A stretch of 64,000 bases of DNA from Acetobacter thailandicus (GTDB lineage: Bacteria; Pseudomonadota; Alphaproteobacteria; Acetobacterales; Acetobacteraceae), in the NCBI RefSeq assembly GCF_011516655.1, contig NZ_WOSV01000007.1, positions 1-64,000 on the forward strand, read 5' to 3'. Below the pieces are notes generated by a model. That model did no database searches. It was not told where the DNA came from and saw nothing but the letters and a program-made list of their open reading frames with translations. Below are positions 1-64,000 of this stretch, one piece after another. The translations under genes were made by a program, and so were the position numbers. The stretch's first letter is position 1. Every line of letters starts with the position of its first letter.

Positions 1-67
1 ACGGAATAATCAGAGACCATTCTTCGTCACTGACATCAGACGGATACGGTTTGCGTGCAGTATTCAT
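1..67 (-). mobile_element. IS5-family transposase, N-terminal end (cut by window edge)
   Basis: Reading leftwards from an ATG at 65-67, the minus strand encodes MNTARKPYPSDVSDEEWSLI before the window ends. The Y-P-S-D-V-S-D-E-E-W opening is the usual start of IS5-group DDE transposases. A GGATGG stretch just upstream could serve as the ribosome binding site. Only 22 codons are visible, so it cannot be judged whether the element is intact. It transcribes away from the acetolactate synthase gene. Confidence 0.75.
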
Positions 68-303
68 CCATCCGTTCTGAAACACTCACGCACGAAAGTA
101 TATAACACACTCTAGCCTGCGAGACGGACCTTCTGGGCCTGAGCGTGCTATCGATAGAAGACATGAAAATTGATGCTGATGCCACCATAGGTCGTCTGGA
201 GGACGGCGTCATCAACACGGTATTCAATATTATGCCTCATCGTAGTGTTAACGGTCGAGACCAATTTCGTGGTGTTGGCAACCATGATGAGGATTTCCAG
301 TTT
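68..303. other. Gap between transposase and acetolactate synthase, with a possible short reading frame
   Basis: This gap must hold the outer end of the IS5-type element, but I could not identify its terminal repeat with confidence. On the minus strand an ATG at 285 opens a 45-codon frame ending near 148, preceded by GGAAATCC about 8 nt upstream and lying 18 nt past the acetolactate synthase stop. The peptide matches nothing I recognise. It may be the head of a downstream gene truncated by the IS insertion, or chance. Confidence 0.25.
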
Positions 304-1962
304 TTATGCGATGGATGTCAAGGCCGCGAGATGATCGGTTAACTTTATGTTCTCACTGTAATCAACCGGACAAGTGATAACGGTCACACCATCGGAGCTG
401 AGTGCTCTCTCAAGCGCCGGTAGCAGTTCGCCCGAGGTATTGATGTGCACGCCTTTGGCACCGAAGCTGCGCGCATAGGCGGAAAAGTCAGGGTTCATGA
501 AGTCGACCTGCTTGTGCTCCTTGAGTTCCATCTCCATCTTCCACTTGATTAGGCCATAGGCATCGTCGAGCCAAATGAGGACGGTCAGGGGAATATTTTC
601 GCGCAATGCGGTTTCGATCTCTTGACTGTTCATCAGGAATGCAGCATCCCCCATAGAAGCAAGTACGCGTTTGTTCGGGAAGGCCAGCTTGGCAGCCATG
701 GCACCCGGCAGTGCGAATGCCATGGTTGAGAGGCCATTAGAGATGATACAGGTATTGGCTACCTGGGTTGGGTAGAGACGTGCGACCCACATTTTCGCTG
801 CCCCCGTGTCGGCAAAGACGATGTCCTCATCCCCTAATGCTTTACGGATATCGGCGACGATACGAGCGGGTTTGAGCGGAAATGAGTCGTCGTCTGCGCC
901 TGTGTTGAGTTCCTGTTCACGATGACGGCGTGCACCAGCACCAATTCGCGATGTGTGCATGGTGAGATGCGGTGTAAGCGCCGTTAGTGTATCGCTGACA
1001 GAGCCGATTAACGACAGTGATGGCTGATAACACTTGTCGGTATCCTGCTCGAAATCGTGCAGATGGATGATGATCTTGTCACCATTGGGATTGATCTTGA
1101 CCGGATCGAACTCTTGTAACTCGTATCCAACGGCAAGGATGACGTCTGCTTCATCGAAGGGGAAGTTCTCGTAGTCGTGTCGCATGAAGCCGACGGTGCC
1201 TATCGCATTTGGGTGCCTGTCGGGAATAGTCCCCTTGCCGTGGAAGGTTACAGCAACCGGCAGATTGGCTCGCTCAGCAAGCGCGACGAGAGCTGTCGAC
1301 GCATGATCGCGTGCTACGCCGTGTCCAGAGAGCACGATGGGGCGGACGGCGTTATTCAGCAGTTCAGCAGCCTTGAGTAAATCAGAAGTGGCTGCCATGC
1401 TTCGCCCTGGACGACTGATCTTCAGGGGAATCGGTAGTTCGGACAAAAGGGTCTTTTCTACATCTTCAGGTACTGCGACGAATGTTGCGCCGGGCCTACC
1501 GTCCTGTGCGAGGGCGAAGGCCTTCCGGATGGTTTCGGGTAAGGCTTGAGTGCTAGTAATTGTGTTTGACCACTTCGTCACGGGCCGGAATATGCCTTCC
1601 AGATCGACGATCTGATGGCTTTCTTTGAAATTCCGGTTTTTACCCACTTGAGCCGCGAGTGCGACGAGGGGGGCGCTGCATGTTTGGGCGTTCACAGTGC
1701 CGAGTAGCAGGTTGATAGCGCCCGGACCAAGTGTCGCCGAGCACACTCCGGCCTTTCCGGTTAGGCGGCCATAGGCGTCCGCCATGAAGGAGGCGGCCTG
1801 CTCGTGACGCACGAGGACGTAGCGGATGGTGCTGGAACGTTCGACCGAGCGGATAAGCCAGATATTCTCCTCACCCGGGATACCGAATACGTATTTTACA
1901 CCTTCATTCTCTAGGCATTTTACAATCAGATCGGATACGGCTGTGTGGTCAGTCTCTGACAT
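304..1962 (-). CDS. Acetolactate synthase, large catalytic (catabolic AlsS/IlvB-type) subunit
   Basis: This 552-residue thiamine-diphosphate enzyme would condense two pyruvates to 2-acetolactate and CO2, feeding acetoin formation or branched-chain amino acid synthesis. The N-terminal TPP domain shows GIPGEENIWL, the activating Glu in VRHEQAASFMADAYGR and the GPGAINLL turn. A central domain follows, then the C-terminal TPP/Mg site GDAAFLMNSQEIETA with LDDAYGLIKWK. I start at ATG 1962 because GAAGAGAGAG lies directly upstream; an in-frame ATG at 1995 has no good site. No small regulatory subunit (IlvH-like) or acetolactate decarboxylase is adjacent, which favours the catabolic type but does not prove it. 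A broken alcohol dehydrogenase lies upstream in the same direction. Confidence 0.88.
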   Translation of the reverse strand: MSETDHTAVSDLIVKCLENEGVKYVFGIPGEENIWLIRSVERSSTIRYVLVRHEQAASFMADAYGRLTGKAGVCSATLGPGAINLLLGTVNAQTCSAPLVALAAQVGKNRNFKESHQIVDLEGIFRPVTKWSNTITSTQALPETIRKAFALAQDGRPGATFVAVPEDVEKTLLSELPIPLKISRPGRSMAATSDLLKAAELLNNAVRPIVLSGHGVARDHASTALVALAERANLPVAVTFHGKGTIPDRHPNAIGTVGFMRHDYENFPFDEADVILAVGYELQEFDPVKINPNGDKIIIHLHDFEQDTDKCYQPSLSLIGSVSDTLTALTPHLTMHTSRIGAGARRHREQELNTGADDDSFPLKPARIVADIRKALGDEDIVFADTGAAKMWVARLYPTQVANTCIISNGLSTMAFALPGAMAAKLAFPNKRVLASMGDAAFLMNSQEIETALRENIPLTVLIWLDDAYGLIKWKMEMELKEHKQVDFMNPDFSAYARSFGAKGVHINTSGELLPALERALSSDGVTVITCPVDYSENIKLTDHLAALTSIA

Positions 1963-2049
1963 CTCTCTCTCTTCTTTATGACCTTGGTTAATCAAAAAAC
2001 GACAAATTTAGACGAAAAATATACGACTCTCGTGCTACATAATGATAAC

Positions 2050-2520
2050 CTATCGTAACACCTCTCCTGACATTAGCCTATCGAATCCCTCGTTGATATC
2101 CTCGAGCGACATGGTTTCGCTCAACAACTTCTCAACAGGCAATCAGCCGTCAAGATACATACTCATGAATCTCAGAATATCTCTCAATGGCGCGCAACTC
2201 CCCATGTAGCTGCCTTGTAATATTCTCTCTTGACCAACCAGTGGCGCGACATCGACGGGTAGTGTTTTTCCACGAGGTGGTAAGCCAGCTGTTGTCGTAA
2301 CGCCTCCCAGCGCGGTCATGTTCACCGCGCCGATAGCTCCTGCCATCTCAAAAGCAAAGTCAACCCCAGTGCCTGAAATGTCTCGGACAACCTGTGGAGC
2401 ATCTTCCTTTTGTGCGTTGATAGTATGTGTCGCTCCTACACTGCGTGCAAACTCCAGCTTCCTGTCAGATCGATCAACCGCTTTGATGCGCCCCTGCGGA
2501 ATGCCGGTTATCTCCCCATG
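2050..2520 (-). pseudogene. Zinc-type (MDR) alcohol dehydrogenase, C-terminal remnant
   Basis: The minus strand encodes the second half of a medium-chain NAD-dependent alcohol dehydrogenase: an IKAVDRSDRKLEFARSVGAT nucleotide-binding segment, DFAFEMAGAIGAV, and the family hallmark PVDVAPLVGQERILQGSYMG. A TGA stop interrupts the frame near 2140, and reading continues after it as LPVEKLLSETMSLEDINEGF up to a TAG at 2050-2052. The N-terminal half, with the catalytic zinc ligands, is missing upstream of about 2520. The gene is therefore doubly broken: a 5' deletion and an internal stop. Confidence 0.85.
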
Positions 2521-2564
2521 TCAGGCCAGATCCTGAACGCTACACTGGTAGCGGCCCCAAAGCA

Positions 2565-2742
2565 GAGTAATACCAACGCTGAGAAAGCCGATATGCGGGA
2601 AGGACGCTGTAATTCACCAAAGCAAAGCGTCAGGATGACGGGACAATCCCGTCTACGGATCTCACCATCCCTTTCTTTGGCTATAAATCGCATATTTCCA
2701 TCGACCGGAAATTTCGGCTGATCCGCAAATGGAAGGCATAAA
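2565..2742 (+). pseudogene. IS5-family transposase remnant (central part)
   Basis: In one plus-strand frame the sequence reads FTKAKRQDDGTIPSTDL and then IPFFGYKSHISIDRKFRLIR, the segment before the second catalytic Asp region of IS5-type transposases. Upstream, ADMREGR-like codons belong to the same protein in a shifted frame, so at least one indel is present. Neither end of the element is recognisable. It abuts the truncated end of the alcohol dehydrogenase pseudogene and may have caused that truncation. Confidence 0.7.
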
Positions 2743-2819
2743 AGCAAAAACAGACACGTTACATTCCTCTCATTTCGAATAAAGTTACAGCTCCACTCTC
2801 TGTTTTTAAACCTCTCCAC

Positions 2820-2873
2820 TTCCCAGACTGTTTAACCAATGGTAAAAGAGGTTTCATTAACCAGAAGACAGCA
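2820..2873. repeat. Dispersed repeat, copy 1 of 2
   Basis: TTCCCAGACTGTTTAACC and, 36 nt from its start, ATTAACCAGAAGACAGCA recur with the same spacing at 41543-41596. Frame and stop codons differ between copies, so the conserved unit does not look protein-coding. This copy lies 59 nt to the left of the left attachment repeat of the TIR islet. Confidence 0.6.
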
Positions 2874-2931
2874 CGTCGTATTCTTTTTGCTGTTTCAAGG
2901 GGTTAGAAAAATGTCACTGCGGGTAAGTTCA

Positions 2932-2957
2932 GGTTCAAGTCCCGCAGTTCGCACCAC
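2932..2957. repeat. Left attachment repeat (tRNA 3'-end sequence), copy 1
   Basis: This 26-bp sequence begins GGTTCAAGTCCCGCAG and ends in GTTCGCACCAC; an identical copy sits at 5641-5666. It reads as the T-loop (TTCAAGT), acceptor strand and CCA of a tRNA. Here the T-stem partner on the 5' side is not well formed and no complete tRNA surrounds it. Such 3'-tRNA fragments are typical crossover sites of tyrosine recombinases, and an integrase gene starts 88 nt to the right. Confidence 0.75.
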
Positions 2958-3045
2958 AGACACCTGAAACAGCACGTTTTTTCGGCTGAATAAGGGGCAA
3001 AAGCTGTCTTTGCTCCATCATCCTTCCCCATCGAGGGAAGTTTCT

Positions 3046-4419
3046 ATGCTCCGTATCCGAGGCACCACCTACCACTTCCGCCGTATCATGCCCCCTGCCC
3101 TGCGAACGGCCTTAAACCGGCGCGAAATCTGGGTTTCTCTGAAAACTGGTTATCAAAACGAAGCCCGTAAACGCGCGTCTCTCCTTCATGCCAGAACCAC
3201 AGAACTGTTCATGCAGGCCCATTCTGTGCTGGCTGAACCAGACGCTTTAAACAGGCTTGAGGGACTGCGGGTTGCACTGCGGGACCTGCAGAGTGTCAGT
3301 CAGTCTTTTTCTGTGCCGGAAACAGGGCCTGTGCCAGTGTCAGCACCGATGTCAAAACCTCAGCAACAGAACAAACAAACGCTGGCACAAAAAGCTGCTC
3401 CCCTGATGCTCTCGGGTGCCTTAAAACGCTTTGTGCTGGATAGTCCCCACGCCAGTGCCGACACGAAAAAAGCGACCCAGCGGGCAGTAGACCTCTTCCT
3501 GCAAGCCTTTGGCGATGCCCCTGTATCCATCATCGGGGGCGAGAAGGCCGGAGCCTTCCGAGACCTCCTGTTTTCACTGCCTGCATCCCTGGGCAAACGC
3601 AAAAGCAGTCTTACCCTTGAGGAAGAGGCTCAGAGAGCCAGAGAGGAAGGTTTACAAACCCTGAGTGGCAAGAGTGTTAAAAACCATATGATGCGCCTCT
3701 CCGCCCTGTGGAACCAGCTCCTCCAGCGCGAACTGGTCACGCGCAACCCATGGACTGGCTGGAGTTTCGAGAATGGGCAAAAGACCATACGCAGGAGCTG
3801 GGCGACAAAAGAACTGGCTTTGCTGGCTTCTGCGTCATGGCACAGCACGTCCGTGCCAGAACAGACCTTCCGGCTGGTTACCCTCATTGCTGCCTATACC
3901 GGCATGAGACTGGGTGAAATCTGCACCCTGCGGAAAGAAGACCTGCAAATCATCGATGATATCTCCTGCTTTATGGTCAGACCACACGCCGAAACTGGCT
4001 GGGCACCGAAAACAGAAGCAGGCACTCGCGTGGTGCCAGTCCATTCAAAACTCCTTGAAGCCGGTGTGCTGGCGTTTAAAGAGACAACTGACGACCCCCA
4101 CCTCATTCCCGGCCTGGAAACCTCAAAACAGGGTGTCCGGGGCGCAGCTCTTGGCAGGGCGTTTTCATTGCTTAAAACCCGTATTGGCCTGCCAGCGGAA
4201 ATCACGTTCCACTCGTTCCGTCACACAGTCTCGACCCAACTCAGGAATGCCAAAGCCGACATTCGGGAAATCTGGATTGACCATCTGCTCGGACATGAAG
4301 CAACTCATAAAAGTCAGGGCACCACAACCTATCTGACCAGTATCTCAACAGTCAATCTCAGGCAAACCATAGAGGCCATAAGCTACCCGGAAACAGCATT
4401 CAAAAAGATACCGTTTTAA
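3046..4419 (+). CDS. int: Tyrosine recombinase / phage-type integrase
   Basis: This 457-residue site-specific recombinase has a full catalytic set. The first Arg lies in YTGMRLGEIC, His-x-x-Arg in FHSFRHTVST, the second His in DHLLGHE and the nucleophilic Tyr in GTTTYLTS near the C-terminus. The N-terminus (MLRIRGTTYHFRRIMPPALR) resembles the start of the truncated integrase at 5752, so I start at ATG 3046, which follows GAGGGA, rather than at the upstream codon at 3010. It lies just inside the left att repeat and probably catalyses integration of the 2.7-kb islet. No excisionase is visible. Confidence 0.92.
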   Translation: MLRIRGTTYHFRRIMPPALRTALNRREIWVSLKTGYQNEARKRASLLHARTTELFMQAHSVLAEPDALNRLEGLRVALRDLQSVSQSFSVPETGPVPVSAPMSKPQQQNKQTLAQKAAPLMLSGALKRFVLDSPHASADTKKATQRAVDLFLQAFGDAPVSIIGGEKAGAFRDLLFSLPASLGKRKSSLTLEEEAQRAREEGLQTLSGKSVKNHMMRLSALWNQLLQRELVTRNPWTGWSFENGQKTIRRSWATKELALLASASWHSTSVPEQTFRLVTLIAAYTGMRLGEICTLRKEDLQIIDDISCFMVRPHAETGWAPKTEAGTRVVPVHSKLLEAGVLAFKETTDDPHLIPGLETSKQGVRGAALGRAFSLLKTRIGLPAEITFHSFRHTVSTQLRNAKADIREIWIDHLLGHEATHKSQGTTTYLTSISTVNLRQTIEAISYPETAFKKIPF

Positions 4420-4432
4420 AGGGAGCCAGCAG

Positions 4433-4456
4433 TGTCGAATGGCTACCCATTCGACA
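4433..4456 (+). terminator. Hairpin downstream of the integrase
   Basis: TGTCGAATGG pairs perfectly with CCATTCGACA across a 4-nt CTAC loop, starting 14 nt after the integrase stop codon. There is no following run of T, so it may be an mRNA-stabilising or weak terminator structure rather than a classical Rho-independent terminator. Confidence 0.5.
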
Positions 4457-4464
4457 GCAGGCAA

Positions 4465-4482
4465 GGGGGAGAAACCTCCCCC
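4465..4482. repeat. G/C hairpin repeat, copy 1 of 2
   Basis: GGGGGAG and CTCCCCC form a 7-bp stem with an AAAC loop, embedded in GGCAA-stem-stem-GTTGACC. A near copy with GGGGGAA/TTCCCCC arms and the same flanks is at 12507-12524, behind an IS6 remnant. The shared flanks suggest a common mobile or duplicated sequence rather than independent terminators. Confidence 0.55.
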
Positions 4483-4602
4483 GTTGACCTCCTCCAATGT
4501 ACAAAATCAAAATTTATATAAATACCAGAAGCATTGATTTTCCGTTAAATTCACTACCAAATTAAGGTCCACAAGCGATCTATAAATCTTATTAAAATGT
4601 TA

Positions 4603-5388
4603 CTAAGATTTCTGGACCTCATTCTTGAGATCAATAAATAACGGCTTTACCAAAACACCCAAGTAACCGAAGTTCCCTCTGGTACTCATTATCATTCCGT
4701 GCGTTCTGACACCACGAGCATCTGTTGGTCCAACACCACCATATTCATATTCAATAAATCCTCCGCTTTTTAACGCATCGAAACTCTCGCGCATTTTTTC
4801 AAAAATTCTCTCAGGATATTCTCGTGGAAAAAACTGTCCTGCCTCGACCTTTAATTCACATAAAAACTTATAAACCTCTTCGTCTATAGATTTTATTCCT
4901 ATCAATGCTTCTCTATATTTATATGAAACATCTTCTAATCTCTTAATGTCTGAACAAAATTTTTCATAATCCCGGACAGGTGCTCGCAGATTAGCTAACC
5001 CCGCTAGCTTCCCTATTAAACCCTGCATTCCCTGTGTATTGGTTAGCTCAAAACCTTGCTGAAGAGACATGGGAATAGGTAGTTTCCCCAAAGTCATTCC
5101 AGAATGAACAATGGGAATGACAGGTATACGCCGGGCCCACGCTGCACCGAACTCAAAATTAATCCAAGGCCTATCCACACTTTCAGGACTAACAAGTAGG
5201 ATCAATGCATCACAACTATTGAGATTTTGATCGATAACATTTAACCAATTATCCCCCATACTAATAGAGCTAGGATCGCTAGATTGGAAAACTTGCACCC
5301 CACCAAGCAATGAATCCTCTATTTCAGTTTTTAAGGAAGATGCAATCTTATTTTCTCTAGTAATATGACTAATAAAAACCTTTGGCAT
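4603..5388 (-). CDS. TIR-domain protein, possible NADase-type defence effector
   Basis: This 261-residue protein opens with a TIR fold: KVFISH strand, GDNWLNVIDQNLNSCDALIL, SPESV and PWINFEFGAAWARRIPVIPI. Glu79 in NFEFGAAW is at the position of the catalytic glutamate of NAD-cleaving TIR domains. The rest, from about residue 140 to 261, is an alpha-rich then beta-rich domain I do not recognise; it could be a sensor. I start at ATG 5388 because GGAG precedes it; a GTG two codons upstream lies too close. It is the only cargo beside the integrase, on the opposite strand, and is clearly more AT-rich than the core genes. No second gene of a known TIR system (for example a ThsA-type or Argonaute partner) is adjacent. 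Enzymatic activity is inference. Confidence 0.75.
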   Translation of the reverse strand: MPKVFISHITRENKIASSLKTEIEDSLLGGVQVFQSSDPSSISMGDNWLNVIDQNLNSCDALILLVSPESVDRPWINFEFGAAWARRIPVIPIVHSGMTLGKLPIPMSLQQGFELTNTQGMQGLIGKLAGLANLRAPVRDYEKFCSDIKRLEDVSYKYREALIGIKSIDEEVYKFLCELKVEAGQFFPREYPERIFEKMRESFDALKSGGFIEYEYGGVGPTDARGVRTHGMIMSTRGNFGYLGVLVKPLFIDLKNEVQKS

Positions 5389-5569
5389 TTTCACTCCACA
5401 TCGACAATTATCTCAAGTCAAAATGTATACATTTTTTGGTGCGCGTCACGACGAAATTTATATATTCTTTATGTGAGAAAACTTTCCTCCAATAATCTAT
5501 TTTGTAATTAATTAGATTCTTGACTGCCCCACTTGTTTGCCCGCAGAGTGAACCCGCAGTCACCATGTG

Positions 5570-5597
5570 AAGGATAATTCCATCTGAAATTATCCTT
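5570..5597. other. Perfect 10-bp hairpin next to the right att repeat
   Basis: AAGGATAATT and AATTATCCTT form a perfect 10-bp stem around an 8-nt loop, 44 nt before the right attachment repeat. It is not followed by a T-run. It could be a recombination accessory site or a remnant of the tandem element; its role is unknown. Confidence 0.4.
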
Positions 5598-5640
5598 CTG
5601 TTTCAATGGGTTGTCTGATTGGTTGCGACCCAAGCGAGCG

Positions 5641-5666
5641 GGTTCAAGTCCCGCAGTTCGCACCAC
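5641..5666. repeat. Right attachment repeat (tRNA 3'-end sequence), copy 2
   Basis: The sequence is identical over 26 bp to 2932-2957. Here it is preceded by GCG, so GCGGG-TTCAAGT-CCCGC forms a proper T-arm, followed by AGTTCGC-A-CCA. The upstream 50 nt do not contain the complementary 5' acceptor strand, so no whole tRNA gene is present. This copy likely marks the junction between two integrated elements. Confidence 0.75.
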
Positions 5667-5751
5667 TAATCAATTGAAATATAACAGTAAAATGAGGATT
5701 TGACGGGTCTGCGGGATTTTCCCGTTTATCTTCCCGGACCGGGAACTCGTC

Positions 5752-5922
5752 ATGCTTCGCCTTATCGGCTCTCACTACCACTTCCGCCGGGCTGTACCCG
5801 TTGCCGTTCAGGCCCGACTGGGCCGAACCGAAATTTCTCTCTCGCTGCACACTCAGAGTAAGCTGGTAGCCCGTGAACGGGCAGCAGCCCTTTACACCCG
5901 CACCGGCGCACTTTTCTTTTTG
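5752..5922 (+). pseudogene. Truncated tyrosine recombinase (N-terminal fragment)
   Basis: From ATG 5752 the product (MLRLIGSHYHFRRAVPVAVQ and on, through LARERAAALYTRTGALF-like residues) parallels the first 60 residues of the integrase at 3046, including the H-Y-H-F-R-R block. Similarity ends near 5922, where minus-strand transposase sequence begins. All catalytic residues are lost. Its position just right of an att repeat matches that of the intact integrase, so it is best read as the relic of a second islet integrated in tandem at the same site. Confidence 0.75.
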
Positions 5923-6115
5923 AGAAGGCAAAGACATGCTCGACGCGAGATCTGATCACGGGCTTCCCTGCGTTGGATCTCTGGATATGGCGGGACATAG
6001 GCTTGAGGTCAGGATTTTTCCTGTGAACCTTTGAGACAAAGCCCCCCCCTTTTTTTTTCCATGAAATCCTCATTGGCTTTTGAGCGATAGGCTGTATTGG
6101 TTTTATCCAGCAGGC
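5923..6115 (-). pseudogene. IS5-family transposase, C-terminal remnant
   Basis: The minus strand encodes LDKTNT, AYRSKANEDFMEKK, then in a shifted frame GFVSKVHRKNPDLKPM, RHIQRSNAGK and VIRSRVEHVFA, the C-terminal DDE segment of IS5-type transposases with the catalytic Glu region (RSRVEHVFA). A homopolymer tract (nine consecutive T on the plus strand) is the likely site of the frameshift. The N-terminal half is missing, replaced at about 6115 by an IS6-type transposase start. Confidence 0.8.
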
Positions 6116-6360
6116 GCTTTTCCATCCCGGGTGCGCAGCGCTGAACCCAGCGGTCAATCGTGGAGTGATTAACACTTACCCCGCGTTCGCAGAGCATAGT
6201 TTCCAGATTCCGGTAACTAATCCCGTAGCTGCAACACCAACGAACCACCCACAGGATTATCTCACCCCGAAAATGCCGCCCCTGAAATCACTCATCTGAC
6301 ATGTCACGTTCCAACACCAGAAACGCTTTCAGTCATGAAAACCAACTTTGCGACAAGGCC
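6115..6360 (-). mobile_element. IS6-family element remnant, 5' end with terminal repeat
   Basis: The minus strand begins with AACTTTGCGACAAGGCC read in reverse (GGCCTTGTCGCAAAGTT, 6344-6360), which fits an IS6-type terminal repeat. ATG 6295 then opens the transposase (MSDFRGG), and after a one-base shift the conserved GEIILWVVRW, CCSYGISYRNLETM, RGVSVNHSTIDRWVQRCAP follow. The protein stops being IS6-like after MEKRL, where it runs into IS5 sequence. The catalytic DDE domain is absent. Confidence 0.8.
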
Positions 6361-6367
6361 AGAAATA

Positions 6368-7324
6368 TTATACCTGATCTCTCACAGTCCATGCGCCGGT
6401 TTTATCTGATAACCAGATCGGATTAGTCTGACCATTAATCAGCTGATAACTATGCTCACCACTAACGCTGACAGGGGTTCCCCCAGAAAGGGTGACACGC
6501 TGCAGTTCGCGCTCTTCATAGTCGAAATCAGCGATAGCCCGGTGCTCTGTCGCTCTGTTATCCCACATAGCAATATCACCGGCCTGCCAGTGCCAGGTAA
6601 GTGTATTCTCAGGGCGTGTAACATGAGACTGTAAAAGTTCAAGAACAGCACGGGAGTCCGGCAGGTTAAAATCAACCAGTCGTTTAACAAACTGCCCTAG
6701 TAGCAAACATTTCTCCCCGGTTTCGGGATGAATATGTACAATCGGATGTTTGGCTTCGTATACTTTAGCTGCAAAGATATTAGCCTGCCACTGTATAAAC
6801 TCCCAGTCTCGTTCAACAATAAGGTCAGTATGATCATATTCATTGTTTGTATGAACAGCCCAAAGCTTCTCAGCAAATTCCTGCAAAGGTAAAGGCAGAG
6901 AACTATAAGCCGTCGCTGTATTTGCCCACAAAGTTGAACCACCATAAACCGACGGTTTAATGCAGCGTAGAATAGAAGCTTTTGGAAAACTTTCCATGAA
7001 AGTCATATCTGCATGCCAGGTATTGGCAGCACGCCCTTTGCGCGCCTTAAGCTCAAAAATATGTTTTGTACCACTTGCACTCGAAACTGTCGGGTGCGGC
7101 ACAAGAGAGCCAAATAACGCACCCAGTTCTTCCTGCTGTAAGCTCGTCAGTGACTGGTTACGAAAAAAAATAACCTTATGTTCAAGCATCGCGTCATAGA
7201 TGAACTTAATGCTCGCAGCATCAAGATCAGGAGAGAGTGTGATGCCACTTATAAGAGCACCAATTCTCCCACCAATTTTCGTGACAAATGGCGCCCCTGC
7301 TCCATTCAGACTGCTTACAGACAT
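6368..7324 (-). CDS. TauD/TfdA-family Fe(II)/2-oxoglutarate dioxygenase 1
   Basis: This 318-residue non-heme iron oxygenase would hydroxylate an organic acid-like substrate with O2 and 2-oxoglutarate. It shows the VIFFRNQSLT strand, the metal His-x-Asp in NTWHADMTF, and the distal metal His in WDNRATEHRAIADF, followed by the Arg of the 2-oxoglutarate site (RVTLSGGTP). I start at ATG 7324, with AAGGGA 6 nt upstream; the ATG at 7330 would overlap that site. It is divergent from the TonB receptor at 7640 across a 315-nt AT-rich region and is the first gene inside a block bounded by IS6 remnants. Its substrate is unknown; the family includes taurine, 2,4-D and sulfate-ester dioxygenases. Confidence 0.88.
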   Translation of the reverse strand: MSVSSLNGAGAPFVTKIGGRIGALISGITLSPDLDAASIKFIYDAMLEHKVIFFRNQSLTSLQQEELGALFGSLVPHPTVSSASGTKHIFELKARKGRAANTWHADMTFMESFPKASILRCIKPSVYGGSTLWANTATAYSSLPLPLQEFAEKLWAVHTNNEYDHTDLIVERDWEFIQWQANIFAAKVYEAKHPIVHIHPETGEKCLLLGQFVKRLVDFNLPDSRAVLELLQSHVTRPENTLTWHWQAGDIAMWDNRATEHRAIADFDYEERELQRVTLSGGTPVSVSGEHSYQLINGQTNPIWLSDKTGAWTVRDQV

Positions 7325-7639
7325 CTTCATTCCCTTAATTATTAATAACTTTAATTTTTAGTTGAATTAAGAACCTTATGATAAAATTCAATTATTTAAA
7401 TTTTATCATTATGTTTTTATTGATTATTTTTAGAATTTTCCTCCGGTTATCATGATCAAAAAATATGGAATCTCTTAGCTTCACCCTATATGGAACCGAC
7501 ATATAAAACCATATGTTATCGTTAAATATAAAGATAATTTAAAAATGACTCTGTTGACTAGTTTAATTTTATTAATGATAACGAAAAAGATCGTAATTTG
7601 TGTTTTCGATCATTAATATAACATTTTAATTAGTGGAAT
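7325..7639. promoter_or_regulatory. Divergent AT-rich promoter region
   Basis: This 315-nt region has no gene and is much richer in A and T than its surroundings. It must hold promoters for the leftward dioxygenase and the rightward TonB receptor operon. The clearest structure is the long inverted repeat listed separately at 7571-7617. I see no other convincing motif. Confidence 0.6.
7571..7617. promoter_or_regulatory. Long inverted repeat upstream of the TonB receptor
   Basis: The left arm ATTAATGATAACGAAAA matches the reverse complement of the right arm TTTTCGATCATTAAT except for two extra bases. The arms are separated by 15 nt and end 22 nt before the first possible start codon of the receptor gene. 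It could be an operator or a 5'-UTR hairpin. Confidence 0.55.
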
Positions 7640-9937
7640 GTGAGTATGCCCCCCCTGTCATCGAATCTGCGTCGGATTGCCTTAAATATTTCGATGACGT
7701 CTCTGGGGTGCGCTATGGCTGCAGCTGCAGCACAGGCGCAGAGTGCAGATAAAAAGCATCCCCCGGCTGAACATAAAATTAGTGAATCTTCTCAGCCCGA
7801 AGATATTACCGTGAGCGTACGGCGACGCAGCGAACCTTTGCAAAAAGTACCGGTGGCAACCTCTGTCTACACAGCCAGGCAGGCAACCCGCGATAATGTT
7901 CATGATTTGCAGGGGATTTTTGAATTCATCCCTTCAGCAAATTTTCGTACAAACTCATCATCTAAAGACAGAGCAACTTTTGTAAGGGGTATTGGTACAA
8001 TTGCTACCTCTCCCGGGGTTGAACCCTCTGTATCCACCGTGCTTGACGGTGTTGTACTGGCGCGCCCGGGGCAGGCTACTGCCGACATTCTTGACCTCGA
8101 CCATGTTGAGGTTTTACGCGGCCCCCAGGGCACCCTTTTTGGTAAAAATGCTTCAGCAGGCGCAATAAATATTGTAACCCGCAAACCCACTTCTGACTTT
8201 CACGCATTTGCAGAATCATCTTATTTTTCAGGCAACGAATATCGCCTGACCGGCGGCGTATCCGGCACATTAATACCTTCAAAACTGATTGCAAACGCTT
8301 CAGTTCTCGTCGGCGGTTTTGATGGCAATGTTAAAAATATAGCCAATAATACCACCGTTAACGGTTATGAGCACCGTGGTGCCCGCACCAAACTGCTGTG
8401 GACACCTGATGACGCCACTCAGGTTTTGTTTAACCTTGACTATATGTACCAAAATGACCTGGTACCAACCGGTGTTTACACCTCAACTAATCAGGTGGCT
8501 TATCCAACAAATACAATAACACGCAATCCAGCTCTGGCTGCCGCACTGGCAAGTGAGGGTGTCACACCATCCAAAAATAATACTTCGGTCAGTAATAATA
8601 CACAAAGCCGTTCGGTTGATCATACCGGCGGTTTTTCAACAACCATCGACCGTGATCTGGGGCGGGGATATAAGCTGACATCGATCTCAGCTTATCGTCG
8701 CTGGCAGAACATTCAGGACCAGGATTATGATGGCCTGGCGGGAGTACATGCCACTTTGCCTGAGGTGCGTGACAACGGAAAACTCAACTTCTGGCAGGCA
8801 TCAGAAGAACTGCGCATTGCATCACCGCGTGGTCACTTTTTTGATTATGTTGCCGGTTTTTATTATCTGCACGGCGTTGACCGCGAAGTTTATAGCCGTG
8901 ATTTGTCTGAAAACGGACACCACACAGCTTACGGTCAGTCACATTATGGCATTACCAATAACAACTACGCATTGTTTGCAGAAGGTAATCTGAATTTTAC
9001 AAAAAAATTCCGCGCTATTCTTGGCCTGCGATTGCTGCGCGATGATTTGTCTTACTATATGCGGCGCGTTTCCAGCTCTCCCGTAGCAGTTACAGGTATT
9101 CGCCCATCCTATGCGTCATCCGGCGGATCTTCTCATAACGGCTATGGTGACCGTATCGGCCTGCAATATGATATCCAGTCTAATATCCACGCTTATTTTA
9201 CCTACTCACATGGGTATAAGGGGCCAGCTTATAATGCATTTTTCAATATGCAGGCAACAGATGCAAAGGTCCTGAAACCTGAGCAGAATGACAGCTTTGA
9301 ACTGGGTCTGAAATCACAGTTTCTCCACCGGCGCATTACAGCTAACTTTGCAGCTTTTATTGAAAATTTCTCCAATTATCAGGCTAATTTTCTTGATAAT
9401 GTTGCTGGTGGCACTGTGTACCGCATGATTAATGCCGGTTCGGTTTCATCAAAAGGGGTTGAAGGCGATATTACAGTACGGGCAACACAAAAACTGACAC
9501 TGGGCGGCAATTTTGCTTATACCTACGCTGTGGTTGATAAATTTAACTGCCCGGCGGGTTCGCCGGCATCGTGCAACGTAAATGGTCAGCCCTTACCCTT
9601 CGCTCCTCGCTGGAAATTTGTTCTTAACGCTAATTATACACAACCACTGACTGAGCGATTTAACCTCTCGTTTAACAGCGATTACACATGGCAAAGCCGC
9701 ACTCAGTATGCTCTGACCGAAACACCAGACACTGTGCAAAAAGCATATGGGATCTGGAATATGAGCACCACGATTGAGGATAAAAAGCTCAGACTTCAAC
9801 TCTCACTTATCATGCGTAATGCCCTGAACACGCACTACAATTCTTACATGGCGTATGGCGCTCTTGGTGGTGTGGTCAGCTCTATTCCACGTGATTACGG
9901 TCGTTATGGTGGCTTTGTACTGCATAAGGACTTTTAG
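7640..9937 (+). CDS. TonB-dependent outer membrane receptor 1
   Basis: This protein of about 765 residues has a signal peptide (positive start, then a hydrophobic run ending AAAAAQAQSA). The plug domain follows, with the classic DLDHVEVLRGPQGTLFGKNA and GAINIVTRKP motifs, then a roughly 600-residue 22-strand barrel ending in aromatic F (FVLHKDF). It imports a ligand using TonB energy. GTG 7640 and ATG 7646 are both possible starts. Three nucleotides after its stop an MFS permease begins, so the pair probably moves the same compound across both membranes. The plug resembles receptors for organic substrates and siderophores alike, so the ligand cannot be named. Confidence 0.9.
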   Translation: MSMPPLSSNLRRIALNISMTSLGCAMAAAAAQAQSADKKHPPAEHKISESSQPEDITVSVRRRSEPLQKVPVATSVYTARQATRDNVHDLQGIFEFIPSANFRTNSSSKDRATFVRGIGTIATSPGVEPSVSTVLDGVVLARPGQATADILDLDHVEVLRGPQGTLFGKNASAGAINIVTRKPTSDFHAFAESSYFSGNEYRLTGGVSGTLIPSKLIANASVLVGGFDGNVKNIANNTTVNGYEHRGARTKLLWTPDDATQVLFNLDYMYQNDLVPTGVYTSTNQVAYPTNTITRNPALAAALASEGVTPSKNNTSVSNNTQSRSVDHTGGFSTTIDRDLGRGYKLTSISAYRRWQNIQDQDYDGLAGVHATLPEVRDNGKLNFWQASEELRIASPRGHFFDYVAGFYYLHGVDREVYSRDLSENGHHTAYGQSHYGITNNNYALFAEGNLNFTKKFRAILGLRLLRDDLSYYMRRVSSSPVAVTGIRPSYASSGGSSHNGYGDRIGLQYDIQSNIHAYFTYSHGYKGPAYNAFFNMQATDAKVLKPEQNDSFELGLKSQFLHRRITANFAAFIENFSNYQANFLDNVAGGTVYRMINAGSVSSKGVEGDITVRATQKLTLGGNFAYTYAVVDKFNCPAGSPASCNVNGQPLPFAPRWKFVLNANYTQPLTERFNLSFNSDYTWQSRTQYALTETPDTVQKAYGIWNMSTTIEDKKLRLQLSLIMRNALNTHYNSYMAYGALGGVVSSIPRDYGRYGGFVLHKDF

Positions 9938-9940
9938 ACA

Positions 9941-11188
9941 ATGTCAGCAGCTCCTTCACAGCGCCCTTTTTCCGGTTTGTTCATAACAACGCTGCTGTGC
10001 CTGATTATCGGCGTGGCTGCTGCCGACCGGCAGATTATTGCCCTTATCAAACCGGTTCTTGATCAGACATTTGGCTGGTCAGCACGTGATTACGCTGCCA
10101 TTTCAACATGGACACAGGTTGCAGCCGCTTTCAGTCTGCTGGCCGCAGGGTGGCTGGTTGACTGGTTTGGTCCCAGGCGTACACTTGGTGCGGCATTAAC
10201 CGGGTGGAGCCTGCTGACAGCCCTGCATGCCGTAGCGTTTTCGGTGCTGGATTTTATTTTAATACGTGCAGGTCTCGGTGCATTTGAAGGAGCCGGCACC
10301 CCAAGCATGATGAAATTTATAGCCTCTGCGTTTCCCCGCTCTGAACGCGGCAGAGTAATCGGCACCTTAAACGCTGCGCCTAATTTTGCAGCTGTTTTAA
10401 CACCGGTTCTTGTTGCTTTCTTACTGCCATGGGCTGGCTGGCGCGCACTCGTGGTCGGGCTTGGTATCATTGGGCTTGGGCTTGCCGTATGCTGGTTGCT
10501 ACGCGGGCCATCTGTGATGCTTCAGTCTCACACCGAAAGCCACCCTTTAAAAAAAGAGCATTTATCAGCTCCGCCGGTGCGTCGGGTTATTATCGCCTTT
10601 TCAGTATGCAAAGTTTTATCTGATGCAACCTGGTGGCTGCTCCTCTTCTGGCTACCTGATATTTTTCACACTCATTTTGGCCTGAGCCTGCGCGCTATGG
10701 GCAGCGCATCAGGAACGGTATATGTCGGAGCCGGAACCGGAGCATTTATAGGTGGCGTTCTGCCAGGAATATTAAGACCTTATACCGGCTCAGCAGAAAA
10801 AGCCCGACGTATCGTAATGGGCACTGCAGCACTATGTGTTATACCAATGATGTTTGTATTTTTCACAAGCTCTCTGCCTCTCGGACTGATTTTGCTGACA
10901 ACGGCGCTCATGGCACATCAGGTATTTTCGAGCAATTTGTTCGGTCTTGTGACTGACTGGCTACCAGCTGGCCTGGTAGGTCGTGTCATTGGCATTGGTG
11001 CTTTTTGTGGCAACCTTGGAGGCGCCACTATTTTGTGGCTTAGTGGATTTGTGCCCATGCCTTATCTGCTGGGCAGTTGCAGCCTGGCTTACGTGGCCGC
11101 CTGGTGTGTACTGCTGGTCAGAGTAGGGCCAGGCTGGCTTGAACGTACATTCACCTCCTCTCAGAGAACCCACTACGCTGTTGCGTAA
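9941..11188 (+). CDS. MFS permease (anion:cation symporter-like)
   Basis: This 415-residue inner-membrane carrier has 12 predicted segments. Features of the anion:cation symporter group are visible: GWLVDWFGPRRTLG between helices 2 and 3, the RAGLGAFEGAGTPSMMKF segment, and FPRSERGRVIG. It likely takes up an organic anion by proton symport. The gene is 3 nt downstream of the TonB receptor and 39 nt upstream of the aldo/keto reductase, so these three form one operon. Confidence 0.85.
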   Translation: MSAAPSQRPFSGLFITTLLCLIIGVAAADRQIIALIKPVLDQTFGWSARDYAAISTWTQVAAAFSLLAAGWLVDWFGPRRTLGAALTGWSLLTALHAVAFSVLDFILIRAGLGAFEGAGTPSMMKFIASAFPRSERGRVIGTLNAAPNFAAVLTPVLVAFLLPWAGWRALVVGLGIIGLGLAVCWLLRGPSVMLQSHTESHPLKKEHLSAPPVRRVIIAFSVCKVLSDATWWLLLFWLPDIFHTHFGLSLRAMGSASGTVYVGAGTGAFIGGVLPGILRPYTGSAEKARRIVMGTAALCVIPMMFVFFTSSLPLGLILLTTALMAHQVFSSNLFGLVTDWLPAGLVGRVIGIGAFCGNLGGATILWLSGFVPMPYLLGSCSLAYVAAWCVLLVRVGPGWLERTFTSSQRTHYAVA

Positions 11189-11227
11189 ATTTTTTACTAT
11201 TCACCGGAATAAGGACTGAAAGAAATT

Positions 11228-12226
11228 ATGAACTGGCTTGCTTCGCCTGCGCGTTATGACAATGCAACATTTCAGCGATGTGGTCGCTCAGGGCTTGATC
11301 TGCCACGTATTTCTCTGGGGTTATGGCATAATTTTGGTGATACAGATGCATTCGCCACAGGCCGGGCTACTGTCAGACGTGCCTTTGACAGAGGGATCAC
11401 TCATTTTGATCTCGCCAATAACTACGGCACACCATATGGTTCGGCTGAAGAAAATTTCGGGCGGATTCTGCATAAAGATCTGTCCCCCCACAGAGATGAG
11501 CTGATCATCACCACAAAAGCCGGATGGGATATGTGGTCAGGCCCGTATGGCAATGGCGGCTCACGCAAGTATCTTTTATCATCACTTGATCAGAGCCTGA
11601 AGCGGATGGGCCTTGATTATGTTGATATTTTTTACTCACACCGTCCTACACCCGATGTACCACTTGCAGAAACCATGGGTGCACTCATTCATGCTTACAA
11701 ACAGGGGAAAGCCTTATATGTCGGCATTTCATCTTATGATGCCCCTTCAACCCGCGAAGCAGAGACTATTCTGCGTGAAGCCGGCGTTCCTCTCCTGGTG
11801 CATCAGCCGGCTTACTCCCTCCTTAATCGTACAATTGAAACCGACCTGCTCCCCACCCTTGATGAGCTGGGTACAGGATGCGTTATTTTCTCACCGCTTG
11901 CTCAGGGGTTACTAACCCGTAAATATCTTGAAGGTATCCCGACTGATTCACGTGCAGCGCGCAGCCGCTTTCTCGATCAGGCGGCGATTACCCCCCGGCT
12001 CATTGAGACCGTACGAGGGCTGGATGCCATTGCACAAAACCGTGGGCAAAGTCTGGCACAAATGGCTGTCGCCTGGACGCTGCGTGATGCACGTGTGACA
12101 TCAGCTATTGTCGGAGCACGCAATACACAGCAGCTGGATGAGACACTTGAAGCTTTAAATAACCTGACATTTGAAACAAATGAGCTTGCCAGAATAGATG
12201 AACTGACTGCACATGCAGAGATCTGA
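11228..12226 (+). CDS. Aldo/keto reductase (YghZ-like)
   Basis: This 332-residue NADPH-dependent carbonyl reductase is a TIM barrel. The catalytic tetrad is visible as Asp and Tyr in DLANNYG, Lys in TTKAGWDMW and His in FYSHRP. The C-terminal cofactor signature includes TSAIVGARNTQQL. The GPYGNGGSRKYLL segment resembles the L-glyceraldehyde-3-phosphate reductase/Kv-beta-like group. Being last in the receptor-permease operon, it probably reduces an aldehyde or ketone made from the imported compound. The transcription unit ends just before an IS6 remnant. Confidence 0.88.
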   Translation: MNWLASPARYDNATFQRCGRSGLDLPRISLGLWHNFGDTDAFATGRATVRRAFDRGITHFDLANNYGTPYGSAEENFGRILHKDLSPHRDELIITTKAGWDMWSGPYGNGGSRKYLLSSLDQSLKRMGLDYVDIFYSHRPTPDVPLAETMGALIHAYKQGKALYVGISSYDAPSTREAETILREAGVPLLVHQPAYSLLNRTIETDLLPTLDELGTGCVIFSPLAQGLLTRKYLEGIPTDSRAARSRFLDQAAITPRLIETVRGLDAIAQNRGQSLAQMAVAWTLRDARVTSAIVGARNTQQLDETLEALNNLTFETNELARIDELTAHAEI

Positions 12227-12257
12227 AAACTTCCTGATTTTAAAAGATTTCTGCAAT

Positions 12258-12480
12258 AGCCCTGTTGCAAGGTTGGCTTTCATGATTGAAAACGTTTCTG
12301 GTTTTGGAACGGGACATGTCAAATGAGTGATTTCAGAGGACGGTTCATTGGTATTGCCGCTACGGAATCTGGAAACTATGCTCTGCAAACGCGGGGTAAG
12401 TGTTGATCACTCCACGATTTACCGCTGGGTTCAGTGCTACGCACCCGCGATGGAAAAGCGCCTGCACTGGTAATGGAAAC
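12258..12480 (+). mobile_element. IS6-family element remnant (opposite orientation to 6115-6360)
   Basis: A terminal-repeat-like CCTGTTGCAAGGTTGG starts the remnant. Then come MSDFRGRF, a gap where the first helix is deleted, and in another frame VSVDHSTIYRWVQCYAP and AMEKRLHW before a stop. The DDE domain is missing. Together with the minus-strand copy at 6115-6360 it brackets the dioxygenase-receptor-permease-reductase block in inverted orientation. Confidence 0.75.
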
Positions 12481-12680
12481 GCCCGGGCCTTTCGCGCAGC
12501 TGGCAAGGGGGAAATCCTTCCCCCGTTGACCCTCTAAGGAGCAGCAATATAAGGTTTCATTTAATAACCGTTTCCGCCCTCATTTAAGTCACTCAAGGGC
12601 TCATCCAGCTACCCTGAAACCGGACATCCCGTCTGGAATTTCAAACAGACCGCAACGCATCAGTCAGTATTCCGGCCACA
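12481..12680. other. Gene-free stretch with hairpin repeat
   Basis: No coding potential is visible here. It contains the second copy of the G/C hairpin repeat (12507-12524) and then unremarkable sequence up to an IS5-type remnant. Confidence 0.5.
12507..12524. repeat. G/C hairpin repeat, copy 2 of 2
   Basis: GGGGGAA and TTCCCCC pair around an ATCC loop, flanked by GGCAA on the left and GTTGACC on the right, as at 4465-4482. The flanks are conserved along with the stem, so this is a duplicated sequence. Confidence 0.55.
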
Positions 12681-12890
12681 TCACAGCTCGCGAGCTCTCA
12701 CAAACAACGTATCAAGTTGCGAGAGGAAGCGAGATCGATCCGCTTTCCCGAACGCAGCTCCGGTCGAGGTTATAACGCCCATCGGGCGCCGGGATTGCTG
12801 GTAAATCGGAGTCCACGGCGGAAGATCGCTCGGCATCACCCGCCATGCAATACCGTAACGGATCACATACTTAGCAGGTTTTTTCACCCT
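12681..12890 (-). pseudogene. IS5-family transposase remnant (N-terminal part)
   Basis: The minus strand reads KYVIRYGIAWRVMPSDLPPW then TPIYQQSRR, the conserved N-terminal helix region of IS5-type transposases that follows the YPSD start. After about 35 residues the frame decays. Neither the start nor the catalytic domain is present. Confidence 0.75.
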
Positions 12891-12943
12891 TTATTTTTTA
12901 CATATTATGTAAAATTATTCGTTAGATTCCAGAAAAATGGCCT

Positions 12944-13429
12944 TTATTCGCGTGTGTAACTATCAGGAATATCAGGATGTTGCCCTGCTTTTCCCCAGAG
13001 GATAATTTCATTACCCCATGGATCCATAAAAGCATGGTTGTATCCATTAAACGTTGACCAATAGTGATCGCGCCATAATTCTTTAGCTCCACGAGCACAG
13101 GCTGCCGTAAGAATGCGTTCAGCTGTATCATCATCTCCTATCAGCAGCCATATACGAGGCTTACGCCCACTCTGAGCTATAATCTTTGGCTCTGTTCCGC
13201 CTGCATCGGGGTGTGGCCTGGCATTATCAGCTTTAAAAATACCAATGTGTAAATTACCAATCAGACTTTCTGTGCCATCTGGGTTCATAAATTGTCCACC
13301 CGGTACCATACGATGGTAAAGCCCTTCGGGCTTCGGGTCATTACGCCACCCAAAAACTTCAGCATAAAAAGCTGCCGCAGCTGATGGGTCATCAGCAGGA
13401 ATATCAACAAAAATAAGAGTATCAGTCAT
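12944..13429 (-). CDS. VOC-superfamily (glyoxalase/dioxygenase fold) protein
   Basis: This 161-residue protein has paired beta-alpha-beta-beta-beta modules: FVDIPADDPSAAAAFYAEVF GWR at the start and HAFMDPWGNEIILWG near the end, with the typical D-P-x-G-N. Members are metal-dependent lyases, isomerases, extradiol dioxygenases or binding proteins. The first-module metal position is not obvious, so the activity is open. It lies 59 nt downstream of the second TauD-type dioxygenase on the same strand and probably shares its mRNA. Confidence 0.8.
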   Translation of the reverse strand: MTDTLIFVDIPADDPSAAAAFYAEVFGWRNDPKPEGLYHRMVPGGQFMNPDGTESLIGNLHIGIFKADNARPHPDAGGTEPKIIAQSGRKPRIWLLIGDDDTAERILTAACARGAKELWRDHYWSTFNGYNHAFMDPWGNEIILWGKAGQHPDIPDSYTRE

Positions 13430-13488
13430 GCAGTATATCCATAGGTCAATTCATCAGGCGTAACGAAACGAGTATTAAAATTACTGTT

Positions 13489-14361
13489 TCAGTAAGGACG
13501 ATCACCCTGCACCCAGAGACGGTGCATCGTGCGAATATATTTCGTATCGTCAAACAAAGTTCCGGTGTGCAATGTGCACCGGTTATCCCACATTAAAAGG
13601 TCACCCACCTGCCATTTATGACGGTAAACAAACTTTTCAGCCGTCATAAACTCAATCAGTTCATCAAGCAGAGAAAGGTCAGCTGGATCATCATGCCCTA
13701 TAATTTCTGTTACAGTTCCTGTAGATGGCCAGAGTGCATATCGTCCGTCTGTTGGGTGTTTTCGAATCAGGGGATGAACTACATCGGGATTATCGCGAAT
13801 TTGCTGAGCTGTAAGCTTACGTCTCTGATGTTCACGTGTTTCCATAAAATGACGATAAGAGTGATGCAGTCTGAGTTTTTTAAGTGCATTACGCTTCTCT
13901 TCCGGCAGAGCGTTATATGCAGCAACACCATCTGCAATAAGCGTGTCACTGCCTTCCTCAGGCACTTCAACTGCATACAGCATTGTACTCATGACAGGCT
14001 CTTCTTTATAAGAATAATCCGTGTGCCAGCCTACACCATCATTATGAGCCCCGATTGGTCGTCCATCAGTTATTCGGTTTGAAAGGACATAAATTTCGGG
14101 AAAATCTGGTAGGGTAAAGTCTTTAATAGTGTGCCCTTCAGGTGTGCCAACACGACGAATAAAACGCATAAGACCATCGGGGTCGAGGCTCTGGCCTCTC
14201 AATAACAATGCTCCATGCCGGTTGAAAGCATCTGTTACAGTATCAAGAGTAGCGTTATCAGCCTTCGATATATCGAGATTTTTTACTTCAGCACCAAAAC
14301 CTGAGACCGGTTTAAGTGGAACGATGTGAAGGGACGCCTGAAGCGCCGCTGTATCCGTCAT
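13489..14361 (-). CDS. TauD/TfdA-family Fe(II)/2-oxoglutarate dioxygenase 2
   Basis: This 290-residue dioxygenase contains HGALLLRGQSL, the metal His-x-Asp in GWHTDYSYKE and the distal His in WDNRCTLHTGTLFDD, with MHRLWVQGDRPY at the end. The long SYRHFMETREHQRRKLTAQQ insert is characteristic of the subgroup that includes (R)-dichlorprop and 2,4-D dioxygenases. I start at ATG 14361, which has GAGGAGA upstream, rather than at the farther ATG codons at 14394 and 14469. It heads a leftward unit with the VOC protein and is divergent from the extradiol dioxygenase. Confidence 0.88.
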   Translation of the reverse strand: MTDTAALQASLHIVPLKPVSGFGAEVKNLDISKADNATLDTVTDAFNRHGALLLRGQSLDPDGLMRFIRRVGTPEGHTIKDFTLPDFPEIYVLSNRITDGRPIGAHNDGVGWHTDYSYKEEPVMSTMLYAVEVPEEGSDTLIADGVAAYNALPEEKRNALKKLRLHHSYRHFMETREHQRRKLTAQQIRDNPDVVHPLIRKHPTDGRYALWPSTGTVTEIIGHDDPADLSLLDELIEFMTAEKFVYRHKWQVGDLLMWDNRCTLHTGTLFDDTKYIRTMHRLWVQGDRPY

Positions 14362-14583
14362 CCTCTGTTTCTCCTCTGAGTCTAACAGTGACATCGTTTC
14401 ACTGCATTCATTTCGATCTAGACATTGTTTCGATATCGACTCTTGTCTGAATGCGCCATAGATTAGCATGCACAGGCAACTTACTCATAAGACAGAAAAA
14501 ACCCTCTTGGTTGGCTTTGCACGTTACCTCCATTGTGAGCAGGCATCGTTTCTGATGTTGTAAAAGAAGAAAAGGAAACAGAC

Positions 14584-15378
14584 ATGCGTATGCCAGTTTT
14601 GTTTTTTGGGCATGGAAGCCCTGTTATCGCGTTGCAAAATAACGTAACAACACAGCATTGGCGCCACATGGCTCTGCGCGTGGAACAGGATTATGGTCGC
14701 CCAAAAGCTATTCTGTCTGTTTCAGCACACTGGCTTACACGAGGGGTAGCTGTTACAGCCATGCCTGTGCCCCCAACCATACATGATTTTGGCCCTTCTT
14801 TGCCAAAAGCATTATTTGACGTGCGGTACCCAGCCCCAGGCAGCCCTGACCTGGCCCGTAAAATCGCTTCACTTTTTGCTCCGGTATCTGTTACGCTCGA
14901 CACTTGGGAGTGGGGACTTGATCACGGGACATGGTCAGTGTTGTGCAAAGCCTGGCCAGATGCAGATATTCCAATTGTACAGCTCAGTCTTGATATAACG
15001 CGCAGCCCACAGAAACATTATGCGCTGGCACAAAAACTTAAGCCTCTGCGCGATGAAGGTATTTTAATTATTGGTACCGGCAATATTGTTCATAATCTTC
15101 CACGTATGGACTGGGGAAATCAGAATTGTCAGCCTTATCCCTGGGCGCAGTCATTTGATGATTACATCGTCCAGGCGATTGCCAAAGGAAATATACAGGA
15201 CATTATTGATTACGAAACACAGGGAGAATCAGCATCACTTTCTGTTCCTTCTCCTGATCATTTCTGGCCATTATTTTATACACTGGGCGCTGCACAGCCT
15301 GAAGACCGTATTGTTTTCGAGCCGCGGCATATTGAACATAGTTCACTCAGTATGACCAGCGTTGCCTGGTGGCCTTGA
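14584..15378 (+). CDS. LigB/DODA-type class III extradiol ring-cleavage dioxygenase
   Basis: This 264-residue enzyme belongs to the YgiD/4,5-DOPA dioxygenase group, which opens catechol-like rings next to the hydroxyls. Iron-ligand regions are FFGHGSP, SVSAHW and, further on, the WEWGLDHGTWSVL block; IGTGNIVHNL follows. AAGGAAACAGAC precedes the ATG. The nitroreductase follows 83 nt downstream on the same strand. Its presence argues that an aromatic diol is made somewhere in the pathway. Confidence 0.86.
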   Translation: MRMPVLFFGHGSPVIALQNNVTTQHWRHMALRVEQDYGRPKAILSVSAHWLTRGVAVTAMPVPPTIHDFGPSLPKALFDVRYPAPGSPDLARKIASLFAPVSVTLDTWEWGLDHGTWSVLCKAWPDADIPIVQLSLDITRSPQKHYALAQKLKPLRDEGILIIGTGNIVHNLPRMDWGNQNCQPYPWAQSFDDYIVQAIAKGNIQDIIDYETQGESASLSVPSPDHFWPLFYTLGAAQPEDRIVFEPRHIEHSSLSMTSVAWWP

Positions 15379-15461
15379 TCTTCAGCATACCAGTGACAGA
15401 TTTTTGGTCGGACTGACATTTTTATGATCTCATCTACCTGCAATAAAGGAGTAATCTTTCT

Positions 15462-16061
15462 ATGACTACAGCCCCTTCACGTAAAATTTTATCTGATGCA
15501 GCTTCGTTCATTCTTGATCGCTGGTCGCCACGCGCATTTGAAGCAGCACCAATTACTCAAAGTGAACTTCTGGCACTTCTTGAAGCTGGTCGCTGGGCTC
15601 CTTCCGCCTACAATAATCAGCCCTGGCGTTTTATCTATGCACGCCGCGACACACCGGAGTGGGAACGTTTTGTGTCATGGCTGATTCCCTTTAACCAATC
15701 ATGGGCATCAAACGCATCAGCTCTGGTTTATATTGCCTCTCATACAGTAACAGTTTCTTCTTCAAGCCCTGAACCCCGGCCAGCACCGACTCATGCGTTT
15801 GATACTGGTGCAGCAAGCATGCTCATTCAGCTGCAGGCGTTACAAGCAGGCTGGGCAACCCACCCGGTAAGTGGCTTTGACGCAGAGCTGGCACGTGCAG
15901 GGCTAGAGCTACCAGAGGAATATGCACTTCATGCGGCTCTGGTTATTGGTAAACAAGGTGATGCCAACATTTTACCGGAAGGTATTCGCGAGCGCGAAGT
16001 TCCTTCTGAACGGACAGAACTTGTAAAGCTATCGTTTGAAGGTCGCTTTATATCTCAATAA
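15462..16061 (+). CDS. Nitroreductase-family flavoprotein
   Basis: This 199-residue FMN protein has the family start RWSPRAFEAAPITQSELL and the LLEAGRWAPSAYNNQPWRFI signature that contacts FMN, with a C-terminal EREVPSERTEL. Family members reduce nitro groups, quinones or enones using NAD(P)H; RutE of the pyrimidine pathway is a distant relative but lacks this start. It is preceded by AAGGAG. It probably works with the extradiol dioxygenase upstream. Specific substrate unknown. Confidence 0.83.
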   Translation: MTTAPSRKILSDAASFILDRWSPRAFEAAPITQSELLALLEAGRWAPSAYNNQPWRFIYARRDTPEWERFVSWLIPFNQSWASNASALVYIASHTVTVSSSSPEPRPAPTHAFDTGAASMLIQLQALQAGWATHPVSGFDAELARAGLELPEEYALHAALVIGKQGDANILPEGIREREVPSERTELVKLSFEGRFISQ

Positions 16062-16096
16062 AAAGCAACCTGTCTTTTTTAAAAAATAATTTTCAA

Positions 16097-16135
16097 AATC
16101 TGGTAGTTTTAAACTTTATAAAAAACTACCAGATT
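16097..16135. terminator. Bidirectional terminator between convergent genes
   Basis: AAATCTGGTAGTTTT pairs with AAAACTACCAGATTT around an 11-nt AT-rich loop. Flanking A and T tracts give both directions a U-run. It lies exactly between the rightward nitroreductase and the leftward isochorismatase-type hydrolase. Confidence 0.75.
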
Positions 16136-16755
16136 TATGTAGTCCACGCAGTTATCAAATCCTGGACGGATACAGATGTTGCACAGTGAGTAGAAAGAAT
16201 AGCCAGGGCATTTCTATGTGTTTTAACATCAAAAGCTGCACAGGCATCCTGAGCAATAAAAACATCAAAATTACGATGAAATGCATCACGCGCTGTGGCA
16301 TCTACACAGCAATCAGTTGTGAAACCGCACAAAATGAGAGTTTCTATCTTTTTGCTCTTAAGATGGGTCTCAAGATCTGTTCCTGAAAAAGCACTATAAA
16401 GTAGTTTTTCAACTTCGGGATCTCCCGGCTGTGGTGTCACTCTGTAATACTCAGAACCTGTTGTGTCAGCACGACAAATTGAAATTTCATCAGCCATACC
16501 CGAGCGTATCATAAACCGCCTGAGTGCGCGTGAATCTGTTTCAGATCGCGTTACAACGCGTATAAACCATGGCGTGATACCCGCTTTGCGGGCAGCGGCA
16601 ATCAGATGCTCTGAGTGTGATATTGCCTGTTCCGCTGCCTGTATATCCATACCGCTCTGAGCCATCACAAAGCCGGGTGCAGCAAAATCTTTTTGTATGT
16701 CTATAACAAGTAATGCTGTGCGTGAGGGTACAACATGCTGAGCTAAAGATCTCAT
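16135..16755 (-). CDS. Isochorismatase-family cysteine hydrolase (RutB-like)
   Basis: This 206-residue hydrolase carries the family triad: Asp19 in LLVIDIQKDF, Lys in EKLLYSAFSGT, and Cys in GFTTDCCVDATARDAF. The group splits amides such as ureidoacrylate, N-carbamoylsarcosine or maleamate. Its ATG overlaps the stop of the MFS gene by 4 nt, so the two are translationally coupled and probably handle the same nitrogen-containing compound. With a RutA-family oxygenase nearby it could play a RutB-like amide-cleaving role; that is inference. Confidence 0.85.
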   Translation of the reverse strand: MRSLAQHVVPSRTALLVIDIQKDFAAPGFVMAQSGMDIQAAEQAISHSEHLIAAARKAGITPWFIRVVTRSETDSRALRRFMIRSGMADEISICRADTTGSEYYRVTPQPGDPEVEKLLYSAFSGTDLETHLKSKKIETLILCGFTTDCCVDATARDAFHRNFDVFIAQDACAAFDVKTHRNALAILSTHCATSVSVQDLITAWTT

Positions 16756-17996
16756 GCCTCATCCTGTAAACTTGGTCGACGTAAGAAGGCGAGAGCCAGA
16801 GTAAGAAGCAGACCAATCGCTGCAAACGCCATAAAAATCATACGAAAACTACCAGTACTGTCATGAATAAGTCCTCCCAGCCAGGGACCAAACGCCGCAG
16901 CCGTCGAAATGAGACACATGGTTGCATAAAGTTCAAGATTATGACGCGTACCAAAATACTCAAGCAGTAGCATTGCACTGGCAACGTAAGATAAACCTAC
17001 CCCCAAGCCCATGGTAACAATAAAAACTCCAAGTGTAAGACTGCTCTGGGGCATAAGAAGAGTAGCCGAAGCCAGCATCAGCGCTGCTGTGGCTGCACCA
17101 GTCAGTATACGCCCGCCAGCAACACGACCAGCCTCACCAGCTATAAAAGCACCGGCAGCGGCAAGCAAAGCAACCATAGACATAATTTCAGCAGCATGTG
17201 TGGCTGATAAACCATGTTCGGTAAAATGCTTTACAGAAAAACTATGAAGTGTCGTGCTAATAGCAAGGCAGCCTGTATAAGCCGTAACAATAACCCAGAA
17301 AGCCGGTGAACGCAGGGCAGTTCTGGCAGGCCATCCGCGCTTGCGTATGGTATTATCATGCGCGATGTCAAAGGGAATGCCATGAACAATCAGTGCTGCA
17401 ATAATACTGCATAAACTCGTTGCAAGAGCACAAAACCACCAGAATGGTCGCCATCCATGCAACGTGCTGTTTATACCAATATATAAAAGTGGCCCTGCAA
17501 TTGACCCTAGTCCACCAATCCCAAAATATAACCCCATGGGGCGGCTTGATTGCTCAAACAGGTTCGCAACAACATATGTGCCCGGAACTGTACCTCCAAG
17601 TGTAAAGGCACAGCCTATAAGCAATGTGCCCAGATCATATTCAAACTTACTTACAGCCATTGCCAAAAAAGCAAAACCGGAAGCGAGAAGACACCCTGCA
17701 CTGATAAGCGTAGCTACAATGCCAAAATGTCTTATAGTAATTGCTGGCAAAGGGCTGATCAGCCCACAGGCAAGCCCCAGAAGAGTAAAGCCAAAACCTG
17801 CTTCGCTCCAGTTCAGGTGCAGGTCACTCACCATAGCAGGCAAAACAACGCCCAAAGCATTAAATGAGCCTGCCATGAGAAAAAAATATAATGCTGTAAC
17901 AGCAGCAAGAGCAAAATAACGTCGGGGTGCTGAAAGCGCTGCACGCTTTACAAGCGGTATCACAGTAAGATCTTCGCTGGAGACGGCAAGAGGCAT
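16752..17996 (-). CDS. MFS permease 2
   Basis: This permease of about 414 residues has twelve predicted membrane segments: FALAAVTALYFFLMAGSFNA, the LGLACGLISPLPAITIRHFG loop, GLYFGIGGLGSIAGPLLY and so on. It resembles the oxalate/monocarboxylate and CynX-like groups, so an organic acid is a fair guess as substrate. I prefer ATG 17996, which has GGAG 9 nt upstream, over the ATG at 18032. It is translationally coupled to the isochorismatase-type hydrolase. Confidence 0.82.
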   Translation of the reverse strand: MPLAVSSEDLTVIPLVKRAALSAPRRYFALAAVTALYFFLMAGSFNALGVVLPAMVSDLHLNWSEAGFGFTLLGLACGLISPLPAITIRHFGIVATLISAGCLLASGFAFLAMAVSKFEYDLGTLLIGCAFTLGGTVPGTYVVANLFEQSSRPMGLYFGIGGLGSIAGPLLYIGINSTLHGWRPFWWFCALATSLCSIIAALIVHGIPFDIAHDNTIRKRGWPARTALRSPAFWVIVTAYTGCLAISTTLHSFSVKHFTEHGLSATHAAEIMSMVALLAAAGAFIAGEAGRVAGGRILTGAATAALMLASATLLMPQSSLTLGVFIVTMGLGVGLSYVASAMLLLEYFGTRHNLELYATMCLISTAAAFGPWLGGLIHDSTGSFRMIFMAFAAIGLLLTLALAFLRRPSLQDEA

Positions 17997-18199
17997 GGGA
18001 CAAAGCTCCGCATCAGAAACCCCTCCTGACATAAAAGGAAGGGTGGGTTGTCCAAAATTCTGGCCATGAATATCGCAAAGACACGGCCAGCATCAGAAGA
18101 TGCTATGCCGTATCGGCAGAGATATTCTTGTATGAGAAGACCATATTATGTTCCGATTGTGCAATAAATAAATATCATTTATATCGACCATCTCCCCTG

Positions 18200-19213
18200 C
18201 TATTCCTCCGTAGCTTTATCAAGAGAATACCGACGCCATTCACGGGGGGTCATTTCATAGGTGTAGCGAAAACTGCGACTAAAATGTGCGGCATCATTAA
18301 ATCCCCATCGAAAACAAATTTCTGAGATGGAAAGATGAGCTGAATGAGGACTGGCGAGGTCATCATGGCATCGTGCCAGGCGTCGTTGCCGCAGGTACTG
18401 GCTAAAATTTTGCCCTGTGCTGGCAAAAAGCTTTTGCAAACTTCGTGGGGAAATACCGTGCTTACGTGCAACAGCAGTCATGGTCAGGTCAGGATCTGTA
18501 AGCTCTGATTCAATCAGCTGGCATAGGCTGTGCATAGCGGCAATACGTCTGTTAAATGGCCTGTCCCCCCCACCATAAGCAGGGTCACTGAGTACACAGC
18601 CTATCAAAAGCTCTGATAAGGAAAGCTCTATGGCTCGCAGCTGTCGGACATCCATAGCTTCAAGAGAGCCCCCCAGAGACTGTAGAAAGCCGGCAAGAAC
18701 CTGCCTTATTCCCGGTGACGGATCAAGCACACCAACGCGCAGAGGTGTAGGTGCGAGAAGACGAAAATGCAGAGCTAACCTGGGTAGCCTGACATACAGC
18801 ATTGAAAAAAATCGGGGGAGTGTCAGCACAGCATCAGTGGCCAGAGAGCCACAGGCAATCGATCCGGCACTGAAAGGCCAGCTTTTACCACCTGATTCCA
18901 ACATGGCAGCGGGAGCGCCTGCAGGGCCTTCTTCTGATAGCAGCAGGGCGAGCCATACACCATCTGTCTGGGCAGAGTAACGTCCGGCAATCCGCTGCGG
19001 CGATCCTGTCAGGCGAGTAATTTCGATACCCAGTGGTGTAACAACCTGAATAACGCGACCCACTGTGTTCTGACGCAGATCAAAACGGTGTTCAGTATTC
19101 ATCGTCGGAAGAAGAGTCGCTTCTGGTAACGACAGGCGTGCAAGCGTTTGACGCCATACATACGCAGCTGGCTGGTCTGTGTGATTTATAAGGTCAAAAG
19201 TCCATGGTTGCAC
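18200..19213 (-). CDS. AraC-family transcriptional regulator
   Basis: This 337-residue regulator has an N-terminal cupin-like effector domain of the AraC-binding type (about residues 25-190) and a C-terminal double helix-turn-helix: MTAVARKHGISPRSLQKLF and ISEICFRWGFNDAAHFSRSF, ending YEMTPREWRR. The start is GTG 19213, placed 8 nt after GAGGAT. It is divergent from the RutA-like operon across 142 nt containing an inverted repeat, so it most likely controls that operon and itself in response to a pathway compound. Confidence 0.88.
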   Translation of the reverse strand: MQPWTFDLINHTDQPAAYVWRQTLARLSLPEATLLPTMNTEHRFDLRQNTVGRVIQVVTPLGIEITRLTGSPQRIAGRYSAQTDGVWLALLLSEEGPAGAPAAMLESGGKSWPFSAGSIACGSLATDAVLTLPRFFSMLYVRLPRLALHFRLLAPTPLRVGVLDPSPGIRQVLAGFLQSLGGSLEAMDVRQLRAIELSLSELLIGCVLSDPAYGGGDRPFNRRIAAMHSLCQLIESELTDPDLTMTAVARKHGISPRSLQKLFASTGQNFSQYLRQRRLARCHDDLASPHSAHLSISEICFRWGFNDAAHFSRSFRYTYEMTPREWRRYSLDKATEE

Positions 19214-19255
19214 GGTGATATCCTCTCAATCAGCCGGGAGCATACAAATAAGCAT

Positions 19256-19290
19256 CACATTCAGACAAGAAACAGATTGGAACGAATGTG
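19256..19290. promoter_or_regulatory. Inverted repeat in the AraC/monooxygenase divergent promoter
   Basis: CACATTC at 19256-19262 and GAATGTG at 19284-19290 are perfect 7-bp inverted arms 21 nt apart, a helical spacing that would put both half-sites on one DNA face. It sits between the regulator start and the monooxygenase start, making it the best operator candidate here. Confidence 0.45.
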
Positions 19291-19355
19291 TAATATTTTC
19301 GTGGACTTTACAATCGGTTTGCGAAACGATTAGCCAGCTAAAAGGAGAAGGGCCC

Positions 19356-20465
19356 ATGCCCAGAATTTCATCGCCGGTATTTGATCTGCCCTCAGAAAAC
19401 GGAGGAAAGGATTTTGGTATTTTTATGCCGATTGCGAATGGTGGCTGGATACTCTCAACGACTGCACCAAAAATTGACGGATCGTATGAGTATAATCGTC
19501 GAGCCGCAGTGCTGGCTGAAGAAATTGGTCTTGATTTTATCATGTCGATGGCAAAATTTCGTGGGTATGGTGGCCTTAATCAGCAATGGGATATCTCGCT
19601 TGATTCTACTGTCCTGATGAGCGCGCTGGCCGCTCAGACAAAGCGTGTTAAGATATGGACGACTTTTCAGACACTGCTGCATAACCCTGCAGTTGTCGCG
19701 AAAATGATAACAACGCTTGACCAGGTAAGTAACGGACGAGCAGGCCTTAATGTTGTGCCTGGTGCTTTTAAAGATGAGTTTGCACAAATGGGTGCCTGGC
19801 CCGAAACACTTGGTCATGATGCTCGTTATGATTACGCCTCTGAATGGATGTCAGCCGTACGTCGCCTGTGGGAAGAAAAAGGCGAGATTTCTGCCAACGG
19901 TCAGTATATAAAACTCAATCATTGTATTTCTGAACCCAAACCCATTCAGAAACCCAGGCCTTTTGTAGTTGCTGCAGGGCAGTCTGAAAAAGGTATGGAT
20001 TTTGCTATTCATAATACAGATGCATTATTTATCGGCGGCCGAGATGATGCCGAAATGCGTGACATTAGTCAGAAGGCAAAAGAAAAAGCTAAGGCTGCCG
20101 GGCGCAGGTTACGCACTTACGCTATGGCTATTATCGTGCAGGAAGAGACTGACGCTAAAGCAGAAAATACAATGAATGTATTTCGTGAAGGCTTTGATGA
20201 GGAGGGTTTTCGTAACATGCTCCGCTCGTACGGAATGATAGATGCCGAAATTGGCAAAGAAAATGCAATGACCGCCAGAGCCAGAACAGGGTTTATGGCA
20301 CCTCATATTGCCGGCTCATCAGCCACCATCATTAAGCGGATCGAACAGGTTATTGATGAGACAGGTCTGGATGGTCTTATGCTGATTTTCCCTGATTATG
20401 AAAAAGGATTAAAAAATCTGGCAAAAGAGGTGTTACCAGCTCTGAGGGCACGGTACAGTGCATGA
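19356..20465 (+). CDS. RutA-family FMN-dependent monooxygenase (LLM class)
   Basis: This 369-residue bacterial-luciferase-like enzyme resembles RutA, which opens the uracil ring with a flavin peroxide: GIFMPIANGGWILSTTAP, DFIMSMAKFRGYGG, LTTLDQVSNGRAGLNVVPGA-type FMN-binding block, GAWPETLGHDARYDYASEW and VVAAGQSEKGMDFA all sit at the corresponding places. Relatives include HcbA1 and other C-N, C-S or C-Cl cleaving oxygenases, so uracil need not be the substrate. The start is ATG 19356 behind AAGGAGA. Its stop overlaps the M20 hydrolase start by 4 nt. No dedicated RutF-like flavin reductase gene is beside it; a general reductase may supply FMNH2. Confidence 0.85.
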   Translation: MPRISSPVFDLPSENGGKDFGIFMPIANGGWILSTTAPKIDGSYEYNRRAAVLAEEIGLDFIMSMAKFRGYGGLNQQWDISLDSTVLMSALAAQTKRVKIWTTFQTLLHNPAVVAKMITTLDQVSNGRAGLNVVPGAFKDEFAQMGAWPETLGHDARYDYASEWMSAVRRLWEEKGEISANGQYIKLNHCISEPKPIQKPRPFVVAAGQSEKGMDFAIHNTDALFIGGRDDAEMRDISQKAKEKAKAAGRRLRTYAMAIIVQEETDAKAENTMNVFREGFDEEGFRNMLRSYGMIDAEIGKENAMTARARTGFMAPHIAGSSATIIKRIEQVIDETGLDGLMLIFPDYEKGLKNLAKEVLPALRARYSA

Positions 20466-21733
20466 CAGACGCCCTGACACACCAGCTGGAGGCGCTCCTT
20501 AACCGTGATACGCTGCGTCAGCGTATTCTTGAGTTATGTCGTATTCCCTCTCCGCAGGGGTACGAACGCAAAGCCGGAGAATATATTGAACACTGGATGG
20601 CTGAAGAAGGCTTTCATCCCCGCCGTGTTTCAGCTGTGCCGGAACGTTTCCATGTTATAGGAAGTATTGGCGGATATGCACCGGCTGAGAAAAAAGCGCA
20701 TGACCTCCTGATTGCATCACATCTCGATACAGAGGGTGGACTTGACCCGAAGGAGGCACGCTGGTGTGTGTCTCCACATGCTACACCGGAAGAGCCTGTT
20801 GCGGAGCATGATGGTATTTTTACCGGTGCTGCGATTTCTAATGACCGTGGCCCCATGGCCTGTTTTTTAATGGCCGGCAGCCTGATTCAACAAGCAGGCA
20901 TAAAGCTGGCCGGACGGCTGCATATGGCGGCTTGTCCCGGTGAGATAGGCCCTGATCCGATTGATGAACGTGAAGGAGTAGCACAGTCGGGAAAAGATGT
21001 GGGAGCAGCTTATCTGCTGGCAAACGGCGGTATAGCTCCTGATTATATGATTGCTGCTGAAGGTACCGATTTTGCTGTAACGGCTCAGGGCGCGGGTTAT
21101 GCAATTTTTCGACTCAGCCTTTATGGCGAGCAAATTTTCACTCCTCTATTCAACTCAGATGCTCCTGTCAAAAACCACCCTAACCCAATTTACCGACTGG
21201 GTGAGGTAATTGAACGCCTTCATAACTGGGCACCAGAGTTTGAACGTGCTCACCGGTTCGAAACACCTTGGGGAACCACCATTCCTAAAGTGCAGATCGG
21301 CGCTATCAAAGGCGGTTTACCTTATAGCCTGGGGGGCGGCACAGGGGTATGCGCTCTGTATATCGAAGTCGGGCTTTCCGCCATTGATCGTGTGCAGGAT
21401 GTAAGGCGTGCTTTAGAAACTGTCATTAAGGATTCTGGCTCTTATGCACTTGAATGTGTTGCCTATCGTCAGGGAGCTGTTGCCAGCGAGCAGGAAGTCG
21501 CACCCTTACTGGAGGCTATTTCTGAAGCAACACAGGCTGTACGTCACACAAACCTGGAAGTAGCTGATCCTGTTTATGCCTCTATGTGGCGCGATCATAA
21601 TGTTTTTAATCGGGCGGGAATTCCTGCCGTAACTTTTGGACCGCGCCGCTGGCGACCAACACTTAATGATTTTGTGACGACAACGCTGCTTTACGCACAG
21701 ACAGCCATTAAAATTTGTGGTGTTGCTGCTTAG
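20462..21733 (+). CDS. M20-family metallo-amidohydrolase/peptidase
   Basis: This 423-residue zinc hydrolase belongs to the ArgE/DapE/carboxypeptidase G2 superfamily. Metal-site regions are ASHLDTE (His, then Asp), ISNDRGPMA (bridging Asp), CPGEIG (general base region, usually Glu-Glu, here Glu-Ile), and AAEGTDFAV. A lid domain sits in the middle (about residues 210-320). Because it is translationally coupled to the RutA-like oxygenase, it probably hydrolyses the amide or ureido product of that enzyme. The change at the usual second Glu deserves checking in a structural model. Confidence 0.83.
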   Translation: MTDALTHQLEALLNRDTLRQRILELCRIPSPQGYERKAGEYIEHWMAEEGFHPRRVSAVPERFHVIGSIGGYAPAEKKAHDLLIASHLDTEGGLDPKEARWCVSPHATPEEPVAEHDGIFTGAAISNDRGPMACFLMAGSLIQQAGIKLAGRLHMAACPGEIGPDPIDEREGVAQSGKDVGAAYLLANGGIAPDYMIAAEGTDFAVTAQGAGYAIFRLSLYGEQIFTPLFNSDAPVKNHPNPIYRLGEVIERLHNWAPEFERAHRFETPWGTTIPKVQIGAIKGGLPYSLGGGTGVCALYIEVGLSAIDRVQDVRRALETVIKDSGSYALECVAYRQGAVASEQEVAPLLEAISEATQAVRHTNLEVADPVYASMWRDHNVFNRAGIPAVTFGPRRWRPTLNDFVTTTLLYAQTAIKICGVAA

Positions 21734-21746
21734 GGAGACTTCATAA

Positions 21747-22571
21747 ATGAAAACAGCTTGCATTGAAGGTAATGTTATCGTCCGCCCCATGACGGCCAGA
21801 ATAGGAGCCGAAATTGAAGGTGTCGATCTGACATGCAGTTTGGAACTAAAGACGGTAAAAGAAATACGTGACGCACTTTTGCGCTACCAGGTCATTTTTT
21901 TTCGTGATCAGCCACTGTCACATGAGGATCATTTGCGCTTTGGGCGTTCCTTTGGCTCTCTGGCTATTCACTCAGGCGTATCAGGCCTGCCTGACTATCC
22001 TGAGGTTGTGGCTATTCACGCAGATGCGGATTCAAAATTTGTTGCCGGTGAAAACTGGCATTCAGACTTATCCTGCAATAATGAACCACCTCTTGGTAGT
22101 ATTCTAATGATGAACACTGTGCCTGATTATGGCGGTGACACATGTTTTTCATCAATGTATGCCGCTTATGAAGCTCTGTCTGAACCGATGCGTCACTTTC
22201 TGGATGGTCTGACAGCCATTCATGATGGAGAACATGTCTACCGCCCTATTGTCGGCAATAATGGAAAGACCTTTCCATGTAGTGAACACCCTATAGTGCG
22301 TACACACCCTGAAACCGGACGGAAATGCCTGTTTGTTAATCAGTCTTATACAACGCGCATTCCTCAGCTTTCAAAGCACGAAAGTGATGCTGTGCTGAGT
22401 ATGCTCTACCGCCACTGTATGGCGGCAGATTTTCAGGTACGTTTTCGCTGGCGACCTAATTCTGTGGCCTTTTGGGATAATCGGTGCACGCAGCATCAGG
22501 CGATATGGGACTATTACCCTGCGGTACGTTCTGGTTTTCGTGTGACCATCTCAGGCGATAAGCCTTTCTGA
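21747..22571 (+). CDS. TauD/TfdA-family Fe(II)/2-oxoglutarate dioxygenase 3
   Basis: This 274-residue protein is a textbook TauD-type enzyme: IGAEIEGVDLT, VIFFRDQPLSHEDHLRFGR, His105-x-Asp107 in ENWHSDLS, PDYGGDTCFSSMYAAY, and the distal His in WDNRCTQHQAIWDYYP, then Arg in GFRVTISGDKPF. GGGAGA precedes the ATG, 13 nt after the M20 gene. It is third in the RutA-like/M20/TauD/Rieske operon. Substrate unknown. Confidence 0.9.
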   Translation: MKTACIEGNVIVRPMTARIGAEIEGVDLTCSLELKTVKEIRDALLRYQVIFFRDQPLSHEDHLRFGRSFGSLAIHSGVSGLPDYPEVVAIHADADSKFVAGENWHSDLSCNNEPPLGSILMMNTVPDYGGDTCFSSMYAAYEALSEPMRHFLDGLTAIHDGEHVYRPIVGNNGKTFPCSEHPIVRTHPETGRKCLFVNQSYTTRIPQLSKHESDAVLSMLYRHCMAADFQVRFRWRPNSVAFWDNRCTQHQAIWDYYPAVRSGFRVTISGDKPF

Positions 22572-22596
22572 TACCTTTTTGCGATCTGGACTGACC

Positions 22597-23796
22597 ATGA
22601 CACATCCTATTCTGAATGATGCGTTATTTGACGCAATGAAAACCTCTGTTCTGCCGACAGAAGAGGCTGAAAGCCTGCCACCTTTGTGCTATACAGATGC
22701 TGAGTTTTATCAGTTTGAAAAAGAAGCTATTTTTTCAAAAGAATGGCTTTGTGTCGGACGTGAAACATGGGCAGCTCACCCTGGCGATTATTTCACCTCA
22801 TTTATAGCTGATGAACCATTGATTGTTGCCCGTGGACGAGATGGCGTCCTGAGGGCAATGTCGAGTGTATGCCAGCACCGTGCTATGCTGGTTGCTGAAG
22901 GGAGTGGTAAAGCCCGGGCATTTGTTTGTCCTTACCACCACTGGACCTACGCACTTGATGGCTCTCTGGCTTCTGCTCCGGCTATGGAAAAATCATGTAA
23001 ATTCCACAAAGAAAATTTTAATCTTCCAGTTTTTGCTCTCGAAATCTGGGAGGGCTTTGTTTTTATTAATTTTGATCAAAATGCAGCACCACTTGCACCA
23101 CGTCTTACAAAAGTCTCTGAAGTGCTGAAAGGATATAATCTTTCTCAAGCTGAAGGCGAAAAACCAACTGAGGAATTAAGTTACCCCTGGAACTGGAAAG
23201 TCATGTTTGAAAACAACAATGACGGTTACCATGCCAGTAAATTACATCAGGGGCCACTGCATGATTTCATTCCCAGTGAGCTGGCAGAATTTCCTGATGA
23301 CCTGCCTGATAATACGGCAGGATACTACCGCACAAACCGTACGCTACATCCTGATGCGGCTTTTAATGCTACACAACGAGCTGTTTTTCCGATTTTCCCT
23401 GACCTGACCGCTGATGAACGTCATCGTATGGTTTTTGCTAATGTTCCACCTACATTATCGCTGGTGATGACGACAGATTCTATCATTTATCTTATTCTTC
23501 GGGCTGATGGTCCTGAAAGTCATCGAGTAGATCAGGGGGTTCTGACTACAAAACAGGCAAAATCTGATCCGGCATATCAGCAAAAAATGGCAATGAGTTT
23601 TCTGGCGGCCAGCGAAATCATCGATCAGGATCTTCATGTTGATGAAATGGTCCAAATTGGTTTGCGCTCACGTTTCGCGCCGCGTGGACGATATTCATGG
23701 CAGGAAGGTGCACAACGTTTGTTTAATACCTGGCTGGTTCCTCGGTATTGTGACACATGGAACAAATTGAAACGTAAAGATTTTACAGAATTTTAA
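22597..23796 (+). CDS. Rieske non-heme iron oxygenase, alpha-type subunit
   Basis: This 399-residue oxygenase has a Rieske 2Fe-2S site (Cys-x-His in SVCQHRAML, then Cys-x2-His in VCPYHHWTY, 16 residues apart) and a mononuclear iron site in ENNNDGYHASKLHQGPLHDF. Such enzymes hydroxylate, demethylate or dihydroxylate aromatic or quaternary-ammonium substrates. I start at ATG 22597 rather than the upstream TTG. It ends the operon. The separate flavin/2Fe-2S reductase at 25570 is the obvious electron donor. No beta subunit is present, suggesting a homotrimer. Confidence 0.9.
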   Translation: MTHPILNDALFDAMKTSVLPTEEAESLPPLCYTDAEFYQFEKEAIFSKEWLCVGRETWAAHPGDYFTSFIADEPLIVARGRDGVLRAMSSVCQHRAMLVAEGSGKARAFVCPYHHWTYALDGSLASAPAMEKSCKFHKENFNLPVFALEIWEGFVFINFDQNAAPLAPRLTKVSEVLKGYNLSQAEGEKPTEELSYPWNWKVMFENNNDGYHASKLHQGPLHDFIPSELAEFPDDLPDNTAGYYRTNRTLHPDAAFNATQRAVFPIFPDLTADERHRMVFANVPPTLSLVMTTDSIIYLILRADGPESHRVDQGVLTTKQAKSDPAYQQKMAMSFLAASEIIDQDLHVDEMVQIGLRSRFAPRGRYSWQEGAQRLFNTWLVPRYCDTWNKLKRKDFTEF

Positions 23797-23815
23797 TCAG
23801 AAAGGTGTAATCAGC

Positions 23816-23846
23816 AAAAGGCAGGCAAGATATTGAACTGCCTTTT
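23816..23846 (+). terminator. Terminator of the RutA-like/M20/TauD/Rieske operon
   Basis: AAAAGGCAG pairs with CTGCCTTTT around a 13-nt loop; the T-rich 3' arm provides the U-tract. It starts 20 nt after the Rieske gene stop. Confidence 0.65.
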
Positions 23847-24288
23847 GACTATTTGTATTTATCTCATCAGATACACATCATTTCGAAGTCCCTGACCGTA
23901 GGTTAGGCTATATGAACGTCAGATGGAGTGGATTAAGCCGTTTTTTCCTCTGACGCACAGCATACCACGCGTGGATGACCTGCTGTTCTGAGAGGGATCG
24001 TTTATGTGCTCTGTAACGGACTTCAGTAGAAAAATGCTCCGAAAGCGTATGGTCCGCAATTCATATCGCCGCACGTTTCATCTTCTATCTTAAAAAATGA
24101 GTCCTGTGCCTAAATAGCAGAGCAGAAAACTCGCTTTTATTCTGATAAAATCATATCCATGCTCTTCAGACCGGAACATTGCGATCACCGCTCCAGTCTG
24201 AAAATTATTCTTCTGGCAACTTTCTCAACTCATCAGACTTAAAGTAATATTACCTTTAAGGCAGTCGTGTAAACTATACTACAGAGTC
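23847..24288 (+). pseudogene. Gene-free stretch with IS5-type transposase C-terminal relic
   Basis: Around 24021-24096 the plus strand reads RTSVEKCSESVWSAIHIAAR then FIFYLK, which matches the extreme C-terminus of IS5-type transposases (R-Y-E-K-C ... S-A-I-H-I-A-A ... F-W-L pattern). The rest has no readable frame. A very similar end is found on the minus strand near 42105-42290. Beyond this I see nothing in the stretch. Confidence 0.5.
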
Positions 24289-25365
24289 TCATGATTTACG
24301 ATTTTCAGGCAGGCTATCACGTCTTATTTTCATGTGCGCACCGACCACTCCATCAACAACCTGGGTTACACCCAAATCTCCTGAAACGGAAAGAAGAGAA
24401 TAGGCTTCATCAGAGGATAAACCTGTTTCTTTAAGCAATGATAACATATCGAGCGAAGCTTCTTTTGCCGCACGGTCAAGTGTGTCTCCAAAACCATGAA
24501 CAATGAAATATTCAGGAGTTTCCAGCAGAGGAGAACGAAAAGTGAAGTCCTTTCGTAATATGACCTGAAAAAGAACGTCCAAAGATGCTTCAATAGCTGT
24601 ACCACTAATTTCACCGTCGCCCTGGCTAATATGCGGGTCACCGATAGAAAACAGGCCACCATCAACCTGTACCTTATAATACATTGTCGCACCAGAACCT
24701 ATACGCCAGTTATCAATATTGCCACCATGCAGACCAGGCGGAACAGTACTCACTCTGCCAGCGACGTCAGGAGCAACTCCAGCAGTACCCAGATGAGGCC
24801 TTACTGGAACACGAACCCCCTTTAAGGCCGGCTGACGATCACACTCAGGGCAGCTATTGATACGCCCCGGCGTCAAATATTTTTCTTTTATATCATATGC
24901 ATAAACAGCATGAGCCATATTTGTTGCAGTATCAAGGTTATAAATAGTTACCCGTTCACGCTCCCCAAGTTCGCTATAAAGCTGCCCCCAATGTGCTGCG
25001 AGATTTGAACCGTAATGAAAGCGTGGCGTCATAGAGAGATAGCGTACTTCGATCATGTCACCAGGTTTGGCATCACGAATATAAATAGGCCCGGTCATCA
25101 GATGTACACCCGGAGTGCGATCAGCTTCAGGAATGGTTTTCCATATATGATGCATGGCGTCATCCATTAATAAATTGGGGTCATCACCAGCATGATGTGT
25201 CAGGGCTTCAGCCTGAATTAAATCTCCCGAGTTAATAATAACAGCCGGAGCAAGTGACGCATCAAAATAGCCCCAGTGAACATTATGTGGCGTCGCTTTA
25301 AGATGATGTAGGGCCTTTGGCTGACCAGATAAGCGGGTTATCCCTGAATCACACATAAAAACCAT
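24289..25365 (-). CDS. Acetamidase/formamidase-family amidohydrolase
   Basis: This 358-residue protein is of the FmdA/AmdA type, which hydrolyses short amides to acid and ammonia. Typical segments are NVHWGYFD, VHLMTGPIYIRDAKPGDMIE, GVRVPVRPHLGTAGVAPDV, PPGLHGGNIDN and FSIGDPHISQGDGEISGTAIE, the last carrying the metal-binding His and Asp. I start at ATG 25365, preceded by AGAGG, rather than the codon at 25407. It is a single gene, divergent from the reductase at 25570. It would release ammonia from an amide intermediate of the pathway. Confidence 0.87.
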   Translation of the reverse strand: MVFMCDSGITRLSGQPKALHHLKATPHNVHWGYFDASLAPAVIINSGDLIQAEALTHHAGDDPNLLMDDAMHHIWKTIPEADRTPGVHLMTGPIYIRDAKPGDMIEVRYLSMTPRFHYGSNLAAHWGQLYSELGERERVTIYNLDTATNMAHAVYAYDIKEKYLTPGRINSCPECDRQPALKGVRVPVRPHLGTAGVAPDVAGRVSTVPPGLHGGNIDNWRIGSGATMYYKVQVDGGLFSIGDPHISQGDGEISGTAIEASLDVLFQVILRKDFTFRSPLLETPEYFIVHGFGDTLDRAAKEASLDMLSLLKETGLSSDEAYSLLSVSGDLGVTQVVDGVVGAHMKIRRDSLPENRKS

Positions 25366-25569
25366 TAATATTACCTCTACACAGAAGTGGTTTTGATACC
25401 GGAACAATATCTGAGCTCATCATTATAGAAAGAAGATAATAAGCTGGAATTGTATCAGAGCGCCCATATCCTTAACACGCGCGCACAAGCCCTATTATGA
25501 TCTTGTTTTTGTAAGGAGGGATATGATTGTCAAAAGAACATTTTTTTTTCTCATACTGGTGAACTGCCA

Positions 25570-26526
25570 ATGACGAATTCAGTTTTACCAATGCGTGTCA
25601 CACGCATAACACCTCTTACTACACGGATTATAAGTCTGACGTTTGAGCCTGTATCAAAGCTTTCTTTGCCTCCTGTAGTAGCTGGTTCACATATTGATGT
25701 TCATATGCCAATACAGGGGGGGATTATTCGTCAGTATTCACTCACAAACACTCCTGGTTGCCAGACACATTATCAAATAGCAGTTCAGCGTGAAAATCAC
25801 GGCCGTGGCGGCTCATTATGGCTACATAATCAGGTTTCAGTGGGTGATATTCTCAATATTGGAATACCAAGAAACCTTTTTACTTTTTCTGAAATGGCAC
25901 CACATCATGTTCTGATAGCAGGTGGTATTGGTATAGTACCCATCTGGTCACTGGCTCGTGCGCTAATGCAACGTAGTTCAACATGGGAGTTACATTATGC
26001 CGCCCCCTCCCAAGCAGAAGCTGTGTTCTTCGATGATATCCTGATGCAATCAGGAAAACGTCTGACATCTTATTTTCCCAGCAATGGCCAACCTCGTTTA
26101 TCACTATCATCTCTGGCCAAAAATTGCCGGACAGATGCACATATTTATTGCTGTGGACCTAATCGTATGATGACAGACTTTGATATAAATTTTTCTTTTT
26201 TCCCTGAAATACAAAGACACAAAGAGCATTTCAGTGCTGTAGCAAATCCTGAAAAACATGATGGTTTTGAAGTAGTTTTGGCAAAAAGTGGCCGTAATAT
26301 TCATGTTAAATCTGATCAAACTATACTTGAAGCTTTACGTGAAGCTGGTATAAGCGCTGCTTTTTCGTGTTCAGAGGGAGTATGTGGTATGTGCGAAACA
26401 CGCATACTTGAAGGTGTTGCAGACCATCGTGATAGTGTTTTAACGGCTGATGAACAACGACGTGGTGAAACAATGATGATATGCTGTTCAGGCGTAAAAA
26501 CACCCCGTATTGTTCTGGATATATAA
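25570..26526 (+). CDS. Phthalate-dioxygenase-reductase/VanB-type oxidoreductase
   Basis: This 318-residue electron-transfer protein has three modules in order. The first is an FMN-binding barrel (IRQYSLTN; residues 1-100). The second is a NAD domain (VLIAGGIGIVPIWSLARAL; about 105-220). The third is a C-terminal plant-type 2Fe-2S ferredoxin (CSEGVCGMCETRILEG and the last Cys in MMICCSG). It passes electrons from NADH to a Rieske oxygenase, most likely the one at 22597. The ribosome binding site is weak. A TonB receptor follows 144 nt downstream. Confidence 0.88.
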   Translation: MTNSVLPMRVTRITPLTTRIISLTFEPVSKLSLPPVVAGSHIDVHMPIQGGIIRQYSLTNTPGCQTHYQIAVQRENHGRGGSLWLHNQVSVGDILNIGIPRNLFTFSEMAPHHVLIAGGIGIVPIWSLARALMQRSSTWELHYAAPSQAEAVFFDDILMQSGKRLTSYFPSNGQPRLSLSSLAKNCRTDAHIYCCGPNRMMTDFDINFSFFPEIQRHKEHFSAVANPEKHDGFEVVLAKSGRNIHVKSDQTILEALREAGISAAFSCSEGVCGMCETRILEGVADHRDSVLTADEQRRGETMMICCSGVKTPRIVLDI

Positions 26527-26530
26527 TACG

Positions 26531-26545
26531 ATAACGTAACGTTAT
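26531..26545. promoter_or_regulatory. Perfect 7-1-7 palindrome upstream of TonB receptor 2
   Basis: ATAACGT-A-ACGTTAT is a perfect palindrome 4 nt after the reductase stop and 125 nt before the receptor start. It is too AT-rich and has no T-run for a terminator, so an operator is more likely. The regulator is unknown. Confidence 0.45.
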
Positions 26546-26670
26546 GATGATTTTATTTCGTTTCCAGAACATAATGCAGGAGCTGGAAGCAAGAAAAAGC
26601 AACTCTGCAATCTCTAAACTGGTCAGCATAATGCAGCTGCTTTAGCCGCACGCAACGCAAGGAGAAACTC

Positions 26671-29055
26671 ATGCGCACAGGTTCGTGGCTTCGTCATATT
26701 GCGTTGAACAGCACTATCCTGACCCTTTTTGTCTCATTTAATTGTACAACTGAAATCAGGGCTGCAACAACTGGAAGTAAAAAAATCACAGTTAAGACTA
26801 CTGATAACCGGCATACATCAGCAGTCAGAAACAGGAAACTCCCAAAACCAGCTATAGCAAGTCCTGAAGTTATTCAGGTTCATGGGGCGTCTAATACACC
26901 AAACGTTCAAAACATACCTACATCTGTTACGGCCATTAGTGCCGCAACCCTCGAGCATCAGAATGTAACCAGCCTTTCCGGAATGAATGGTCTTGCTCCT
27001 GGTCTGAATATCGCAAAAACGGCAGGCTATCAGACCAATATCCAGATACGTGGTGTGGGCATGCAAACTGCCCAGAACACATTGACAACATCAACAGGAG
27101 TACCGGTTTTTATTGATGGTGTTTACATCGCTAACTCTGTTTCCCTTGATCAGACATTTTTCGATCTTTCTTCTATAGATGTTTATCGCGGACCTCAGGC
27201 CACCCGATATGGGCAGAGTGCGCCAGGTGGTGCCATCGTTATTAAAACAGCTGATCCGACTTTTGATAAATTTTCTGGCAAGCTTGAGGCCTCTGGAGGA
27301 AATTATAACCTTGCCCGCGGACGAGCTGAGCTGAATATTCCGATTACCAGTAATCTGGCTATTCGCGGCTCATTTCAGTCTTATACACATACAGGATTTG
27401 CTCACACGACTTCTCCCTATCTGGGACGCTATGGCCTGGATGACGCACAGGATAATGCCGGTAAAATTGCAATTAAGTGGCAACCGTTCAGAAATTTTAC
27501 AGCTACCCTGACAGGACAATGGTATAATTCTACCCCGCATGGTGCAGAGCAAAAAAACATCCTTGATCCCTCAACTAACCCGCGTGTTGTTAACCAGGAT
27601 TACCCAGCCAGAACCTTACTCACAACAGCACTTTACCACCTGAACCTCGACTGGAAACTATCAGACATTGAGCTGAGTTCAGTCACTGCTGCGCAGCATG
27701 TTCGCGATCATGAGCAGTATGACAATGCACATCTAAGTGACAAAATTTTAGGTTTGTATGACATACTGCCTAATAATAACAATACAATGAATAACTACTC
27801 CGAAAATTTTTCGATCAAATCTCGCAGACCAATGCCTATTGATTGGGAGGTTGGTCTTTTCGTGATGGGACAAAGAGGTCATGCTTATATGACTGAGTTT
27901 AGTGGCACAGATTATTCCGGCTGGCCTAATTTTTCTGTCCCCGGGAATCTGACAACCAGCCCTCCAGGAAACCTGAAATATGGTAACCAGCAAACAGCCA
28001 CTCGATTTGCTGTGCAACCTTACGTCGAGCTGGGTTATCATATTACTGAACGATTGCATTTATGGGGTGGCGCGCGCTTTAACTATGATCGCTATAGTTC
28101 AAACAGCAATACGTTCTCAGCTTACGGTAACGCTTCAAGTCAGCATAGCTTTTCAACAAAAGTACCGACCTGGAAAGTTGAGTTAGATTATAATCTCACG
28201 AATCCATCAGCAAATATAAAAAGTATGCTCTATGCTTCTGTTGGGACAGGATACAAGCCTGGTGGAGTGAATGTTGCGACAACAGCTAAATTTATAAGTG
28301 CAGATTTTAAACCTGAGCGTATTCTTAACTATGAAATTGGCACTAAAAACTGGTTCTTTAATCATCATCTAATGTTTAATCTCTCAGCTTTCTACGCCAA
28401 TTATAAAAATATGCAGTATATTGCTGATGATCCCTACCCTTATGCTTATGGAATAGCTAACGTACCCAAAATCAATCTGTATGGGATTGAGATGGAAAGT
28501 GCTTATGTAACAATGGAAGGCAGACTGCGCGTCGATGGCTCTTTAACACTGGAAAAAAGTCGCATCACATCAAATTACCGATCTCTTGATGCGTCAACGG
28601 TTAATGCAGCATATGGTGCCTCCTCTGCATGTGCAAATGGTGGTCAGTACTACAGCACAGCCTGCTGGGCAGCTGTTGAAGCATCCGCACCTAATGTGAA
28701 AGGCAATCAGGCCCCAGGCATGCCTAATGTTCAGGCTTCTCTGTCAGCGTCATATTTATGGGATGTACCCGGCGGCTCACTGCTAACTCGCCTGCAATAT
28801 ATTTATCGGGGTAATTATGCGGCACGTATTATCGACAATCCCAGGCTTGACCATGTGCCAGCATATTTCCTGTTTAATGCTTTTCTTGAATACAAACCCA
28901 AAAACAGTCAGTGGCGTTTTTCATTTGCCGCTACAAACCTGACAAATGTTGCTGGTGTAAATTCGCGCTTTACTGATCCTTATGGCACAAATCAGACAAG
29001 TGAACAGTATATTGCACCACGTCAGTTTGTTGGGACGGTTGGATATAGTTTTTAA
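26671..29055 (+). CDS. TonB-dependent outer membrane receptor 2
   Basis: This 794-residue protein has a signal peptide (LNSTILTLFVSFNCTTEIRA), a plug with NIQIRGVGMQ, SSIDVYRGPQATRYGQSAPG and GAIVIKTADP, and a long barrel closing with an aromatic Phe (FVGTVGYSF). The ribosome binding site AAGGAGA is strong. It is only distantly like the receptor at 7640, so two related or different ligands may be taken up. It sits behind the Rieske reductase and before the malonate cluster. Confidence 0.9.
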   Translation: MRTGSWLRHIALNSTILTLFVSFNCTTEIRAATTGSKKITVKTTDNRHTSAVRNRKLPKPAIASPEVIQVHGASNTPNVQNIPTSVTAISAATLEHQNVTSLSGMNGLAPGLNIAKTAGYQTNIQIRGVGMQTAQNTLTTSTGVPVFIDGVYIANSVSLDQTFFDLSSIDVYRGPQATRYGQSAPGGAIVIKTADPTFDKFSGKLEASGGNYNLARGRAELNIPITSNLAIRGSFQSYTHTGFAHTTSPYLGRYGLDDAQDNAGKIAIKWQPFRNFTATLTGQWYNSTPHGAEQKNILDPSTNPRVVNQDYPARTLLTTALYHLNLDWKLSDIELSSVTAAQHVRDHEQYDNAHLSDKILGLYDILPNNNNTMNNYSENFSIKSRRPMPIDWEVGLFVMGQRGHAYMTEFSGTDYSGWPNFSVPGNLTTSPPGNLKYGNQQTATRFAVQPYVELGYHITERLHLWGGARFNYDRYSSNSNTFSAYGNASSQHSFSTKVPTWKVELDYNLTNPSANIKSMLYASVGTGYKPGGVNVATTAKFISADFKPERILNYEIGTKNWFFNHHLMFNLSAFYANYKNMQYIADDPYPYAYGIANVPKINLYGIEMESAYVTMEGRLRVDGSLTLEKSRITSNYRSLDASTVNAAYGASSACANGGQYYSTACWAAVEASAPNVKGNQAPGMPNVQASLSASYLWDVPGGSLLTRLQYIYRGNYAARIIDNPRLDHVPAYFLFNAFLEYKPKNSQWRFSFAATNLTNVAGVNSRFTDPYGTNQTSEQYIAPRQFVGTVGYSF

Positions 29056-29099
29056 AATCACCATTGTTATCAGGGTACATCTGTGATTCCACTCTTTAG

Positions 29100-29335
29100 G
29101 TGATGACTGTAAACGATGAGATAAAACCGTCCGGTTTCTTTGATGTTGAAGAATGGCTTGCTCAACTGAGCGTGCCGGGTGATCAACCCGAAGTATTTTC
29201 CCGGACTGTGGATGTTAAGGTGCTTCATCTTGATCCGGAGAGGATCTTGCTTAAGGCCGGTATCGCAAAGGCACTGGTCCTCTCTATGATACGGTTCTGG
29301 TCTTTAAACTTTCAAAAGGTATTATGTACTTTTTG
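29100..29335 (+). pseudogene. IS5-type transposase, N-terminal relic
   Basis: The plus strand encodes KPSGFFDVEEWLAQLSVPGD, then QPEVFSRTVDVKV, the start of a transposase of the group beginning SGFFDVEERL. After about residue 35 the frame shifts; PLYDTVLVFKL can still be recognised in another frame. The rest of the element is missing. It separates the TonB receptor from the convergent malonate genes. Confidence 0.7.
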
Positions 29336-29473
29336 ACGTGATTATTGCACGCAAATGGAGGGTGTCCCCCTTAGTGAAATTTAAATAATTTTCAGCAAAA
29401 TTCTTTAAATTTAAAGTAATGTCATTTTTATATAATCTGGAAAACAAAAACTACACGGGTCGACTTGAATTTA

Positions 29474-30403
29474 TCATTTCAACCACGAAAGTAGCCCCGA
29501 CAGAGAGTGAAAATCTTCCATGGCACGTACATTTGTACCTGCAAGAATACTATTATGCGCCATACGTGCCAGAGCTGTCCCAGGTCCGAGTTCAAGCACA
29601 TGTTGACTTCCGGTTTCAACGCAAGCCTGCATACACGCATCCCAGCGCACCATAGAGCCGACCTGTTTTGCAAGTCGTTCTGCTCCTTCTTGTATACAAA
29701 AGACCGGCTCGCCATCCAGGCCACTAATGAGCCTTACTCCTGCCCCAGGAGATGCAGGGTGCATGGCAAGCAGAGTTTGCTGTAAAGGAGCAACAGCGGC
29801 CTCCAGCAAAGGTGTGTGTGAAGGCACTGCTACTTTCAGGCAGCGCGCTGTTGCTGCCCCGGCTTTAAGTGCGAGATCCACGGCCAGATCCAGATTCTCC
29901 CTCATTCCACCAACGACAACTGCCTCTTCTGTATTTGATATGGCAATCCATACATTTGTTTTGTTAGCAATATCTTCAATGAGATATCGTGGCAAACCAG
30001 CTATACCGGCAAGACCCGCTCCGGCCGGGCTTACGGCATTCATCAGTTCTGCCCGATGGGCTGCCAGTTCTAAAACCTGGTGAGGTGTCAGGCATCCGGC
30101 GAGCCCCCACGCAGATAATTCACCAACACTATACCCCGCAAAGAGAACTCTATATTTGGATAAATATTTTTGAAGAACCGCATATAAGGCGAGAGAAAGC
30201 GCGCAGCATAAAATCTGCCCGCTTCGATTTGTAAACAGATTTTCTGTATTCTCTTGTTTTACAAAAACTCTGGGGTCTTCTCCTAAAATCTCTTTTGTAT
30301 CATTAAAGATAGCCTCAGCCTCCGGGCAATGGGCAATCATATCAAACATACCAGGGTGTTGTCCTCCCTGCCCTGAGCACAGAATAGCCAGTTTATTACT
30401 CAT
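29474..30403 (-). CDS. mdcH: Malonate decarboxylase malonyl transferase (epsilon subunit)
   Basis: This 309-residue acyltransferase of the FabD/MdcH type charges the acyl carrier with malonyl from malonyl-CoA to start the decarboxylase cycle. It shows CSGQGGQHPGMFD, the nucleophile in GYSVGELSAWG, and VAVPSHTPLLEAA with the catalytic His. AAAGGTGA precedes the ATG. It is the last gene of the leftward malonate operon, 23 nt after the carrier gene. Confidence 0.88.
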   Translation of the reverse strand: MSNKLAILCSGQGGQHPGMFDMIAHCPEAEAIFNDTKEILGEDPRVFVKQENTENLFTNRSGQILCCALSLALYAVLQKYLSKYRVLFAGYSVGELSAWGLAGCLTPHQVLELAAHRAELMNAVSPAGAGLAGIAGLPRYLIEDIANKTNVWIAISNTEEAVVVGGMRENLDLAVDLALKAGAATARCLKVAVPSHTPLLEAAVAPLQQTLLAMHPASPGAGVRLISGLDGEPVFCIQEGAERLAKQVGSMVRWDACMQACVETGSQHVLELGPGTALARMAHNSILAGTNVRAMEDFHSLSGLLSWLK

Positions 30404-30426
30404 CAGATTTCACCTTTATATAAGTA

Positions 30427-31389
30427 TTAAGGCAAGACAGAAACTGATAACCCGAAAACCAGCGTCAGAGTAACAGTCAGTGTTACAAGGCTCATCACAG
30501 TGCTGATAACCATAATAGAGCCTGCATCCTGGCTATCTGCCTGATAACGTAAAGCAAAAAGTAGCCCGAAGAAACCTGCAGGCAAAGCTGTTAATAAAAT
30601 GACAGCATGCGCCATTTCTGCAGGCATCGGAATAATCAATGTCAGAAGCCATGCCAGCAAGGGCTGTATAACATTACACAACAGGCTGAGAAACAAAATA
30701 CGAGGCGAAAACGAGACTTTTTGTGCGCTTAAAATTAATCCCGTAACAAACAGTGCAGCCCCTGCTGTTGCCTGCCCCATAAGGTCAAAAGAACGTAAAA
30801 TATAATCAGGCAGTGTAAAACCCAGCAATGCAATTGCGACACCAAGAAACGGTGCCACAACCAGAGGCTTGAGCAAAGAGCGACCGATAGACACAAAGAA
30901 AAGAGAAAGCCCTTTCTGATGCACACCTGATTTTTGTGCTTCAAGAAAAGCAAGTGTAAGAGGTGACATGACAATGGCACCAGAGACAATTGCTGTTGTG
31001 ATATATAATTTACCAGTAACACCAAACACCGCAGAAGCAAGCGGAATACCTGCAGCAGCATAGTTAGGCAACGAAACACTCAAAGCTATTACAGCAGCAA
31101 TCGCTGCGGAAAATTTTGAGATGTATCGTGACAAAACCCAGACAAGAGCAAAGACAATCAGCATGCTTAGTAAAAGTGTGAAAAGAAGCGGCCATTGCTG
31201 AGCCAGAACTGTGCGAGACGCCCTTGCTGTTGTACCAAAAAGTGCCGCAGGCAGGGCAAATTCCATTGTCAGCACATTCAGGCTGGCAACATTTTTATTG
31301 TCAATTTTTCCATATTTTCCAGCAAGATAGCCAGTTACCATAACTGCAAAAATAGGTATGAGCGAAATGAGAAGAATATGTAGCATCAT
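30427..31389 (-). CDS. mdcF: AEC-family carrier, probable malonate transporter
   Basis: This 320-residue membrane protein has ten predicted helices (ISLIPIFAVMVTGYLAGKYG at the start, NYAAAGIPLASAVFG, ILLTALPAGFFGLLFALRYQ near the end). These features match the auxin-efflux-carrier family, to which the malonate permease MdcF belongs. Its place between mdcG and mdcH supports malonate import. GTAATGATG gives two possible start codons, 31389 and 31386. A 37-nt gap separates it from the preceding small frame. Confidence 0.83.
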   Translation of the reverse strand: MMLHILLISLIPIFAVMVTGYLAGKYGKIDNKNVASLNVLTMEFALPAALFGTTARASRTVLAQQWPLLFTLLLSMLIVFALVWVLSRYISKFSAAIAAVIALSVSLPNYAAAGIPLASAVFGVTGKLYITTAIVSGAIVMSPLTLAFLEAQKSGVHQKGLSLFFVSIGRSLLKPLVVAPFLGVAIALLGFTLPDYILRSFDLMGQATAGAALFVTGLILSAQKVSFSPRILFLSLLCNVIQPLLAWLLTLIIPMPAEMAHAVILLTALPAGFFGLLFALRYQADSQDAGSIMVISTVMSLVTLTVTLTLVFGLSVSVLP

Positions 31390-31431
31390 TACGTCCTGTT
31401 TTTATTGTTGTTAAAGGACATGCCAGTAGGG

Positions 31432-31539
31432 TCAGATTGTCTCCATTCGATTCAAAAAAAGAGAAATAGCAAGACCGCCAGCTGCACCGCGAGATGTAAG
31501 CTCGAGAGTAATAAAAATCTGGTAGAGTGCCTTCTTCAT
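31432..31539 (-). CDS. Unrecognised 35-residue frame coupled to mdcG
   Basis: An ATG overlapping the mdcG stop (ATGA arrangement) opens a 35-codon frame: MKKALYQIFITLELTSRGAA then a hydrophobic GGLAISLFLNRM stretch. It lies exactly where many operons have a full-size gene. I do not recognise the product. It may be a small membrane peptide, or what remains of a lost gene such as mdcB, though the sequence does not resemble the start of MdcB. Confidence 0.4.
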   Translation of the reverse strand: MKKALYQIFITLELTSRGAAGGLAISLFLNRMETI

Positions 31540-32249
31540 GTCATATTCTCTCTTACGTCCGTCAGACTTCTGAGAGGCATTAACGCGACAGAAAAAAGTG
31601 TTTTGACCAGAACTTCATCATCAGGGTCTGCGGTAATCAACTCCTGCCATTGCACAGCACGATAATCAGGAAAAATAATCTCTCCATCCAGACGCACTGA
31701 CAATTTGCAGGCTGTTTTACTCAGGTCATGCAAAAATGCCCTGAGCGCATCGGGGTTCTCTGCTTCTAAATGTGAAAGACGCCATACCACATCAAAGTCT
31801 GATGTTTCCGACAGATAAGCCAGTCCTGTCAGCGTTTCCCATAACAAACTCCCTGTGGCTTCCGGTTGAATGTTATGTCGTGCTCCCAGGGCGAAAAGCG
31901 CACTGATGTCCTCCTGCCGGGCAGAGGTTATGCCTGGCGCAGAGGTGGTTTGATCAGGCCACAGTTTACCTGAAAATGCTGACAGGGCGGAACAAGGTAC
32001 AATAAACGACAAACGCTGCTTACCCATTGCAGGTGGCAAAGGCAGGCCAACAGCTACTCCTCCTGCAGCCAGCTCTTTCAGTTCACTCTGAAAAGGGCGC
32101 CTGCATATGAGAGGCCAGCCACGTTCTCCCCAGCCGGAGACAACTGGCCTGATTGCTTCATTCCCAGGCGCTTTGAGTGTGTCAGCACATATTCCGGGCC
32201 AGACGTCAGGTCTGACAACAAGAAGCCTGTGCCGCCAGAGCGGCAACAT
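31536..32249 (-). CDS. mdcG: Malonate decarboxylase holo-ACP synthase
   Basis: This 237-residue nucleotidyltransferase attaches the triphosphoribosyl-dephospho-CoA prosthetic group to the small MdcC subunit. The core motif is GSLLWETLTGLAYLSETSDF, a G-S-x-x-W ... S-D-x-D metal-binding pattern, followed by DVVWRL. It overlaps mdcE by one base (stop/start at 32249). Without the precursor-making MdcB its substrate must come from elsewhere. Confidence 0.86.
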   Translation of the reverse strand: MLPLWRHRLLVVRPDVWPGICADTLKAPGNEAIRPVVSGWGERGWPLICRRPFQSELKELAAGGVAVGLPLPPAMGKQRLSFIVPCSALSAFSGKLWPDQTTSAPGITSARQEDISALFALGARHNIQPEATGSLLWETLTGLAYLSETSDFDVVWRLSHLEAENPDALRAFLHDLSKTACKLSVRLDGEIIFPDYRAVQWQELITADPDDEVLVKTLFSVALMPLRSLTDVRENMT

Positions 32250-32998
32250 CAGCCTGCCTTCTTTAAGTCAGAGGCTTGTACAAAAGCTTTCTCGACACGC
32301 TGTGCGACATCAGCCGCCATGGTGCGACCGCCACGACCTGCACCAAGCACATCACGGTTATCATTATTCATGCTCTGATTGTCTGCCAGAAGTCTGCTCA
32401 GACGCTCAGCACACAGCCCGTCAGAAAGTTTCCAGATCTCAGACACAGCACCCGTTGCCGCCAGAGGTTCGACGCCAGGAGCAAAAACAGGTGTTTTTTT
32501 TGCTTTTTCGGTCAGAACGTCGAGCGGTAATTTAGTAACCCGTGCAATAGAAGCCAAATCCATCACGCTGGGATGTGCTCCGTCCACTGCTATCATTGTC
32601 TGCGTTGAAAGGGCTGTCGCAATAAACGCACCAGCCGCTGCCGTGCCATAAAGCACGCTGATGGTTCTGTGCCCTGCCATTCCCGCAAGTATGATGCTTT
32701 TAGCCAGGTGTGCGAGATATTCATTCAGACCGAGCATCTCATCTCGCCGGGTCATGCGCTGACTAGCTGTGTCTATCAAAAAAATAATCGGTGTTTTATT
32801 GTCTGATTTTACGATCTTTAGCACATGTCCGGCAAGAATGATCGCCGTTTCAGGGCCAAGGGGTGTACTATTTGTAATGCCCAGGACTTCGACGTCTCTT
32901 CCTCCCGATCTTGCCTGACCAGACAGTGTATTTTCTGCTCCTGCGGAAAGAGTATGTCCATGAGGGAATAAGGCGGAAATCAGATTATCGGGCATCAT
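32249..32998 (-). CDS. mdcE: Malonate decarboxylase gamma subunit
   Basis: This 249-residue partner of MdcD forms the carboxyltransferase-like decarboxylase core that splits malonyl-S-ACP to acetyl-S-ACP and CO2. ILAGHVLKIV, PIIFLIDTASQRMTRRDEML and VLYGTAAAGAFIATALS form the crotonase-like acyl pocket. I start at ATG 32998, 9 nt after AAGGAGG; the GTG at 33007 is too close to that site. It overlaps the mdcD end by 14 nt. Confidence 0.86.
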   Translation of the reverse strand: MMPDNLISALFPHGHTLSAGAENTLSGQARSGGRDVEVLGITNSTPLGPETAIILAGHVLKIVKSDNKTPIIFLIDTASQRMTRRDEMLGLNEYLAHLAKSIILAGMAGHRTISVLYGTAAAGAFIATALSTQTMIAVDGAHPSVMDLASIARVTKLPLDVLTEKAKKTPVFAPGVEPLAATGAVSEIWKLSDGLCAERLSRLLADNQSMNNDNRDVLGAGRGGRTMAADVAQRVEKAFVQASDLKKAG

Positions 32999-33914
32999 GA
33001 CGTACACCCTCCTTTACTAAGAGGTCTATGAAATCATCCTCAGTCAGATCTGCAATGCCTGCTGGCGTAGATAAACCGGCAATTACCCATATTTCAGGTG
33101 TGTCATGGCAGTTACCATAGGCTTTCAGCCTGTGTTCAAGTCGCCCCTGCTCACGCTCCAGCGTTTCAAGCGACAGAGGCGGGGCATTATTGTTAATTAC
33201 CTCTGCTGCTTTACGAAAACTACCAATATCACCTTTGACGTAACTGTCTGCACCACCAAGAAGCACGCGACTACGCCCACCTGTAACTCGCCAGACCAGA
33301 GCACGGTCGCGGGAATCAAATTCTTCTACCCCTTTATTGGTCTCAATTACTTCAGGACCACTGACAGAAATCCGTCCTTGTTCAGAGATAATAATATGAG
33401 AGCAACAGGCTGTTACCAGTCCTCCACCGCCAAATGCTCCCGCCCGGCCACCTATAAGAGCAACAACCGGCACCCCGGCATGCCGAACATCAAGAATAGC
33501 ATGAATAGTCTCTGAAACAGCCATTTCTCCGGCATTTGCTTCCTGCAAACGCACACCACCTGTGTCGAGCAAAAGAAAAACAGTGCTGACCTCCTGCGGT
33601 GTGCCTGCATTGCGGGCTACGGCTCTGAGCAGACCAACCAGTTTTGCACCACTGACCTCAGCAAAAGTGCCCCCCATAAACTGCCCTTCCTGAGCAGCTA
33701 TGGCGACAGGGCGGCCATCAATAAGCCCGCGTCCGATAATCATTCCATCATCGAAAGCCGGAGGCAGATCAAAAAGTGCCAGATGAGGGCTCATGACATG
33801 GTCTTGCGGGCCAAGAATTTCTTTAAAACTACCCGCGTCAAGCAGGCCTTCAATACGAGCACGCGCTGATGATTCATACCAGCTTGGTTGATTCATAACA
33901 TTTTCAGGAATCAT
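32985..33914 (-). CDS. mdcD: Malonate decarboxylase beta subunit
   Basis: This 309-residue carboxyltransferase subunit is homologous to the acetyl-CoA carboxylase beta domain. It contains GQFMGGTFAEVSGAKLVGLL, LDTGGVRLQEANAGEMAVSE and GGRAGAFGGGGLVTACCSHI, the oxyanion-hole glycine turns. Its ATG overlaps the mdcC stop by 4 nt. It acts with MdcE on the malonyl-carrier protein in the cytoplasm. Confidence 0.9.
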   Translation of the reverse strand: MIPENVMNQPSWYESSARARIEGLLDAGSFKEILGPQDHVMSPHLALFDLPPAFDDGMIIGRGLIDGRPVAIAAQEGQFMGGTFAEVSGAKLVGLLRAVARNAGTPQEVSTVFLLLDTGGVRLQEANAGEMAVSETIHAILDVRHAGVPVVALIGGRAGAFGGGGLVTACCSHIIISEQGRISVSGPEVIETNKGVEEFDSRDRALVWRVTGGRSRVLLGGADSYVKGDIGSFRKAAEVINNNAPPLSLETLEREQGRLEHRLKAYGNCHDTPEIWVIAGLSTPAGIADLTEDDFIDLLVKEGVRHDAR

Positions 33915-34225
33915 GACCGTGCCTCCATAAGACGAGCACCCTGCATCAGCCGTAATAGAACAGTATCTGGCCGGGCACCGTTATCGTGAATGGAAATATA
34001 CATTCCTCCTGGAGAAACCCGTGCAACAAAATCTTTGATCACCGCTTCCCACACGTGCTGATACCCATGTGACGCCGTCATAACCTCAACAATAACGGCC
34101 AGTGGCTCTCCTTTCCTTTCAAATAAAATTTCCAGGTTTCCAGAGGCCACGACACCCGTCAGTGTATCAGAACGCTTGCCACCCAGGCTCGATTTTGCCT
34201 GAGTATATATGGTAAATTTTTCCAT
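33911..34225 (-). CDS. mdcC: Malonate decarboxylase acyl carrier protein (delta subunit)
   Basis: This 104-residue carrier bears the phosphoribosyl-dephospho-CoA arm. Ser28 in LTGVVASGNLEIL is the probable attachment site by analogy with MdcC and CitD. FVARVSPGGMYISIHDNGAR ends the fold. I choose ATG 34225 (GAGG 6 nt upstream); an in-frame GTG at 34237 overlaps the mdcA stop. Both neighbours overlap or nearly touch it, which keeps subunit synthesis balanced. Confidence 0.87.
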   Translation of the reverse strand: MEKFTIYTQAKSSLGGKRSDTLTGVVASGNLEILFERKGEPLAVIVEVMTASHGYQHVWEAVIKDFVARVSPGGMYISIHDNGARPDTVLLRLMQGARLMEARS

Positions 34226-34233
34226 ATCAGACC

Positions 34234-35877
34234 TCACCAGTTCCGGAATTTTGAAGGCGGTGCATAAAGACCATCAGACCATGTAACGAGGTCACGAACA
34301 GAGCGTGCGGCCAGAAGGTTACGGTTTGCCTGCAATATATCGATACCGAGATCTTCAGGGCGACGTATCACACCACGCTGACGCAGCGCCTCAACCTTTA
34401 CACGGTCACGAGCCAGGCCAACTGGTGTATAACCAGCCACACCACGAATAGCCTGTTCAATTTCATCAGCATTGCGGCACAGCAGCAGGTTCGCAACACC
34501 TTCTTCAGTAACAATATGCGTCACATCGTCACCAAAAATCATGACTGGAGCCAAAGGCATACCTAACTTGCGCGCCAGGACAATACTGTCGAGTTCTTCA
34601 ACAAAGGCTGGTTTCATACCCTCTCCGAAGGTTTCAGCCATTTGCACAACAAGCTTACGACCTCGCACAAGAGGGCCATTATTACCCGCGGCTTCACGTC
34701 CTGCTTTTAGCCACGCATCAGAGATATGCCTGCGCCCATGCGCATCAGCTCCCATGTTAGGCGCACCACCGAAACCGGCTATACGGTCAGGTGTAACAGT
34801 GGAGGAATTACCAGCAAGGTCAATTTGCAGGGTTGAGCCAATAAACATATCACAGGCGTAAAGGCCCGCATTCTGACATAATAGACGGTTTGAACGTAAT
34901 GTGCCGTCATGGCCGATAAAATAGACATCTGACCGAGCTGACATATAATGGTCCATGCCAACCTCACTGCCGAAGCAATGTATTTGCTGCACCCATCCGC
35001 TTTCTATCGCGGGGATCAGTGTAGGATGGGGGTTAAGTGCCCAGTGTGTAGCAACCTCTCCCTGCAGACCAAGCTGCTTACCATACGTTGGAAGAAGCAA
35101 TTCGATCGCTGCCGTAGCAAAGCCAATACCATGATTAAGTCTTCGTGGCCGATATTCAGCGTAGATCCCTTTCAGGGCAATCATTGCCATCAGGATCTGT
35201 GTCTCAGTTACTGCTGCCGGGTCTCTCGTAAACAGAGGCTCAACATAAAAAGGCCTGGGTGCCTCAACAATGAAATCAACCTGGTCGCCAGGAATGTCAG
35301 TGCGTGGAACTTCATCAACAATTTTATTAACCTGAGCAATGACAATGCCATTTTTATAGGCTGTGGCTTCGACAATAGTTGGTGTATCTTCCGTATTCGG
35401 CCCCGTATACAAATTACCATTGCGGTCTGCACTGACGGCTGCAATCAGAGAGACATGCGGCGTCAGGTCAACAAAATAACGTGCAAAAAGTTCAATATAG
35501 GTGTGAATCGCGCCAAGCTCGATCTTTCCCTGATCGAGAGCTCTTGCTATCGCTCCTGACTGCGGGCCGGAATAAGAAAAATCCAGTTTGCGGGCGATGC
35601 CTAAACGAAACAGATCAATATGCTCTGACAGTACCAGCCCAGACTGTACGATATGCAGGTCATGTACCTGAGCAGGGTCAACCCGGGTCAGACTTTCAGC
35701 AAGAAAATCAGCCTGTTTCTGGTTATCGCCCTCAAGGCATACACGATCACCGCTGCAGATAATCCGCTCAAGTAAAGATGTAACATTTTCAGGTTCGACC
35801 ACTTTACCTGATACCAGCGAAGTGACTGCAGCAACACGCCGTGCCCGTTCAGCTTTTTGTTTTGTCCAGTCCGTCAT
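34234..35877 (-). CDS. mdcA: Malonate decarboxylase alpha subunit (acetyl-ACP:malonate ACP transferase)
   Basis: This 547-residue subunit of the CoA-transferase fold exchanges acetyl for malonate on the carrier arm. Recognisable parts are VCLEGDNQKQADFLAESL, VSADRNGNLYTGPNTEDTPT, RRLNHGIGFATAAIELLLPT, HWALNPHPTLIPAIESGWV, and FGGAPNMGADAHGRRHISDAW. Length matches the family. It is the promoter-proximal gene of the leftward mdc operon, 116 nt from the divergent LysR gene. Confidence 0.93.
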   Translation of the reverse strand: MTDWTKQKAERARRVAAVTSLVSGKVVEPENVTSLLERIICSGDRVCLEGDNQKQADFLAESLTRVDPAQVHDLHIVQSGLVLSEHIDLFRLGIARKLDFSYSGPQSGAIARALDQGKIELGAIHTYIELFARYFVDLTPHVSLIAAVSADRNGNLYTGPNTEDTPTIVEATAYKNGIVIAQVNKIVDEVPRTDIPGDQVDFIVEAPRPFYVEPLFTRDPAAVTETQILMAMIALKGIYAEYRPRRLNHGIGFATAAIELLLPTYGKQLGLQGEVATHWALNPHPTLIPAIESGWVQQIHCFGSEVGMDHYMSARSDVYFIGHDGTLRSNRLLCQNAGLYACDMFIGSTLQIDLAGNSSTVTPDRIAGFGGAPNMGADAHGRRHISDAWLKAGREAAGNNGPLVRGRKLVVQMAETFGEGMKPAFVEELDSIVLARKLGMPLAPVMIFGDDVTHIVTEEGVANLLLCRNADEIEQAIRGVAGYTPVGLARDRVKVEALRQRGVIRRPEDLGIDILQANRNLLAARSVRDLVTWSDGLYAPPSKFRNW

Positions 35878-35993
35878 TCATCCTGCCCTGTTCGACGTTG
35901 CATCCGGCTGCACAAACACTACGCTTACAAAAGCATTTAGTGGAATAATAAATTATTGACAGATTGGTGAGTGGATATTGTAATAAATATATC
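35878..35993. promoter_or_regulatory. Divergent mdcA/LysR promoter region
   Basis: This 116-nt AT-rich region separates the two start codons. It contains AATAAT-AA-ATTATT (35944-35957), a palindrome that could be part of a LysR-type T-N11-A box. LysR regulators usually bind such shared regions, so the adjacent regulator probably controls the operon. Confidence 0.5.
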
Positions 35994-36899
35994 ATGATTG
36001 ATACTAATCTACTCGAAAGCTTTCTTGCCGTTGCTGAAGAAAAAAGCTTCACATTTGCCGCAGAGCGGATGGGGCTTACGCAGTCTACCGTTAGTCAGCA
36101 TATTCGCAGGCTTGAAGGACAGCTGGAACAGCGTCTGTTTCATCGCTCCACACACAACGTTACTCTGCTGCCAGAAGGTGAACGCCTGCTGCCGCATGCC
36201 AGGCGCATACTTAGTGCTATCGGAGATGCAGAGCGAGATTTCGCGACACCTGGTGTTACCGGTCATGTGAGCATGGGGGTTGCTGAGGATTTTGCCACAT
36301 CAAGGCTGCCCGATATTCTGAGGCGTTTTCGTCGATTTTACCCTGGTATTACGCTGCAGATTGAGGTGGGACTAAGCGGCAATCTTCTTGATAAATTTCA
36401 CTCAGGTTTTTTTGATATTGTTCTTGTTAAGACAAGAACATCAACACATCAGACAATGCCTTTGATGGCTGATCCGCTTGTCTGGGTTGCCTCTCCTGAT
36501 GAACCTGATCTTTGCAGGCAGCGCCCCCTTCCTCTCGCGCTGCACCCTGATCCGAGTGTTAGTCGTAATATGGCTATTGAAGCACTCAATGCTGCGCATA
36601 TTCCCTTTATCATTACCCATACCAGCTTAAGTATTACGGGGTTACGGGCCGGAGTTATTGCAGGACTTGGAGTGTCAGCCTTTGGGCGTCATTTTATTCC
36701 CGATGGTGTACATATTATCGATGCTGTTAGTGTAGGGCTCCCTGTCTTGCCAGATCTACCTTTTGTGATTGAACAACAAAAAGGAATGGCTGATAATCAG
36801 GCTGTTTCGGCCTTAATCAGAGCCATTCATGAAAATGTTTCCATGCTTGATCAGCATACACTCCCAATGTTACACCCCAGTGGGTTGAAAGTGCGTTAA
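35994..36899 (+). CDS. LysR-family regulator, probable regulator of the mdc operon
   Basis: This 301-residue activator/repressor has an N-terminal winged helix-turn-helix (LESFLAVAEEKSFTFAAERM and GLTQSTVSQHIRRLEGQL) and a periplasmic-binding-like effector domain starting GHVSMGVAEDF. I start at ATG 35994 rather than at a TTG at 35964. Divergence from mdcA suggests an MdcR-type role sensing malonate, but the protein is of a general LysR type and the link is positional. Confidence 0.85.
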   Translation: MIDTNLLESFLAVAEEKSFTFAAERMGLTQSTVSQHIRRLEGQLEQRLFHRSTHNVTLLPEGERLLPHARRILSAIGDAERDFATPGVTGHVSMGVAEDFATSRLPDILRRFRRFYPGITLQIEVGLSGNLLDKFHSGFFDIVLVKTRTSTHQTMPLMADPLVWVASPDEPDLCRQRPLPLALHPDPSVSRNMAIEALNAAHIPFIITHTSLSITGLRAGVIAGLGVSAFGRHFIPDGVHIIDAVSVGLPVLPDLPFVIEQQKGMADNQAVSALIRAIHENVSMLDQHTLPMLHPSGLKVR

Positions 36900-37113
36900 G
36901 TAGCTACGCGCAAACTGAAGAGCATCTCATCTGTTTTTAACCGGCATAGTCATGTGCTGATCTGTTATTGGCGGGTTCTAAACTCTCTGGCTTTAACGCG
37001 AGCACACCGCTTTAGCGGTGAAAGTTGACAGGTTTCTGAACCGTAGTCTGATGAAGCAATATACCTGGTTTTTATATCAGCGATATTTCCTGTAAGCATC
37101 ATAGCTCTGCAGA
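36900..37113. other. Gene-free spacer before the IS481 remnant
   Basis: No convincing reading frame is present. GCACACCGCTTTAGCGGTGA contains a short hairpin (CACCGCT/AGCGGTG, 37004-37020). The left end of the IS481 element should lie here, but I cannot define its terminal repeat. Confidence 0.35.
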
Positions 37114-37464
37114 GTGGGGCAGATACGTCATGGGAGCGCCACGACCGCGCACGCCGTGCGAGCAGCAATACAGCAATCGCAGGCTTCGCTCTCGGTGCTG
37201 AGCAGGGAGTTCGGGCTCAACCCGAAAACCGTTGCAAAATGGCACAGGCGTCAAACGATTGAGGATAAGAAGACAGGCCCTGAAGAGCCGCGCTCAACAG
37301 TCCTTTCCGAGACGGACGAAGCGATGATCGTAACATTTCTCCGGCATACATTGCTGACACTGAATGACTGCCTTTACGCCCCGCAAGGCAGCATTCCCCA
37401 TCTGACACGCTCAACTCTGCATCGCTGCTTTCAGCACTATGTTGTCTGCCATGTCAGGCAGTAA
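37114..37464 (+). pseudogene. IS481-family transposase, truncated
   Basis: From GTG 37114 the product begins MGQIRHGSATTAHAVRAAIQ and carries the helix-turn-helix EFGLNPKTVAKWHRR, TGPEEPRSTVLSETDEAMIV, HTLLTLNDCLYAPQGSIPHL and TRSTLHRCFQ, all typical of IS481. The family protein is about 320 residues, whereas this ends at 116 without the DDE catalytic core. The last codons diverge from the family, so the break lies near 37440. It overlaps the end of the oppositely oriented giant repeat protein by 11 nt. Confidence 0.85.
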
Positions 37465-40400
37465 GAGAGCCTTTTGTTACATCTCCTTCAAGAAGATATG
37501 GCCCCGCACTTATAACCTCAACAGAGAGCAGCCCTACTCTATCAGGATTACTTCTGCACAATGACAGATGAGCACGGCCTGTCGTCCACCGGCATGCAGG
37601 GTGCTCCAGTCCTGACCATCCCCCGGCAGAATCTTCACGCAGATGCATATCAATAGCACTGGTTCCTGAGGCCTCCATCAGGGTAATCTGACCAACCAGA
37701 ACACCCAGATTACGCCTGTCATCAATATAAGGACCAACAGCATCAGCGGGGCGACCGGAGCGTGAGGCAATGATAACCTCCCCGACACATGCCGGCAGCA
37801 TAAAAATAACCTTATTCCCTACCTGACGCGCAGGGCGGATAAGCATGTTATTACCAGCAATAAGATGCAGGTCGGCATCAGTCGTTAAAGCGGGCATATG
37901 GCTGTTAAAATCAAGTCCCATTTCACCTGCCCGTTCATTCAGACGATGAAACAAAGGCTCAGCAAATTCACGGCTCACATCCAGTACGGCAGCAGCGTCC
38001 TCTTCCCACAGCTTCGCCTTCGGGCTCAGAGTGATAACATTGGTATCCTGACGGAAAACATGACGGTTACCCGTATCGAGGTAGCTTTCTGTCAGCATAC
38101 CGTTTGCCATGATGACAGAGTGGTCTTCTGTTTCAATATGGAAATACTCGTAAGAAGCAAACGATGTATCATAGAAGATCGACCGGCCATTAACGAGCAT
38201 ACGAGCCGGGATAAATCTGTTTTCAAAAAACAGACAATGTTCAGAAGTCACCAGCAGGTCTTCAAAAGGAACACCAGGGGCAACAGCATCTTTGACTATA
38301 CGCACCGGATACCCGGCCTCGTCATGCGATTTACCACGACTGATAAAACGATGTGCCCTGCCCGCCCACGAAATTTTACTACTGCTGGCCACACCATTCT
38401 GCCAGGTGAGAATATCATCACCTTCTCTCAGGTTTTGCACAGCAACAGTGCCATCAGGCGTTTCTATTAATGCGCCTGCCAGAAAGCATATTTCATAAAT
38501 AAGGTCATCATCTGTCGTTGAAGCCAGTTTATACCCGACACTCTTCACACCCACGATATTAACCGTGACTGTTGAACCATCCTTCAGTGTGAACATCACA
38601 TGATCTTCATCAGGATATTGAACGGTTACAACATCATCAGTTTTCACACTCTCAAAAGTAACACCATCCGTGATCCCGGTACCCGACTTTTCTGAGAAGC
38701 CCTTGATCACTGTATTCGGGTTACCCTGACCCGTAATAATCAGACTATTGTTATCATCACCGTTAAGCGTAACTGTTCCGCCCGCTGTGGAAGGAATGGT
38801 AACAGTGGCACCGCTGGTTGTTATGATATTGCCGGAAATAACACTGCCTGCATCAGCTGTGAGTATGGCGCCACTGCTGATCGTTGTATCACCTACCGTA
38901 CCACCTGAGGCAACATACACAGACCCGCCACCGCTGACCGCAGTTGTCATTGCAATACCACCGGACGTAATATCCAGTACACCGCCACTTGAAATAAACG
39001 TACTGACAGCTGAACCATTACCACTGACTGTAATCGTCCCCGCATTACCTGCGTCCCCCCCGGACAGAACACCACCTGAAAGAACGTTGATAGCACCACC
39101 AGACACAGCAAGTTTGGAAGCTGAATGATTCGCAGCAAAATTATTACCAACGTTAAGCGTGCCACCGGCAAGCAATGTCGTATTAACTGTTACTGCACCG
39201 GCTGAAACAGTCAGCTCACCACCGCTGCTAATATTGGATGATGAGACTGTCCCTCCCGAAAGGGCTGTAACAGCTCCGCCACTAAGGATAGATGTAATAG
39301 ACGTTACCCCAAGAACGGCCAGCGTGCCGCCACCTGAGACAATCATGCCGGAAGCAGCCCCACCACCACTGACGTTAACGCTACCACCAGAAACCGCATC
39401 CCCTCCTGACAGAACTCCTCCGGAAAGAACATTAATAACTGCGCCAGATGAAGCGGTTAAATAACGAACATGGTTAGCGTCAAATTGTGTGGCTAAATTA
39501 AGAGTGCCGCCGGCAAGAAGATCATTTGAATTCCCCCTGGCACCAGAAAGATAATTTAACGTACCACCACTACCAATAAATCCTGAAATAACAGAACCGC
39601 CGGAAGAAACTGTAATAACGCCGCCACTACTAATAGTTCCGCTAGAAATTGTTCCACCACTTGTTACTGTAGCTGTCGCACCACTAAGAATAGTTATCGT
39701 AGAAGCTGTCCCCCCCTGCACCGCCATTGCAGCACCACTGGCCAGTGACCCGCTTAATTCTGCACCACCAGCGCTAACCGTAATCTGGCCAGAGAGCAAT
39801 GCACCATTTGCCGCACTCAGGGTTCCACCACTTATCATTCTAGCTGAATTAACAGCTCCACCATCAGAAACATTAAGTGTACCACCACCTGAGACGACCG
39901 TATCAGCGACTGAACCGCCGCTACTGACATTGATCCGGCCGTTAGAAGCAACATCACCCGCAGAAAGCACACCACCTGAAAGCACATTAATGGCCCCCAG
40001 ATGCACCTGCATAGCGTAAACATGCCCTGCATTATAATAAGTGCCGAGATTAACTGTTCCTCCGGCATAAATATTCATTCCAGAAGCAACAGAGCCTGAA
40101 AGAAGAGTAACAACACCAGTACTTAGAACAGTCGCAGTGGTCAGATACCCACCAGACGAAACCGTAACAGCACCACCACTGCTAATTGTCGTAGCAGAGG
40201 CAGTGCCGGATACAGCCATAGTACCACCGCCAGAGACGATCGTGCCCGAAGCTACACTGCCACTGGTAACGTTAATTGTACCGCCTGAAGCCACATCACC
40301 AGATAAAAAAGCACCGCCGGACATCACATTAATAACGGCACCTGAACTGGCCGTATGATAGTCATGATGTGCGGCAGCAAAACTATTCCATATATTAAGA

Positions 40401-41251
40401 GTGCCGCCAGCAGAAAGGATTGTATTAGTCGTAGTAGCACCTGATAAAATATTAAATATACCACCACTACTTATATTAACTATATTTGTATTTCCACCAG
40501 AAGACAAAACGATCTCACCGCCACTCAGAGCAGTTGATCCGGAAGCTACACCACTGATATTAAAAAGCCCGCCACCGGAAACAATCGTACCAGAGGCCAC
40601 TGCTCCACTGCTAACATTAATCGTACCGCCAGAGGCCACGTGGCCTGAAACAATAGTACCACCTGACGATACATTAATTTCTGCACCGGAAGAGACTGTT
40701 AATGATGTCTGATATTGAAAATCATAAGTTGTTTGATTGCCAATATTAATAGTACCACCAGCGAGTAAGCTGGTATATGTCCCGGTTCCACCTTCAGTAA
40801 ATTCGAGCAACCCGCCACCTGACACAATTGTCCCAATGGCCTTTGCTCCTTTGCTAACATTAATCGTACCGCCAGAGGTTACATCACCCGCTGAAAGAGT
40901 GCCTCCGGACATGACATTGATTAACGCACCTGAACTCGCAAGCTTAGTAAGCTGATGATTTGCATTAAATGTATCGCCAATATTCAGTGTGCCACCAGCG
41001 GCCAATACTGTACCAGTTGTCGTAGCCCCGGAAAAAACAGTCAGAGCCCCCGATCTGCTTATCGTCGTACCTGATATATATCCACCAGAAGAAACAGTAA
41101 CCGCTCCGTCAGAAACGATTGTCACTCCATTATAAGAACCACCGGAAAAAACAACTGCTGACGAATAAGTTCCATCACCAAAGTTGCCTGGAGCCGTGGT
41201 GCCGCTAACAGTATCAATAACATACAAAGTACCACCTGAAACGACACTCAT
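37454..41251 (-). CDS. Giant AIDA-repeat surface protein with C-terminal Hint domain
   Basis: The first 830 or so residues of this 1265-residue protein are Ser/Gly/Thr-rich AIDA-type repeats (S-G-G-x-x-x-V-S-S-G-G pattern), predicted to form a long beta-helix. Within them a larger unit, L-A-G-G-T-L-N-x-G followed by N-x-F-x-A-N-H, occurs six times. At Cys922 a Hint (hedgehog/intein) domain begins: CFLAGALIETPDGTVAVQNL, EGDDILTWQNG, LVTSEHCLFF and FHIETEDHSVIMANG, so self-cleavage at Cys922 is plausible. About 200 residues of Hint-associated C-terminus follow. No classical signal peptide or autotransporter barrel is visible, so the export route is unknown. The last few codons overlap IS481 sequence and may be altered. 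Likely role: adhesion or biofilm. Confidence 0.85.
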   Translation of the reverse strand: MSVVSGGTLYVIDTVSGTTAPGNFGDGTYSSAVVFSGGSYNGVTIVSDGAVTVSSGGYISGTTISRSGALTVFSGATTTGTVLAAGGTLNIGDTFNANHQLTKLASSGALINVMSGGTLSAGDVTSGGTINVSKGAKAIGTIVSGGGLLEFTEGGTGTYTSLLAGGTINIGNQTTYDFQYQTSLTVSSGAEINVSSGGTIVSGHVASGGTINVSSGAVASGTIVSGGGLFNISGVASGSTALSGGEIVLSSGGNTNIVNISSGGIFNILSGATTTNTILSAGGTLNIWNSFAAAHHDYHTASSGAVINVMSGGAFLSGDVASGGTINVTSGSVASGTIVSGGGTMAVSGTASATTISSGGAVTVSSGGYLTTATVLSTGVVTLLSGSVASGMNIYAGGTVNLGTYYNAGHVYAMQVHLGAINVLSGGVLSAGDVASNGRINVSSGGSVADTVVSGGGTLNVSDGGAVNSARMISGGTLSAANGALLSGQITVSAGGAELSGSLASGAAMAVQGGTASTITILSGATATVTSGGTISSGTISSGGVITVSSGGSVISGFIGSGGTLNYLSGARGNSNDLLAGGTLNLATQFDANHVRYLTASSGAVINVLSGGVLSGGDAVSGGSVNVSGGGAASGMIVSGGGTLAVLGVTSITSILSGGAVTALSGGTVSSSNISSGGELTVSAGAVTVNTTLLAGGTLNVGNNFAANHSASKLAVSGGAINVLSGGVLSGGDAGNAGTITVSGNGSAVSTFISSGGVLDITSGGIAMTTAVSGGGSVYVASGGTVGDTTISSGAILTADAGSVISGNIITTSGATVTIPSTAGGTVTLNGDDNNSLIITGQGNPNTVIKGFSEKSGTGITDGVTFESVKTDDVVTVQYPDEDHVMFTLKDGSTVTVNIVGVKSVGYKLASTTDDDLIYEICFLAGALIETPDGTVAVQNLREGDDILTWQNGVASSSKISWAGRAHRFISRGKSHDEAGYPVRIVKDAVAPGVPFEDLLVTSEHCLFFENRFIPARMLVNGRSIFYDTSFASYEYFHIETEDHSVIMANGMLTESYLDTGNRHVFRQDTNVITLSPKAKLWEEDAAAVLDVSREFAEPLFHRLNERAGEMGLDFNSHMPALTTDADLHLIAGNNMLIRPARQVGNKVIFMLPACVGEVIIASRSGRPADAVGPYIDDRRNLGVLVGQITLMEASGTSAIDMHLREDSAGGWSGLEHPACRWTTGRAHLSLCRSNPDRVGLLSVEVISAGPYLLEGDVTKGSLTA
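38850..41240 (-). repeat. Degenerate tandem repeats coding for AIDA modules
   Basis: The DNA repeats GCCACCACT/ACCGCCGGA-type blocks throughout, at two scales: a short unit of about 18-20 codons and a longer one that contains the NANH-type spacer, present six times. Because of this composition the plus strand shows several long proline-rich frames that are artefacts. The array is prone to recombination and length change. Confidence 0.75.
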
Positions 41252-41542
41252 TATACTTCTCCAGCAATTAAAAAATAATTTAGAAAAACACTACACAACA
41301 ATAAATAAAATGTGTCATTATTTTTTTAACAAAACGATAAATTAAATAAAAATCTTCGTGATCTTCAATGTAAATTAATTTTTATTCATAATTTGAGAGT
41401 ATAAATTTTTAATCATGACATTCTCTTTTTTACATACCGTAAAAAGGTGAGCTTCCATTTTTCATGACTGGAAATTAATGAAATGACGAGCATCTCAGAG
41501 TCATACCACAGAGACTTCTCCACTCACAGGAAGCTTTCTGAA

Positions 41543-41596
41543 TTCCCGGACTGTTTAACCGGTGACAGAAGATATTTAATTAACCAGAAGACAGCA
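41543..41596. repeat. Dispersed repeat, copy 2 of 2
   Basis: TTCCCGGACTGTTTAACC and ATTAACCAGAAGACAGCA lie 36 nt apart (start to start), exactly as at 2820-2873. The intervening 18 nt differ. It lies in the decayed region between the giant repeat protein and the polyphosphate kinase. Confidence 0.6.
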
Positions 41597-42104
41597 TCTG
41601 CACCAGCAGTGTGCAGAACACACAGAACGATGAGTATGGACGAGATCAGGTCACGTGCTTTTGTCGTGGAGATCATCAGAAAGAAGGAGGCCATTTTCAC
41701 CCGTCAGGCGCCAGAACGAAGCCTGCCTCCTTTAGCCGCACGCACAGCCTGACGTAATGGACAATTGAACTGACAGAATACAGAAACAGCTCAGGCGGTG
41801 CAGGAAGCGTTACTAAAAACCAGACCAGCAACGCCTGAGCACAGAGAGCTGGTTCAGAAACTCGCACATCTGCTTCCCGTCAGGATATTCCTGCCCCCGG
41901 CAGCTGAAGCCTGAACCAAAACAAGAAGTGACGTGCAAAAACGCACCAGAAACGTGGAAACCACCCTCAATATAAAAGAAGAAAGGCAGCTTTGAGGAAG
42001 GGATCATAATGTCCGATGTCCAGTTATGGGATCAGAAATTTGGCATTGAAATCGACTAAAAATATTTCTTCCAATTGTTGTTATTTTAGGCTCAATAATC
42101 ATTC

Positions 42105-42290
42105 CTTGAGATAGAAGAAGAAGTCTGCTGCGATATGAATTGCAGAAATGATAGACTGTGAGTTTGATGTGCTCTCTGAGTATATAATATTCCGGCATAT
42201 AAATATCGTCATTGAACTTTCATTCGTTGAAGCTGTAAGTTTATCGTAACTCCTGTGGCTACAAGTTAACCAGACCAATAAGGACACAAC
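42105..42290 (-). pseudogene. IS5-type transposase C-terminal relic
   Basis: The minus strand reads HRSYDKLTAS, a gap, then SIISAIHIAADFFFYLKE and a stop, matching the C-terminal tail of IS5-type transposases (R-Y-D-K-L ... S-A-I-H-I-A-A). The same tail is seen on the plus strand near 24050-24096. Everything upstream of the tail is lost. Confidence 0.5.
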
Positions 42291-42291
42291 T

Positions 42292-43203
42292 ATGCACAGT
42301 AGCGACAAAACCTTCCTGAATGACAATATGAGAGAACAAATTCGCCGGGAGATCATTGATGACCTCGATGAAGAATTTGAATTATCACTGGAAGAAGACA
42401 TAGCTGGTGGCCAGCTGGATGAAGCTTCACGTGCCTTCAGACGTACCTACTTTCACGAACTGGTACGCCTGCAGGGGGAGCTGGTTAAACTACAGGACTG
42501 GGTCAAGAACACAGGACACAAGGTCGTTGTCATTTTTGAAGGACGGGATGCGGCCGGCAAAGGAGGGGTAATAAAACGTATAACACAACGTTTAAATCCC
42601 CGTGTTTGTCGTGTTGCAGCCTTACCTGCCCCTAATGATCGTGAGCGAACACAATGGTATTTTCAGCGTTATGTGTCACATCTTCCCGCAGCAGGAGAAA
42701 TCGTATTATTTGACAGGAGCTGGTACAATCGCGCTGGTGTTGAGCGTGTTATGAATTTTTGTAGCGATGATGAATACGAAGAATTTTTTCGTGCCGTACC
42801 TGAATTTGAACGAATGCTGGTGCGCAGCGGCATACAAATTATAAAATACTGGTTTTCTATCACTGATTATGAGCAGGAAAGCCGTTTCCGCGCCCGCATT
42901 GAAGACCCCCTTAAACAGTGGAAACTTTCTCCCATGGATCTTGAAAGCCGCCGCCGCTGGGAGGACTATACCCTTGCTAAAGAGATTATGCTGAAACGAT
43001 CGAACATACCAGAAGCACCATGGTGGGTTGTACAGGCTGTTGACAAAAAACGGGCACGCCTGAACTGCATCTCTCACTTACTGGCACAGGTACCGTATGA
43101 GGCAGCGCAACACCCTGATATTGTATTACCAGAACGCATTTTTCATCCTGATTATGAACGCAAACCTGTTCCCGAAGCTATGCTTGTACCGGAGCTGTAT
43201 TAA
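42292..43203 (+). CDS. ppk2: Polyphosphate kinase 2
   Basis: This 303-residue kinase uses polyphosphate to phosphorylate nucleoside diphosphates. Walker A is GRDAAGKGG (residues 84-92), followed by RITQRLNPRVCRVAALPAPN; the Walker B/lid region is LFDRSWYNRAGVERVMNF and FRARIEDPLKQWKLSPMDLE. Length and motifs fit the class I, single-domain type. AAGGA precedes the ATG. The convergent neighbour is a phosphate permease, a functional match. Confidence 0.93.
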   Translation: MHSSDKTFLNDNMREQIRREIIDDLDEEFELSLEEDIAGGQLDEASRAFRRTYFHELVRLQGELVKLQDWVKNTGHKVVVIFEGRDAAGKGGVIKRITQRLNPRVCRVAALPAPNDRERTQWYFQRYVSHLPAAGEIVLFDRSWYNRAGVERVMNFCSDDEYEEFFRAVPEFERMLVRSGIQIIKYWFSITDYEQESRFRARIEDPLKQWKLSPMDLESRRRWEDYTLAKEIMLKRSNIPEAPWWVVQAVDKKRARLNCISHLLAQVPYEAAQHPDIVLPERIFHPDYERKPVPEAMLVPELY

Positions 43204-43238
43204 AATATTTATATCAAAAAGAAAAATAGTTTAGCCAG

Positions 43239-43267
43239 GCGAGCCATATGATATGGCTCGCTTTTTT
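43239..43267 (+). terminator. Rho-independent terminator between ppk2 and pit
   Basis: GCGAGCCATA and TATGGCTCGC form a perfect 10-bp stem with a 3-nt loop, followed on the plus strand by six T. It serves ppk2 and may also slow transcription from the convergent phosphate permease gene. Confidence 0.85.
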
Positions 43268-43272
43268 ACGTT

Positions 43273-44622
43273 TCAGGCCATGATATAAAACAAACAGGCA
43301 GACACAACTATCGTAACAGGTAACGTCGTAAGCCAGGCGAGTGCAATTTTACTCAGGGTTCGCGCATTAATACCACTTCCTGCTGCAACCATTGTTCCCG
43401 CAACGCCAGAAGTAATGATATGTGTAGTGGAAACGGGAAGTCCTGTATAACCAGCTGTGGCAATTAACCCTGCGCCAACCAGCTCAGAAGCCGCTCCCTG
43501 TGCGGGTGTCAGATGTTGCTTTCCAATCCCCTCCCCCAGGGTTTTAACAATACGACGATAGCCCACCATTGTACCTATGCCCAGGCACAGTGCGCTAAGA
43601 ATACGTACCCACATCGGTGCATACTCTACACTGGGGCGTAAACGACTGGCTAATTTTTTAGCCTGTATCCGTTCAGCACCTGACGCCGCGGAGTTTGCGC
43701 TGACATCCTGAACGCCTGAAAGGATCTGATACACATCCCCCCTCACTACTGACGCTGTAACAGGAACGGATGGATTACTCAGACGTTCAACTGATTCAAG
43801 CGCATCCTGACGAAAATTAAAGCGATCATACTGAGCAATAAGCGGGCGAGCCTCAATAGCAATGCCAGCCAGCTCAGAACGATTGATAGGATGGCCAGGA
43901 TTCATAGCAAATGATGCCGGCAACAAACCTATAATTGTCAGCATAATTAAACCGATACTTTTCTGACCATCATTGCTGCCATGTGAAAAACTAACTGAAG
44001 TACAAGTTAAAATTAAAAGACAACGCACAACTGGATGCGGTTTATCATCCTGATCAGGCGGAGTGAATAATGCTGGAAGTTTTACAGAGGCACGGATGAG
44101 GAGATACAGAATTCCTGCGAGAATAAACCCTAAAACAGGCGAAACAGCCAGGGCACGCAGTACTTTCCAGATCTGGCTCCAGTCAACCGAATGTCCCAGA
44201 TCACGGGCATGCAAAAACGAATCACCAATAGCTACACCGATCAAAGCACCGATTGTGCAATGAGATGAAGAATTGGGAATACCCAGCCACCAGGTCAGCA
44301 GGTTCCATGCCAGCGCAGTACCAAACAATGCTGCAAGCATTGGTACTGCCGGATTACCATTAGGCGGGGTCAGCACATCGGGCGGGAGCAGCTCTACAAG
44401 GGCGTAAGCAACAGAAATGCCACCCAGCAGCACACCGACCAGATTCATTAACCCAGACCAAATAACAGCAGTACGCGGTTTTAGAGATCGTGTGTAAATA
44501 ACAGTCGCAACTGCGTTAGCTGTATCATGAAATCCATTAGCAAATTCAAAGACACAAACAAGGACAAAACAAATTATCAGGGCAACAACAGATGCCGTTG
44601 ATGATGGAGCTAATTGCAACAT
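43273..44622 (-). CDS. pit: PiT-family inorganic phosphate transporter
   Basis: This 449-residue membrane permease moves metal-phosphate with protons. The two inverted PiT repeats are visible: FANGFHDTANAVATVIYTRS near the N-terminus with PNSSSHCTIGALIG, and SHGSNDGQKSIGLIM with GLPVSTTHIITSGVAG in the second half. A hydrophilic loop of about 90 residues separates them. GGAG 5 nt upstream supports ATG 44622 over a GTG two codons earlier. The gene converges on ppk2. Confidence 0.92.
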   Translation of the reverse strand: MLQLAPSSTASVVALIICFVLVCVFEFANGFHDTANAVATVIYTRSLKPRTAVIWSGLMNLVGVLLGGISVAYALVELLPPDVLTPPNGNPAVPMLAALFGTALAWNLLTWWLGIPNSSSHCTIGALIGVAIGDSFLHARDLGHSVDWSQIWKVLRALAVSPVLGFILAGILYLLIRASVKLPALFTPPDQDDKPHPVVRCLLILTCTSVSFSHGSNDGQKSIGLIMLTIIGLLPASFAMNPGHPINRSELAGIAIEARPLIAQYDRFNFRQDALESVERLSNPSVPVTASVVRGDVYQILSGVQDVSANSAASGAERIQAKKLASRLRPSVEYAPMWVRILSALCLGIGTMVGYRRIVKTLGEGIGKQHLTPAQGAASELVGAGLIATAGYTGLPVSTTHIITSGVAGTMVAAGSGINARTLSKIALAWLTTLPVTIVVSACLFYIMA

Positions 44623-44829
44623 GAGCACTCCGGATTCAGAAAAATGATTTCCTGTCTATATCCGTCATTAATCATATTATTAACAGATCATTATTTATAA
44701 TTTCTTAATATATTCATAAAATTCTTATGAAAAATTTTTACATGATAATTATACAATGCGGGCAGATTAAAATTTTAATCTGCCCGTTAAATTTATTAAA
44801 AATTTATATCGTTTTTAATCAGTTATATT

Positions 44830-45450
44830 CTACACCTGGTTCAGGTCCGGAGCTTTACTGATATACGGAAGTGTATCAGAATCTGAATTTTCTGAAGAAG
44901 AAGATGTATCATCTTTCTTTTCTGATTCTTCATGATTTTCAACGCTCATAACCATACTTGTTAAACCTACACCCGAACTCAAAACCCCCAGCGCAAGTGT
45001 CAGCGGCTTAAGAGATTTGTCAAGGCGGTCACCATAGTCTTTAATGCTTTCTCCTGGCTGTTTTTTTAAAATATTCATTATTTTATCTTCATTTTTTGTT
45101 TTAAACCCTTTAAAATCACCAGGTTTTACAGCAGAAGATTCGGTTGTAGCATCCGATACCAGACCTTCATCACGCCCTGCAAGCTCTTGCTGATTTTTCA
45201 CTGAACCAGAAGCAGATTGTTCCGTATTTTCATTCGACGCTAAATTTTCTTCCTGAGACGGCTCCTCCACCACACCAGATTGTTCCGCATTTTCATTCGA
45301 CGCTGAATTTCCGTTAGATGGTGTCAAATGATCAGAAAATTCTTCACTATTTTTGTTATTTACAGAAGCATCCGTAATTTCATTATCAGCATCTCTATTT
45401 TCGCTGGCTATCTCGGAAGCACCTGTTTCCCTAGAAGAAATACGTACCAT
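44830..45450 (-). CDS. Low-complexity acidic protein, candidate secreted substrate
   Basis: This 206-residue protein matches no family I know. The first 100 residues are rich in Ser, Asn, Glu and Gln and carry a duplicated segment (ASNENAEQS and ASNENTEQS). One hydrophobic stretch, LTLALGVLSSGVGLTSMVM, lies near residues 155-175. The tail is acidic/Ser-rich. It has no Cys and no signal peptide. A Ser/Asn-rich N-terminus and a position at the edge of a type III locus are compatible with an effector or translocator; the function is unknown. GAGGGG lies upstream of the ATG. Confidence 0.6.
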   Translation of the reverse strand: MVRISSRETGASEIASENRDADNEITDASVNNKNSEEFSDHLTPSNGNSASNENAEQSGVVEEPSQEENLASNENTEQSASGSVKNQQELAGRDEGLVSDATTESSAVKPGDFKGFKTKNEDKIMNILKKQPGESIKDYGDRLDKSLKPLTLALGVLSSGVGLTSMVMSVENHEESEKKDDTSSSSENSDSDTLPYISKAPDLNQV

Positions 45451-45690
45451 TTATTTATACCCCTCTACTGCCATTACCGTGCGCATCAATACTTCAGAAC
45501 CATAAGGCATCCAGAATAATCCCTGGCTTTGCTCATCTTTTTTAAAAGGCAAAGCTGTCCTTATCCTGATTTCAAAATGTCGAATTTTCTAAAACTATGA
45601 ACATATCAGAAATAAAAACCCGATATATACCTTTGTTAAAAACCTAACCTAAAATACAACACGCCGGTAAATAACATGATGTTTTTAAAA

Positions 45691-46026
45691 TTATAAATGA
45701 TTAACAACAGTAATTAATCTGGTTTCTGGCAAAGTATCAGATGTAGAAACAGTACTCTCTGGCCGGTGATTCACGACTGTAATAACTCTTATATCTGACG
45801 TGGTATGTAATGCAGATGTTTCAGAATTTTCTGATGGTTTAGAATTCTGCATCACAGTAATCGTTTTTATATGTGGATTATTTTTAGCGCCGTCAGAACC
45901 AGTCAGCTCATTTAAAAGCTCTGTAAACACAGCTTCCAGTTTAGAATCTGAGAGATTTTCAGTGTTACCTGAAGAAGGCTGTGATAACGCACTGCCCTGC
46001 GCTGAAGATGTATAAAGAGCTACCAT
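45691..46026 (-). CDS. Small protein with three repeated ITV motifs
   Basis: This 111-residue protein is unrecognised. After a Ser/Gln-rich start (SSAQGSALSQPSSGNTENLS) the second half repeats a short motif three times: KTITVMQNSKP, RVITVVNHRP and RLITVVNHL at the very end. No Cys, no signal peptide. AAAGGTG precedes the ATG. Like its neighbour at 44830 it lies on the edge of the type III locus and could be a secreted substrate; this is inference. Confidence 0.55.
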   Translation of the reverse strand: MVALYTSSAQGSALSQPSSGNTENLSDSKLEAVFTELLNELTGSDGAKNNPHIKTITVMQNSKPSENSETSALHTTSDIRVITVVNHRPESTVSTSDTLPETRLITVVNHL

Positions 46027-46070
46027 TTTTCATCACCTTTATTTAAAAACCACTGAATTTATTATTAAAT

Positions 46071-47138
46071 TCAGATGATACTGGAGTAGTCAGGTGGATA
46101 ATCAATAAAATGATTAGGCATCCCGCGTAAATTTGTAAGACTTATGCTGATACTTGCTGTCTCACCTGTTACGTGATGCCACCAGCCTGCCGGAATATAA
46201 AGCATGTCGCCCGGCTCAACAGTAATATCGATTGCCGCAGCATTTCTGAACTCTGCATGTTGCTCAGGGATGTTCTGCGTCGGGTCTACCGGGCTGAAAA
46301 TCCACCTGTCATTACACATATAAGGGACCTGAGTTGCCGGGTAGAGGCGAAATCTTTTACGACCGTAAATCTGACAAAACAGAATATGATTCAGGTCCTG
46401 ATGCATCCCCGTTACGATGCCTTCAGGCCCCATCCATAAAAACACAGATTTCGCTAAATATTCACTATTAAGGTATGAATCCCCTATATTACCAATCTGC
46501 TCTCGCAATGCTGCGAATGGCGACTGATCGAGAAAAAAGTTATTAGCCGTCAGATAAAGGTCATTCCCCCTGCCATGAAGCATAGCAGAAATGAGCTCTT
46601 CAAAAGGAATGAAACGCTTAAGCTTCTCACCTTTCTCTTCATATGCACTTTCACCTGTTCGGCCTGCCTGCACCTGTATTTTTGTGCCAGCCCCGACAAG
46701 CTCAAGTAACGACTGAGGTGTCCAGTGGCGGGCTGCCCAGTGGTCAAAGCTTCCGCTAAACAAACCGGCACGATTTATCGACAAAAAATTCTGAATAAAT
46801 GTTTTATAGGCAGGCAGAGTTTCTTTTTTAAGGCGAAAATAATCGCTGTTCATACGATGATAAAAGTCAAGCGTTTTCAGCAATGATTCACGCTTTCTGG
46901 CCACTACCATACAACGCCGCGCTGCATATGTGTACGGACTGTTTTCTGCCTGTGCTATCTCACGATCAGCAAGCTCACCAGGTGTATTACCATTGATAAG
47001 AATTGTTCTTATCTGCCCGGCCGTATAGCCCTTTGCCAGGCTTTCGGCGATCCAGACCTGAACAGAGCGGGAAAGAACCTGTGTTTGTACTCTCTGCTCT
47101 GGTCGCGATGAATGTTTTTCGGCAGACGTCAGATTCAT
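46071..47138 (-). CDS. JmjC/cupin-8-type Fe(II)/2-oxoglutarate oxygenase
   Basis: The C-terminal half of this 355-residue protein is a cupin-8 (FIH/JmjC-like) fold. Metal ligands appear as His-x-Asp in GMHQDLNHILFCQIYGRKRF and the distal His in IPAGWWHHVTGE; PGDMLYIPAG is typical. The first 110 residues are alpha-helical and unassigned. Relatives hydroxylate protein side chains. The gene lies between candidate secreted proteins and type III genes, and an operator-like repeat sits 67 nt upstream, so it may belong to the secretion regulon. ATG 47138 is preferred over GTG 47147. Confidence 0.75.
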   Translation of the reverse strand: MNLTSAEKHSSRPEQRVQTQVLSRSVQVWIAESLAKGYTAGQIRTILINGNTPGELADREIAQAENSPYTYAARRCMVVARKRESLLKTLDFYHRMNSDYFRLKKETLPAYKTFIQNFLSINRAGLFSGSFDHWAARHWTPQSLLELVGAGTKIQVQAGRTGESAYEEKGEKLKRFIPFEELISAMLHGRGNDLYLTANNFFLDQSPFAALREQIGNIGDSYLNSEYLAKSVFLWMGPEGIVTGMHQDLNHILFCQIYGRKRFRLYPATQVPYMCNDRWIFSPVDPTQNIPEQHAEFRNAAAIDITVEPGDMLYIPAGWWHHVTGETASISISLTNLRGMPNHFIDYPPDYSSII

Positions 47139-47204
47139 TCCACTCACCTGTTAACACACCATAAATCGCTGTCACGGTTTCACCGCAACGGCTTGGCTAT
47201 GTCA

Positions 47205-47226
47205 CAGAAAGCTGACCCGGACCTGA
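47205..47226 (-). promoter_or_regulatory. Tandem 11-bp direct repeat, possible TtsI-like operator
   Basis: On the minus strand TCAGGTCCGGG is followed directly by TCAGCTTTCTG. The TCAG-G/C-T half-sites are 11 bp apart, as in the perfect repeat upstream of sctI (56900-56921). The second half-site with its preceding G (GTCAGCTT) also resembles the start of rhizobial tts boxes. It lies between the JmjC gene and the TadD-like lipoprotein gene. Confidence 0.45.
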
Positions 47227-47339
47227 CGTGTAACATAATCTTAAAAAATCTATATTAAGAAAATACTTTTAATATTGGTATTATAAAATCCGCCTGATTT
47301 TCTCAGCGCTCTGTTATGTGTCATAATAAAGGTTTCTAC

Positions 47340-48200
47340 ATGCCGCTGTCCTCTTTGCCACTCACAGCTTTATCCAGAGTGGTCATTGCAATTTTTGCGG
47401 CAACGCTCCTTGCCGGGTGCGTCACAAATAATTCACACAACCTTTCAGATGCAGCCCGACAACAAAAGACTGCTCATAACCCAGACGCTATGATGAGAAT
47501 AGGCACCAGTGCTGAAACCCGTGGTGACTGGGCTGCGGCTGCCGTATTTTACGGCCACGCGATGCAACTACGCCCTGATAATGCTGACTATGTCATAGCT
47601 TATGCCAATGCTCTTATGCATAATGGTCATGCAGAAGAAGCAATCAATGCTATTCATAAAGCTGAAAACTATTCATCTGATCATAACAAAATACAGCTTA
47701 CACTTTTCCTTGCCCGCCTGCTCAATACAGCGCACCGCTCTCAGGAAGCCATTGCAGCTCTACACCCTCTGATAGAACAACACCCTGACTCAGCACCTCT
47801 TCGTGTTGCACTCGGCGTCGCCTATGAACTGTCAGGAGATTCACCAGGAGCACAGCAGGCCTACCTTACGGCTTTAAAAATTGACCCGCATAATATTGCA
47901 GCACGTAATAACCTCGCTCTCTCTGAAGCGCTGGACGGACAGAACGAAACAGCCCGTAAAGCACTTCTGGCCTTGCGCACGGAAGCTGTAGAAACAGGAG
48001 CCCCCGCCAGCTCACTCGCCACCATTGATGGAAACCTCGCTATTGTTTATGCGCTTGAAGGTAACCTCACTGATGCGCGCCAGGCCGCACAGGGTGCTGC
48101 CCTTAACAGCGAAGAGACGCGACAAAATATGCGTTTTTATTCGTTTCTCCACGCATCTCAGGGAACAGAGTCTGCATCATCATCTGTGTTATCAGACTGA
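47340..48200 (+). CDS. TPR lipoprotein, TadD-like
   Basis: This 286-residue protein has a lipoprotein signal (hydrophobic run then LLAGC, Cys about residue 27) and at least five tetratricopeptide repeats, e.g. WAAAAVFYGHAMQLRPDNAD and APLRVALGVAYELSGDSPGA. TadD proteins of Tad pili are lipoproteins of this size and design that help secretin assembly. The start is ATG 47340, with AAAGG upstream. Its end overlaps the CpaD-like gene on the other strand by 43 nt. It is probably the pilotin for the CpaC-like secretin. Confidence 0.75.
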   Translation: MPLSSLPLTALSRVVIAIFAATLLAGCVTNNSHNLSDAARQQKTAHNPDAMMRIGTSAETRGDWAAAAVFYGHAMQLRPDNADYVIAYANALMHNGHAEEAINAIHKAENYSSDHNKIQLTLFLARLLNTAHRSQEAIAALHPLIEQHPDSAPLRVALGVAYELSGDSPGAQQAYLTALKIDPHNIAARNNLALSEALDGQNETARKALLALRTEAVETGAPASSLATIDGNLAIVYALEGNLTDARQAAQGAALNSEETRQNMRFYSFLHASQGTESASSSVLSD

Positions 48201-48895
48201 CCTGCTGTTCTGGCCGCAAGCGGTGTTGTTGTCGTGGTCTCAGCCGGCGTCGTCTGGCTTGCAGGTGTCAGACTGCTATCACTCCCGCCGGCTGAACCAG
48301 AAGCACCAGAAACTGAACCTGAACCTGTCTGCGATACAGGCTGCTGCTGGTTATTTTTATCTGCCCCCTGCTCCCACAATTCAACAACCCGGCCAAATCT
48401 TGCCCCGTTAGCAGGTTGTAGATGCGCCGGCTGAACCAGATCTCCCGGATTATCAATTTCTTCAGCCAGTGCACTGGCCTGCACACATGATCCGGTAGCA
48501 GACAAGCTGTTCGAGACATCTCCTGTCCAGCTTTTATGAACTGCCAGGCGGCAGTCAGGCCGCGCGACGAGGTAACGTCTCATCACCAGCATATCTGCCG
48601 GTGAATCCACATAATAAATCCGGGCAGCATTAACACCTGCATGGGTTAACATATGCCTTATTGTTTCAGCCTGCTGTTTATTCACGCTGCTAAGTGTCAC
48701 ATGCAGTTTTTGCGGGTCATTTATTTTTGCCAGTGCCTGCGCCACTGCCTGATAAGCCCCCTCCTCTGACAGCGATATGCTGATGTCATTCTCTCCCACG
48801 AGTAATGGCGGCGGTTTATTACCCTGACGTGCCCAGTGCATATCACAACCAGCGACAAAAAACGGAAGCAGAGTCAGTAAGATGTATTTTTTCAT
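48158..48895 (-). CDS. CpaD-like lipoprotein
   Basis: This 245-residue lipoprotein (LLPFFVAGC) has a central CpaD-type region, with ADMLVMRRYLVARPDCRLAV and the hallmark SATGSCVQASALAEEIDNPGDL, the C-x-x-x-x-x-N-x-x-x-x-x-x-x-P-x-D-L pattern of Tad secretin partners. The last 70 residues are Ser/Thr/Gln-rich and disordered. Its ATG overlaps the secretin stop by 4 nt, so it is made together with the secretin. Confidence 0.75.
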   Translation of the reverse strand: MKKYILLTLLPFFVAGCDMHWARQGNKPPPLLVGENDISISLSEEGAYQAVAQALAKINDPQKLHVTLSSVNKQQAETIRHMLTHAGVNAARIYYVDSPADMLVMRRYLVARPDCRLAVHKSWTGDVSNSLSATGSCVQASALAEEIDNPGDLVQPAHLQPANGARFGRVVELWEQGADKNNQQQPVSQTGSGSVSGASGSAGGSDSSLTPASQTTPAETTTTTPLAARTAGQSDNTDDDADSVP

Positions 48896-50310
48896 TGATA
48901 CAGAAACCCTCCTGCACCCTGCAGATGCGGTGCGCGCAGGGCATCAATATCACCATGCGTGGCACTGGCAGTACGATGTAGCAAAAGCGCCTCAAAAGCT
49001 GATGCTGGCCTGATATAATCAGTCGGCAACACAGGTACATGATCAGATGGATGCACAATATAAGCTGTTACAACAATCAGCAGCTCACTTTCATTGCGTT
49101 GAAAAGACGTAGAACGGAACAACGCTCCCAACACAGGAATATCACCCAGCCCGGGCACTTTCGAAATTGTATTACTCGCATCATTAGAAATCAGGCCACC
49201 AATGGCAAAACTCTGACCGGAGGCAAGCTGTATAGTGGTATCGGCCCTGTTTGTACGAATTGCCGGCACGATATTCCCGCTCCCGCCGGAGAGGGAATAC
49301 GCCCCATCAACAGCTTCCATCGACACCGTGCTGACTTCAGGTGCTACGTGCATGCTTATAGTACCGTCAGACAGAACCGTCGGTGTAAAGTTTACACTTA
49401 CTCCATAATTTTTATATGTAATGCCAACCGAACCAAGGCCCTGAGGCACCGGAACAGGGAACTGCCCGCCGGACAAAAATTTTGCGGTTTCGCCCGACAT
49501 TGTTGTCAGATTAGGCTCCGCCAGCATTGTTGCCAGACCTTCCGTCGCCATAGCGTCGAGGGTACCAGTTACTGATGAGCTCCCGTTAGTATAACTGCCT
49601 GATAGTGTATTTGTTGCACTTGATACAGTTTTAATGGCACTGGGCAATTCGCTCAGACCACCGGTAGCCGCTCCGATAGCAAAAGACCCCACACCGTTAA
49701 AAACGGTTGTCCAGTTAAACCCAAGGTCCTGCGATACCTTACGCTGTACTTCGGCTACTCTGACCTGCAGGTTAACCTGCACAGCCTGGCTTATGGTCAG
49801 CCGGTTTATAATCTGCTCTCCCGGGCCCGCATACTGACGCGCAAGTGCGGTCAGATGCGCTGCTGCCCGTGCATCTGGCACCCGACCGGACAGAACAACA
49901 CCCTGAGGTGAATTTTCTACCTGGATATTCTGCCCGCCTTCAGCCTGAATAGCCTGATGCATAGCATCCATATTAAAAGTGACTGTTACGTCACCCGAAA
50001 TCATTTTCCGGCCACTCTGATCAAGCACAATAAAGGTGGTATGACCGGGCTTTTTACCAAAAATAAAGAGGTTGTTATTATCGGTATACTGTACGTCCAT
50101 AATTGCCGGATCAGCAATCATAACATTTGCCACCTGTCCGGGCAGAGAGATGAGCTGCCCGCCGCCGACTGTCAGCGTCATATTATGAATGCCCTGAACC
50201 TGCCGGGCACTGAGAGAAGAACTAAGTGCCAGCATAGTCGCTGAAGCAGTGCATAAAAGCCTGACAGGCCTGATTGCCATGCGAATATGCCAGATTTTTT
50301 TTAAAAACAT
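48892..50310 (-). CDS. Tad-type (CpaC/RcpA) secretin inside a type III locus
   Basis: This 472-residue outer-membrane secretin has the Tad layout: signal peptide, pilus-N domain (GGGQLISLPGQVANVMIADP), BON-type domain (GVVLSGRVPDARAAAHL), and a C-terminal secretin core (TMLAEPNLTTMSGETAKFLS, GGQFPVPV, VPGLGDIPVLGALFRSTSF). It has no type III N0/N1 domains. I start at ATG 50310, just after the regulator stop. The regulator, this gene and the CpaD-like gene form a leftward run behind sctV. No Tad ATPase, platform or pilin genes are nearby, so it probably supplies the outer-membrane ring of the type III system. Confidence 0.85.
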   Translation of the reverse strand: MFLKKIWHIRMAIRPVRLLCTASATMLALSSSLSARQVQGIHNMTLTVGGGQLISLPGQVANVMIADPAIMDVQYTDNNNLFIFGKKPGHTTFIVLDQSGRKMISGDVTVTFNMDAMHQAIQAEGGQNIQVENSPQGVVLSGRVPDARAAAHLTALARQYAGPGEQIINRLTISQAVQVNLQVRVAEVQRKVSQDLGFNWTTVFNGVGSFAIGAATGGLSELPSAIKTVSSATNTLSGSYTNGSSSVTGTLDAMATEGLATMLAEPNLTTMSGETAKFLSGGQFPVPVPQGLGSVGITYKNYGVSVNFTPTVLSDGTISMHVAPEVSTVSMEAVDGAYSLSGGSGNIVPAIRTNRADTTIQLASGQSFAIGGLISNDASNTISKVPGLGDIPVLGALFRSTSFQRNESELLIVVTAYIVHPSDHVPVLPTDYIRPASAFEALLLHRTASATHGDIDALRAPHLQGAGGFLYQ

Positions 50311-50317
50311 TTTATTG

Positions 50318-50998
50318 CTAACCACACTCTGCAGCCAGCCGGTAACCAACGCCCCGCACGACTTCAATTTTCACATGCGAGCCAGCTTTAGCCAGCTGCC
50401 TGCGGATACGGCTGACACGTACTTCTAAAGAATTGGGGCAATATTCTGCCAGTGCACCATATACATCGTGTTCAAGCCCGGCACGTGGCACCACACGCCC
50501 CCGACGACGCATAAGAGCTTCAAGAATAAACGTTTCGCGTTTCTGAAGCTGCAAAGCCAGGCCACCCACTGACACTTCACGCGTGAACGGACAAAGCGTG
50601 ACATCACTAAATTTATGATAATCATTGGTCTGCACACGAGAGCGACGTAAAACGGCACGAATACGGGCAATAACCTCACGTGGTGTAACTTCGCGCGTTA
50701 CGCTGTCATCCGCTCCTGACTCAAGGGCAATAATTCGCTCTTCAGGTGTGTCTGTAATCAGCAGAAGAAAAGTGTCCTCAGCAGCACCCCTGATAGTTTT
50801 CCTGTCTCGCCACCACGTTTTATAATCACCATCATACACGCGGGGGTCAAAAATAACGGCATCATAATGCCCCTGTGTCAGAGCATAGCTGGCATCTTCA
50901 AACATAATAAAAATATCTGTACCAAAACCAGCATGATGTAAGTGCTTTGCCAGACTGTTTGCAAAGCTCTGATCGGGTGACATGATCATCAGTCTCAT
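50318..50998 (-). CDS. TtsI-like OmpR-type response regulator
   Basis: This 226-residue regulator has an N-terminal receiver domain and a C-terminal OmpR/PhoB winged helix (EYCPNSLEVRVSRIRRQLAK, VRGVGYRL). The phospho-acceptor position Asp51 is present (AVIFDPR), but the acidic pocket is reduced (SPD at 7-9) and the conserved Lys-Pro after the last strand is replaced (GADDSVTREV), so phosphorylation may be weak or absent. Rhizobial TtsI is a similar atypical regulator of about this size. GGAG 6 nt before ATG 50998 sets the start. No histidine kinase is adjacent. Likely controller of the type III genes. Confidence 0.8.
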   Translation of the reverse strand: MRLMIMSPDQSFANSLAKHLHHAGFGTDIFIMFEDASYALTQGHYDAVIFDPRVYDGDYKTWWRDRKTIRGAAEDTFLLLITDTPEERIIALESGADDSVTREVTPREVIARIRAVLRRSRVQTNDYHKFSDVTLCPFTREVSVGGLALQLQKRETFILEALMRRRGRVVPRAGLEHDVYGALAEYCPNSLEVRVSRIRRQLAKAGSHVKIEVVRGVGYRLAAECG

Positions 50999-51029
50999 GA
51001 TCTTCTCCTGCCTCGTCCTTTTACCCGGG

Positions 51030-53165
51030 CTATTTTCCTGCAATAGCCTTGTCATTTCCAAAAAAGCCCATCCCGACAGAACCAACAGGATGAACCGGAA
51101 ATTCTTCAGCCAGATCCTGATAAGAAAGTACGGCGTTATCGAAGCCGTTACGCATCAGAAACCCTCTGACAAACCGACGTGTATCCACTGAACACACCAC
51201 AACTGGTTTTGTAATTTCAGTGTCTCCACCCATGTTACCCTGGGCTGCATTAAGGCAGTCACGCACTGCATCAAGCAGGTTTTGTGAGGCATCTGCCTCC
51301 AGCGCAAGAAATGCTCCTGAAGGTGCCTCACGAACAGATTTACGAATGATTTCATCTGCTTCATGCGTCATAACAACAGCAGCAATAGCCTTTTGTGCAG
51401 AGGCATAACGATGACATATCTGACGCGATAAAGCCTGGCGTACATGCTCTGTCAGTAACGGCGCTTTGCTCTCTTTCTCGCCCCACATCACAAGTGTTTC
51501 AAGTATCAGGCGCATATTGCGTAATGAAACATCTTCTTCCACAAGGCGGCGCAATATTTCTGCAAGACGCTGCACCGGCACAATTTTCAGAACCTCACGC
51601 GTCAGGTCTCCATACTCTTTTTCCACGCGCTGGATAATATGTCTGGTTTCCTGTAAGCCGACGAAACGGCCAGCATGCCGGCGCATGGCCGCACGGAAGC
51701 GAAAAACTATAACCCCGACATAATCATAAAACCCGATACCTGCTGCTCTGAGACGTCCTTCTTCCGCCATAGCAACCCATACTGAAGGCCCGGACGTTAA
51801 AAGAGGCTTTCCCTCCACCCCTTCAATTCCGGCGAGATCAAGATGCACAGGATCATCATACAGCACAAATGCATTGCGATACATTTCATGCTCTTCAATC
51901 GGGACATCTTCGAGATCAATTGAAAACCGTAAATCATCCGTATGACCAGCAGTGCGCACGCATGGAGCAGGACAACTGAAACCAAACTCTTTTTCAATGT
52001 CAGAACCAGCTCGGGCCAGAAAGCGCTCAAGACGAGAGCGATCACACACAGCGGCCATCCCCGGAGTCAGGGTAATAGCCAGCAATGACGTAAACTGCTC
52101 ACCGGGCTTTAATTGCCCATCAGGAACGGATATTTCAGGAAAAATTCCATCAGCAAGCTCAGCTTCATCTACAGATTTTCGTCGTGTCAGCTTATCAAAA
52201 ATAGCTTTCCAGTCAGGACGACTGCCGCAAAAAAAGAGTAATGCCAGAACAAAAAATACAGATTTAGGAAAACCAGGGATGAGCCCCATTGCCAGCAATA
52301 TACATGATGCCACGCGCAGCGCGCCTTTATGCGATGTCAGCTGGCCTGCCATATCACGCCCGAGGTCAAGACCATGCCCCCCGACACGGGTAACAACAAT
52401 TGCCGCAGTAATTGACAACAGCAAGGCCGGAATCTGAGAAATAAGCGCGTCACCAACAGTCAGCAGCGTATATGTGTGCATGGCTTCACTGGCAGACAGG
52501 CCACGCTGTGCAATACCAATGCTAATACCCCCCACAAGGTTCACAATAATAATAATTAACCCTGCAATAGCATCGCCTTTTACAAATTTTAGCGCACCAT
52601 CCATTGCGCCATGTAACGCGCTTTCACTCGATAATTCGGCTCGCCTTCGCCTTGCCTCAATAGCATCGATGTCACCAGAGCGCAGATCGCTGTCAATGCT
52701 CATCTGTTTACCTGGCATGGCATCAAGCGTAAAACGTGCACCAACCTCGGCTACACGTTCAGTACCTTTTGTAACAACGATAAACTGAACAGTCGTTACA
52801 ATTGCAAAAATGACCAGACCAACAACAATATTCCCCCCGATAACAAACTCGCCAAAAGTTTCGACAATCGTACCGGCATCAGCAGTCGTGAGAATAAGGC
52901 GGGTCACCGTGACCTCAAGAGCCAGGCGAAAAACTGTAGAGATCAGAATAATACCAGGCAAGGCCGTCAGATCGAGGGGGGAGCGCAGATATACTGCAAC
53001 CATCAGCAGCAGAACAGATAAGCTCAAATTGCAGCCAATAAGTATATCGGCCAGAGCCGCTGGCAATGGCATGATCAGCATGCCGATAGTCAGCATAAGA
53101 ACCAGAACAAGAGCCAGATCCTGACGCTGGCTCATAACACGGAAAAAAGGTGTCAGCGCCTTCAT
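51030..53165 (-). CDS. sctV: Type III secretion export gate protein SctV
   Basis: This 711-residue FHIPEP-family inner-membrane protein forms the nonameric export ring. The first 320 residues hold the membrane helices and the family signature RRAELSSESALHGAMDGALK followed by FVKGDAIAG. A cytoplasmic domain with ring-building subdomains fills the rest. Its ATG overlaps the sctY stop. Length matches non-flagellar members (HrcV/RhcV). Confidence 0.95.
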   Translation of the reverse strand: MKALTPFFRVMSQRQDLALVLVLMLTIGMLIMPLPAALADILIGCNLSLSVLLLMVAVYLRSPLDLTALPGIILISTVFRLALEVTVTRLILTTADAGTIVETFGEFVIGGNIVVGLVIFAIVTTVQFIVVTKGTERVAEVGARFTLDAMPGKQMSIDSDLRSGDIDAIEARRRRAELSSESALHGAMDGALKFVKGDAIAGLIIIIVNLVGGISIGIAQRGLSASEAMHTYTLLTVGDALISQIPALLLSITAAIVVTRVGGHGLDLGRDMAGQLTSHKGALRVASCILLAMGLIPGFPKSVFFVLALLFFCGSRPDWKAIFDKLTRRKSVDEAELADGIFPEISVPDGQLKPGEQFTSLLAITLTPGMAAVCDRSRLERFLARAGSDIEKEFGFSCPAPCVRTAGHTDDLRFSIDLEDVPIEEHEMYRNAFVLYDDPVHLDLAGIEGVEGKPLLTSGPSVWVAMAEEGRLRAAGIGFYDYVGVIVFRFRAAMRRHAGRFVGLQETRHIIQRVEKEYGDLTREVLKIVPVQRLAEILRRLVEEDVSLRNMRLILETLVMWGEKESKAPLLTEHVRQALSRQICHRYASAQKAIAAVVMTHEADEIIRKSVREAPSGAFLALEADASQNLLDAVRDCLNAAQGNMGGDTEITKPVVVCSVDTRRFVRGFLMRNGFDNAVLSYQDLAEEFPVHPVGSVGMGFFGNDKAIAGK

Positions 53166-53485
53166 CAGCGCAGAGCCTGCGTATAACAGGCAAAAGCCGC
53201 ACGGGCCTCCTCCAGGCGCCCAAGCTGATGCAACGCACGTGCCCGCAACAGAGTATGAGCATTATCAGAAACGGGCCTGATCTCTTCAAGACGGTCAAGA
53301 ACGGCGAGAGCCAGCTCGCCCCGTCTGATCATTGTATAAACATGCGCCAGCATACGCAGGCTTTCGCAATCATCAGGCTGCTGAGAAATTACCAGCAGCA
53401 GCATTGGCAAAGCCCGCCAGTTACGACCACAGCAAATATACAGATAAGCCAGAGAGACCAGAAGATCGCGCTGATCGCGCTCCAT
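53165..53485 (-). CDS. sctY: Type III chaperone-like TPR protein SctY
   Basis: This 106-residue all-alpha protein has TPR-like repeats (LAYLYICCGRNWRALPMLLL, ARALHQLGRLEEARAAFACY). Size, fold and position directly before sctV and after the sctX candidate match YscY, which with YscX binds the cytoplasmic domain of SctV. ATG 53485 is chosen over a TTG at 53500 because GGCGGA lies 7 nt upstream. Confidence 0.7.
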   Translation of the reverse strand: MERDQRDLLVSLAYLYICCGRNWRALPMLLLVISQQPDDCESLRMLAHVYTMIRRGELALAVLDRLEEIRPVSDNAHTLLRARALHQLGRLEEARAAFACYTQALR

Positions 53486-53489
53486 CACA

Positions 53490-53870
53490 TTATCCGCCAA
53501 TTATATTGCTGGAAGCATGAAGTAACCTGTCGAGACTGGCGATTTCATGGCGTAATGTATCAAGACCGCCAGGCACAACCGGTGCCGTATTAGCATGCGA
53601 AGATATCCGTGCTTCCAGACGCCGCAAAAGAAGCTGCCTCTGCGCAGGCATCAGCACAGCGGGGTTACAAATATGCGGCATAATATGCGTAAAAACAGCG
53701 TTAATAACACTCGGCGGGTCTATGCTGTCGGTTATTTCATCCTCAGCAAAAAGCGCTTCCTGAACTGACGCAACCTCTGTTTTCAGTAAAGGATCATCAC
53801 TTTGCACAGATACATCCTGCAAAGCACGATCGAGCCTGACAGAGCCTCCGCCATCAATCCTTTGAAACAC
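53490..53870 (-). CDS. sctX: SctX-like early type III substrate/partner
   Basis: This 126-residue mainly helical protein has the layout and place of YscX: gene order X-Y-V, stop 5 nt before the SctY start, C-terminal leucine-rich helix (LDTLRHEIASLDRLLHASSN). Sequence similarity to known YscX proteins is weak by eye, so the call rests mostly on synteny. Confidence 0.55.
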   Translation of the reverse strand: MFQRIDGGGSVRLDRALQDVSVQSDDPLLKTEVASVQEALFAEDEITDSIDPPSVINAVFTHIMPHICNPAVLMPAQRQLLLRRLEARISSHANTAPVVPGGLDTLRHEIASLDRLLHASSNIIGG

Positions 53871-53908
53871 ATAGACCTCATATCGCTATCGCACCTCAGA
53901 CTCGCAGA

Positions 53909-54853
53909 TCAGTAACGAACGTTAATGATTTGCGAACCTTTACTCATAACTATGCGATGAGATCTGATTTCTAAAAGAGACAATCCTGTTACAATTTCTG
54001 ATCCGGCTTTATAACGCTGGGCATGCACAACGATATTGGGGTTCTTCCCGGTCCATACCGCCTGCACAGGCAGGTCGGGTGGCGGACTGCCTGACCCGAC
54101 AGTAACCTTAGAAATCCAGACATACTGCGTGCCAAAAGCAGAATCGAACCATTTTTCTATTGTATGAAATTTTGCCATATCCTGCGCCGGCAGAGTGCCC
54201 TCAACAGTCACAACACCTGACTCAGCACTGACTTTAAGAGCTGACAGGCGCTCGCGGGCAATGGCACTTACAATCTTTTGTCCCAGGGCCGCATCGCTTA
54301 ACGTGGCCTCTTTGACCAAAGATCCGGTCCCGACATTATCAGCGCTCTGGCTGGCTGGTGGCACAAACGGCTTCTCTTTACCCATCGCGTCAGGGTGTAA
54401 TGCTGCCTGACACAAAAAAATTCCCAGAACCACGGCACCCCCACCGGCAATTAACACAACCGGATTGAGCTTTTTTGTCGATCTGTTTTTTTCTGAAACC
54501 TCAGAAAACTGCGCAGACAGAGTAGAAACATCACCAACATTCTGCCTGGAGCACAGTGCAATTGTTACACCTGCAACCCTCAGCCCCGCAGGTGCTCTGA
54601 CCTCTCTTTTTTCATGCACCGCCAGCGGTGCATCATCAACAAAGACATCTGAACTGAGAGCTGTGACTGAAAAAATATCAGGCCCGATACGCTCTACAGA
54701 CACATGCCGGGCAACAATGCCCTCATCAAGCAAGGCCATACCGGCTTCAGGGCCGGAGCCAATCACCACCGGAGCACCACTGGCAGAAATCATTTTTGCT
54801 TCAGCATGCAAGCCATTATGCACCTGTAACATAAAAGAATTTTCTGCATTCAT
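53909..54853 (-). CDS. sctD: Type III inner-membrane ring protein SctD
   Basis: This 314-residue protein has an N-terminal FHA-like domain (about 1-100), one transmembrane helix (NPVVLIAGGGAVVLGIFLCQ, about 135-155) and periplasmic BON-like ring-building domains (SAESGVVTVEGTLPAQDMAK). This order is that of YscD/HrpQ. It pairs with the lipoprotein SctJ in the basal body. I start at ATG 54853, although GAGGGG lies 13 nt away; ATG 54883 is possible. The gene follows the two small secreted candidates. Confidence 0.82.
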   Translation of the reverse strand: MNAENSFMLQVHNGLHAEAKMISASGAPVVIGSGPEAGMALLDEGIVARHVSVERIGPDIFSVTALSSDVFVDDAPLAVHEKREVRAPAGLRVAGVTIALCSRQNVGDVSTLSAQFSEVSEKNRSTKKLNPVVLIAGGGAVVLGIFLCQAALHPDAMGKEKPFVPPASQSADNVGTGSLVKEATLSDAALGQKIVSAIARERLSALKVSAESGVVTVEGTLPAQDMAKFHTIEKWFDSAFGTQYVWISKVTVGSGSPPPDLPVQAVWTGKNPNIVVHAQRYKAGSEIVTGLSLLEIRSHRIVMSKGSQIINVRY

Positions 54854-54941
54854 AACTTTACGGCAACCCCTCGTCAGATGCAAAAATGGTCTGCCAGGCA
54901 GAAATATTCCCCCTTGCAGACCATTTTCTGCTTAGTGCAGA

Positions 54942-55130
54942 TCAGTCTTTCGTGAAGGAAGACTTGGCATTGCTTTCCATTGTCTGAGCAAAGTCGTTAG
55001 CAAACGTCTGAGCGTTAGAAATTTCAGACATTTTTTCCTGCTCCTGCAGGTTTTGATCTTCCATAGCTTCAGATTCCTGCATAACCTGGCTCATTGTAGA
55101 ATCTGTATTAGAAGAAATTGAACCGCTCAT
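54942..55130 (-). CDS. Small helical protein, candidate needle/pilus subunit (SctF-like)
   Basis: This 62-residue protein has no Cys and no signal peptide. It is rich in Ser, Met, Gln and Glu (NTDSTMSQVMQESEAMEDQN), with a helical second half ending SSFTKD. Needle subunits are 60-85-residue helical hairpins encoded next to sctD, and no other needle gene is visible. Sequence alone does not prove it; it could be another small secreted protein. TGGAGT precedes ATG 55130. Confidence 0.45.
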   Translation of the reverse strand: MSGSISSNTDSTMSQVMQESEAMEDQNLQEQEKMSEISNAQTFANDFAQTMESNAKSSFTKD

Positions 55131-55213
55131 TCTAAACTCCATTGGACAATAAAAAAAACTAAGTGAAAAATATCAGTGTGTTACTGATACCTCTTTGAAC
55201 ATCAGAGATTTTC

Positions 55214-56008
55214 TTACGAAGAAGATGAACCACCTGATTTCATTTCTGACATAAGCTGGGAAATCATAGCCGCCATTTCCTCTGCGACCCCTTCCATTTC
55301 CTGCGTGCTGCTATCGGAAGATGCTGAAGAGGCAGCTGAAGTGCTGGTGTCTGAACTTTCACCTATTGCGGCTTCAAGGTCTTTGACAGCGGAAGAGCTG
55401 TTAAACGAACCTGATTCAGCTTCACTCGCAAGGTTTTTAGCCGTTTGTGCGAGCTGTGTATTGCCTGCGTTTGAGGCTTCGGTTGCCAGTGCATTAAAGT
55501 TATTGACTTCATCCGCCCCTGACTGACCGGACTCAAGACCACTCGCAATAGAATTTACGTTGTTTGTTATTGCATCAACGCTTTTTCCCTGAATGGCCGC
55601 AGCGATGGCATTGCTGCTGCCGCCCTGCTCGTAAGTACCATCAGAGAGGCTGTTAGCAATATTTGTCGCAACGGAAGAATCAATACCGTCGCTCTGATTG
55701 CTGGCTTCAGACGCAACAGCCCGTGCATATTCCTGCAGCGTGTTGCCGTTTGTGCCTGTTCCATCGACCAGCTTTTTAAGCGTGGTCATATCCTGATCAA
55801 GATTACCTGTAACAGAAAGCCCGGTATCACCCACAGCTGTTGAATTAGCAGAATCCTGAGTTTCGGCCTGCTTTTCCATTAATTCAAGTAACTGAGAAAG
55901 AGCCTGCGCCATTTGCTGAGCAGTATCAGCGCTCAGGTCCTGGTCAGACGTCGTACTCCCGTCTGAATAACTACTTACGCCACTTGTCGCATCCATCGTC
56001 GTCACCAT
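55214..56008 (-). CDS. Harpin-like Ser/Ala/Gln-rich protein, candidate type III substrate
   Basis: This 264-residue protein has no Cys, Trp, Pro, His or Arg-rich segments, very high Ser, Ala, Gly, Asn and Gln, and short amphipathic helices such as AQQMAQALSQLLELMEKQAE at the start and EEMAAMISQLMSEMKSGGSS at the end. This composition is typical of harpins and of type III translocators/needle-tip proteins of plant-associated bacteria. It is immediately upstream of the small candidate needle gene. Function is inferred from composition and place. ATG 56008 and 55996 are both possible starts. Confidence 0.6.
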   Translation of the reverse strand: MVTTMDATSGVSSYSDGSTTSDQDLSADTAQQMAQALSQLLELMEKQAETQDSANSTAVGDTGLSVTGNLDQDMTTLKKLVDGTGTNGNTLQEYARAVASEASNQSDGIDSSVATNIANSLSDGTYEQGGSSNAIAAAIQGKSVDAITNNVNSIASGLESGQSGADEVNNFNALATEASNAGNTQLAQTAKNLASEAESGSFNSSSAVKDLEAAIGESSDTSTSAASSASSDSSTQEMEGVAEEMAAMISQLMSEMKSGGSSSS

Positions 56009-56212
56009 ACTTTCCGACCCAGAGACTGAAACACCAGAGAACAGGGCTAACCTGCTCTCAGGTCCGATCTTTACCCGGCAACGTTTTTAAAAAACGCTAC
56101 GTGGATCGGCCATAAGCTGGAAGTAATTGACTATTCTGACCAGAACCTGACGCAGTTTTGAGATGAGTTGATTTTTGACAAAAACGGTGCGGTTTCATCA
56201 AACTGTCATTTA

Positions 56213-56833
56213 TTACTGAGGCACCTGCTGCACTGCTCCACCACGAAAAATAGTCACTGTCTGATGAGCCGCCCTGGTTTTTAATAACTGAATGGTCTGA
56301 TCAATACGCTCAAGCATACGCGGTGGCCCGAAGGCCGTAACAGCATCACCATTACTATCTTCATGAACAGAATAATGTGGTTCTAACATTTTTTTGGCAT
56401 CAATAGCCCGTCTCAGCCGTGCATAGGGCACACCATCCAGTGAAAATATATGACTGGACGCTTCTGAAGCAGGCGTGATGTATAATGTATTACCATCGTA
56501 ATACCAGTCCAGGTGGTATTCGGCAGTCAGGGCATCAAGAAATGCCATCGGCGTTGCCGCTGTAAACCCTGAACGGACATTCCCTTCAACTGAGGGGTCG
56601 ATAATAACCCTTAAGTCCACATCTCCGCAAAACTGAGTAATCGCCTCAGATAATGTCTGATGAAGCACAGTATACCGCCCCTGATCTGGTAACGGCATCA
56701 CCTCTGCCCGGGCTGTTGTCTCAACAGTTATGACTGCTATCAGAGCCAAAAAACCAGAAAGAAACGATGGATTTTTCCACCCTTTACGCAGTGTCATCAG
56801 CCTCATCATACGCGACTTAAATTTCTGCTTCAT
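56213..56833 (-). CDS. NolW/RhcC1-like N-terminal secretin piece (N0-N1 only)
   Basis: This 206-residue protein has a membrane/signal segment (FLSGFLALIAVITVETTARA) followed by the type III secretin N-domains: LHQTLSEAITQFCGDVDLRV, VRSGFTAATPMAFLDALTAE, YHLDWYYDGNTLYITPASEA. It ends before any pore-forming secretin domain. In rhizobia the secretin is split into RhcC1 (NolW) and RhcC2, and NolW is divergent from NolB exactly as here. The start is uncertain (ATG 56833 or 56869). Its pore partner is probably the CpaC-type secretin at 48892. Confidence 0.8.
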   Translation of the reverse strand: MKQKFKSRMMRLMTLRKGWKNPSFLSGFLALIAVITVETTARAEVMPLPDQGRYTVLHQTLSEAITQFCGDVDLRVIIDPSVEGNVRSGFTAATPMAFLDALTAEYHLDWYYDGNTLYITPASEASSHIFSLDGVPYARLRRAIDAKKMLEPHYSVHEDSNGDAVTAFGPPRMLERIDQTIQLLKTRAAHQTVTIFRGGAVQQVPQ

Positions 56834-56899
56834 CGCTGCACTATATACCTCAAAAAAAGTACACGACAATCATTAAGCCCTCTTTCAAGCACTATAATA

Positions 56900-56921
56900 T
56901 CAGGTCAGGTTCAGGTCAGGT
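56900..56921 (+). promoter_or_regulatory. Perfect tandem 11-bp repeat upstream of sctI
   Basis: TCAGGTCAGGT occurs twice head to tail (56900-56910 and 56911-56921), between the divergent NolW-like gene and sctI. An 11-bp period equals about one helical turn, the arrangement bound by OmpR/PhoB-type dimers. It is the best operator candidate for the TtsI-like regulator. Confidence 0.6.
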
Positions 56922-56979
56922 TTAGTTGTTAAAAAATTATTGTGTGCAGAAGAGAAATGCTGTCTCCGGAGCAATACGT

Positions 56980-57513
56980 ATGACAGGACTTGCAGGATTA
57001 GATGCAACATCTCTTGCGTCACCAGCACTGAATCAGGTTTCAGATGATATATCTCAGGGAGGGGGCGCACATGGCGTCCAGCAGCTTGCTTTTACTGAAA
57101 TAACACCTGAGCAGACATCATTCTTTACCGGTTCTGTTACTCCGGCAGATACACTCCGCGAGCATTTTCTGAGCGGGCTGGGGAAAATAAACAGCTCTTT
57201 TACCCATCTTGATTCTCTGGCTCCTGAAATGTTGCCTGATGGTAAACAGCTTAGCCTTTCTTCATCGTCAAAATCCTCACCTTACGCTTCGGAAACACCT
57301 CTCTCATCTCTCACCTCTGCCACCGAAAAAGCACCGGGCGGAGATCATTCAAAGATCTTCGAAAAGGTCGAGCAGGAGGGAATTGCGATGTATAATGAGG
57401 CACTGAGCAGGCAGATGGCGTTTTCAAACGCTGAGTTTGAAACACATATTATTACTGTCTCTTCACAAAATATGACCTCTACCCTGAAGAGCCTGCTCAC
57501 GCAGGGGGGCTGA
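56980..57513 (+). CDS. sctI: NolB/SctI-like inner-rod protein
   Basis: This 177-residue protein has a Ser-rich variable middle and a helical C-terminus (EGIAMYNEALSRQMAFSNAE, then SQNMTSTLKSLLTQGG) like the C-terminal helix of inner-rod proteins. It sits directly before sctJ, where rhizobia have nolB. GGAG 8 nt before ATG 56980 fixes the start; an upstream TTG at 56926 lacks a site. It begins the rightward operon. Confidence 0.7.
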   Translation: MTGLAGLDATSLASPALNQVSDDISQGGGAHGVQQLAFTEITPEQTSFFTGSVTPADTLREHFLSGLGKINSSFTHLDSLAPEMLPDGKQLSLSSSSKSSPYASETPLSSLTSATEKAPGGDHSKIFEKVEQEGIAMYNEALSRQMAFSNAEFETHIITVSSQNMTSTLKSLLTQGG

Positions 57514-57517
57514 CATT

Positions 57518-58270
57518 ATGCGCCGCTTTCAGGTCAGACTACCGGCCCTGCTTATTTTACTTTCACTCACAGGCTGTCAGACACAGCTGTACACCCATCT
57601 CTCAGAACGTGATGCCATGGAGATGACTGCCATCCTGCTCCATAACGGCATCTCTGCTGACCGGGTCATTGCAAAAGATGGCAGCTCAACCATTGAAGTG
57701 GCAGGCAGTCAGGTCGCAGATGCAGTCTCTGTTCTTCGGGCCAGTCATTATCCACGCAACGACTACGAAAGTATGGATAAAATCTTTCAGCAGCAGGGCA
57801 TGATAAGCACCCCGACAGCTGAGCGCGCAAAACTATATTATGGCATCAGCCAGGAACTTGGACACACACTCAACGATATAGACGGCGTTATTGATGCCCG
57901 TGTGCATATAGCACCAGCCGTGAATGACCCTGTTACCGGTATAGATAAACCAGCGACAGCCTCGGTCGTTATACGCTATGATGCCGGCACTTCAATGACA
58001 GGGCTACTGCCCAAAATTAAGCTCATGGTCGCCAATGCAGTGCAGGACCTGGCCTATGACCGGGTTTCTGTGATCTTGCTGCCAGAAGCGTTGCCACACC
58101 TGCCTCAGGTTCAGATATCAAACCGAATGAGCCTGCCTGGTCTTCTGGGCTGGTTTTTTGCCTTGCTGTTTCCATGCGGTTATGGCGTGCATTACTGGTT
58201 ACAACGTCGCAAAAAACAAACATCTGACACAGGTTCCCAGCTCACCGTTTCACCACGTCAGACACCATGA
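57518..58270 (+). CDS. sctJ: Type III lipoprotein ring protein SctJ
   Basis: This 250-residue YscJ/HrcJ-family lipoprotein has a signal ending LSLTGC, ring-building motifs (LSERDAMEMTAILLHNGISA, YGISQELGHTLNDIDGVIDA, ARVHIAP), and a C-terminal transmembrane helix (LPGLLGWFFALLFPCGYGVH) with a basic tail. It forms the inner-membrane ring together with SctD. It follows sctI by 4 nt. Confidence 0.93.
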   Translation: MRRFQVRLPALLILLSLTGCQTQLYTHLSERDAMEMTAILLHNGISADRVIAKDGSSTIEVAGSQVADAVSVLRASHYPRNDYESMDKIFQQQGMISTPTAERAKLYYGISQELGHTLNDIDGVIDARVHIAPAVNDPVTGIDKPATASVVIRYDAGTSMTGLLPKIKLMVANAVQDLAYDRVSVILLPEALPHLPQVQISNRMSLPGLLGWFFALLFPCGYGVHYWLQRRKKQTSDTGSQLTVSPRQTP

Positions 58271-58887
58271 CAATGCCTGCGGCTCTGCCACCCACTGTGC
58301 AGATGATACAGAGTATGCACTCTTCTCATTTACAACTGCGTCTGCCTGCGCTGCGCCGGGAAACTATTCTGCGCCTTCAGGCCTGCACCCGCCTGACTGG
58401 CAAACTGAGCGACCTCTTTCCTTCTGAGACATTTCAACAGCCTCCCGCTGCACAGACAGCCTGCGAGGCACTGGCGTCGCAAACAAGTCATGTCATTATG
58501 CAGGCAGGTTATCGTATGAGCGCATTAACCTACTGGCGTGAACTTGCAAAACACGTTGATAAACACTCAGTCACACTGATTGACAGCGCTCTGGGGGCTG
58601 AGCTGCGCTTATCTGCCATACGGCTTGGCGCGCAGCTTGCCGGGCACTCTCCCTCGCCTCTTACCTCACCCCCCACATCGACCAGCCCGACAGAGCCGCA
58701 GGTTCTGATACGCACTCTTACGGATTTTGCCCACTCCTGCCTGGCACGCTGGCATATGACACTACGTGCTGAATATCGCCCCGTCGCGAGGCTCAAACTC
58801 CCTGCCACAAACCTGCCTCAGGCAGCTGCCGGGCATTTCGACCCTGTTATCCTGTATGTAGCGCAGGAGATAACAGGTCATGTCTGA
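58267..58887 (+). CDS. sctK: NolU/SctK-like accessory protein
   Basis: This 206-residue protein starts in a 4-nt overlap with sctJ and overlaps sctL by 8 nt. Mostly helical, with TGKLSDLFPSETFQQPPAAQ and LGAELRLSAIRLGAQLAGHS; the middle is Pro/Ser/Thr-rich. Sequence is poorly conserved, and the name rests on its place between J and L, where rhizobia have nolU. SctK is part of the cytoplasmic sorting platform. Confidence 0.6.
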   Translation: MTMPAALPPTVQMIQSMHSSHLQLRLPALRRETILRLQACTRLTGKLSDLFPSETFQQPPAAQTACEALASQTSHVIMQAGYRMSALTYWRELAKHVDKHSVTLIDSALGAELRLSAIRLGAQLAGHSPSPLTSPPTSTSPTEPQVLIRTLTDFAHSCLARWHMTLRAEYRPVARLKLPATNLPQAAAGHFDPVILYVAQEITGHV

Positions 58888-59461
58888 TAAAGTTTTTTCC
58901 CGCCTTCAGCCGGATCAGACCATTCTGCTACCCGAGCAGATGAACGCCTGGTGTGATGCAACTACTGCTTACAATGCTGCCATCAGCAACGCCAGGGCAT
59001 TACTCTCTGCCGCGCAAAATGCCTATAACGAACAATGCCTGCGCGGTTATCAGGAGGGATGTGACAAAGCTGCCGGAGATATGGCGCAGCGCCTGCTGAG
59101 TGCTGATCAGGCCGTGGCAAAAATTTTACAGGACCTGGAGCAAAATCTTCCCTCGGTCATTGCAGACGTAGTGGATGATATTTTTGGCAGGCTGGATATC
59201 AGTGCTGTACTCCCTCACGCCATTCGTCATACGCTCACAAAAATCAGACAAGGCACACTTGCGACCCTCAGAGTGGCACCCGATTGTGCGGAACTTATAA
59301 GACCTGTTCTCGCAGAACTCCCCCCTCCTGGGATTCAGCTGGAAACAGACCCTTACTTACCAGCAGGCCGATGCGTTCTTGAAAGTGAGCTGGGCGTGGC
59401 AGAGCTGGGGATAAAAGCACAGATTGCTGTTTTGCGCGATTACCTTACCACAAAATGGTAA
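58880..59461 (+). CDS. sctL: ATPase stator SctL (NolV-like)
   Basis: This 193-residue protein of the HrpE/YscL/FliH type links the ATPase to the sorting platform. A long N-terminal helix (YNAAISNARALLSAAQNAYN) precedes a C-terminal V-ATPase-E-like domain (IRQGTLATLRVAPDCAELIR, YLPAGRCVLESELGVAELGI). The tail SELGVAELGI is typical. It lies between sctK and the ATPase. Confidence 0.83.
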   Translation: MSDKVFSRLQPDQTILLPEQMNAWCDATTAYNAAISNARALLSAAQNAYNEQCLRGYQEGCDKAAGDMAQRLLSADQAVAKILQDLEQNLPSVIADVVDDIFGRLDISAVLPHAIRHTLTKIRQGTLATLRVAPDCAELIRPVLAELPPPGIQLETDPYLPAGRCVLESELGVAELGIKAQIAVLRDYLTTKW

Positions 59462-59467
59462 ACCGTT

Positions 59468-61171
59468 ATGACTGACCTGCCCCTCTCCCCCGCTGAGCTG
59501 TATAATGCGCAGCCGGATATAACAGAGCCCGCACAACTGCCGGTGCGCTCTCTTGCTACTGCTCTCGAAGCTGACTTTATAAACTTACAGGCCGGATTTA
59601 AAAAAAATATTAGTGGCAGTTTAGAAAAACAGTCAGGTCAGGCAAAGCTACCAGCCGAAACGAAACAATCTGCCCCGCCGCAGCCACAGGCCGAACAATC
59701 GTATAATACCAGCCCCTCTCAGCATCCTCTCCCCCACGAAGAAGCAGAAACCAGCCAGGAAAACAAAAAAAGCAACACTGCATCTTTTTTATATCAGAAA
59801 GATACTTCTCTTCCCGCGACAACCTCTTCTCCTGCCAGTACAGCCAGCCATATTATTAATCGTATAAAACAACGGCTGCCGGACCTGCGCACTCTGACAA
59901 CAGACCTGAATACCCGCCCACTGCACGGACGGGTAACAGGAGCAACAGGCACTATTATTCGTGCAGTTTTGCCCAATGTTGCTATCGGCGATTTATGCCG
60001 GTTACATAATCACAACGATGACTGGTCACTTGATGCCGAGGTTGTCGGGCTGGATGGGCGGGAAGTGCTCCTGACCCCCATGGGCGAAATCTATGGCGTC
60101 TCAGCTGAAACCGAAGTTGTCACAACAGGCCGGCAGCGCCATTGTCCGGTTGGAGAACATCTGCTCGGCCGCGTGCTTGATGCATTGGGTGAGCCTGTTG
60201 ATGGCCGGGGCGCTCTTCCTCCCGGTCCGTCCCGCCCTGTTTCGGCACCCCCGCCTCCTGCTATGGAGCGTCAGTCTGTTGCTCGGCCCTTACCTGTAGG
60301 ATTGCGTGTTCTTGACGGGTTACTGACCTGTGGTGAAGGGCAGCGTATTGGCGTTTATGGTGAAGCCGGGGCCGGCAAATCAACCCTGATGTCTGCCATT
60401 GTTAAAGGTAGCAGCGCTGATGTTGCTGTTGTCGCCCTGGTGGGTGAGCGTGGCCGTGAAGTGCGTGAATTTATTGAACATAACCTTGGTGAGGATGGTC
60501 TGAAAAAAACGGTTCTTATCGTTTCCACCTCTGACAGACCTGCGGCTGAGCGGGTTCTCTGTGCAAAAACGGCCACAACAATCGCAGAGTATTTTCGTGA
60601 CCAGGGACTGAAAGTACTTTTGTTTGTTGATAACCTTACACGCTATGCCAGGGCATTACGCGAAATTGGCCTTGCTGCGGGAGAGCCTCCTGCCCGCCGT
60701 GGTTTTCCTCCCTCCGTTTTTGCCGCGCTGCCACAGCTCATGGAGCGCACAGGTATGGGCGTGAAGGGGTCAATCACCGCTTTTTATATGGTGCTGGTTG
60801 AAGATGGCGGAGATGACCCCATAGCAGAAGAAACCCGCGGCATTCTTGATGGTCACATCATTCTCTCACGTGCTCTGGCCGCTTCAGGCCACTACCCGGC
60901 CATCGACGTCCTTTCCAGCCGTTCGCGCGTTATGAACCTCGTAACCAGTGCAGAACATATTAAGACTGCTACAAAAATACGTAGCTTATGGGCGCGTTAT
61001 AAAGAAATCGAATTTCTTTTACAGGTTGGTGAATACAAAGCGGGAGGAGACCCTCTGGCAGATGAAGCCATTTCTAAAATCGATTTACTGCGCAGCTTTT
61101 TACAGCAAGACCATAATGACTATACGTCTTTCACTGAGGTGCTGGCATGGCTCAACCGTCTGCACAGCTGA
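59468..61171 (+). CDS. sctN: Type III secretion ATPase SctN with long N-terminal extension
   Basis: This 567-residue hexameric ATPase energises unfolding and entry of substrates. Walker A is GEAGAGKST (298-306); [38 protein letters not shown] (Walker B) and [20 protein letters not shown] follow. About 130 residues precede the normal start of the family (near [12 protein letters not shown]): Pro/Gln/Ser-rich, low-complexity, with no recognisable domain. Family members are about 430-450 residues long. The downstream sctO starts inside its last 25 nt. Confidence 0.95.
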
Positions 61172-61695
61172 CAATCTATACAGCCCGGCAACTGACATTG
61201 CTACGTACGCGGCGCAGTGACCAGGCTCGTATATTATTTAAGAAAATCAGCTCAGAACTGACACACGCAGTCACCTCATACACACAGGCTCTTAACGCGC
61301 TGAAGTCGCATCAGAACGCATGGGCTGAAACACAAGACCGCATATCAGAGCAACATAAAGGGCATATCCTCAAAGGGCAGCACTTCCGTCAGGATCACGA
61401 AACACTGCAGCGTATGGCTGATCAGGCTATCCGTCTGGAGGAGAAAGCTGCGGCAGACCATAAGGTTGTTGAAAATCTGACACTGATGGCCACGCAGATA
61501 CGTCATGACCTGATGATGGCTGAACAAAAAGAAAAACAGGCTCAGGATTTCGTAAAGAAAATTCAGGAAAATGAAAAAAAAGCACGATACAACCGTGATG
61601 AACAGGAACTTTCTGACCTGGTTATGGCCCGTCACAGTGCCAGTCAGACCAAAGAGCGCACAAAAAAATTAATAATGAATAAGCTTAAGCCATGA
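61147..61695 (+). CDS. sctO: Coiled-coil stalk protein SctO (Y4yJ/YscO-like)
   Basis: This 182-residue, strongly charged protein is almost entirely helical coiled coil ([40 protein letters not shown]). Size and place between sctN and sctQ match YscO/FliJ-type stalks inserted into the ATPase ring. Its ATG lies 25 nt inside sctN and its stop overlaps the sctQ start. Confidence 0.78.
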
Positions 61696-62747
61696 CTACT
61701 GAGGCCCGGACATACCCCCTGCCTTCGGCAGTACCATATCACCCTCATACACTCGGTTATAATGCCGCAGTCAGTCGCCTTTTCGGGCGAAAACCATTTA
61801 TTATCCCCGCAGGAAAGACCACTTTTACCATCAGATTCAACCCTCCCGTCACACCAGAAAATGACTGGTATGCACTCGTATTTTCTACAGGTGAGGATAA
61901 AGGATTTTTCCTTCTCTCTAAGGAAAGCATGTCTGCACTGCTACACATGGCTGAGCCCTCACCTCATGCAGGCATAGAGCCAGAGGTCGCACTCCTGCTG
62001 CTTGAGCTTCTGTTTGAGAAGGCACTAAACAGCTTTGAGGAGATGAGTGGTCAGGTTGTTCATCTGTCTTATATTACCACAGCGGCAGAAGCTCTGCGAC
62101 ACACAGATATAAACTGCAGAACGGGTTTTCAGGCAGCATCTGACACGAACATATTATTTGAAGGCGTATTATGTTTCGAAACTGCCTTTCTGCCTTTACT
62201 GCATTCTCTGGCCCCTCCCCTGGCGGTGCATTTTCCTGACCCGCCAGTCACTCTTGCTCTGACTGTTGGCAGCGTTGCTCTGACACCCGGGCAGCTCAGC
62301 ATGCTTGCGCCAGGTTTTGGCCTGGTGCTGGGGCCAGGTGACAGCATCAGCCTGAGCATCACAGCCGCAGAAGCACTAAGTGCTTCGGTTAATTACGTAA
62401 ATAATAAAATTATTTTTCACAGCAACCTTTCACCTGTGACACAAAACCTGACAGCAAACAGGACTGATATGACTGATACACCCCCCTCTCCTGAAACAGA
62501 CCCTTCTTCCCTCATCAGTGAAAGCACTCTTGATCAGCTTCAGATCCCTTTAACATTTGAACTGGCGCGTATAACGGTCTCACTTGCTGAGCTCAGAACA
62601 ATGGGAGAAGGACATATCATTGACATTGGCCCTCTGAACGAACGGGCTGTCTCTATTATTGCGAACGGACGACGCATAGGTGAAGGAGAACTGGTGACGA
62701 TCGGACAGTCAGCAGCTGTTCGCATAACCCGGATTATTACGTCATGA
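61692..62747 (+). CDS. sctQ: Cytoplasmic ring/sorting-platform protein SctQ
   Basis: The C-terminus of this 351-residue protein is a SPOA domain like FliN/HrcQ: LQIPLTFELARITVSLAELR, DIGPLNERAVSIIANGRRIG, EGELVTIGQSAAVRITRI. The N-terminal 250 residues are variable. It forms the cytoplasmic pods that load substrates. It overlaps sctO and sctR by 4 nt each. Confidence 0.85.
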   Translation: MTTEARTYPLPSAVPYHPHTLGYNAAVSRLFGRKPFIIPAGKTTFTIRFNPPVTPENDWYALVFSTGEDKGFFLLSKESMSALLHMAEPSPHAGIEPEVALLLLELLFEKALNSFEEMSGQVVHLSYITTAAEALRHTDINCRTGFQAASDTNILFEGVLCFETAFLPLLHSLAPPLAVHFPDPPVTLALTVGSVALTPGQLSMLAPGFGLVLGPGDSISLSITAAEALSASVNYVNNKIIFHSNLSPVTQNLTANRTDMTDTPPSPETDPSSLISESTLDQLQIPLTFELARITVSLAELRTMGEGHIIDIGPLNERAVSIIANGRRIGEGELVTIGQSAAVRITRIITS

Positions 62748-63394
62748 TCAGTTCATCAAACCTTGTTACAGCACTGGTTCTGACACTTGGTTTTGGCATT
62801 CTCATTCTTGCTGTTCTGACAGTCACCTCTTTTGTAAAAATTTCTGTTGTTCTTTTTCTGCTGCGCACAGCTCTGGGTATTCAGCAGGCACCGCCCAATA
62901 TCGTACTTTATGCCATTGCTCTTATGTTAACCCTTTTTATATCTGCGCCTCTGGGGCACGATATTTATAAATCACTGGCTGAATCTGATCAGAAATATGA
63001 AACGATTTCAGACTATGCTGAAGCTTATGATCATATTCAGGAGCCCATAGCACACCATCTGCTACACTTTACCCAGGCGCCTGAACGAAAATTTTTTATA
63101 AGTGCAACCAAACGGTTATGGCCTGAGGATATGAGAGATAGTCTGTCAGATGACTCTTTGCCAATTTTACTCCCGGCTTATCTGACAGGTGAACTTAAAC
63201 GCGCTTTTGAAATTGGCTTTCTGATTTATCTGCCCTTTATTACCATTGACCTGATCGTTACTACTATTCTGATTGCTATGGGGCTTTCGCAGGTCCAGCC
63301 CAATACGATCTCCGTTCCTTTAAAATTATTACTCTTTGTTCTCGCCAGCGGCTGGACCCGCCTGCTGCATGGCCTGGTGCTGAGTTATACCTGA
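62744..63394 (+). CDS. sctR: Type III export apparatus protein SctR
   Basis: This 216-residue FliP-family membrane protein of the export gate has the signature SFVKISVVLFLLRTALGIQQ then APPNIVLYAIALMLTLFI, and the second conserved block ELKRAFEIGFLIYLPFITID and LKLLLFVLASGWTRLLHGLV. The start overlaps sctQ by 4 nt. Confidence 0.95.
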   Translation: MISSSNLVTALVLTLGFGILILAVLTVTSFVKISVVLFLLRTALGIQQAPPNIVLYAIALMLTLFISAPLGHDIYKSLAESDQKYETISDYAEAYDHIQEPIAHHLLHFTQAPERKFFISATKRLWPEDMRDSLSDDSLPILLPAYLTGELKRAFEIGFLIYLPFITIDLIVTTILIAMGLSQVQPNTISVPLKLLLFVLASGWTRLLHGLVLSYT

Positions 63395-63418
63395 ACATGC
63401 TGAACGGAGCTCTCATAA

Positions 63419-63691
63419 ATGGATGATGCCTCGCTCACACAGGAACTGTCATCTGCTCTTTTTCTGTTCGCCTCAATTGCAGGGCCGCCTCTGGCAGTTG
63501 CTCTCATTGTCGGGCTGGTTGTCGGGCTCATGCAGGCTGTGACACAGCTACAGGATCAGACCATGCCTCTTACTTTTAAAGTCGTGGCGGTCTGCGCCAC
63601 CCTTTTGCTTATGGCCTCCACACTGTTCCCTCCTCTGCTGTCATTTACGGAACGTATTCTGAATGATTTTCCGACCATGACACGGTACTAA
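63419..63691 (+). CDS. sctS: Type III export apparatus protein SctS
   Basis: This 90-residue FliQ-family protein has two transmembrane helices (ALFLFASIAGPPLAVALIVG and VVAVCATLLLMASTLFPPLL) and the signature GLVVGLMQAVTQLQDQTMPL. GGAG precedes the ATG. It assembles with SctR and SctT into the gate. Confidence 0.94.
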   Translation: MDDASLTQELSSALFLFASIAGPPLAVALIVGLVVGLMQAVTQLQDQTMPLTFKVVAVCATLLLMASTLFPPLLSFTERILNDFPTMTRY

Positions 63692-63694
63692 CCT

Positions 63695-64000
63695 ATGTCA
63701 GCGCCTGCTGATCTGATGCAAAATATCATGCCATGGCTATCAGCTCTGGCTATCTCTATGTCGCGGCCAGCAGGCGTAGCTGTTGTTCTGCCAGTGTTTA
63801 CGCGCGCGCAGTTAGGCGGACCGGTGCGTGGTGCCATTGCCTTTGCCCTTGGATTACCTGTTACACCATCAGTCTACGAAAAATTAACAGATACATCGCA
63901 CTCTCTGATCATGCTTGGGCTCCTCAGTGCAAAAGAGCTGATGATCGGTATTATAATCGGGTTTATTCTCGGTCTGCCTGTATGGGGGGTACAATGCGCA
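63695..64000 (+). CDS. sctT: Type III export apparatus protein SctT (partial)
   Basis: This is the first 102 codons of a FliR-family membrane protein (MSAPADLMQNIMPWLSALAI, SRPAGVAVVLPVFTRAQLGG, AKELMIGIIIGFILGLPVWG). It begins 3 nt after the sctS stop and runs off the window end. sctU would be expected next. Confidence 0.9.
   Translation, partial: MSAPADLMQNIMPWLSALAISMSRPAGVAVVLPVFTRAQLGGPVRGAIAFALGLPVTPSVYEKLTDTSHSLIMLGLLSAKELMIGIIIGFILGLPVWGVQCA

Follow-up and report, generated by a model that had tools for sequence, protein, structure and literature searches.

In the type III secretion systems (T3SS) of rhizobia, the secretin is split into RhcC1 and RhcC2, described in the literature as a truncated SctC and a Tad-derived pore, respectively. 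The recruitment of rhizobial RhcC2 from Tad was reported by Abby and Rocha (2012). A homologue of CpaD and a TadD-like pilotin, Y4yS, have also been described within rhizobial T3SS clusters, and the Rhc-II T3SS in the literature include T3SS-2 of Pseudomonas syringae and T3SS-2 of NGR234. In the Tad system itself, the C-terminal tail of RcpA docks TadD, and the function of the tail has been shown for this pair (PMC10499894). RcpA has C13/C14 symmetry. How a T3SS with a two-piece secretin crosses the outer membrane is an unsettled problem, and a 2015 commentary listed as open both how the system-specific pilotin works and whether it is needed.

The original prediction for the locus examined here was an outer-membrane module swap, in which the pore of a T3SS had been borrowed from a Tad pilus. 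The split secretins of rhizobia that it mentioned match the literature. The Tad-type pore was borne out, and an exchange between T3SS lineages received some support (see below). The arrangement itself is not new; the main idea, a Tad-recruited pore in a split T3SS secretin, is already published. As the published RhcC2 is already Tad-derived, the contrast between "RhcC2" and "Tad pore" is a false one.

Gene content of the locus

The window (the whole stretch of 64,000 nucleotides that was analysed) and the DNA just past its end carry a T3SS export core, with profile matches for D, J, L, N, Q, R, S, T, U and V. A gene check of the window returned every gene at the position originally given. The relevant features are:

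47316..48200, + strand: TPR lipoprotein, candidate pilotin (TadD/Y4yS-like), with TPR repeats and a lipobox; convergent to the CpaD-like gene
48158..48895, - strand: CpaD-like lipoprotein (y4xK/mlr8762-like); PF09476 39.7 bits, lipobox, ATGA overlap with the secretin gene
48892..50310, - strand: RhcC2-type secretin, with a predicted pore role in the outer membrane; pilus-N, BON and secretin domains (Pfam/NCBIfam), RcpA as nearest solved structure, tree
48895..48909, - strand: the final five secretin codons (GFLYQ), a tail on which the TPR lipoprotein may dock; tail conservation and the known RcpA-TadD function
50318..50998, - strand: OmpR-type response regulator; profile matches, 35% identity to NGR234 TtsI over 221 aligned columns
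51030..53165, - strand: SctV/RhcV export gate; TIGR01399, 784 bits
53165..53500, - strand: SctY-like TPR chaperone; NF052415, 66.4 bits (cut-off 70)
53909..54883, - strand: SctD (Y4yQ-type), inner-membrane ring protein; PF23893 4.9e-17, TIGR02500 44 bits (cut-off 86)
56213..56833, - strand: NolW/RhcC1, only N0 and N1 of a T3SS secretin; TIGR02516 positions 8-141 of 463, N-terminal parts of MxiD/InvG/EscC, predicted fold
57518..58270, + strand: SctJ; PF01514 1.4e-23
58880..59461, + strand: SctL; PF06635 1.5e-19
59468..61171, + strand: SctN ATPase; TIGR02546, 600 bits
61692..62747, + strand: SctQ; TIGR02551 3.9e-25
62744..63394, + strand: SctR; TIGR01102 1.4e-75
63419..63691, + strand: SctS; followed by SctT and SctU across and beyond the end of the window

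The host is related to the acetic-acid bacteria and probably belongs to the Acetobacteraceae. A search of its whole genome found one T3SS (one FHIPEP and one SctU match). Profile searches identified no needle, translocon or effectors. A scan with a tts-box pattern gave a single match with 3 mismatches at 12151, away from the genes of the locus, against 0.18 expected by chance. The order regulator-RhcC2-CpaD is common to the window and, by annotation, NGR234, and was present in all eight Rhc-I loci fetched. The genes very probably encode the outer-membrane portion of an Rhc-like T3SS whose secretin is split, and this reading, including the piloting and the CpaD role described below, is the best explanation of the whole.

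The split secretin and its lipoproteins

The prediction that NolW holds only the N-domains of a T3SS secretin agreed with its match to the SctC model, which covers just positions 8-141 of 463, and the RhcC2 protein covers positions 223-462 of the same model; the two are therefore complementary halves. NolW matched solved T3SS secretins (MxiD, InvG and EscC) in their N-terminal parts only. Its predicted fold contains elements compatible with an alpha/beta domain at residues 54-121 and another at 127-187, followed by a disordered tail, at modest confidence (mean pLDDT 61 for the best model and 40-49 for the other four, from an input of 6 sequences). The layout proposed for the second half was found, with matches to pilus-N (2.2e-19), Secretin (1.7e-46) and BON (1.8e-5), the last at 25.4 bits being slightly below the Pfam cut-off of 27. 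As expected of a Tad-type pore, the closest solved structure was RcpA (3.4e-47), far ahead of the T3SS secretin InvG (5.7e-9). The pore thus appears to be supplied by a separate Tad-type secretin, with NolW reduced to N0/N1. NolW would form a periplasmic collar above the SctD/SctJ rings and RhcC2, a secretin of the Tad/CpaC type that carries pilus-N and BON domains itself, the outer-membrane pore, and the collar and the pore would be in contact.

The Tad-like domain layout, together with two Tad-like lipoproteins, could also be read as the remnant of a Tad pilus lying beside the T3SS and forming no part of it. No Tad locus was found elsewhere: three Tad markers, the Flp pilin, T2SSF (TadB/C) and T2SSE (CpaF), gave no match in the whole genome, the same models matching 1/14, 13/14 and 14/14 control genomes, respectively. 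Within the window there was likewise no match for a pilin, CpaB, CpaE, CpaF, TadB/C or TadE. The genome contains a single secretin, and hence no full SctC elsewhere, so a remnant would leave the T3SS without a pore. Furthermore, the RhcC2, CpaD-like and TPR genes were linked in 20/20 loci from three T3SS groups (Aw, the group of the window, and A75 and A78); in one of these loci, G132, the three genes lie on another contig than NolW and SctV. A Tad remnant is therefore highly improbable. The Hyphomicrobium loci L008 and L009 were considered as examples of a free-standing cassette and rejected; a TadG-like gene adjoins the L009 secretin, which is therefore read as a Tad fragment.

The predicted coupling of a CpaD-like lipoprotein to the secretin was evident, the protein scoring 39.7 bits (cut-off 31.1) and carrying the lipobox VAGC, and the start of its gene overlapping the secretin stop (ATGA). 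Comparison with solved structures yielded no convincing relative, only one match with an E value of 0.16. For the TPR lipoprotein, the TPR repeats and the lipobox (LAGC), both of them pilotin traits, were confirmed, but it is called "TadD-like" for its architecture and context, the families shown including no TadD-named model. No TadD chain was among the matches listed (25 of 25) when solved structures were searched with this protein, nor among the best 60 of 94 when the TadD of Azospirillum was used. The TPR gene adjoins the CpaD-like gene in all 20 of the Aw, A75 and A78 loci.

The secretin ends in a tail with the pattern G-[FY]-[ILVM]-x-x, which formed the C-terminal end of all 27 secretins from the clade of the host's family (19/19) and Rhc-I (8/8). 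The pattern was present in 12 of the 23 Tad sequences, or 17 with a looser pattern, and fitted one of five Rhc-II-type sequences. The tail resembles the TadD-docking tail of RcpA, which suggests by analogy that the TPR lipoprotein may dock on it and guide RhcC2 to the outer membrane in the way that TadD pilots RcpA. An assembly-factor role is predicted for the CpaD-like lipoprotein, which is translationally coupled to RhcC2.

Phylogeny of the pore and the export core

Nearly all of the T3SS secretins of the host's family (19/21) formed a clade of their own, with support of 100/99, apart from the rhizobial RhcC2. The remaining two (L089 and L090) are Rhc-II-type secretins outside this clade, with no CpaD-like gene matched. 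The secretin trees included 23 Tad sequences, with several other Tad loci left out, as were the secretins of L004 (a further Gluconobacter) and of Halomonas L016 (in two frames); L088, a contig with NolW only, is in no tree. In the host's family 210 of 299 genomes had a secretin match, and these are only partly sorted into Tad or T3SS. Placement within the ordinary rhizobial RhcC2, which the original prediction had named as evidence against itself, was not found, and a secretin clade of Aw with Rhc-I (the rhizobial group) to the exclusion of A75 and A78 was rejected (p-AU 0.002).

This rejection weighs against an ordinary vertical history, in which the secretin and the Rhc core both descend from an ancestor common to the rhizobia and long branches distort the tree of the secretin, as does the mean secretin identity of 54.8% between Aw and A75 vs 41.0% between Aw and Rhc-I. 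The shared regulator-RhcC2-CpaD order and the grouping of the Aw core with Rhc-I (98/98) favour it, and neither a single clade of all T3SS-linked secretins (p-AU 0.19), and hence a single origin, nor a clade of the 19 sequences with Rhc-I (p 0.26) was rejected. Overall we consider a vertical history unlikely, if a serious contender. Slightly less likely again is that the T3SS of the host's family took a Tad secretin of their own, independently of rhizobia. The T3SS-linked secretins fall into three separately supported clades whose order among the Tad sequences the tree leaves open, and Aw is about equally near to Tad (40.6%) and to Rhc-I. The similar gene order would then be convergence, as cpaC and cpaD are also neighbours, secretin first, in Tad operons. 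Against independent recruitment stand the single T3SS-linked clade that was not rejected and the upstream regulator, 35% identical to TtsI and in the same position.

The tree of the core (SctV, SctN, SctR and SctJ) united A75 with A78 (100/100) and rejected Aw with A75 (p-AU 5e-5); a single clade of Aw, A75 and A78 was not rejected (p-AU 0.10, or 0.076 for SctV alone). SctV alone also grouped Aw with Rhc-I (97/96) and was the sole core protein with a clear gap in mean identity (46.9 for Aw-Rhc-I vs 42.5 for Aw-A75), the corresponding values being nearly equal for SctN (57.3/57.2), SctR (50.8/51.4) and SctJ (36.5/37.2). The secretin tree instead united Aw with A75 (99/96) and rejected A75 with A78 (p 0.014, and 0.030 and 0.040 in further tests). 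By mean identity, A75 is closer to A78 in 4/4 core proteins compared and closer to Aw in 3/3 outer-membrane proteins. NolW follows the core weakly (90/78, 90/79), with neither tested alternative rejected (p 0.12 and 0.085). The CpaD tree gave no resolution and leans the opposite way, with A75 and A78 together in the best tree (support 47/0), and the TPR tree gave none either; secretin, CpaD and TPR combined gave p 0.058 against A75 with A78. As the groups were named after the trees had been seen, these p-values are optimistic.

The trees thus conflict, A75 appearing with A78 by its core and with Aw by its secretin, a conflict of moderate strength drawn from post hoc tests. They lend moderate support to an exchange of the pore gene, probably along with the two lipoprotein genes, among the T3SS lineages of the host's family, NolW remaining with the core, and we give such an event a little less than an even chance. 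Equally tentative is the broader possibility of a mobile outer-membrane cassette (pore half, CpaD-like and TPR genes), for which NolW would be a fixed adapter and in which pore and pilotin would be matched via the Tad-derived tail. If so, the split in the secretin would be what makes such pore swaps possible, and, should the cassette move without NolW, the junction between the halves would be a natural modular interface.

Comparison with known systems

Three findings go beyond the published work we found, namely the separate secretin clade of the host's family, the conflict between core and secretin trees, with a pore that may move as a cassette, and the tail on all 27 secretins. From the kept tail, a specific contact with the pilotin can be predicted. 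The genome, with one T3SS, one secretin and no Tad marker found, offers a clean background for the split-secretin design, which is also present in named Gluconobacter species.

The Tad RcpA/CpaC-CpaD-TadD complex resembles the locus in the domain layout of the secretin, the CpaD lipoprotein, the TPR lipoprotein and a similar C-terminal tail, but the secretin of the window lies outside the clade of 13 Tad sequences from the host's family. The Rhc-II systems, represented here by Phyllobacterium L017 and others, share the split into RhcC1 and RhcC2. They differ in that both core and secretin fall in clades apart from those of the window, and the stretches fetched showed a different gene order and no match for a CpaD-like gene. 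The Rhc-I systems of NGR234 and M. loti share an N0/N1-only NolW, a Tad-type RhcC2 and a TPR lipoprotein in the cluster, with a TtsI-like regulator before RhcC2 and a CpaD-like lipoprotein after it (ttsI-rhcC2-y4xK, y4yS), and their core proteins group with those of the window's group. However, the TPR gene adjoins sctV in NGR234 and the CpaD-like gene in the window, the host is not a rhizobium, and its secretin belongs to a separate clade with those of A75 and A78.

Two complementary secretin halves

The type III secretion system (T3SS) locus of the window lies in a host genome of 45 contigs and 2.8 Mb (stated completeness 100, contamination 0.63). Its members are as follows.

47316–48200, plus strand: TPR lipoprotein gene, on the strand opposite to the secretin and CpaD-like genes
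48158–48895, minus strand: CpaD-like lipoprotein gene
48892–50310, minus strand: secretin gene (RhcC2, the pore half)
50318–50998, minus strand: response regulator gene
56213–56833, minus strand: NolW gene (RhcC1, the N0/N1 half)
SctD and SctV genes, in the same locus
SctJ, L, N, Q, R and S genes: a divergent gene run
SctT and SctU genes: across and beyond the window end

No needle, translocon or effector genes were identified in this locus. Small proteins without a Pfam match are encoded in or beside it (44830–46026, 53490–53870, 55214–56008 and 56926–57513), and gene position suggests secreted, pilus/inner-rod or chaperone roles for them. Directly past the TPR lipoprotein gene is a Cupin_8/JmjC-like protein (46071–47147, minus strand; E 4.4e-32), and 37454–41251 (minus strand) encodes a large putative surface protein of 1265 aa, in which AIDA-type repeats occur along with a Hint_2 domain.

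The original prediction, that NolW contains only the N-domains of a type III secretin while a separate secretin is of the Tad type, was confirmed. Of the 463 positions of the SctC profile, NolW covers 8–141 and the secretin 223–462. Among solved structures, NolW is related to MxiD, EscC and InvG, in each case to the N-terminal part, and its predicted fold, of modest confidence, is consistent with a pair of alpha/beta domains plus a floppy tail. The best solved match to the secretin is the Tad protein RcpA (3.4e-47, versus 5.7e-9 for InvG), and its closest named relatives are six Gluconobacter records (79–83%). Its gene shares an ATGA overlap with the CpaD-like gene, and both the CpaD-like and the TPR lipoproteins have a lipobox.

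A search of the whole genome found one secretin, one FHIPEP protein and one SctU, and no match to T2SSF, Flp pilin or T2SSE (controls positive in 13, 1 and 14 of 14 genomes, respectively). Thus, nothing found elsewhere in the genome, neither another SctC nor a Tad locus, explains these genes.

Secretin phylogeny and possible exchange of the pore gene

In a tree of 59 secretins, 19 T3SS-linked sequences from Gluconobacter and the Acetobacteraceae formed one clade (100/99), separate from the clade of eight rhizobial RhcC2 of the Rhc-I group (100/100). Five Rhc-II-type secretins formed a third (97/98) that included those of L089 and L090, loci from two Acetobacteraceae genomes, so that 19 of the 21 family sequences fell in the 19-row clade. 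Tad secretins lay outside all three, the 13 from the family together (100/99). The branching order among the clades was left open by this tree, and a single clade of all T3SS-linked secretins, 9.7 log units worse, was not rejected (p-AU 0.19). RhcC2 may therefore have been recruited to the T3SS once, or independently more than once.

With the Rhc-II-like T3SS of L089 and L090, a further type with a split secretin, the T3SS core groups of the family number at least four. The others, named only once the trees had been seen, are Aw, with ten members including the window, A75, with three, and A78, with six. In a core tree of SctV, SctN, SctR and SctJ (30 rows, missing genes as gaps), Aw grouped with Rhc-I (98/98) and A75 with A78 (100/100). 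Aw with A75 was rejected (p 5e-5), and a clade of Aw, A75 and A78 was not (p 0.10). The secretin tree instead joined Aw and A75 (99/96) and rejected both A75 with A78 (p 0.014) and Aw with Rhc-I (p 0.002). A75 with A78 was rejected again without the Tad and Rhc-II rows (p 0.030) and also without long rows (p 0.040).

Mean identities of A75 to A78 and to Aw, respectively, were 47.0/42.5 for SctV, 58.3/57.2 for SctN, 67.6/51.4 for SctR and 52.4/37.2 for SctJ, versus 50.0/54.8 for the secretin, 32.1/38.6 for the TPR protein and 28.3/30.8 for the CpaD-like protein. A75 is thus closer to A78 in all four core proteins and closer to Aw in all three outer-membrane proteins. Measured by identity, only SctV ties Aw to Rhc-I (46.9, versus 42.5 to A75), with next to no such tie in SctN, SctR or SctJ. 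NolW followed the core topology (90/78 and 90/79), with neither tested alternative rejected. The CpaD and TPR trees do not settle the placement of A75, the best CpaD tree favouring A75 with A78; secretin, CpaD and TPR combined gave p 0.058 against that pairing. Aw as one secretin clade was not rejected (p 0.29), so transfer may have run in either direction. Together, these comparisons provide moderate evidence that the pore gene changes T3SS hosts, perhaps along with its two lipoprotein genes. As exchange between T3SS lineages, the proposed outer-membrane module swap thus gains some ground; a Tad-derived pore in a T3SS is itself already published.

Gene layout and secretin tail

The RhcC2, CpaD-like and TPR genes form one block in 20/20 loci of Aw, A75 and A78, with the TPR gene convergent to the other two, a count that includes L004, a locus absent from the trees, and L093, where the TPR match is in two frames at the edge of the stretch. 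The block is on a different contig from SctV in genome G132, on the opposite strand to SctV in 6/6 A78 loci, and separated from the regulator by SctV in genome G206. This layout is consistent with a cassette and is not proof of mobility. No CpaD-like match was found in the stretches fetched for L089 and L090. In L009 (a Hyphomicrobium MAG), a secretin, CpaD and a convergent TPR gene lie with a TadG-like gene (7807–13824), and its 21 kb gave no match to pilin, CpaB, CpaE, CpaF, TadB/C or TadE queries.

In Pseudomonas aeruginosa, the last four residues of RcpA are described as binding TadD and as essential for secretin formation (PMC10499894). The motif G-[FY]-[ILVM]-x-x ends 19/19 secretins of the window's clade, 8/8 of Rhc-I, 12/23 of Tad and 1/5 of Rhc-II type, and none of two Hyphomicrobium or two GspD rows. 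A looser pattern matched 17/23 Tad tails, and Gly-aromatic occurs within the last five residues in 21/23 Tad and 4/5 Rhc-II-type rows. After thinning of the window's clade and Rhc-I to 19 rows, every row has the Gly (4.3 bits) and the Phe/Tyr (3.8). Positions -6, -7 and -9 score 2.0, 2.2 and 1.1 bits, but conservation is not confined to the tail, as position -8 reaches 3.1. By analogy, the tail lends support to a TadD-like role for the TPR lipoprotein but falls short of showing it.

Distribution and comparison with rhizobial RhcC1/RhcC2

NolW homologues were found in 11/299 sampled genomes of the family and 9/49 of the genus, the window's own genome counted in both, so the T3SS is patchy. In open-licence literature, no split T3SS secretin in Gluconobacter, Acetobacter or acetic acid bacteria appeared in titles or abstract starts among the matches listed, and RhcC2 combined with Acetobacter gave no match. 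A Rhc-like T3SS was also seen in a gammaproteobacterium (L016, a Halomonas plasmid), with RhcC2 in two frames in that record.

The split secretin itself is known from earlier work; Gazi's commentary (PMC4500985) counts how a system-specific pilotin works, and whether it is needed, among the open questions. Abby and Rocha (2012, PMC3459982) describe RhcC2 as having CpaC architecture, with Tad secretins as its branch partners, and infer a partial replacement; Denise (2019, PMC6668835) reports that T3SS co-opted secretins several times, with Tad among the sources. Mercante (2015, PMC4311626) describes a CpaD homologue encoded in the M. loti T3SS cluster, and Y4yS, a TPR lipoprotein closer to TadD than to T3SS chaperones, which is required for normal RhcC2 levels. 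The genes ttsI (y4xI), rhcC2 and y4xK are reported grouped together (Gazi 2012, PMC3574062; Tampakaki 2014, PMC3973906). The regulator-secretin-CpaD order is also annotated in records of NGR234, Bradyrhizobium 62B and M. amorphae, and was matched in 8/8 Rhc-I loci fetched. The regulator encoded in the window shares 35% identity with TtsI. Its receiver was scored weakly by Pfam (E 0.081); judged by eye from the alignment, it seems to keep the usual Asp, where NGR234 TtsI has Glu, and not the usual Lys. Taken together, the published work, the gene order and the likeness to TtsI mean that the truncated SctC with a Tad pore, although a real arrangement, equals the published RhcC1/RhcC2 description, and the central interpretation is of a known kind. 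Added here are a separate RhcC2 clade in the Acetobacteraceae, the moderate evidence for exchange of the pore gene, and a conserved secretin tail that resembles the pilotin-docking tail of Tad systems.
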